From positions 1 to 24,279 of the IMG/VR virus record IMGVR_UViG_3300018028_000004: a DNA stretch of 24,279 nucleotides; one strand, 5' to 3'. Origin of the DNA: a virus. Shown one piece after another: positions 1 through 24,279 of this stretch. A program made the position numbers and the translations under genes. Position 1 is the first letter of the stretch; the number at the start of each line of letters is the position of its first letter. The notes below the pieces were generated by a model. That model was not told where the DNA came from. It was given only the letters and a program-made list of their open reading frames with translations, and made no database searches.

Positions 1-21
1 AATACATGAGATACTCTCTAC

Positions 22-132
22 ATGAAAACAATCTGCACAATCTGCGGCAAACCTCTCAGTGAAAAGGAAATTGCATTGAAAGTAACCGCACATTTTTCCT
101 GTGTGTTCAATGAAGCGTTTGGTGCAAAATGA
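22..132 (+). CDS. 36-aa CxxC small protein
   Basis: A 36-residue protein beginning MKTICTICGKPL. One CxxC pair (C5, C8) followed by GKPL looks like half of a zinc knuckle; a third Cys (C27, after HFS) may complete a site. The upstream bases carry no strong ribosome site, but the stop overlaps the next start by four bases (ATGA), typical of translational coupling in phage. The product is not recognised. A small metal-binding phage protein is the most that can be said. Confidence 0.55.
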   Translation: MKTICTICGKPLSEKEIALKVTAHFSCVFNEAFGAK

Positions 133-266
133 CCTACATCCTCCCCGACGGTCGCCGCGTCGAAATTCATGATGACGTAGCGCGCGGAGCATTGTTCGTC
201 TCATTCACACTTGAGAATGGTAAGATCGTGAACGCGGTTCGTGTTGACGAACCTAAAGAAAAATAA
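129..266 (+). CDS. 45-aa hypothetical protein
   Basis: A 45-residue protein (MTYILPDGRRVEIHDDVARG to VDEPKEK) starting inside the stop of the preceding gene (ATGA overlap). The alternating hydrophobic/polar pattern (RRVEIHDD, ALFVSFTLENGKIVNAVRV) suggests a small beta-strand protein. It carries GCGCGC at 180-185, a signature hexamer of this genome. Family unknown. It is the last gene before about 600 bases of mostly non-coding DNA. Confidence 0.55.
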   Translation: MTYILPDGRRVEIHDDVARGALFVSFTLENGKIVNAVRVDEPKEK

Positions 267-289
267 TGTAATGGATTTATTTCGAGGTA

Positions 290-322
290 GACTTCGCTGC
301 TGTATTACGAAGTAGCGAAGTC
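290..322 (+). terminator. candidate hairpin terminator after 129-266
   Basis: GACTTCGCT (290-298) is perfectly complementary to AGCGAAGTC (314-322), giving a 9-bp stem with a 15-base loop, followed by ATCTTTAC. It lies 24 bases after the stop of the upstream gene. The U tract is poor, so it may instead be a processing or regulatory hairpin. Confidence 0.35.
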
Positions 323-353
323 ATCTTTACAGAACTTCTTGGGAACCTAATCC

Positions 354-382
354 TTGACAAGCCTGAATCACGCCAGTGTCAT
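354..382 (+). promoter_or_regulatory. possible sigma70-type promoter
   Basis: TTGACA (354-359), 17 bases, then TGTCAT (377-382; four of six match TATAAT). There is no extended -10. A second perfect TTGACA at 480-485 has no acceptable -10. Weak evidence only. Confidence 0.25.
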
Positions 383-517
383 CCCTTTTCAGGGCCACGT
401 TACCGATGTTCGCCACATTACCTATGATGATTCCCGAATCGGATGTTGTTAGGCACCGTTCGGAGTCATACGTAACATGTTGACACTCATCACGGGATGC
501 TTATCGCTACTGACCAT

Positions 518-579
518 GACCGAACCTTTACTAGCCTTGGAGTTAGTAGACTCCGCTCTATGCTCTATTTCGTTCGGTT
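518..579. repeat. nested inverted repeat
   Basis: ACCGAAC (519-525) pairs with GTTCGGT (572-578), enclosing a second hairpin GGAGT/ACTCC (539-543 / 550-554) with a six-base loop. It could form a branched RNA or an operator. I do not recognise a known family. Confidence 0.3.
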
Positions 580-662
580 ACTTTCAATTTTAACTGTATG
601 ACTCACATATGCGCGCTCCGGCTCCTAGTATACACAGAAGCGCGCGCTTGTCAAGGGGTCGC

Positions 663-690
663 TAACTTGTTGATTCGACTCGACTTAGCT
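663..690. repeat. 28-bp inverted repeat, arm A
   Basis: This 28-base segment is the reverse complement of 1887-1914 with a single mismatch (27/28). It contains tandem TTCGACTCGAC and lies 58-85 bases upstream of the 748-776 promoter. The other arm lies downstream of the second promoter. It could be an operator for a shared regulator, or a recombination or rearrangement site. Confidence 0.7.
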
Positions 691-747
691 CGACTCGACC
701 CGGCTCGACCAGCCCGCGCATCTTACAAGTAATCGATACGAATTCGC

Positions 748-776
748 TTGACCCGAACAGACCAGTATGATAGGAT
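748..776 (+). promoter_or_regulatory. extended -10 promoter driving the ribozyme leader
   Basis: TTGACC (748-753), a 17-base spacer, then TAGGAT (771-776) preceded by TGA, i.e. an extended -10 (TGn). Predicted transcription start is about 782-784, two to four bases before the first paired base of the hammerhead (786). The same architecture (17-bp spacer, TGn, TAGxxT) is seen at 1822-1850. Confidence 0.65.
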
Positions 777-785
777 GTATTTATT

Positions 786-874
786 GGCAAGCACTACCCG
801 ATTCTGATGAGTCCGAAAGGACGAAACCGGCTCAGGCCGGTCAATCGGTCAAAGGGGCGAGCTTATGACTTGCC
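786..874 (+). ncRNA. type I hammerhead ribozyme
   Basis: All core elements are present in order. Stem I is CCGATT (798-803) with AATCGG (843-848), extended distally by GGCAAG (786-791) with CTTGCC (869-874) across an internal loop. CTGATGA is at 804-810. Stem II is GTCC/GGAC (811-814 / 819-822) with a GAAA tetraloop (815-818). The GAAA core is at 823-826. Stem III is CCGGC/GCCGG (827-831 / 836-840) capped by TCAG. The cleavage triplet is GTC (840-842), so self-cleavage is predicted between 842 and 843. Stems II and III are closed and stem I is open, which is type I topology. The internal loop in stem I is where tertiary contacts with loop II occur in fast-cleaving hammerheads. With the promoter just upstream, cleavage would leave the downstream mRNA with a 5'-OH end. 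Confidence 0.93.
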
Positions 875-882
875 ACGAGAGA

Positions 883-1017
883 ATGAAGCGATGCACATAC
901 CATCGAATCATTCAAGACCAACAGCGCAGGAAGTTTGACCATTTGAGGCGCGCTGTTAATTTAAAAATGGTATGGGACACAAGATCTGCCGGTCTTGTAG
1001 TGCTTCCCATAAACTAG
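883..1017 (+). CDS. 44-aa hypothetical protein after the ribozyme
   Basis: An open frame of 44 codons (MKRCTYHRIIQDQQRRKF..., ending VVLPIN) begins nine bases after the ribozyme. It is basic at the N-terminus (RIIQDQQRRKFDHLRR) and ends in a hydrophobic strand. Composition is protein-like and it contains the genome's typical GCGCGC (948-953). The ribosome site is weak (CGAGAGA). Its 3' half overlaps the inverted repeats at 957-1033, so either the frame or the RNA structure could be fortuitous. Function unknown. Confidence 0.45.
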   Translation: MKRCTYHRIIQDQQRRKFDHLRRAVNLKMVWDTRSAGLVVLPIN

Positions 1018-1033
1018 ACCGGCAGCTAAATTA
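957..1033 (+). promoter_or_regulatory. candidate pseudoknotted RNA over the ribosome site
   Basis: Three nested stems: TAATTTA/TAAATTA (957-963 / 1027-1033), TATGGGA/TCCCATA (971-977 / 1005-1011) and ACAAGA/TCTTGT (979-984 / 993-998). The terminal loop CTGCCGG (986-992) is complementary to CCGGCAG (1019-1025), giving a pseudoknot. The complement can extend to 10 bp (986-995 / 1016-1025) if the third stem opens, so two states are possible. The outer stem ends at the first base of the AGGAG ribosome site (1033-1037) of the 1046 gene. It may be a translational switch or an unassigned structured RNA. No known class is assigned. Confidence 0.45.
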
Positions 1034-1045
1034 GGAGCAGAGACA

Positions 1046-1447
1046 ATGAAAACCGAAACGTTCAAAGGCGAGATGAAGTCAGCATTCAGTCAGCAGCTTG
1101 ATAAGGCACTGAAGTTCCACGGCACGTATGAGGCGTTTGGACCAGACAAGGACAATTACACCGATGCCGACTGGGATGCAGCCATCGAAGAGATCCGCGC
1201 GAAAAACGAGTTTCCGAAGAACGAAGATATCGTGAATTACGTGAACAACAAGCGACTCGCGAACGCGCGTCAACAGAAGATGAATGAAGTGCTGAACGAA
1301 AATGGCATCGAGCGCCCGAATCTGGAAACATCCGAGAAGCTCCGCTTCGATACAATGGTCAAGGTTCTTATCGCCAGCAAAATGTCAGAGGCGGAAGCGC
1401 GCGCAACCGCTGCGACCGCGCTGAACTACAATCCGGCTTCTGTCTGA
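1046..1447 (+). CDS. 133-aa hypothetical protein
   Basis: A soluble, mostly helical, charged protein of 133 residues (MKTETFKGEMKSAFSQQLDK..., ending TALNYNPASV). A good ribosome site AGGAG (1033-1037) lies eight bases before the ATG. No catalytic motif, Cys cluster or membrane segment is visible. Codon use is richer in G+C than most neighbours (gcg, cgc, aag). It is the only sizeable gene of the transcript that begins with the hammerhead ribozyme, so it may be made early or abundantly. Family not recognised. Confidence 0.75.
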   Translation: MKTETFKGEMKSAFSQQLDKALKFHGTYEAFGPDKDNYTDADWDAAIEEIRAKNEFPKNEDIVNYVNNKRLANARQQKMNEVLNENGIERPNLETSEKLRFDTMVKVLIASKMSEAEARATAATALNYNPASV

Positions 1448-1460
1448 TTCAATTCATTAA

Positions 1461-1497
1461 GGCGCGTAGCGCCAGGGCCGGGACATCACACCGGCCC
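1461..1497 (+). terminator. tandem GC hairpins after the 1046 gene
   Basis: GGCGC/GCGCC with a three-base loop (1461-1473) is followed by GGGCCGG/CCGGCCC with a nine-base loop (1475-1497), beginning 13 bases after the stop. No U tract follows, so they may act as an mRNA 3' stabiliser or a factor-dependent pause rather than an intrinsic terminator. Confidence 0.4.
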
Positions 1498-1510
1498 ATC
1501 TCCCATCAAA

Positions 1511-1621
1511 ATGGTCGAATTATTCTTTGGTTATTGTGTCGTTATGATAATTCTCGGATGGGTAATGACTTTCGGTTTCGGAGTTGTTCTGCTCGTATTG
1601 AGAATGTTCGGATTTAAGTGA
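1511..1621 (+). CDS. 36-aa membrane peptide
   Basis: A 36-residue, almost wholly hydrophobic protein: MVELFFGYCVVMIILGWVMT, then FGFGVVLLVLRMFGFK. It reads as one long or two short membrane segments with a basic C-terminal tail. No clear ribosome site precedes it; it starts 14 bases after the 1475-1497 hairpin. Size and hydrophobicity resemble small phage membrane peptides (holin-like or superinfection-related), but nothing proves that role. Confidence 0.5.
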   Translation: MVELFFGYCVVMIILGWVMTFGFGVVLLVLRMFGFK

Positions 1622-1643
1622 AATGATTACATGTAGGACGGAT

Positions 1644-1680
1644 GGGGGAGGGTATCTCCCCCTCTCTCTTCTCTCTCACC
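1644..1680 (+). terminator. probable intrinsic terminator
   Basis: GGGGGAG (1644-1650) pairs perfectly with CTCCCCC (1656-1662) across a five-base loop. A pyrimidine tract (TCTCTCTTCTCTCTC) follows. It closes the transcript carrying the 1046 and 1511 genes. The tract mixes C and T, so termination may be partial. Confidence 0.6.
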
Positions 1681-1821
1681 GGACCTAGCCAAACCCCACC
1701 CAAATCCAAGGAAATGGATCGTAGGAAGGAAGGAAATAGTTAGTCTTTTTTAATTTTTTTTTTTTCAACTCTCTTCACTTTACATGTAAAATCTTCATTT
1801 AAGTGTCCACTTTTTAGGGCA

Positions 1822-1850
1822 TTGACATGGTTCGCCAAGTGTGGTAGAGT
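1822..1850 (+). promoter_or_regulatory. strong sigma70-type promoter, extended -10
   Basis: A perfect TTGACA (1822-1827), a 17-base spacer, then TAGAGT (1845-1850) preceded by TGG (extended -10). Predicted start is near 1857. It is the best candidate for transcribing the long plus-strand gene block beginning at 1967. Confidence 0.7.
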
Positions 1851-1886
1851 GAGTCGAGAGTGGGGGTAGGGCACCACCCTCAAGAC

Positions 1887-1914
1887 AGCTAAGTCGAGTC
1901 GAATCAACGAGTTA
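1887..1914. repeat. 28-bp inverted repeat, arm B
   Basis: Reverse complement of 663-690 with one mismatch. Here it lies about 30-57 bases inside the transcript from the 1822-1850 promoter. Its core TCGAGTCGA is itself near-palindromic, as expected for a repressor site. Confidence 0.7.
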
Positions 1915-1966
1915 CGAAGGAGCCCCGACCTAGCCGAACCAGACCTACAAGTAAGGATTACATTCA

Positions 1967-2509
1967 ATGGGTAGATATCCAGGCACACCAAAACACGTTC
2001 ATAAGTATGAATTTCGTAAGGGTAAGACTATTGGACGTGGTGCATTCTACTACGATGTAGCAGGTATTTGGATGTGCGCGGATTCGTATTGCACGCACTA
2101 TCTACCGCGCAATATCGAACGCACTATCAACGGACGTGGTTCACGATGTCATCGATGTGATAAAGAATTCTCACTCAATACTGAAATAATCGAAGAAACA
2201 CTAGACAATCTGACAGAATTAGGTTCCGATACATTAGTTGGTCAACCACTCTGCGATAGTTGCGCGAGTCGTCATATCGCAGCAGAAACACGAACGGAAT
2301 ATGAACAATTCATCAAAGGTAAACCAGTCGAAAAAGATGAAGACCTAAAACAGTGGATAGACGAGCGTTTTCATGCAGATAATCGTCTCAGGAATTTGAA
2401 ATACGGACCTGAACAAACCGAATCGAAGCCGGAATCAGAAATAATCGAATCGGTTAATGTATGGTGTGATTCTTGTCAGGTGCATCATCCTGAAGGTCAA
2501 CACATCTAA
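1967..2509 (+). CDS. 180-aa multi-zinc-ribbon protein
   Basis: 180 residues with Cys pairs spread along the chain: C37 and C42 (CADSYC), C59/C62 (CHRC), C95/C98 (CDSC) and a C-terminal WCDSCQVHH. The CHRC and CDSC pairs are spaced like one treble-clef or zinc-ribbon site; the C-terminal CxxC plus HH may form another. The middle is acidic and helical (EYEQFIKGKPVEKDEDLKQW). A TAAGGA ribosome site lies about ten bases upstream. It is the first gene after the promoter at 1822-1850. A nucleic-acid-binding or regulatory role is plausible, but the family is not recognised. Confidence 0.7.
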   Translation: MGRYPGTPKHVHKYEFRKGKTIGRGAFYYDVAGIWMCADSYCTHYLPRNIERTINGRGSRCHRCDKEFSLNTEIIEETLDNLTELGSDTLVGQPLCDSCASRHIAAETRTEYEQFIKGKPVEKDEDLKQWIDERFHADNRLRNLKYGPEQTESKPESEIIESVNVWCDSCQVHHPEGQHI

Positions 2510-2525
2510 TGAATGGAAGTGATGA

Positions 2526-2714
2526 ATGCCTACTCTCACCAGCAAAATGATTTTCATTCTATCTTCAAAAACTGATATGGTAGCATTCACACATTACGAA
2601 GACATAGCAGATTGGATAGAACATTTTTACAAACCCTGTCCAAATAGAAAACCTAACGAATTGGGTGAAGAGGGATTTACCGTTAGAGAAATTCCATTAC
2701 TAACAATCAACTAG
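2526..2714 (+). CDS. 62-aa hypothetical protein
   Basis: A 62-residue protein (MPTLTSKMIFILSSKTD..., ending EIPLLTIN). The chosen ATG has GGAAG seven bases upstream; an internal ATG (M8) would give a cleaner beta-strand start (MIFILSS). The pattern of one strand, a helix (YEDIADWIEHFY) and a final strand suggests a small alpha/beta fold. No function is recognised. It lies in the same co-directional run as the zinc-binding genes on both sides. Confidence 0.6.
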   Translation: MPTLTSKMIFILSSKTDMVAFTHYEDIADWIEHFYKPCPNRKPNELGEEGFTVREIPLLTIN

Positions 2715-2750
2715 CACACCATGATTAATCGTAGTTAATCGAGGTAAAAT

Positions 2751-3356
2751 ATGAGTTGGAAATGTCCCACCTGCGCGCTCGTCAATTCCGATCTGAATCG
2801 TGCGTGTCCATCCTGTAATACTCCAACTGTAAAGAATTTTCTCGAAGAATGCCGGCAGGTCGATCAATCCATTCAGCTTCGTTCAGACTTGTTCAACGCG
2901 CACACTCCGCCAATCATCGAACGAATCAAATTCATTCTGGCTGACGAGTCGATACCGAACGAATCGAAACAATTCAAAATAGCCGAAACGCTCCTTGACA
3001 TGTTCAGACATCAGCGCGATGTATGTTTCACAAAGCGAACCGAATCAATCGATGCCGAGAACAAACTACGCGCGATTCAATCGACGTTGAATGATTATGC
3101 GAATAGACTACACCAGACAGAACGAGACATATTAAAAATAGAGAATATCAATTACGATCCGACCGCTGCGCGGCCTGTCACGAAGCCTGCCTCAGTCAAC
3201 AAAGTCTCAAAAGCGAAATACAACCGAACCGAACTCAGCGAAGCATCAACGAAGTATGGATTACCGGCGTTAGCCATACAGATGACATGCATCGCGCGCA
3301 ACGTATCACCAGACGAAGCGGGACGGCTCATCACGGCAGCCAAACAATCTAATTGA
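2751..3356 (+). CDS. 201-aa protein with RanBP2-type zinc finger
   Basis: Residues 3-25 fit the RanBP2-type zinc finger pattern: W-x-C-x2-C-x3-N-x6-C-x2-C (W3, C5, C8, N12, C19, C22). About 30-140 is helical and rich in Q, E, R and K with likely coiled coil, and the C-terminal third is basic then helical (KAKYNRTELSEASTKYGLPA). In other proteins RanBP2 fingers bind RNA, ubiquitin or protein partners; here the ligand is unknown. The ribosome site is GAGGT. Codons contain GCGCGC at 2773-2778 and 3294-3299, as in native genes of this phage. The finger is well supported; the role is not known. Confidence 0.7.
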   Translation: MSWKCPTCALVNSDLNRACPSCNTPTVKNFLEECRQVDQSIQLRSDLFNAHTPPIIERIKFILADESIPNESKQFKIAETLLDMFRHQRDVCFTKRTESIDAENKLRAIQSTLNDYANRLHQTERDILKIENINYDPTAARPVTKPASVNKVSKAKYNRTELSEASTKYGLPALAIQMTCIARNVSPDEAGRLITAAKQSN

Positions 3357-3357
3357 T

Positions 3358-3633
3358 ATGACCAAATACAAATCAAATGAATCAAATCGAGAAATTCATT
3401 TCGAGCATCCATCATGTGAATGTTCAATCTGTCGCGCTCCGACTCGTATCCAATTCGTCTGTCATGATCGACTCGTTGCCGAAGTAATTGTTGAACATCA
3501 CATGGCCGATCAAACTCAAGCGGATTACTATCGCGCGCTTCGAAACAAGTCAAGACCAATCGGCGCGTCTGTAATGAATCGGGCCGACATATCACGGTTC
3601 TGGTCGGTTCCAGTTGGCACTAAACTAAGATAA
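3358..3633 (+). CDS. 91-aa Cys/His hypothetical protein
   Basis: 91 residues, starting one base after the stop of the preceding gene. Residues 17-35 carry H-P-S-C-E-C-S-I-C and a later C, a possible metal site (H17, C20, C22, C25, C35). HH is seen at 47-48. The C-terminus (MNRADISRFWSVPVGTKLR) is basic. It is part of a run of small metal-binding proteins. No family is recognised. Confidence 0.6.
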   Translation: MTKYKSNESNREIHFEHPSCECSICRAPTRIQFVCHDRLVAEVIVEHHMADQTQADYYRALRNKSRPIGASVMNRADISRFWSVPVGTKLR

Positions 3634-3649
3634 ATGAGCGGAGCGAATC

Positions 3650-3820
3650 ATGGAAATGAAACGAAAAGCCCTAGTAAGGAAAATCGAGCGCACTACAGAC
3701 GGAACGCTCCGAATCGAAGCAACATTCGCCGGAGGCTATATCATATTCAATTTAAGTAAAACTGAACAACCAATGATAATCGATGAAAACATCGAAATAA
3801 CAATCACTACCTCAAATTAA
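3650..3820 (+). CDS. 56-aa beta-rich small protein
   Basis: A 56-residue protein (MEMKRKALVRKIERTTDG..., ending IEITITTSN) with alternating hydrophobic residues through four or five strands (LRIEATF, YIIFNLS, MIIDENIEITIT), consistent with a small beta sandwich or barrel. A GGAG-containing ribosome site precedes the ATG. It lies immediately before the helicase gene. Function unknown. Confidence 0.6.
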   Translation: MEMKRKALVRKIERTTDGTLRIEATFAGGYIIFNLSKTEQPMIIDENIEITITTSN

Positions 3821-3830
3821 AATAACCAAT

Positions 3831-6632
3831 ATGACCCACGAAGCCGCCACGCGCATCTTACGCTCCGGAGCGCAAGTGGAAGTGACCTTTGAAGAGGAAA
3901 TAATCCGTCGGCCGAAATATGAAATAACTCGATTACAAGACAAATGTGAATACTGTGGAAAAGTTGCAAAGTCAGTCAGCGAAAAAACAATTGAATACGA
4001 TGATCCTTTCAGACCAAATCTTAAATTTATAAGATTAGATTGTGGTCATACCCTAGTAAAGAAAATACCGAAGGGAACGCCATTCATCACGATGCTCGCC
4101 GGGGGCGATAAGAACTGCAAACATGAATGGAATAAAGCTAAGTGTAATCATTGCGGAGCAATGCGCCCATACGAGTTTCAAGTAGATGGAATGAATTTTG
4201 TGGAGACAGCATTAGCCGTGAACAAAGGCGCGGCACTATTCGACGAGATGGGACTCGGTAAGCTGCTGAATGTAAACACTACAATTTTTACCCCATCCGG
4301 TCCTAGACGTATCGGTGACATTCAAATTGGAGATTTTGTTATAGGTTCTGATGGTAATCCAACACGAGTAACAGGAGTTTTCCCACAGGGTGAACAAGAT
4401 TTATATAAAATTGAATTTACAGATGGTTCAGAATGCGATGCAGGATTACCACATTTATGGCAAGTAAATACAGCATTAAGAAAATGGCAAGGATTATCGC
4501 CACGTATTCTAACTACTGAACAAATAATGAATGATTTGTTCACAAAATCAAAAAATAGTTCTGGTAAATATAATTACAAATGGTTTATTCCAATTGTTAA
4601 ATCAGTAGAATTTGATTTTAAAGAAATAACAATTCATCCTTATATTTTAGGAGTATTACTTGGAAATGGTAGTTTTGTTACTAGAAGAGTAAAATTGACA
4701 ACAGCAGATGAAGAAATTAGTTATCAAGTTAGTCATTATTTTAAGCCAACAACAAAATATAACGAATTTACTTTACAATCAGATTCTGAAATTCCAGATC
4801 AATTAGAACAATTAAAACTAATTGGATGTCGAGCGGCGACCAAATTCGTACCAGAACATTATAAATTCAATGCAATTTCGGTTAGAATTGAACTTTTACG
4901 TGGTTTAATGGATACAGATGGTTCAATTTGGAAAGGCGGTGTTGTTGAATATACAACTGTCAGTCCTAATCTTGCAGATGATGTGACATTTTTAGTTCAA
5001 TCATTAGGTGGAATTGCTAAGAGAACAATTAAAGAAGAACCAAAATATGAATATAAAGGAGAAATTTTAATTGGTCAACTTGCTTATCGATTAGTAATTA
5101 ACATTCCAATTAATCCTTTCCAACTAAAAAGAAAAGCAGATTTATGGAATGAGTATAACTCAAAAAAGAAATATGAACCTACACGTGCATTCAAATCAAT
5201 TACATACAAAAATAAAGGAGAATCGGTTTGTATTTCGGTTGATGCTCCAAACAAGCTGTATGTAATTAAAGATTTTATCGTCACACATAACACGATTCAG
5301 GCACTCGGAGTCATTAAATTCCATCCTGAACTCCATCCCGTTTTATACATCGTGAAAAGTGGAATCAAATTTCAATGGTTCAAAGCAATCATCGATTGGA
5401 TGGGCTCCGATTTCGTCGGACAGATTATAACTAAGAGCGATGATTATTTGATACCTAATCTCAAAACATACATCGTATCATATGACCTACTCGTATCGAA
5501 GACGCGCACAAACAAGAAAACAGGTAAAATAATCAGTCAAGGTTATGATATAAGTAAGTTTGATGGCAAAATTAAGACCGTCGTCCTCGATGAATGCCAA
5601 CAAATAAAGAATCCTGACAGCAGTCGAACACAACAGGTAAGAAGAATCGTAAAGAATAAAGTTGTCATAGCATTAAGCGGAACACCTTGGAAAAACCGAG
5701 GTTCCGAGTTTTTTTCAGTATTAAACATGTTAGCACCGAGTAAGTTCTATTCATACGAGCAATACGTAAATCGATGGGTCGAAAGGTATTGGCACGGTAA
5801 TACTCAGAAGATGGGAGGCATTAACAATCCTGCGCGGTTCAAGGAATACGTGAAAGACATCGTGATTCGACGAGAGCGAACCGAAGTGATGCGTGAATTG
5901 CCGCTCGTCAATCGAACGAAACTCAACATACAAATGACACCTGACGAATCGGGTGTATACGACGATGCCGTAAATGATTTCGTTGAATGGTATAATGAAC
6001 AGCGCGCGTCCATCTCCGCAATACATATCCTGGCGAAGATGTCCAAACTCCGACATTTAACCGGACTCGCCAAGATTCCGGCTACGCTTGATTACATCGA
6101 AGAATTCCTAGAAGATACCGATCGTAAGCTCGTTGTATTTTTACATCACGTAGATGTAGGTAATATGCTTTACGATTCTTGCCGTGAAAGATTTGGGAAC
6201 GAAATAGATATATTAAAATTGACTGGCGGTATGAATTCCGAGGAACGAAATAAAACTCAAATGCAATTTAATGAACCCAAACGTAGTATATTGATAGCAA
6301 GCACACTAGCAGCAGGAGAAGGATTAAATCTTCAAACGTGCGCGGATTGCATAATCCATGAGCGGCAATTTAATCCCGCGAACGAGGAACAGGCAGAAGG
6401 GAGATTTATTCGTATCGGCCAAACGGCTGATGTAGTTAATTCAACATACGCAATAGCGGTAGATAGCATCGACGAGCAATTAGATATGTTAGTCGAAGGT
6501 AAGCGCAGAAGATTCCACGCAGCCATGAATAGTAGTGAAGCTCCGAAGTGGAATGAGAATGACATTGCGCGAGACTTAGCTGACATTATAGTTAACCAAC
6601 ATAAACCGCGCTCTAAACGAAAGATTAACTAG
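3831..6632 (+). CDS. SNF2-family helicase interrupted by an intein
   Basis: A 933-residue precursor; removing the 343-residue intein (145-487) leaves a 590-residue SF2/SNF2-type ATPase. N-terminal Cys/His pairs (C39/C42, C71/H73, C96/H98, C105/C108) suggest zinc fingers. Helicase motifs follow: Walker A DEMGLGK|T split by the intein; Walker B DECQ (587-590); motif III SGTPW (616-620); the second RecA lobe with LTGGMNSEERNK; motif V AAGEGLNLQ (827-835); and motif VI QAEGRFIRIGQT (854-865). Phage SNF2 proteins act as DNA translocases in replication, repair or remodelling. Because the P-loop is interrupted, the precursor should lack ATPase activity until splicing. It stands among the recombination genes, one base before an HNH gene. 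The ribosome site is weak. Confidence 0.93.
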   Translation: MTHEAATRILRSGAQVEVTFEEEIIRRPKYEITRLQDKCEYCGKVAKSVSEKTIEYDDPFRPNLKFIRLDCGHTLVKKIPKGTPFITMLAGGDKNCKHEWNKAKCNHCGAMRPYEFQVDGMNFVETALAVNKGAALFDEMGLGKLLNVNTTIFTPSGPRRIGDIQIGDFVIGSDGNPTRVTGVFPQGEQDLYKIEFTDGSECDAGLPHLWQVNTALRKWQGLSPRILTTEQIMNDLFTKSKNSSGKYNYKWFIPIVKSVEFDFKEITIHPYILGVLLGNGSFVTRRVKLTTADEEISYQVSHYFKPTTKYNEFTLQSDSEIPDQLEQLKLIGCRAATKFVPEHYKFNAISVRIELLRGLMDTDGSIWKGGVVEYTTVSPNLADDVTFLVQSLGGIAKRTIKEEPKYEYKGEILIGQLAYRLVINIPINPFQLKRKADLWNEYNSKKKYEPTRAFKSITYKNKGESVCISVDAPNKLYVIKDFIVTHNTIQALGVIKFHPELHPVLYIVKSGIKFQWFKAIIDWMGSDFVGQIITKSDDYLIPNLKTYIVSYDLLVSKTRTNKKTGKIISQGYDISKFDGKIKTVVLDECQQIKNPDSSRTQQVRRIVKNKVVIALSGTPWKNRGSEFFSVLNMLAPSKFYSYEQYVNRWVERYWHGNTQKMGGINNPARFKEYVKDIVIRRERTEVMRELPLVNRTKLNIQMTPDESGVYDDAVNDFVEWYNEQRASISAIHILAKMSKLRHLTGLAKIPATLDYIEEFLEDTDRKLVVFLHHVDVGNMLYDSCRERFGNEIDILKLTGGMNSEERNKTQMQFNEPKRSILIASTLAAGEGLNLQTCADCIIHERQFNPANEEQAEGRFIRIGQTADVVNSTYAIAVDSIDEQLDMLVEGKRRRFHAAMNSSEAPKWNENDIARDLADIIVNQHKPRSKRKIN
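4263..5291 (+). mobile_element. class 3 intein with LAGLIDADG endonuclease
   Basis: In-frame 343-residue intein inserted between Lys and Thr of the Walker A motif GLGK|T. Residue 1 is Leu (block A LLNVNTTI), not Cys or Ser. The class 3 WCT set is present: Trp after the block B His (HLW, H208/W210), Cys in block F (C467 of CISVDAPNKLYV) and Thr in block G (T485 of IVTHN), with terminal H486-N487 and +1 Thr488. Initiation by the internal Cys, not residue 1, is therefore expected. Two LAGLIDADG motifs are seen: ILGVLLGNGS (272-281) and LLRGLMDTDGS (355-365). The first has Asn where the catalytic Asp normally lies, so the endonuclease may be weakened. The DNA is clearly more AT-rich than the flanking extein and contains no GCGCGC, consistent with later acquisition. 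Confidence 0.93.
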
Positions 6633-6633
6633 T

Positions 6634-7104
6634 ATGGAATACAATATTAACGATTTACCAACAAAAATTAGAAAGAAACTTAAGATATTGGATGAGCATT
6701 GGTTGTGGATAGGTTCCGCTGCCAATAAAAATAGGATTGATAAAAAAGGAAAATTAAGTTACAAAGGAAAACATTATCTTGCTCATAGAGTAATATTTCA
6801 TATTCTAACAGGATTTGATTTAAATAGTGAATTACAAGTCAATCATAAAACAAGTTGTCCAATTTCTTCATTGTGCTGCAATCCTGCTTGTTTATATGCT
6901 GGCACTCAATTAGATAATGTAAGAGATGCAATGGAACTTGGTACTCATCCCGGCGCAGTTAAAGCACGACAAGAAGTTTGTTCAATTTGTGGAGGTGAAT
7001 TTACATTCAGTTCAGTTACAGGAAAAAGGTCTTGCAAGGTTTGTAGGGCTAGACGAAGTAAGGAATCTGATGAAAGAGAAAAAATAAGATTAGGAATAAA
7101 ATGA
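6634..7104 (+). CDS. HNH homing endonuclease, zinc-ribbon tail
   Basis: 156 residues. The HNH core runs from WLWIGSA through AHRV (H51), VNHK (N70, H71), CCNPACL (N83) and AGTQLDNVRDAM, the pattern of phage HNH_3-type endonucleases. The usual NPxHL histidine is replaced by Cys (C86), which may alter or abolish metal binding. The C-terminus has a CSIC...CKVC ribbon (C116/C119, C134/C137) followed by basic residues, probably for DNA binding. The DNA is AT-rich and has no GCGCGC, unlike neighbouring genes, so it looks like a mobile insertion. It starts one base after the helicase stop and shares four bases with the next small gene. Confidence 0.85.
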   Translation: MEYNINDLPTKIRKKLKILDEHWLWIGSAANKNRIDKKGKLSYKGKHYLAHRVIFHILTGFDLNSELQVNHKTSCPISSLCCNPACLYAGTQLDNVRDAMELGTHPGAVKARQEVCSICGGEFTFSSVTGKRSCKVCRARRSKESDEREKIRLGIK

Positions 7105-7232
7105 CCAATCAATCATTGTTAATCATATGCCCAAAATGTGGTAATGGAGACTTGTCATTAATCGAATTAATCGAGCCTAATCATAAGAAGTATTTCTGTA
7201 TGGTATGTGCTCATTGTTGGTTGGTTCAATAG
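7101..7232 (+). CDS. 43-aa zinc-ribbon protein
   Basis: A 43-residue protein with two Cys pairs, CPKCG (C10/C13) and CMVC (C33/C36) followed by HCW, a minimal zinc ribbon. Its start overlaps the HNH stop (ATGA). Its layout closely matches the 38-aa protein at 14088-14204 that sits between the two polymerase halves (CPKCG...CLVCKHQWV), so the two are probable paralogues. The role is unknown; both neighbour genes that are mobile or split. Confidence 0.7.
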   Translation: MTNQSLLIICPKCGNGDLSLIELIEPNHKKYFCMVCAHCWLVQ

Positions 7233-7251
7233 CATCAATTAGAAGGAAACT

Positions 7252-8193
7252 GTGACCGAAATATTAATCCCTAAAAAGAATGTCATCCTCGACGCTAGTA
7301 TTCTTAGTAGTCTCATGTCGTGTCCAAGATTAACCGATCTTCGATACAATCACAACTTGACAGCGATTGGTGGTAAATCGAATTCGCTCGAATGCGGTTC
7401 GATCGTTCATAAGTTCTTAGAACAGTATTACAAGAGTCAAATCAACGGCGCGAGTCGGGCCGAATCGATTCAAAGCGCGCGAAGCACGGCGGAATTATAC
7501 ATCACCGGATGTCAACACTGTAGTGAATATGTAGGCGAGGCGAAGCCGAGTTGTGGTCATCAACCGAATGAGTTCCCAGGAGTCAAAAATACCCCACCCG
7601 AATCAGAAAAGTATTTAATAGGATGGAAATATGCGCTCGACACCTGTCATCAATACATTGAATATTACAAAAATGATCATTGGGTGTCACTCGAAGCCGA
7701 AGTAGTCAAAGGCGAAATACTCTACGAAAATGACGATCTGCGCGTGATGTGGAAAGCGAAATTCGATTGGATCGTCGATACGAATGATGACATATTACCA
7801 GTCGATCATAAAACGATGAAACAACGCCGAGATAAGATCAGTCTGAATAATCAATTCACTGGACAATGTTTATTAATGAAGACTCGAAAGGTCGTGATTA
7901 ATAAGATTGGATTTCAAACAACATTGAAACCGGAAGAGAAATTTGTGCGCGAGATAGTCAATTATTCATCTGACAGACTAATCGAGTGGCAATCCGAAAT
8001 CTTGCCATACTACGCCTATAAATTGTTAGATTACACTGAGAACAATTATTGGCCACCAAACTATACGCATTGTGAGAATATTTATGGTAAATGTCAATTC
8101 GTTCAGGTGTGTGAGGCTGATAGAGGTATGAGAGGGGAAGAATTACGATTGAATTTTTGTAAAACAAATAAATGGGATCCCCAAAATGATTGA
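7252..8193 (+). CDS. PD-(D/E)XK nuclease, Cas4/RecB-like
   Basis: 313 residues from a GTG start with ribosome site AAGGAA. Nuclease motifs in order: CGSIVHKFLEQYY (H53), KAKFDWIVD (D172), VDHKT (D185, K187) and a Q-rich helix NNQFTGQCLL (Q201, Q205). C24 with C274, C281 and C287 (HCENIYGKCQFVQVCE) matches the four-Cys iron-sulfur arrangement of Cas4/AddB-type nucleases. An extra CQHC...CGH cluster (C87, C90, C101, H103) may bind zinc. Such nucleases resect DNA ends; beside Sak4 and a single-strand-binding protein this fits phage recombination. The catalytic set appears complete. Confidence 0.88.
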   Translation: MTEILIPKKNVILDASILSSLMSCPRLTDLRYNHNLTAIGGKSNSLECGSIVHKFLEQYYKSQINGASRAESIQSARSTAELYITGCQHCSEYVGEAKPSCGHQPNEFPGVKNTPPESEKYLIGWKYALDTCHQYIEYYKNDHWVSLEAEVVKGEILYENDDLRVMWKAKFDWIVDTNDDILPVDHKTMKQRRDKISLNNQFTGQCLLMKTRKVVINKIGFQTTLKPEEKFVREIVNYSSDRLIEWQSEILPYYAYKLLDYTENNYWPPNYTHCENIYGKCQFVQVCEADRGMRGEELRLNFCKTNKWDPQND

Positions 8194-8422
8194 AATTCAT
8201 AAGAAAGTGCAATTTAAGGAAGAAATATATTGGTTACATGGTCCTTTGATAGAAGGTCATTATAATATATCTCCACTAGACCATTATTCAGATGATGGTG
8301 ATTTACTAGCAGATCCATTCCACGATTTGAGTTTTGCTATATTGTGGGATGGTAATATAATGCAATTTGGAGAAATAATAGGTAAAAAATCTGATTTAAT
8401 AGAAATAAAGGAGACAAAATGA
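8186..8422 (+). CDS. 78-aa hypothetical protein
   Basis: A 78-residue acidic, beta-rich protein (MIEIHKKVQFKEEIYWLHG..., ending DLIEIKETK) overlapping the nuclease gene by eight bases and the next start by four. Several strand-like segments (EIYWLHG, FAILWDG, NIMQFGEIIG) suggest a small barrel or OB-like fold. AT-rich. No known family is seen. Confidence 0.65.
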   Translation: MIEIHKKVQFKEEIYWLHGPLIEGHYNISPLDHYSDDGDLLADPFHDLSFAILWDGNIMQFGEIIGKKSDLIEIKETK

Positions 8423-8592
8423 CTAACACAATTATTACGATAACAATTGCCGTTGCTGATTTAAGATTAGCATTCAAAGAGTTTTGTAAACAACAATTGA
8501 TGCCAGAACATATGATTCAATCACAATGGGAAGAATGGTATGATAAACAAATTTTCCCAAGAATTCAGGATGAGGGATGGAGTAAAAAATGA
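8419..8592 (+). CDS. 57-aa hypothetical protein
   Basis: A 57-residue protein (MTNTIITITIAVADLRLAFK..., ending EGWSKK). A strand or hydrophobic start (IITITIAVADL) is followed by an amphipathic helix with many aromatic and Gln residues (QSQWEEWYDKQIF). The start is in an ATGA overlap after GGAGACAAA, and the end overlaps the next start. First of a chain of seven very small genes (8419-9378). Function unknown. Confidence 0.6.
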   Translation: MTNTIITITIAVADLRLAFKEFCKQQLMPEHMIQSQWEEWYDKQIFPRIQDEGWSKK

Positions 8593-8759
8593 GCTTAACA
8601 CCAAACGAATTAAGGAAAATATGGGACTGTATAGATTCGATCGATGCGCGCGTCAAACAGGTTAGTTATTCTGACGTATATGAAGATATTGTGGATGAAA
8701 TAAAAATCATTAAGAATTTGATTGAACGTGAGGTACCGGAATTAAAAGAGATGAAATGA
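8589..8759 (+). CDS. 56-aa helical protein, paralogue of 9208-9378
   Basis: 56 residues (MSLTPNELRKIWDCIDSIDA..., ending EREVPELKEMK), almost all predictable helix with heptad-like hydrophobics. It shares with the protein at 9208-9378 the start MSL, an IW at positions 11-12, a Y/D-rich centre, and the block I-K-x-I-K-N-x-I near the C-terminus, so the two are probably duplicated copies. ATGA overlaps at both ends indicate coupled translation. Function unknown. Confidence 0.6.
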   Translation: MSLTPNELRKIWDCIDSIDARVKQVSYSDVYEDIVDEIKIIKNLIEREVPELKEMK

Positions 8760-8929
8760 GCCTAAATATTGAGGATCAAGCAAAACGCGCACGAGAGTTA
8801 TTGGAAAAAAGTGATATTAAAGAAATTATGTCGATTCGCTGTGAAGAAGAAAATCACAATTATGAAAATTGTTGTTCAGCTATATTTCAAGTGTATCAAA
8901 AATGTAAATGGTGTGGAAAAATAAGGTGA
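8756..8929 (+). CDS. 57-aa Cys-containing protein
   Basis: 57 residues (MSLNIEDQAKRARELLEKSD..., ending CKWCGKIR). A helical N-terminus is followed by C29, H34, C39/C40 and a terminal CKWCG pair (C50, C53), a likely zinc site. The C-terminal VYQKCKWCGK resembles half of a zinc ribbon. It starts in an ATGA overlap with the previous gene. Function unknown. Confidence 0.6.
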   Translation: MSLNIEDQAKRARELLEKSDIKEIMSIRCEEENHNYENCCSAIFQVYQKCKWCGKIR

Positions 8930-8933
8930 AATC

Positions 8934-9080
8934 ATGTCATTATTAGGTAAGGAGTTTGACGAAGCAATGAAACAACTCAAAATTACACTAATCAACACCG
9001 AAGCGGTGATAATCAATTTGAATCAAACTGTGTTGAAGATGAATGAGATAGTTAATAAAATCAATTCGACATTGAAATGA
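8934..9080 (+). CDS. 48-aa coiled-coil protein
   Basis: 48 residues (MSLLGKEFDEAMKQLKITLI..., ending NKINSTLK) forming one long amphipathic helix with Leu/Ile/Val at heptad positions, probably a coiled coil. It also begins MSL, like its neighbours. It starts four bases after the previous stop and overlaps the next start. Function unknown. Confidence 0.55.
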   Translation: MSLLGKEFDEAMKQLKITLINTEAVIINLNQTVLKMNEIVNKINSTLK

Positions 9081-9208
9081 ATTCGCGAAGCGAATGGTGG
9101 CGATGGTTGCGCGCGCTGATTTGGTGTGATCATGAACTAATCGTTGATTGGCGAGAATTAAAAGTGAAATGTTTGAAATGTGGTTGGTCTAGTCGAGGTA
9201 TAAAATAA
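9077..9208 (+). CDS. 43-aa Trp-rich CxxC protein
   Basis: 43 residues (MNSRSEWWRWLRALIWCDHE..., ending WSSRGIK). Seven Trp or Cys/His pairs stand out: EWWRWLRALIW, CDH (C17, H19) and CLKCGW (C32, C35). The metal site C17/H19/C32/C35 is plausible. It overlaps both neighbours by one to four bases. GCGCGC occurs at 9109-9116. Function unknown. Confidence 0.55.
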   Translation: MNSRSEWWRWLRALIWCDHELIVDWRELKVKCLKCGWSSRGIK

Positions 9209-9378
9209 TGTCATTAAATAGAAAAGAATACGAAGAAATTTGGAATCGGTGTAAAAAAATAGAATTCATATTAGGAAAAATATGGCGTGCTAAACATTAT
9301 AAATGGGCTAACGATATTAATTGGGAAGTAAAACAAATAAAGAATAAAATTCAACAAGTGATTGGACAAATGGAATGA
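9208..9378 (+). CDS. 56-aa helical protein, paralogue of 8589-8759
   Basis: 56 residues (MSLNRKEYEEIWNRCKKIEF..., ending KIQQVIGQME), helical and basic. Similar length, start (MSL) and internal spacing (IW at 11-12, IKNKI near the C-terminus) to the protein at 8589-8759. TAATG overlap with the previous gene and ATGA with the next. Function unknown. Confidence 0.6.
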   Translation: MSLNRKEYEEIWNRCKKIEFILGKIWRAKHYKWANDINWEVKQIKNKIQQVIGQME

Positions 9379-9578
9379 CAAGTGAAACCAAACTCCTCAT
9401 TGAATACGCACGATTCTACGGCTCCCTCAAATCGCTCATCGAACACGTTGAGCATGGTCTAATCAGTAATGAGAATATGATTCAATCAGTCAAAGGATGG
9501 ATGACTCGATTTGAACGTGAACGGAATCGTATGGACCCAAATTTTACTAAGAAAATAAAAAGTGAGCAGAGCAAATGA
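9375..9578 (+). CDS. 67-aa helical hypothetical protein
   Basis: 67 residues (MTSETKLLIEYARFYGSLKS..., ending KIKSEQSK), two or three charged helices and a basic tail. It is coupled by four-base overlaps to the small gene before and to the Sak4-like gene after, which suggests a role near recombination, but no motif is recognised. Confidence 0.6.
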   Translation: MTSETKLLIEYARFYGSLKSLIEHVEHGLISNENMIQSVKGWMTRFERERNRMDPNFTKKIKSEQSK

Positions 9579-10423
9579 ATATGAATGATGTAAATTTTGA
9601 TGCAATGTATGTTCTTATGAAGGGAGATCCCGGGCTTAGAAAATCAACTCAAGCTCTATCTTTTCCCCAGCCATCTTATTGGTTCTCATGGGATCGCAAG
9701 ATGGCTGCACTCAAAATTCCCATGCGCGCTTGGAATATTGATCCTAAACAAGTTCAATATGATGATTATGACGATTGGAGTAAAGCGCGCGCTCAACTAG
9801 AAAAATTTCAAGTAAACTGTCCGTTCAAAACGTTAGTAATCGATTCAATCACATCGTGTGGTGATTCGATTATGCGCCAAACACTTAAGGCGAAATATGG
9901 CGCGACGCGCAAATCTGGTGCAGATGCAGGAAAAACAATAGGTGGAATTCAAGTCAATGAATTGGAAGATTTCAATGCTGAATCGTCGGCACTACACGAA
10001 TTAATCAGTTTGACGAAAGACATACACAAATTTCACAAAGTAAACATAGTATTAATCGCGCACGTCATATCAATCGAAAATACACCAATCGGCGGGAAAA
10101 CAACCGTATCGCGTTCAATCGTTACGGCCGCGCGTAAAATCGCGGCAAAAATTCCTGCCTATTGTGATGAAGTGTATCATTTTGATTTAGAAAAGTCATT
10201 CGACGAATCTAAAGGAGGCGAATTAAGGATATTAACAACACACACCGGCACCGACTTCGCGCGCACCACTCTACCACTTCCTGAAGTAATTAAATTCGGG
10301 ACACGACCACTCTACGATACTTGGATTCGTCCAGCTATCGATAAAATGAATAAAAAGGAAGAAAATGGGGTGGTCATCACAACAGAACCAATACCAATCA
10401 CAGCAAGAGGATTTACGTCATGA
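9575..10423 (+). CDS. Sak4-like RecA-fold ATPase (AAA_24 type)
   Basis: 282 residues. Walker A is GDPGLRKST (17-25), Walker B is TLVIDSIT (D90), and a later strand LIAHV is followed by a polar region typical of phage RecA-like AAA_24 / Sak4 single-strand annealing ATPases. In phages these pair complementary single strands together with a nuclease and a dedicated single-strand-binding protein; both partners are present here (7252-8193 and 10910-11332). The HNH gene at 10420-10881 is wedged between this gene and the binding-protein gene, with a four-base ATGA overlap. Many GCGCGC-containing codons (9724, 9785, 10259) mark it as native. Confidence 0.82.
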   Translation: MNMNDVNFDAMYVLMKGDPGLRKSTQALSFPQPSYWFSWDRKMAALKIPMRAWNIDPKQVQYDDYDDWSKARAQLEKFQVNCPFKTLVIDSITSCGDSIMRQTLKAKYGATRKSGADAGKTIGGIQVNELEDFNAESSALHELISLTKDIHKFHKVNIVLIAHVISIENTPIGGKTTVSRSIVTAARKIAAKIPAYCDEVYHFDLEKSFDESKGGELRILTTHTGTDFARTTLPLPEVIKFGTRPLYDTWIRPAIDKMNKKEENGVVITTEPIPITARGFTS

Positions 10424-10881
10424 ATATCATGGAATTATTTCCTGATAAATTCGTTGTTGATCCTACAACTGGATGTTGGCTATTTACAGGTGGATTAACT
10501 GAAAAAGGATATGGTAAAGTAAGATACAAATATCATGTAGTGTCAATACATAGATTATCAGCATATTTATCATTAGAATTAGATATAAATGATAAATCAA
10601 TCCATGCACTTCACAAAAAAGAATGTCCACATAAAAATTGTGGTAATCCTGAACATATTTATTTAGGAGATAATACAGATAATATACGTGATGCAGTAGG
10701 AAAGCATTATTCTCCCCGAAAATTTATAACACATTGCAAATATGGTCATCCTCTGAGTGGAGACAATTTGTATATTTCACCAACAGATGGTAGAAGGAGG
10801 TGTAACACATGTAGACGAAGAAACACAAAAAGACACGAAGAAACACATCCAAGTATTCGGTACAAGATGGACAAAACGTAA
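10420..10881 (+). CDS. HNH homing endonuclease, zinc-ribbon tail
   Basis: 153 residues with a canonical phage HNH_3 layout: GCWLFTGGLTEKGYG (19-33), IHRL (H44), ALHKKEC (H65, C69), NCGNPEHIYLG (C74, N76, H79) and NTDNIRDA. The C-terminal ribbon has C106, C128 and C131 and a very basic end. Unlike the HNH protein at 6634-7104 it keeps the NPxH histidine, so it should be catalytically competent. AT-rich with no GCGCGC. It overlaps the Sak4-like gene stop by four bases and sits 28 bases before the next gene: a free-standing homing endonuclease inserted into the recombination operon. Confidence 0.88.
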   Translation: MNIMELFPDKFVVDPTTGCWLFTGGLTEKGYGKVRYKYHVVSIHRLSAYLSLELDINDKSIHALHKKECPHKNCGNPEHIYLGDNTDNIRDAVGKHYSPRKFITHCKYGHPLSGDNLYISPTDGRRRCNTCRRRNTKRHEETHPSIRYKMDKT

Positions 10882-10909
10882 ACAATCAGTCAAAAAAAGG
10901 ACCAAAAAA

Positions 10910-11332
10910 ATGCCCATTATACAATTTTCGAAACGTGATTTAATGAGAGGAAAAGTGGTCTTGCCGGGTTGGTACCGAATGAAAATCGAATCAGTCGGAG
11001 AACAACCCGCCGCATCAAAAGAAGGTCGTTCACCATCAACTAATTATCCAGTAGAAGGAACTATCCTGTACAATGCCGACACTGGAGATAAAGAATTCGA
11101 AGGTGTCGCAATCGATTGGAATTTCAATAGTAAGGCAATGGGATTCGCGCGTGGTTTCCTCGAATCTCTTGGTGAAGTTCCCACTGAAGGTAAGAGATAC
11201 GAATTGGCCGCGGCCGAAGGAAAGGAATTGGACGTATTCGTTGAGAATGGTATTTGGCAGGGGCGCCAGGTGAATCGAGTGGAACATAAATATCGTGCGC
11301 CAAGACCAGTCGAAGGCTCGGGCGCGGCATAA
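10910..11332 (+). CDS. probable ssDNA-binding protein
   Basis: 140 residues (MPIIQFSKRDLMRGKVVLPG..., ending APRPVEGSGAA). The frame is open further upstream to 10757, but that part overlaps the HNH gene out of frame and is basic nonsense; the ATG at 10910 has AAGGA about eight bases upstream and starts a sensible fold. The sequence has OB-like strands (WYRMKIESVG, VEGTILYNA, EGVAIDWNF) and GKRYELAA...GKELDVFV...RQVNRVEHKY, resembling the DUF669-type proteins that accompany Sak4. An acidic C-terminal tail is not present. Role inferred from context and general shape. Confidence 0.6.
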   Translation: MPIIQFSKRDLMRGKVVLPGWYRMKIESVGEQPAASKEGRSPSTNYPVEGTILYNADTGDKEFEGVAIDWNFNSKAMGFARGFLESLGEVPTEGKRYELAAAEGKELDVFVENGIWQGRQVNRVEHKYRAPRPVEGSGAA

Positions 11333-11380
11333 CACAAATTGCTGGTCATGGCACCCGGTAAGGATTACAAATTCCCTGGT

Positions 11381-11429
11381 CTAATGTGGACTGCAATATA
11401 AGTCGTACGCGCATTTGTAGCAGCATTAG
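11381..11429 (+). ncRNA. candidate structured RNA stem
   Basis: CTAATG (11381-11386) pairs with CATTAG (11424-11429), and after a four-base bulge CTGC (11391-11394) pairs with GCAG (11420-11423): ten base pairs closing a 25-base loop. No known RNA family is recognised. Confidence 0.35.
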
Positions 11430-11485
11430 CTGGCACAGAATATGGGCGCATGGAAAGTAATCACCAGTATTGAGCGTAGCGAGAT

Positions 11486-11575
11486 GTGGGATGCCATCGA
11501 ATAAGTTCGCGCGCGGACAAATAAGGTGGTCACATCCGCTTTTGCGATGTGTGGCGACATCCCACTTTTTCTTTT
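11486..11575 (+). terminator. terminator/attenuator-like branched hairpin
   Basis: GTGGGATG (11486-11493) is perfectly complementary to CATCCCAC (11558-11565), immediately followed by TTTTTCTTTT (11566-11575). The closed region contains two smaller hairpins, GTTC/GGAC around a GCGCGC loop (about 11506-11519) and CACATC/GATGTG around TTTT (about 11531-11552). The U tract is directly followed by an ideal AAGGAGG ribosome site (11577-11583). The position, between one gene's stop and the next gene's ribosome site, suits either a terminator for the upstream operon or an attenuator for the acidic protein. Confidence 0.55.
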
Positions 11576-11588
11576 AAGGAGGAATGAT

Positions 11589-11732
11589 ATGAGAGTAGAA
11601 TCACAATCAGTTCCAGACAAAAATGATGATAAAGATGATGAAATTGAGTTCGAGGATAGTGAAGATGACGAAACCGAACATACCGAAGATGAAGAGGCTG
11701 ATGACGAAATCGATCCGAAATCAGATAAATGA
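11589..11732 (+). CDS. 47-aa highly acidic protein
   Basis: 47 residues; after MRVESQSVPDK nearly every residue is Asp or Glu (DDKDDEIEFEDSEDDETEHT and on to the C-terminus), giving a strongly negative charge and likely disorder. The start is fixed by a perfect AAGGAGG (11577-11583) five to six bases upstream; longer frames lack a ribosome site. Such polyacidic small proteins can mimic DNA or bind basic proteins (for example restriction, nucleoid or repair proteins), but no specific family is recognised. It is set apart from neighbours by structured non-coding DNA on both sides, suggesting separate regulation. Confidence 0.7.
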   Translation: MRVESQSVPDKNDDKDDEIEFEDSEDDETEHTEDEEADDEIDPKSDK

Positions 11733-11762
11733 GATTCATCAGATTGATTGGACAAATACCTA

Positions 11763-11790
11763 ATCATCTATGCTCACGTGGATAGATGAT
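11763..11790. repeat. 9-bp perfect hairpin
   Basis: ATCATCTAT (11763-11771) and ATAGATGAT (11782-11790) flank a ten-base loop containing CACGTG. It is not followed by a U tract, so it is not an intrinsic terminator on the plus strand. It could be an operator or an RNA element after the acidic-protein gene. Confidence 0.4.
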
Positions 11791-11836
11791 ACATTAACAG
11801 GCCATAGATGGGGCAGGTTCAATTAGTTTGGTGATA

Positions 11837-11886
11837 GGACACGCACTCAACTTAGCTCTACGAGCTGTATAACAGAGCGCGTGTCC
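11837..11886 (+). ncRNA. candidate two-stem RNA element
   Basis: GGACACGC (11837-11844) pairs perfectly with GCGTGTCC (11879-11886). Inside, AGCTC (11854-11858) and GAGCT (11862-11866) form a five-pair stem with a TAC loop, separated by nine- and twelve-base single strands. A short pyrimidine run (CTTTCCCTTC) follows. The symmetric layout suggests a functional RNA or a weak terminator. No family recognised. Confidence 0.4.
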
Positions 11887-11907
11887 GCTTTCCCTTCGAT
11901 AAATTAT

Positions 11908-12072
11908 ATGATAAATTATCAATTAATGGACGAGATTTTAAAACAGCTAGAAGATATCAAGTGTCAAGTGAACAATGCAGAAGATGCGTATGGTGGAATT
12001 GTGAAAGATGAATGTTGGGTACAATTATTCGCTAAACTTCAAAAACTAATCAAATTGGATAGTGGGAGATGA
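11908..12072 (+). CDS. 54-aa helical hypothetical protein
   Basis: An open frame whose plausible starts are ATG at 11908 (MINYQLMDEILKQ) or at 11926 (MDEILKQLEDIKCQ). A GTG further upstream lies inside the 11879-11886 stem and is unlikely. Neither ATG has a clear ribosome site. The product is a charged amphipathic helical protein (LEDIKCQVNNAEDAY ... LFAKLQKLIKLDSGR). It ends one base before the next start. Function unknown. Confidence 0.5.
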   Translation: MINYQLMDEILKQLEDIKCQVNNAEDAYGGIVKDECWVQLFAKLQKLIKLDSGR

Positions 12073-12073
12073 G

Positions 12074-12385
12074 ATGGTCGAATTCTTTCGTAAGTATTTT
12101 GAAACTAAAGAACTAGAAAAAGAAGCACTTGAACATCTTCGGCCGGAGAAGAACGATGAAGATGTTCGGGTTGAAGGAAAAATCATCAAAGTGTCCGAAA
12201 AAGGATACGCATTTATTATATCAAAAGATATTCCATTCACTCGAATTTTTATGCATTGGACGGCTTTAATGAATGATACAATTCACTTTACTGAATTACG
12301 TAAAGGAATGATAGTCGAATTTACACCTCAGGAAACAGAAAAACAGGGATTTCGAGCGATTCGCGCTAAGGTGTTGGATAGATAA
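12074..12385 (+). CDS. cold-shock-domain protein, 103 aa
   Basis: 103 residues. A charged helical N-terminus (1-30) is followed by a cold-shock/OB domain: VEGKIIKVSEKGYAFI (33-48, RNP1-like KGYAFI), IFMHWTAL (58-65, RNP2-like), then LRKGMIVEFTPQE and a final FRAIRAKV strand. Cold-shock domains bind single-stranded nucleic acid. The start ATG is chosen because GGGAG lies five bases upstream; a GTG twelve bases earlier would overlap the previous gene. The stop overlaps the DNA polymerase start (TAATG), suggesting co-expression with it. A second such protein is encoded at 17401-17652. Confidence 0.75.
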   Translation: MVEFFRKYFETKELEKEALEHLRPEKNDEDVRVEGKIIKVSEKGYAFIISKDIPFTRIFMHWTALMNDTIHFTELRKGMIVEFTPQETEKQGFRAIRAKVLDR

Positions 12386-14091
12386 TGGGACCAGAGCATA
12401 TATATGTATGTGGCTGCGGCTCTGTAGGCGCTCAACTCATGATTATCGGTGAAGCCCCTTCATTCGCAGAAACAGCTGCGGGTAAACCATTCGTTGGACC
12501 TAGTGGCCGAGAGTTAGATCGTCTTCTCCGAGAAAGCGGAATCAATCGTGGTGATTGCTGGATAACCAATGTATTCAAATACGAAATTCCACAAAATCCA
12601 AAGGGTAAATTCATTCCCGCGTGGAAGCGCGCGGCTTCGATTGGAATCAATGTTGATGAGCAATTATCGGAGTTACAAGCCGAAATCAACGCGATTAAAC
12701 CGAATTGCATACTCGCGTTAGGTAAGACTGCATTATGGGCGCTAAGTGGTCGAATTGAAATTGGTCATTATCGCGGCAGCATAATGAGCGGTATGGGCCG
12801 AAAGTTCGTCGCGACGTATCATCCCGCGCACTTATTACATCAGGCGACAGGTGGAGAGTTTAAAGGTTACTATAATCGAATTGTGATGATACTCGATTTC
12901 AAACGCGCGCTTCATCAATCATCATTCCCAGAAATCAATCTCCCTCACAGAACATTGTCAGTCGCGCAATCCAGTTATCATCTCAAACAGTTCTTAGATA
13001 AATATAAAGGTCACAAGCACCCATCAATCGATATTGAATCACTCAATTGTATTCCTGCCTGCATAGGTATCGCTTTCACACCACATGAAGGAATGACCAT
13101 CCCGCTATGGAATGTGAATGGCATATCATCAATACCTGATTCCGATTTAATTGTGTGTTGGCAAATACTGGCTGAATTCTTATCAAATCATGATGTGGTC
13201 GGGCAGAATTTCAATTACGATCGAGACAAATTGAAACGATTAGGATTCATCGTGCGCGCGATTCATTCAGACACGATGTTAAAAGCCTTCACAATCAATC
13301 CCGAACTCCCCAAAAACCTCGGATTCAATACATCGATTTATACAGAGGAACCATTTTACAAAGATGAGACGATGTATGGCGAGTATGATAAAAAGAAGGA
13401 TAAATGGAATGTTGATTTGAATGAATTGTTCATTGGGTGCGCGCGAGACGCGGCGGTGACTAAGGAAATCGATATCAAAATGGAGAAAGAGTTAGAAGAA
13501 ATTGGTCAGCGTGAATTTTATTATAACTTTGTGATGAAACTTCCCGATTTTTATCAAGAGATGGAACATGTTGGATTCGGTATCGATGAGGATCGAAGGA
13601 AAGAATTGTTAGAGAAATATATCAAACGAGATGAGCAGATTCGATACGAATTATTCAAATTAACAAGTGAATACGTAAACTGCGCGTCACCTAAACAAGT
13701 GAAGGAATTGTTATTCGACAAATTAAAGATGCCTCCCCGTGATGGAACTGGGGAGGAAGAATTAGTATCACTATTAAATCTTCAGTCATTTAAAAATGAG
13801 GAACATATAAAAATAATAGAATTAATACTAGAAAATCGTCAAGTCAGGAAAACTATCGGCACATATGTATTGGCATTACCAGATTTTGACGGCAGATTAC
13901 GAACAAGTTATTTTCCTTGTTTGGACACTGGCCGTAGTTCGACTTCATTACAAGATCCCCCTATCAGACCTTATGTGGAAGTTATAGATGAAAATGGTAA
14001 GAAAAAGAAGCGGTCATTAGGTATGGCATTTCAAACAATTACAAAACACAGTGAAGTGGGACATGATATAAGAAGTATGTTAATACCATGA
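12385..14091 (+). CDS. UDG-exonuclease-polymerase A, N-terminal part
   Basis: 568 residues forming the front of a split family A DNA polymerase. Residues 15-175 are a family-4 uracil-DNA glycosylase-like domain: GEAPSFAETAAGKPFVG (22-38), ITNVFK (60-65), LGKTALWAL (112-120) and HPAHLL (146-151). Only a CGC pair (C9, C11) remains of the usual iron-sulfur ligands. Residues about 210-370 are a 3'-5' exonuclease: Exo I DIES (D216, E218), Exo II NFNYD (N275, D279) and Exo III GCARD (D355), where the usual Tyr is Gly. Residues 380-568 are the polymerase thumb and start of the palm, with TGRSS (515-519) and RSMLIP at the end. It stops exactly where motif A should follow; motifs A to C are in the gene at 14195. 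It probably makes up the replicative polymerase together with that product. Confidence 0.9.
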   Translation: MGPEHIYVCGCGSVGAQLMIIGEAPSFAETAAGKPFVGPSGRELDRLLRESGINRGDCWITNVFKYEIPQNPKGKFIPAWKRAASIGINVDEQLSELQAEINAIKPNCILALGKTALWALSGRIEIGHYRGSIMSGMGRKFVATYHPAHLLHQATGGEFKGYYNRIVMILDFKRALHQSSFPEINLPHRTLSVAQSSYHLKQFLDKYKGHKHPSIDIESLNCIPACIGIAFTPHEGMTIPLWNVNGISSIPDSDLIVCWQILAEFLSNHDVVGQNFNYDRDKLKRLGFIVRAIHSDTMLKAFTINPELPKNLGFNTSIYTEEPFYKDETMYGEYDKKKDKWNVDLNELFIGCARDAAVTKEIDIKMEKELEEIGQREFYYNFVMKLPDFYQEMEHVGFGIDEDRRKELLEKYIKRDEQIRYELFKLTSEYVNCASPKQVKELLFDKLKMPPRDGTGEEELVSLLNLQSFKNEEHIKIIELILENRQVRKTIGTYVLALPDFDGRLRTSYFPCLDTGRSSTSLQDPPIRPYVEVIDENGKKKKRSLGMAFQTITKHSEVGHDIRSMLIP

Positions 14092-14204
14092 AACCATCTA
14101 AATGCCCGAAATGTGGATCAGATAAAATTGGTATCCATAATTATTTTTCCAAATTAGTTATGCCTACTTGGATATGTTTAGTATGTAAACATCAATGGGT
14201 TTAA
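14088..14204 (+). CDS. 38-aa zinc ribbon between polymerase halves
   Basis: 38 residues with CPKCG (C6/C9) and CLVC (C30/C33) followed by KHQWV, a minimal zinc ribbon. It starts in an ATGA overlap with the stop of the N-terminal polymerase gene and its last ten bases contain the ATG of the C-terminal polymerase gene, so all three are tightly coupled. It resembles the 43-aa protein at 7101-7232 in length, Cys spacing and C-terminal pattern. It may be an inserted gene that split the polymerase, or an adaptor between the halves. Confidence 0.7.
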   Translation: MKPSKCPKCGSDKIGIHNYFSKLVMPTWICLVCKHQWV

Positions 14205-15034
14205 TATTCGTAAATTGTGACTCACAACAAGCCGAGGCAAGAGTAGTTTTTAAATTAGCAAATGATGAAAATGCATTAATTGATATCGATACTCACGACT
14301 ATCATAGCTTGACCGCAAGTTGGTTCATGGGAGGAACCGAAGCATCATATAGTAAAAAAGTGTTAGGATATGAACATCCTATACGTTTTCTGGGCAAAAC
14401 ATTAAGACATGCAGCGCATCTTGGTGCGAGTCATAGACGAGCTAAAGTCGAAATTAATACCCAAGCGCGCAAATACAAAATACCGATCAAAGTTGACGAA
14501 TCCCTATGTGATAAAGCATTGAAAATATTCCACACGAAACAACCTAAAATTCAACAAATCTTCCATACATCAGTCATTGAGTGTTTGAAGAAAAATAGAG
14601 TGCTCATCGCACCGATTCCTTATGGCATAAATAGTCGTTATGGTGGGAGGAGGACATTTTATGAGCGATACGATGATGAATTATTCAGACAGGCATTCAG
14701 TTATTTACCGCAGCGCGCGGTTTCGGACAACACGAAAGCCGCTGGAATGCGCATCAAATCACAGTTTCCATCCTGCAAAATTGTTCTTGAATCTCACGAT
14801 GCTTTGCTATTTATGGTGAGCGAAAGCGAACTAGATGATTTTGTACCTATTGTAAAAAATGAATTCGAGCGACCAATAAATTTTGAAACATGTTCGATTT
14901 CGCGAAGCGAATTGATTATCCCCTGCGAGATAGAAGTGGGAACGAATTATTTAGAATTAAAGAAATTAAAATTTCATGATGAGCCATTACTAAAAGTAGT
15001 AAATGAATCACCTAGATCATTTTTGGTCGATTGA
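14195..15034 (+). CDS. DNA polymerase A, C-terminal part (motifs A-C)
   Basis: 279 residues starting at palm motif A: VNCDSQQAEARVV with D9, E14 and R16. Motif B is RFLGKTLRHAAHLGAS (64-79), with R64 and K68 conserved. The positions of Taq Phe667 and Tyr671 (E. coli Phe762 and Tyr766) are His72 and Leu76. LPQRAVSDNTKAAG (171-184) precedes motif C, ESHDALLF (H201, D202), where the usual Glu after Asp is Ala. Both metal-binding Asp residues (D9, D202) are kept, so catalysis is plausible when joined non-covalently to the upstream product. Its start codon lies inside the 38-aa zinc-ribbon gene, so translation is probably coupled. Confidence 0.9.
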   Translation: MGLIFVNCDSQQAEARVVFKLANDENALIDIDTHDYHSLTASWFMGGTEASYSKKVLGYEHPIRFLGKTLRHAAHLGASHRRAKVEINTQARKYKIPIKVDESLCDKALKIFHTKQPKIQQIFHTSVIECLKKNRVLIAPIPYGINSRYGGRRTFYERYDDELFRQAFSYLPQRAVSDNTKAAGMRIKSQFPSCKIVLESHDALLFMVSESELDDFVPIVKNEFERPINFETCSISRSELIIPCEIEVGTNYLELKKLKFHDEPLLKVVNESPRSFLVD

Positions 15035-15045
15035 AATGAAAGAAA

Positions 15046-16338
15046 ATGAATTGGATAAACGATCTTATTGAGCAGCATAATGAGCTTGAGTCGCCAGTTT
15101 CGTTTTACATGTGGGCAGGGTTAGCCACAATATCAGCCATAGTCAAAGACAATGTTTGTATAAATCGATACATTCACAAACTCTACCCAAACATCTACGT
15201 GATGTTACACGCAGATTCAGGTCTGAAGAAGGGGCCAAGTATTTCTGCCGCTAAACAGATGGTATCAGCGATTAACAATACACGAATCATCTCGGGTCGG
15301 AGTTCAATCCAAGCGATATTAAAAGAAATGGGCACTGCGCAAACCGTTCCGGGTGGTAAGATCGTCGGGAACGATTCAACAGCGTTTATTTGTTCGTCCG
15401 AACTATCATCATCAATAGTCGAAGATCCTGTCGCAACGAAGATTCTGACTGATTTATACGATAGGCAGTATAATATCGGTCAATGGCGCTCGCTCCTAAA
15501 AATGGAGACATTCACTCTCAAAAATCCAACTATTACGATGTTAACCGCGACGAATGATGCGATGTCTGAAGATTTCTTTAATCGTTCGGTCATTCAGGGA
15601 GGTTATATCGCGCGCACTTTCATTATTCACGAGGCAAAGCGCAATCGTCTTAACTCACTCCTCGTGCCATTAAGAAATCCACCAAATTATAAGAAATCAT
15701 CTGAATATCTCATTGAATTAGCGAAGCTAAAAGGAGAATTTAAGCCATTAGGCAGTAGAGAACGAACAAATGATTTTAAGCAACCGAGAACTAATTCGGC
15801 CACAAACGAAATAGAATATTATACCGAAACGGGCGCGATTTATCAAGATTGGTATGAAAAGTTCTATCGAGAAATTGATGAATTCGGAATCAAAGATAAC
15901 ACTGGAACACTCAATCGATTCGGTGACTCCGTCCTTAAGGTAGCGATGCTATTATCATTATCAAGAGAACCGAAACTAGAAATCGATCCTGAGAGTATGA
16001 GCGAGGCGATTGATGTATGTCAAAAACTGGTCGGCAGCACGCGCAAAACGACTCAGGCCATGTCAGGATTAAGTAATACAGCAGCTCTCAAGTCGAAAAT
16101 AATAGCAGAGCTATTTAGCAGAGATAATCATCAAATAACACGTACTATGTTGACTAAGAAACTTTGGTTAGATTATGGTTCTCCAGACGAGTTAGATGAT
16201 TTGATGCAATCCTTCGACAGTTCAGGTATGATTATTACAAGATCAATTGGAAATAATATTGTTTATGAGATGCCCGGAAATCAGGTAGAGGAGTTAAGAC
16301 GATTTTATTCAGGAAAATTTAGGAAGAATAAGGAGTGA
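15046..16338 (+). CDS. DUF3987-like replication ATPase
   Basis: 430 residues. The N-terminus (WINDLIEQHNELESPVSFYM, then WAGLATISAIVKD) and P-loop-like HADSGLKKGPS (55-65), followed by FICSSEL (E119) and TMLTATN, resemble phage DUF3987/helicase-like ATPases that accompany primases. The Walker A is unusual (SGLKKGPS rather than GxGKS/T). The C-terminal part has a winged-helix-like segment (LFSRDNHQITRTMLTKKLWL). Its position directly after the polymerase suggests the replicative helicase or helicase-loader role. Confidence in the family is moderate. Confidence 0.6.
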   Translation: MNWINDLIEQHNELESPVSFYMWAGLATISAIVKDNVCINRYIHKLYPNIYVMLHADSGLKKGPSISAAKQMVSAINNTRIISGRSSIQAILKEMGTAQTVPGGKIVGNDSTAFICSSELSSSIVEDPVATKILTDLYDRQYNIGQWRSLLKMETFTLKNPTITMLTATNDAMSEDFFNRSVIQGGYIARTFIIHEAKRNRLNSLLVPLRNPPNYKKSSEYLIELAKLKGEFKPLGSRERTNDFKQPRTNSATNEIEYYTETGAIYQDWYEKFYREIDEFGIKDNTGTLNRFGDSVLKVAMLLSLSREPKLEIDPESMSEAIDVCQKLVGSTRKTTQAMSGLSNTAALKSKIIAELFSRDNHQITRTMLTKKLWLDYGSPDELDDLMQSFDSSGMIITRSIGNNIVYEMPGNQVEELRRFYSGKFRKNKE

Positions 16339-16342
16339 GACG

Positions 16343-17194
16343 ATGATTAATGTGATTTACCACAAGAATTGTTTCGATGGAATGGCTTCAGCTTATGTAT
16401 GTTCACTTAAATTTGGAACAGACCCAAAAAAAGTGAAATACATTCCAGCAGGTTACGATGATGAAAAATTGCAACATAATTTGATGCAAGACTGTTACGA
16501 GAATGCAAATATCAATGATGAATATGTAATTGTGGATTTCAGTTTCTCGCACGAGTTGATGAAACTACTAGCCGATAAAGCGCCGATCATTGTGCTCGAT
16601 CATCATAAAACAGCGCAAGCCAATTGTGAGGGATTAGATTTTTGTAAATTCGATATGAATGAATCCGGCGCAACTATGGTCTGGAAACATTTCTTTCCTA
16701 ATCAACCGATTCCAAATCTGATTCGATACATTAAGGATCGAGATTTGTGGTTATTCCAAGAGCGCGCGTCTCAAGAGGTGAATGCGTTCATTCAATCATT
16801 TCCTATGACTATTATAGATTACGCAAGGTTACATGGAACATTAGATAATGATTTAGAAGGGGTGATCAAAAGTGGAGAATCAATCGAACGATACAAAAAT
16901 ACAATGATTCAAACTGGAGCTAAATTCGCATGGTTTGGTAAAATTGCTGGATATGAAGTGCCGATTGCAAATGCGACAATGTTATTTAGTGAAATTGGAA
17001 ATGAATTATGTAAACAATTGTCAAATTATCCATTTTCCGCATACTTCACCATTAAACCAAATGGTAAAGTGCAATGGGGTTTACGTTCAATTGGTGAATT
17101 TGATGTGTCAGAAATAGCGAAGAAGTATAATGGAGGTGGTCATAAAAACGCGGCTGGATTTGTTCGTGATGATTATAATTTTCGAGATTTTTGA
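16343..17194 (+). CDS. DHH-family phosphoesterase
   Basis: 283 residues with the full DHH/DHHA1 motif set: YHKNCFDGMASAY (6-18, D12), IVDFSF (D65), LDHHKT (D86, H87, H88), a late palm D in IKDRDLWLF, and the C-terminal GGGHKNAAGF substrate-binding motif. DHH proteins hydrolyse phosphoanhydride or phosphodiester bonds: polyphosphate, pyrophosphate, cyclic dinucleotides, nanoRNA or 5'-end DNA (RecJ). At 283 residues it is nearer to the nanoRNase/exopolyphosphatase-like group than to RecJ. It could recycle oligonucleotides in replication or degrade a signalling nucleotide. AAGGAG lies eight bases before the ATG. Confidence 0.88.
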   Translation: MINVIYHKNCFDGMASAYVCSLKFGTDPKKVKYIPAGYDDEKLQHNLMQDCYENANINDEYVIVDFSFSHELMKLLADKAPIIVLDHHKTAQANCEGLDFCKFDMNESGATMVWKHFFPNQPIPNLIRYIKDRDLWLFQERASQEVNAFIQSFPMTIIDYARLHGTLDNDLEGVIKSGESIERYKNTMIQTGAKFAWFGKIAGYEVPIANATMLFSEIGNELCKQLSNYPFSAYFTIKPNGKVQWGLRSIGEFDVSEIAKKYNGGGHKNAAGFVRDDYNFRDF

Positions 17195-17206
17195 TGGAGA
17201 ATTGTG

Positions 17207-17404
17207 ATGGACGAAAACATTGTCAATCAACCTCTCATTGAAATAACAGTCTTTCAATGTCCTTTATGCCTCAAGATAGTTAGAAATAGGTGGACCAAAA
17301 TTCCATATTTATGTCCAGTTTGTGGCGAAGCTCAATTAGTTATTCAATGTATGGAATATGAAGAGGTAGACCACGCGCACTTTATTAAACCGGAGGCTCT
17401 ATGA
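17207..17404 (+). CDS. 65-aa zinc-ribbon protein
   Basis: 65 residues; the ATG is chosen over the adjacent GTG because of GGAGA seven to eight bases upstream. Two Cys pairs form a ribbon: CPLC (about residues 18-21) and CPVCG (about 36-40) with a strand between (LKIVRNRWTKIPYL). An acidic C-terminal tail (MEYEEVDHAHF) follows. Last four bases overlap the next gene start. Another member of this phage's large set of small zinc-binding proteins; partner unknown. Confidence 0.65.
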   Translation: MDENIVNQPLIEITVFQCPLCLKIVRNRWTKIPYLCPVCGEAQLVIQCMEYEEVDHAHFIKPEAL

Positions 17405-17652
17405 AGGGCAAACTTCGAGGCATCGTTAAGAATAAAAACTTTGGATTCATCAAGAATCAGCAAGAAATAGAGTATTTTTTTCACAAATCTGATTTCAATG
17501 GCTTTTGGGAGGATTTAGAAGTAGATTATAGTAAAGGACATAAAATTGAATTAGAATTTGAGCCGTTCAATACGCCAAAAGGGAAGAGAGCAGCGAATGT
17601 GAGGCGGGTTGACGGTGGAAGGATAATGGAAATAAGTGATGAGTCGAATTAA
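17401..17652 (+). CDS. cold-shock-domain protein, 83 aa
   Basis: 83 residues: MKGKLRGIVKNKNFGFIKNQ with RNP1-like NFGFI (13-17), YFFHKSDF (25-32, RNP2-like), KGHKIELEFEP and GKRAANVRRV, followed by a short acidic tail. This is a compact bacterial cold-shock-like OB fold for single-stranded nucleic acid. GGAGG five bases before the ATG is a strong ribosome site within the preceding gene. It is more canonical than the 103-aa cold-shock protein at 12074-12385. Confidence 0.82.
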   Translation: MKGKLRGIVKNKNFGFIKNQQEIEYFFHKSDFNGFWEDLEVDYSKGHKIELEFEPFNTPKGKRAANVRRVDGGRIMEISDESN

Positions 17653-17815
17653 AAATGAATTGGTGTTGAGTTTGATGAGAGAAAAGATTAAAAAGGAAAT
17701 AATTGAATATGATTATGATCGTAACATAGGAATTATTGATGATGTAATATTATTGAATTCATTAATGGACCGAATAATGATTCATATTGAAAGCGCAGCT
17801 AAACAGATTGATTGA
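17639..17815 (+). CDS. 58-aa helical hypothetical protein
   Basis: 58 residues (MSRIKNELVLSLMREKIKKE..., ending IESAAKQID), two amphipathic helices rich in Ile/Leu/Met. It starts inside the end of the cold-shock gene (14-base overlap). It is the last plus-strand gene; the next gene converges with one base between stop codons. Function unknown. Confidence 0.6.
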   Translation: MSRIKNELVLSLMREKIKKEIIEYDYDRNIGIIDDVILLNSLMDRIMIHIESAAKQID

Positions 17816-17816
17816 A

Positions 17817-18587
17817 TTATTTTGAGAACATTCGTTTGAGCCGTTCCTCCTGCATCATTTGTTCAAACAGACGTTCTGTTGAAGGATTAATTTTAATTGA
17901 TGATGATTGATTCCCAACGATTGGTGGTGATCCTTGAATATACGGAACATCTGATGATGATAATTGTTCCGGTGCAGCGAAATTCTTTAAGAATGGTGGA
18001 GTCGTGTATCGTTGTAATCCTTCTGGCGTTGCAGCATTTTTCAAATTGAGGAAACTACGCGCGCCCAATCGCGCACTTTCTATTGGCGCTTTAATTGCAT
18101 TCACTACACCCGGTGTTAATCCTGCAATAGCCGTGTCTACACCAATATTCGCAGCTTTTTGCATTGGTGTTGTATCCTCCAATCCAAGAAGTTGAGTAGA
18201 AATATCTCGTAATCCCCGTCCAGCACCAGCACCTAACGCACCCCCAATTACTGTACCCCCGCCAAATGTCTCGGGTGTAGCTAAAAGACCACCACCAATT
18301 GCACCAAGTCCCGGTAATGTATCGAGTCCAGTTTTGACACCCTGTTTAATATAAGGATGTTGACCCCAGAAACTCGATTTGTCTTGCGCGCGCTGTTGTG
18401 CCGCTGCGGCCTGCGCGTCACCTGCCATAGGATTTTCGACTTTATCCAATAAATCGGGTCGTAATTGTAATACTTGATGAACAATCTCATCATCCGAAAA
18501 TTGTTTTAAATCGGGTAATTCGGCTCTCAATTTCGAGGCGAAATCCTTCTTTGATAGTATTTTTGGTTTGGGCAATTCGTCAGGCAT
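17817..18587 (-). CDS. 256-aa Gly-rich virion-type protein
   Basis: 256 residues (M starts at 18587; a GTG one codon earlier is less likely because the ATG forms a TGATG overlap with the upstream stop). A charged helical N-terminus is followed by a Gly/Ala-rich hydrophobic stretch, LPGLGAIGGGLLATPETFGG and GALGAGAGRGL (about residues 90-125), with a further hydrophobic helix near 150-165. Such glycine-rich amphipathic or membrane-active segments are typical of phage internal or DNA-ejection proteins. No family is recognised; the inference is from composition and the neighbours. Confidence 0.6.
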   Translation of the reverse strand: MPDELPKPKILSKKDFASKLRAELPDLKQFSDDEIVHQVLQLRPDLLDKVENPMAGDAQAAAAQQRAQDKSSFWGQHPYIKQGVKTGLDTLPGLGAIGGGLLATPETFGGGTVIGGALGAGAGRGLRDISTQLLGLEDTTPMQKAANIGVDTAIAGLTPGVVNAIKAPIESARLGARSFLNLKNAATPEGLQRYTTPPFLKNFAAPEQLSSSDVPYIQGSPPIVGNQSSSIKINPSTERLFEQMMQEERLKRMFSK

Positions 18588-20020
18588 CACTTCACCCCAA
18601 AAATCTTATTCAGAGCTTCATCTAATTTGGTTTTGGGCATCGTAGTTGATGGGCCTTGAGGACCAGCCGCGTATTTATCCAAAATACCACCAACACTTTG
18701 TAATTGACCACGAAACATACCTAATCCGGGCGATCCAATTATGGATTTCATATACTGTATCATTTGAATTGAACCACCTCCGCGCGCGCCACCGTGAATT
18801 CTACCCATACCAGATGACAAGAATCCAAGGTCAGTAAGGAATTTACCAACAGCTACATCGTTACTAAATTGTGACATTAATTGTGAATCGTTCTGTATTG
18901 CATTACCAAGCTGTTCGAATGATTTTTGAACTTCACCCGAAGGAGCCGTGTTAAAATCAACTGTGCCAAGATGTTTTGCTGAAAGATCCCTCAATCGACT
19001 CATTAAAGGTCCAAACAATCCTCTTTTTTCTAAATCAAGAGCTTGTTTGTCAAGATTAGCAACTAATGGAATTAATGTTTTAGCACCTTCCATTTGGGTT
19101 TGAGTTTGATTTGTTAGTTTTGGTGGTGCTACCGCTCTCTCTTGTATTAATTCTTTTCGACCACTCTGTCTAATTTCTTCAACTTCCTTTTGGCCAGCAG
19201 TGTGCGCGCCGATTTGTTGCATCGCTTGTGTACCGCGAATTCCTTGTAATTGTTGTCGTTGAGCACCTTGAACATCTAATTTTTGTATGTCACCCTGGAA
19301 TTTCAAATCAATAATTTGCTTATCTGTCATGATATTCGATGGAATTGGATTACCCTGACCATCCAAAACCGGAGCAGTTTGATTGGTAATTGGATTGCGC
19401 GCCATCAAATTTCCACCAGGTTGTTTAATCAATTCTAAATGTGGATTCTTATGCGCCCAATCAATCGCGTCCGCGCGCTGTTGCTTAATTGCCAAATCCT
19501 GTTGTTTCTCTCCGGCTAATCTTGTTTCTTTCGCTGTCCCCGCTTCTCTCAGCGCCACGTTCTGCGCGAGTTGTCTCCTATTAATATTCTCTTGTCGCTC
19601 TAAATTTGCTGCTTGATACGCCGGTTTAAATTGAGTTTCCCAATCTCCCATTTGCCTATAATACGGCGCATATGCGATTCGATCTATCACATTTTGATTA
19701 ATTCCTAATCCGGCTATTGTTGCACCAATTTTCCTTAATTTACTAGGCTCCTGTCGTTGTGGCATTTCTGTTAACATTTGATTCATTCGATTGATATTTG
19801 TTTCCTCTGGTTGATATAGTTGTTGAAAGCGCGCGGTCCAATCTTCATCTGGTACTTGTTGAGGCACAGTAGGCTGAACTTGAAACGGTGGTAATTGTGG
19901 CACGTATTGTGGTTCTTGTATACTATTATCCATCTGCATATTTGGCACATCATAGGGAGATGGACCAGGAATTTGATATGGCGAAAACAAGTTACGTAGA
20001 CGAAGATTACCAAATGGCAT
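18587..20020 (-). CDS. 477-aa putative internal/ejection protein
   Basis: 477 residues. Residues 1-75 are Pro/Gln-rich and disordered (YQIPGPSPYDVPNM, then PQLPPFQVQPTVPQQVPDED). The middle is a long Gln/Arg/Glu/Ala helix (about 130-320), likely coiled coil. The C-terminal third is globular and Gly/Leu-rich (GKFLTDLGFLSSGMGRIHGG, then ARGGGS). Large Gln/Ala-rich helical proteins encoded beside Gly-rich ones are typical of internal virion (ejection) proteins in short-tailed phages. No enzymatic domain is visible. Three bases separate it from the previous gene. Confidence 0.6.
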   Translation of the reverse strand: MPFGNLRLRNLFSPYQIPGPSPYDVPNMQMDNSIQEPQYVPQLPPFQVQPTVPQQVPDEDWTARFQQLYQPEETNINRMNQMLTEMPQRQEPSKLRKIGATIAGLGINQNVIDRIAYAPYYRQMGDWETQFKPAYQAANLERQENINRRQLAQNVALREAGTAKETRLAGEKQQDLAIKQQRADAIDWAHKNPHLELIKQPGGNLMARNPITNQTAPVLDGQGNPIPSNIMTDKQIIDLKFQGDIQKLDVQGAQRQQLQGIRGTQAMQQIGAHTAGQKEVEEIRQSGRKELIQERAVAPPKLTNQTQTQMEGAKTLIPLVANLDKQALDLEKRGLFGPLMSRLRDLSAKHLGTVDFNTAPSGEVQKSFEQLGNAIQNDSQLMSQFSNDVAVGKFLTDLGFLSSGMGRIHGGARGGGSIQMIQYMKSIIGSPGLGMFRGQLQSVGGILDKYAAGPQGPSTTMPKTKLDEALNKIFGVK

Positions 20021-20023
20021 AAA

Positions 20024-20791
20024 TTATCCTACCGGCATAACGAGATTCTTGTAAATCTCTGATCCTGTTTTAATATTACCCAACACGTTTTGCGCCGTTG
20101 ATGGTACACCCGCACGCCCAATTTGCGCATTCATCATACCCAAACCAAGCTGATTTTGTAGCTGTTGTCCTTGTAACCAATTCTGATTCGCGTTATTCAA
20201 TTGATTACCAAATGTACTAATCATGCCTGGTGTTGTTCCATACAAATTCGATGCACCGCCTAATGCACCTAATCGCATTTGATTCGCTTGTTGTTGACCT
20301 TGTAATGCGAGCGCAGCATCTTGTGCTGAAAGTCCACCCATCCCCTGCGTACCAGCTAATCGTCCTTGTTGAACCATTTGCGCGATGCCAGCATTCGCAT
20401 TAATGTTCGCGTCGCTAATTCCTGATGCCAAATCTCGTGACATTTTAGCTTGAGCCGCCGTATAATTCGGCGAATAGCCCCCTTGAAGCGCGCGTTGTCG
20501 ATCAATATTCGATTGCGCGTTCTGGTAAACCGCGCGAGTCGGTGATATACCGCGCGCTCTGATTTCTTGTAATCCTTGTGGTGTAAAACCGCCAGTTTTC
20601 ATGAAATCACGATATCCACCGAACGCTTCATTCATCTCTGATGGACGTGAATATCCTCCTGCTCCACCAGAAGCGGCCATGCCCTGATATCCAGCCATTA
20701 ATTTCCTATAATCATCCATTTGCTGTGGAACAGCTGATAGATAATTATTATACATATTCTGAGAGGTTGGTACCATCATCTGATTCATCAT
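20024..20791 (-). CDS. 255-aa Gln/Asn/Gly/Met-rich virion-type protein
   Basis: 255 residues of low-complexity Gln, Asn, Ala, Gly and Met (MMNQMMVPTSQNMYNNYLSA; QGMAASGGAGGYS; LQGQQQANQMRLGALGGASN). Probably an internal virion protein together with the two downstream genes. Its ATG lacks a nearby ribosome site: the good AAGGAGG (about 20818-20824, minus strand) lies some 25 bases upstream, so a non-ATG start closer to it (for example CTG) or another leader structure is possible. The 115 bases before it contain only short open frames. Confidence 0.6.
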   Translation of the reverse strand: MMNQMMVPTSQNMYNNYLSAVPQQMDDYRKLMAGYQGMAASGGAGGYSRPSEMNEAFGGYRDFMKTGGFTPQGLQEIRARGISPTRAVYQNAQSNIDRQRALQGGYSPNYTAAQAKMSRDLASGISDANINANAGIAQMVQQGRLAGTQGMGGLSAQDAALALQGQQQANQMRLGALGGASNLYGTTPGMISTFGNQLNNANQNWLQGQQLQNQLGLGMMNAQIGRAGVPSTAQNVLGNIKTGSEIYKNLVMPVG

Positions 20792-20906
20792 ATTACTTTG
20801 CAGATTTTGGGCGCCACCTCCTTGTGTATCGATTGTCGTTTGGACCCTTTTTGCATCTCCCTTGGCCGTAAAAATACCCTCTCTTTACATCTATTCAAAA
20901 TCTGGT

Positions 20907-21281
20907 TTAAAGAGGAAGCACCAGTGATTGCCCCTTCGTCGAAACGAATCCTTTTCCTTGCAACTGCCGATACCAATTCTCATCGGTAACGTATGCATGG
21001 AGAGAGTCAAATCCTACAGCCCTAGTCATATATTCTGATATGTCCAATGCTTTGTGCAACGCGCGCACCCGTTCATTTGCATTGAAATCCTTATCAGTAA
21101 TTACCACTGATTCTGCAATCGCCTTAACGCCTCCAGCGACGATGATATGTGAATCGTTTTCGACAACAAACATACCTAAAAATTTGCTAAAGTCTGGAAA
21201 TTCAAATTCAGTTTTGAAGTGACGTTCGTGAATCTCATGAATTGCTTCCAAATCAGTCGTCAGCATAGGTCTAATCTTCAT
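20907..21281 (-). CDS. GNAT-family N-acetyltransferase
   Basis: 124 residues. The start MKIRPMLTTDLEAIHEIHER is the usual GNAT beginning (strand, then helix). Next come the strand pair FVVENDSHIIVAGGVKAIAE, then VRALHKALDISEYMTRAVGFDSLHAYV (the helix and strand near acetyl-CoA) and NWYRQLQGKGFVSTKGQSLV, the typical YxxxGF ending. A TTG three codons upstream is less likely than the ATG, which shares an ATGA overlap with the preceding gene stop. The substrate is unknown; lying among virion genes it may modify a host or phage protein, or be packaged. Confidence 0.8.
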   Translation of the reverse strand: MKIRPMLTTDLEAIHEIHERHFKTEFEFPDFSKFLGMFVVENDSHIIVAGGVKAIAESVVITDKDFNANERVRALHKALDISEYMTRAVGFDSLHAYVTDENWYRQLQGKGFVSTKGQSLVLPL

Positions 21282-21778
21282 GGCACCCAATTGTAATAAA
21301 CTCCATCTAAAACAAATATGTGCAACATGCCGTAATCTGTGTTGATAACTGGATCTGTAATCTCTTCAACAATTCCAGTCAGTGTAATATTATTCGATGA
21401 AGCGTTACCCGTCACATCTTTAATTAGATTGAATCCGTTTGGTAAATCACCAATATCAATTATGACGGGCGCAATTGATGTGTCGATTGGTATCGGATTG
21501 ATCACCTCAAGCGCGTACAATTCAAGGAGTTCACGAATAATGATAATTTGTTCTGTAATTGCTGTTAGAGCCGATGATACTGAATTCAGTGATGATGATA
21601 CAGTTCCGGTTAGGGTGCTAAAATTCGCAGTGGTGAATTCCTGAAATCGTTTGACACCATCAATCAGTCCATTGACCGTCTGAAAGAGCGCTGGATTCGA
21701 TGTCTGTGTCTTTGAATTAACATTTGTTGTGCGTAATCGACCGTAATCAGGACCAATTAATTTGGGAGTAGATGGCAT
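21278..21778 (-). CDS. 166-aa coiled-coil structural-type protein
   Basis: 166 residues. Residues 35-90 have Ser/Thr-rich heptads (FSTLTGTVSSSLNSVSSALT, then AITEQIIII) suggesting a trimeric coiled coil. The C-terminal half is beta-rich (IAPVIIDIGDLP, ITLTGIVEEI, MLHIFVLDGVYYNWVP). The pattern of Gly/Ser/Thr coiled coil followed by beta domain is common in phage tail-fibre or head-fibre proteins. No specific family. Last four bases overlap the GNAT gene. Confidence 0.55.
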   Translation of the reverse strand: MPSTPKLIGPDYGRLRTTNVNSKTQTSNPALFQTVNGLIDGVKRFQEFTTANFSTLTGTVSSSLNSVSSALTAITEQIIIIRELLELYALEVINPIPIDTSIAPVIIDIGDLPNGFNLIKDVTGNASSNNITLTGIVEEITDPVINTDYGMLHIFVLDGVYYNWVP

Positions 21779-21781
21779 AGG

Positions 21782-21988
21782 TCACATGCGAGAAATCTGA
21801 ATAATCTGATTTAATCGAAATTTCCAATTACGAATCATTTCTTCTTTTGGTATTTCACTGAATATTAATTGATCATGAACTTCTATTAATAATTGATCGA
21901 GAAGTAAACGATTACGATTCAATGTTTCAACAGCATCTCGCCAATTTGATCTACGATCCATTCCACTGCGTTTCTCTTCAATGTCCAT
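21782..21988 (-). CDS. 68-aa helical charged protein
   Basis: 68 residues from the ATG at 21988 (MDIEEKRSGMDRRSNWRDAV..., ending RLNQIIQISRM). A longer start at 22009 overlaps the upstream gene by 32 bases and lacks a ribosome site, whereas AGGCG precedes the chosen ATG. Mostly charged helix, probably coiled coil, rich in Arg and Glu. Function unknown; part of the virion-type cluster. Confidence 0.55.
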   Translation of the reverse strand: MDIEEKRSGMDRRSNWRDAVETLNRNRLLLDQLLIEVHDQLIFSEIPKEEMIRNWKFRLNQIIQISRM

Positions 21989-22160
21989 CCGACTTCGCCT
22001 CATTAACAATACGATCCGCTAATTCAGTTGGAATAACTTTATATGGTTTACCGTCAAAAAGAATAATAGATGGCGCGCCATTCAATTCTTTTACCAATTC
22101 AGCCAGCATTTCATTCATCTGGTCATCAGCCAGGATACGATGAATAGAGTTCTTTCGCAT
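21978..22160 (-). CDS. 60-aa hypothetical protein
   Basis: 60 residues (MRKNSIHRILADDQMNEMLA..., ending IVNEAKSDGH). The first ATG overlaps the upstream gene by 35 bases; an internal ATG at 22118 (MNEMLAEL) would avoid it. The fragment APSIILFDGKPYKVIPTELADRIV gives a strand and a helix. Function unknown. The reading frame ends in an 11-base overlap with the next gene's start. Confidence 0.5.
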   Translation of the reverse strand: MRKNSIHRILADDQMNEMLAELVKELNGAPSIILFDGKPYKVIPTELADRIVNEAKSDGH

Positions 22161-22404
22161 AAATTATGATTCGATTAATCACGAATCGCTCATCCTTTTG
22201 AGTTACCGAAATTTTCAATTTCGCTCTTTGAGAAATAAAATTGGCAAGGCGAGTTGGTTCTCTATCTGTTCTTAACAATAGAGGAATAGGTTTCAATTCT
22301 TGAGTTTTCATATCGTCTAATGATATAAACTCAAGTTTGAGGTTTCCAACACCCGTTGCACGGAGGCGAATCGCATTGAAATGAAGAATATTCTCGCCTG
22401 GCAT
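22126..22404 (-). CDS. 92-aa beta-rich virion-type protein
   Basis: 92 residues (MPGENILHFNAIRLRATGVG..., ending KELYSSYPG) with many beta strands: LKLEFISLDD, KPIPLLL, KLKISVTQKD, RFVINRIIIYAK. It follows the 556-aa protein directly (ATG at 22404, stop of the upstream gene at 22405), so translation is coupled. It may be a small virion decoration or appendage component. No family is recognised. Confidence 0.55.
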   Translation of the reverse strand: MPGENILHFNAIRLRATGVGNLKLEFISLDDMKTQELKPIPLLLRTDREPTRLANFISQRAKLKISVTQKDERFVINRIIIYAKELYSSYPG

Positions 22405-24075
22405 TTATTCACCTAGGAATCGAGTGACCGCGAATGGATCAGGAATCTTCAAATCAATCGTGTCTTCACTGGGAAGTTGACGATGATATGTATCACTCGT
22501 TTTACCGAGTTTAATGTAGTAAAGACCACTCAATTTATTAGAAAGACGAGTATTGATTACAGTCAATATTGTATCTTCACCAGCAACCACTTCTAATTCA
22601 GTGTTATTTGATGGATCATACGCTGTCCCCCAATTTTCGATCTCATCTTCTACAACTGAGTATAAACCTGGTAACAAATCCTCAATAGTTTGTGATTCAC
22701 CATGTGCCAATGAAAATTCATCAGAAGCATCTGTTATAAAACCAAATGGTGTAATATTATCTGATGGAACCGTAATTTTATTGACAATTAATCGACCAAC
22801 TGTCGAAATTGCAGGAATTTCTTCACGAAGAATAAAGAATGTACATGAATAACTATGACCAAATCGAATAGGTGTTGGCGAATAATCTCCTTGATATACA
22901 CCAGCTTCATATAACGGAACTGATGGTGTTGTGGATATTGTGGACCCATCACTTATTTTGACATTTCGAAATTCTGAAGAGAATGAAGATACACGTAACC
23001 AAATCCAAAATGAATTTGGATCATCAATTGCATAAGCAAGTTTCCCAACGATTGAGTAAAAACCAGCAAAATCATATGTATTGAGTACAGTTCCAGAAGA
23101 ATTATATCGTACAACTCGTATTAGAAATGGGTCACTTAAAGTCAAATAACCAACAAGAATTGTGCCGTCATTCAAAACTAATAAATTATCAAAAATAACA
23201 TAAATACCACTAGCAACTAAATCAGATAAGGGAAGATTATTAATTAAGTCCCAACGTTTTATAGCATTTGTAGGTAAAGTGCTGGAACGAACATAATATA
23301 AAATAGTTTCATCAGGAGATGGAGCCAATGCAACTAAACCATTTGCACCCAAATCCCACGTTGTTGGCCCAAATGTACCATCATCATTAACCGTAGTAAC
23401 TGAAGCGCGCCCACCCAAAGTAGTATCAATAACATAACCAACATAAAATTTATTTGATTTATTACTTTTAATTGGATTAGCCCGAACTTCTGTTGTTGGA
23501 ATTGAAAGTGATGCTAAAAGACCTGCTTGAGATGAATATAATTTTAGTTTATTTTCATATGTATCATCAACTAACCATTTTCCATTTGGTAATACATCAG
23601 CTGTATCACCATTCGCCATTGGTGCCCTAAATTGTATAGGTTCACCTGTAATCGATGATAATATAGCAAGAGGAAAACCAATTATATCATCATGAATCCA
23701 AATAGATCCTGCTGGTGCAATTTCATTTGGGCCATTTATAACTGATAATGTAAATGTTCCTGTTACAAGTGCTCCACTAGACGAGCCACCTACATTGATG
23801 TAATATGTTATACCTTCAAAAACTGGTAATTCATAAGGAACATTTTTTTCATAAAATAAAGTATCTGGAAAAGGTGTAACAGCATCAGGCGTATAAATAC
23901 GTGTATACAAACGAGTCGGAGTAGCATCGGCGAAAATACCAATTATTGTAATACCTGGTTGACCTATATACTTAAACCATACACCATCTCTATCATCTGT
24001 TGTTTGAGTAATTGTATATGGCAAAAGTAGTGATATATCAATTGCCGTTTCGGGAGTTGAGTTTGGTAAAGGCAT
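22405..24075 (-). CDS. 556-aa beta-propeller-like structural protein
   Basis: 556 residues. Residues 1-115 (N-S-T-P-E-T-A, WFKYIG, GTFTLSVI) resemble a PPC-like jelly-roll domain. Residues about 120-425 contain repeated strand units of the propeller type (GKWLVDDTYENKLKLYSS, NKFYVGYVID, ILYYVRSS, NDGTILVGYLT). Residues about 425-510 (RLIVNKITVPSDN ... TIEDLLPGLYSVVEDE ... TILTVINTR) match a prealbumin/SpaA-like domain. All are beta-rich, carbohydrate- or surface-binding types, so it is a candidate host-adhesion or virion surface protein. It has only one GCGCGC site in 1.67 kb and is fairly AT-rich. Confidence 0.65.
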   Translation of the reverse strand: MPLPNSTPETAIDISLLLPYTITQTTDDRDGVWFKYIGQPGITIIGIFADATPTRLYTRIYTPDAVTPFPDTLFYEKNVPYELPVFEGITYYINVGGSSSGALVTGTFTLSVINGPNEIAPAGSIWIHDDIIGFPLAILSSITGEPIQFRAPMANGDTADVLPNGKWLVDDTYENKLKLYSSQAGLLASLSIPTTEVRANPIKSNKSNKFYVGYVIDTTLGGRASVTTVNDDGTFGPTTWDLGANGLVALAPSPDETILYYVRSSTLPTNAIKRWDLINNLPLSDLVASGIYVIFDNLLVLNDGTILVGYLTLSDPFLIRVVRYNSSGTVLNTYDFAGFYSIVGKLAYAIDDPNSFWIWLRVSSFSSEFRNVKISDGSTISTTPSVPLYEAGVYQGDYSPTPIRFGHSYSCTFFILREEIPAISTVGRLIVNKITVPSDNITPFGFITDASDEFSLAHGESQTIEDLLPGLYSVVEDEIENWGTAYDPSNNTELEVVAGEDTILTVINTRLSNKLSGLYYIKLGKTSDTYHRQLPSEDTIDLKIPDPFAVTRFLGE

Positions 24076-24076
24076 T

Positions 24077-24247
24077 TTACTTATGAATCGTGATGGTTAC
24101 ATTATTCCAATCAATATCAGGATATTCACTTTGAATTTTAAATACGATTGTTTTAGATAAAATTCCTAAGTTATTTCCAATGAATTCTTGATCAACAACA
24201 TTAACAAGTTCTACTTCATCATGTTTCAACACAAATGAATAAGTCAT
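24077..24247 (-). CDS. 56-aa small hypothetical protein
   Basis: 56 residues (MTYSFVLKHDEVELVNVVDQ..., ending DWNNVTITIHK). Its ATG follows GGAGG by five bases, a strong ribosome site. It is beta-rich (VELVNVV, TIVFKIQSE, NVTITIHK). Its stop is one base before the 556-aa gene start. Possibly a small partner of that protein; no family recognised. The cluster may continue upstream beyond the window. Confidence 0.6.
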   Translation of the reverse strand: MTYSFVLKHDEVELVNVVDQEFIGNNLGILSKTIVFKIQSEYPDIDWNNVTITIHK

Positions 24248-24279
24248 TCTACCTCCACCCCAGATGTTTCAGCCTGCGC

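Follow-up and report, generated by a model that had tools for sequence, protein, structure and literature searches.

In this work we have analysed a 24,279-base IMG/VR virus record (the window, by which we mean the whole stretch at its full length), and positions 798-848 of its plus strand can be identified from their sequence as a genuine type I hammerhead ribozyme, predicted to cleave. What is new is a further phage hammerhead of a ribozyme class already known, in an uncommon position directly behind a promoter match. We consider it reasonably probable that this ribozyme processes a leader and in this way defines the 5' end of an early mRNA. The features that bear on this reading are as follows.

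723-732, no strand: palindrome TTACAAGTAA ahead of the promoter, putatively an operator
748-776, plus: sigma70-type promoter TTGACC-N17-TAGGAT with a TG-extended -10 (N17 ending in TGA); predicted start ~783 (782-785)
783-842, plus: predicted 5' fragment to be cut off, ~60 nt, carrying the 5'-triphosphate (from promoter and cleavage site)
786-791, plus: GGCAAG, 5' strand of a possible distal stem I; partner 869-874, rival partner of the latter 857-862
798-848, plus: type I hammerhead ribozyme (core, stems, covariance model, shuffles); predicted cut C842/A843
798-803/843-848, plus: stem I, 6 pairs
804-810, plus: core CTGATGA
811-814/819-822, plus: stem II, 4 pairs, GAAA loop
823-825, plus: core GAA
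826-831/836-841, plus: stem III, 6 pairs
842, plus: C842, the base before the predicted cleavage 842/843
851-857, plus: Shine-Dalgarno-like AAAGGGG (from the sequence)
856-874, plus: local hairpin GGCGAGC ... GACUUGCC with the start-codon AUG in its loop or next to it; predicted for uncleaved and cleaved RNA alike
865-1017, plus: 50-codon ORF, likely first gene after the ribozyme (AAAGGGG and spacing)
1046-1447, plus: gene of a 133-aa phage protein, the second in the unit (preceded by AGGAG; weak positional counterpart in the relative L151)

The hammerhead and the virus that carries it

Written in segments, 798-848 reads CCGATT-CTGATGA-GTCC-GAAA-GGAC-GAA-ACCGGC-TCAG-GCCGGT-C-AATCGG. The consensus core CUGANGA ... 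GAAA ... UH is present at 804-810, 823-826 and 841-842, and the three helices stand around it with stem I open, all 16 of their 16 pairs (6+4+6) being Watson-Crick. For a covariance model, R1, we scanned IMG/VR with core patterns and used 19 type I hammerheads, all from other phages; this model, which holds no window sequence, scored the site at 47.6 bits (E 2.8e-13). The seeds had been picked for complementary stems, so that their pair counts are no independent evidence. If at least 4, 4 and 4 pairs are required of the stems, the real window has one motif and 300 dinucleotide shuffles of it have none. A search of Rfam at the gathering score returned zero matches; RF02275 (Hammerhead_HH9) reached 24.9 bits (E 3.6e-4), under its cut-off of 52, and the RAGATH-1 hammerhead (RF03152) 18.4 bits, under its cut-off of 56.3. 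An earlier note on this DNA had claimed all core residues, three stems and a cut at 842/843, and had proposed a covariance search. Core, stems, R1 and shuffles bear out the residues and helices, core and stems together predict the cut where it had been placed, and the search succeeds with the phage-built model, while the Rfam models respond only below their cut-offs. Hammerheads cleave after H17 and yield a 2',3'-cyclic phosphate and a 5'-OH, and the mRNA with a 5'-OH end that had also been claimed is thus the product predicted by established chemistry.

The contig G001 is identical to window positions 1-13709 (13.7 kb) and continues 20.8 kb leftward (negative positions below), so that 45.1 kb can be read. 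R1 has no second match in either contig (45 kb of this virus), and with this one match in 45 kb a tandem hammerhead pair bounding an RNA unit, by which a retrozyme or RNA circle would be recognized, is absent. The phage context that had been claimed is confirmed: the virus encodes a terminase, with distant relatives in Pelagibacter, Roseobacter, HMO-2011 and other phages, and also a uracil-DNA-glycosylase/polymerase A protein, an SNF2 helicase and an endolysin. Its control region is divergent, with structural genes running leftward and replication genes rightward, and the hammerhead heads the rightward set. The SNF2 helicase gene (3831-6632) is interrupted by an insert that resembles an intein and contains a LAGLIDADG domain, and relatives align only on either side of this insert. 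Polymerase A is split (12385-15034): the glycosylase-polymerase ORF stops at 14091, and another part of the polymerase begins at 14195. On the minus strand, about 350 nt without an ORF (280-622) lie behind a strong leftward promoter at 654-627 (TTGACA-16-TATACT); this segment folds better than its shuffles (z -2.4), has no match in Rfam and is possibly a non-coding RNA. A 28-nt inverted repeat, 96% complementary, joins 663-690 and 1887-1914, and its core AATCAACRASTTA is also found twice in L151 (5238, 5452).

Promoter, leader and relatives

The promoter at 748-776 matches the consensus at 9 of 12 positions and ranks 16 among ~37,000 scored sites in 45 kb; a start at ~783 is predicted because this is the usual 7-base distance from the -10. 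A strict pattern, TTGAC with a TG-extended -10, has four plus-strand sites and zero minus-strand sites in the 45 kb, as against a mean of 1.3 sites in shuffles. They lie at -13, 748 and 1822, with a spacer of 17 each, and at 935, with a spacer of 16 and within ORF 865-1017. The promoters at -13, 748 and 1822 are all in the divergent control region, and each is preceded by a TTACAWGTAA palindrome (at -33, 723 and 1780, respectively). The palindrome, which is likely an operator, occurs with at most one mismatch 15 times in the window, against 4.5 expected. An extended -10 promoter beside the ribozyme had been claimed earlier, and it holds up as one of three alike. Further copies of the palindrome, at 1627 and 1945 of the window and at -336 and -634 in the left flank, cluster in the control region as well. 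For the promoter at -13 the predicted start lies near the ATG of ORF 22-132, and this points to an mRNA without a leader.

The ATG at 865 lies 16 nt past stem I and 22 nt past the predicted cut. The 50-codon ORF that it opens was left out of the earlier note, and its start lies within the distal stem I proposed there; we found no homologues of it, annotated phages included, and the ribosome-binding site and the spacing from the ribozyme make it a likely gene. For the 133-aa protein and the leader DNA, no homologues were found in annotated phages. The sequence CTTGCC at 869-874 has two possible partners, GGCAAG at 786-791 and GGCGAG at 857-862, and when the stems of the hammerhead are enforced, the predicted fold has the local hairpin in preference to the distal stem I. 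The distal extension of stem I therefore stands as a pairing that is possible, with the hairpin preferred over it. With the core enforced, accessibility of the start region is predicted to be nearly the same before and after cleavage, the Shine-Dalgarno stretch scored being 853-859, two bases off AAAGGGG at 851-857. We had considered that cleavage might expose a buried ribosome-binding site, and this found no support: with the hairpin preferred and the surroundings of the start codon much the same in uncut and cut RNA, unmasking is not predicted. Free folding of 783-900 gives a predicted optimum with a misfolded core. In a search for a tertiary contact of stem I with loop II (GAAA), an internal loop and the possible distal stem I were seen, and no contact was recognized.

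The locus is known from one virus, represented by the window and G001 with their identical 13.7 kb, and compensatory changes at it can therefore not be seen. R1 has no match in the relatives G002-G007, which is weak evidence since most of these contigs stop near or short of the region, and none in L151. The latter, a distant but syntenic contig of 13 kb found via a 201-aa protein, keeps the left-arm protein (38% identity) and has promoters TTGACA-N17-TGn at 4037 and 5395, in places that correspond to those of the window; behind 4037 the 133-aa protein has a weak counterpart (31% over 62 residues, E 0.023). A comparison with related phages, also proposed earlier, has thus yielded a matching promoter, but in none of these relatives a hammerhead. 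Since the hammerhead is absent from L151 at the matching promoter, it is an optional part there, and the sequences indicate that the ribozyme is dispensable in phages of this kind, gain and loss being indistinguishable. The corresponding region of L151 has a different palindrome, TTCCGGAA, in six copies.

Hammerheads ahead of other phage genes

Is a position just before a gene peculiar to this virus? Our sample, among the matches listed, comprises 198 non-redundant hammerheads, 124 of type I and 74 of type III; because genes were called crudely, the search pattern is biased toward particular stem II sequences and the counts cover the matches listed, all numbers here are sample figures. An ATG (counted if its ORF had at least 50 codons) falls within -12 to 45 nt of the 3' end of 92 of the 117 type I hammerheads that were usable and of 59 of the 71 of type III, together 151 of 188 among the matches listed, in sense orientation and at ~120 phage loci, whereas random positions on the same strand give about 25%. 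Within the same listed matches the median distance from ribozyme to ATG is 20 nt for type I (10-90%: 12.5-35.5) and 21.5 nt for type III, and from cut to ATG 26 nt for type I (10-90%: 19-41.5); the window spacings of 16 nt and, from the cut, 22 nt are within the type I range. Gaps between same-direction genes hold 100 sense and 5 antisense hammerheads among the matches listed, against a background of 1291 own-direction and 365 opposite for all gene pairs at the same loci. Another 39 listed matches are within ORFs of the crude gene calls; for 30 of these the ORF is on the opposite strand and probably spurious. Most of the surveyed type I sites are intercistronic, a co-directional gene ending at most 100 nt upstream in 72 of 108 listed matches and at most 30 nt upstream in 66. 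In the loci L001-L145, of which L052, L041, L042, L061 and L130 are examples, there are often several hammerheads in a genome and one for each gene, such as 7 in ~5 kb of L052.

The window hammerhead resembles the type I members in these five loci and in L036 and L084 in core, stem sizes, sense orientation and a place ~20 nt before an ATG. It differs in that those of IMG/VR are mostly intercistronic and many occur several per genome, whereas the window has one hammerhead, which follows 500 nt of intergenic DNA and has a stem III rich in GC. A general association of phage hammerheads with promoters was tried and rejected, upstream scores being at background (median percentile 0.51 for type I and 0.67 for type III). 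The upstream promoter score of the window site is among the best four of 190 in the matches listed. At least two others, L036 and L084 of a large-phage subfamily, also have a promoter-like site, whose +1 would fall at stem I, and the window position is therefore uncommon and not unique. One type I subfamily, CTGTCT..AGACAG (L034:43, L084(-):2598, L105:579, L107:11665), lies in or near phage tRNA arrays in L084, L105 and L107. This hammerhead is followed by ~100-170 nt of partly conserved RNA, which has no match in Rfam and whose closing helix covaries (ATGGT/ACCAT or GTGGT/ACCAC); in L036, L090 and L137 it precedes a protein gene.

In the haloviruses HF1/HF2 the HHphage hammerhead lies 13 nt upstream of the helicase gene start, as reported by Perreault et al. 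(2011, PMC3088659). It is likewise close before a phage start codon in the early region, but the virus is haloarchaeal, the hammerhead a variant and the gene a helicase, and the parts of that paper used here do not describe a promoter-abutting position. The earlier note had called a promoter-abutting leader unusual; the abutting promoter is indeed uncommon, but the leader position itself is common, as the 151 of 188 and HF1/HF2 illustrate. The same paper describes prophage hammerheads of A. tumefaciens and A. caulinodans that cleave in vitro, the A. tumefaciens set in E. coli too (PMC3088659). These also lie beside phage genes and are thought to process transcripts, but several of them flank genes in long transcripts, whereas the window has one, at a predicted transcript start. 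Beyond Perreault et al. we found no systematic survey of hammerheads ahead of phage genes in the open literature, though one may exist.

What the ribozyme may do

Could the ribozyme serve mainly to split upstream transcripts from the mRNA of the 50-codon ORF? Cleavage of long phage transcripts was proposed by Perreault et al. (PMC3088659), the upstream gene ends at 72 of 108 surveyed type I sites (matches listed) accord with such a use, and the promoter at -13 and the small plus-strand ORFs 22-132 and 129-266 do lie upstream. We nevertheless hold it to be unlikely, since ~500 nt extend from ORF 129-266 to the predicted start at 783 with the promoter at 748 in between, which makes a cut unnecessary for separation. 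It would be more surprising still if the pairing choice of 869-874, set by cleavage, a ligand or a protein, controlled translation of the 50-codon ORF. The sequence does allow both pairings, the extended stem I, which would place the start-codon region in a long helix, and the hairpin; the free fold differs from the core-enforced one, and 778-797 is 80% complementary to 997-1016; with the core enforced, however, the hairpin dominates before and after the cut and start accessibility is nearly constant, and relatives that might show covariation are absent. Least probable in our view is an inactive or passing hammerhead acquired by recombination and with no present role. Its absence from relatives, including L151 with the matching promoter, would fit such a history, but the core is intact, all 16 stem pairs are Watson-Crick and the start-codon spacing is in the usual range.

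If, as we prefer to think, the ribozyme defines the 5' end of an early mRNA, RNA polymerase would start at ~783 from the host-type promoter at 748-776, and the ribozyme would fold in the nascent RNA and cut at 842/843 co-transcriptionally. Cleavage would leave the 50-codon ORF and the 133-aa gene on an mRNA that begins with a 5'-OH and the 22-nt leader AAUCGGUCAAAGGGGCGAGCUU-AUG. The most likely use would be one defined 5' end regardless of the promoter, be it 748 or read-through from -13, and such an end may alter mRNA decay and translation in the manner of ribozyme insulators in engineered constructs. The effect of the 5'-OH on this mRNA would depend on the host. A 5'-OH end should let an mRNA in E. 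coli evade RppH and the RNase E activity that a 5'-monophosphate stimulates. RNase J1 of Bacillus subtilis, on the other hand, degrades the 5'-OH product left by the glmS ribozyme (PMC11780869).

The window element is a natural counterpart to the ribozyme insulators of synthetic biology. Those of the RiboJ type were engineered from a plant satellite RNA ribozyme. They separate promoter effects from 5'-UTR effects and have promoter, ribozyme, ribosome-binding site and gene in the same order as the window (PMC12857756); they are synthetic, however, and an evolutionary link to the window ribozyme is not implied. With one ribozyme, one promoter and one predicted cut, and a relative that has a matching promoter without the ribozyme, this locus offers a natural test case for the purpose of phage hammerheads. 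Our survey suggests that setting a 5' end just ahead of start codons is a common role of theirs. Perhaps, and we put this forward only tentatively, phages broadly use hammerheads as makers of 5' ends, and the present virus would then be a limiting case, in which the ribozyme takes up the first bases to be transcribed, and a whole early mRNA population would thereby carry a 5'-OH that alters its decay in the host.
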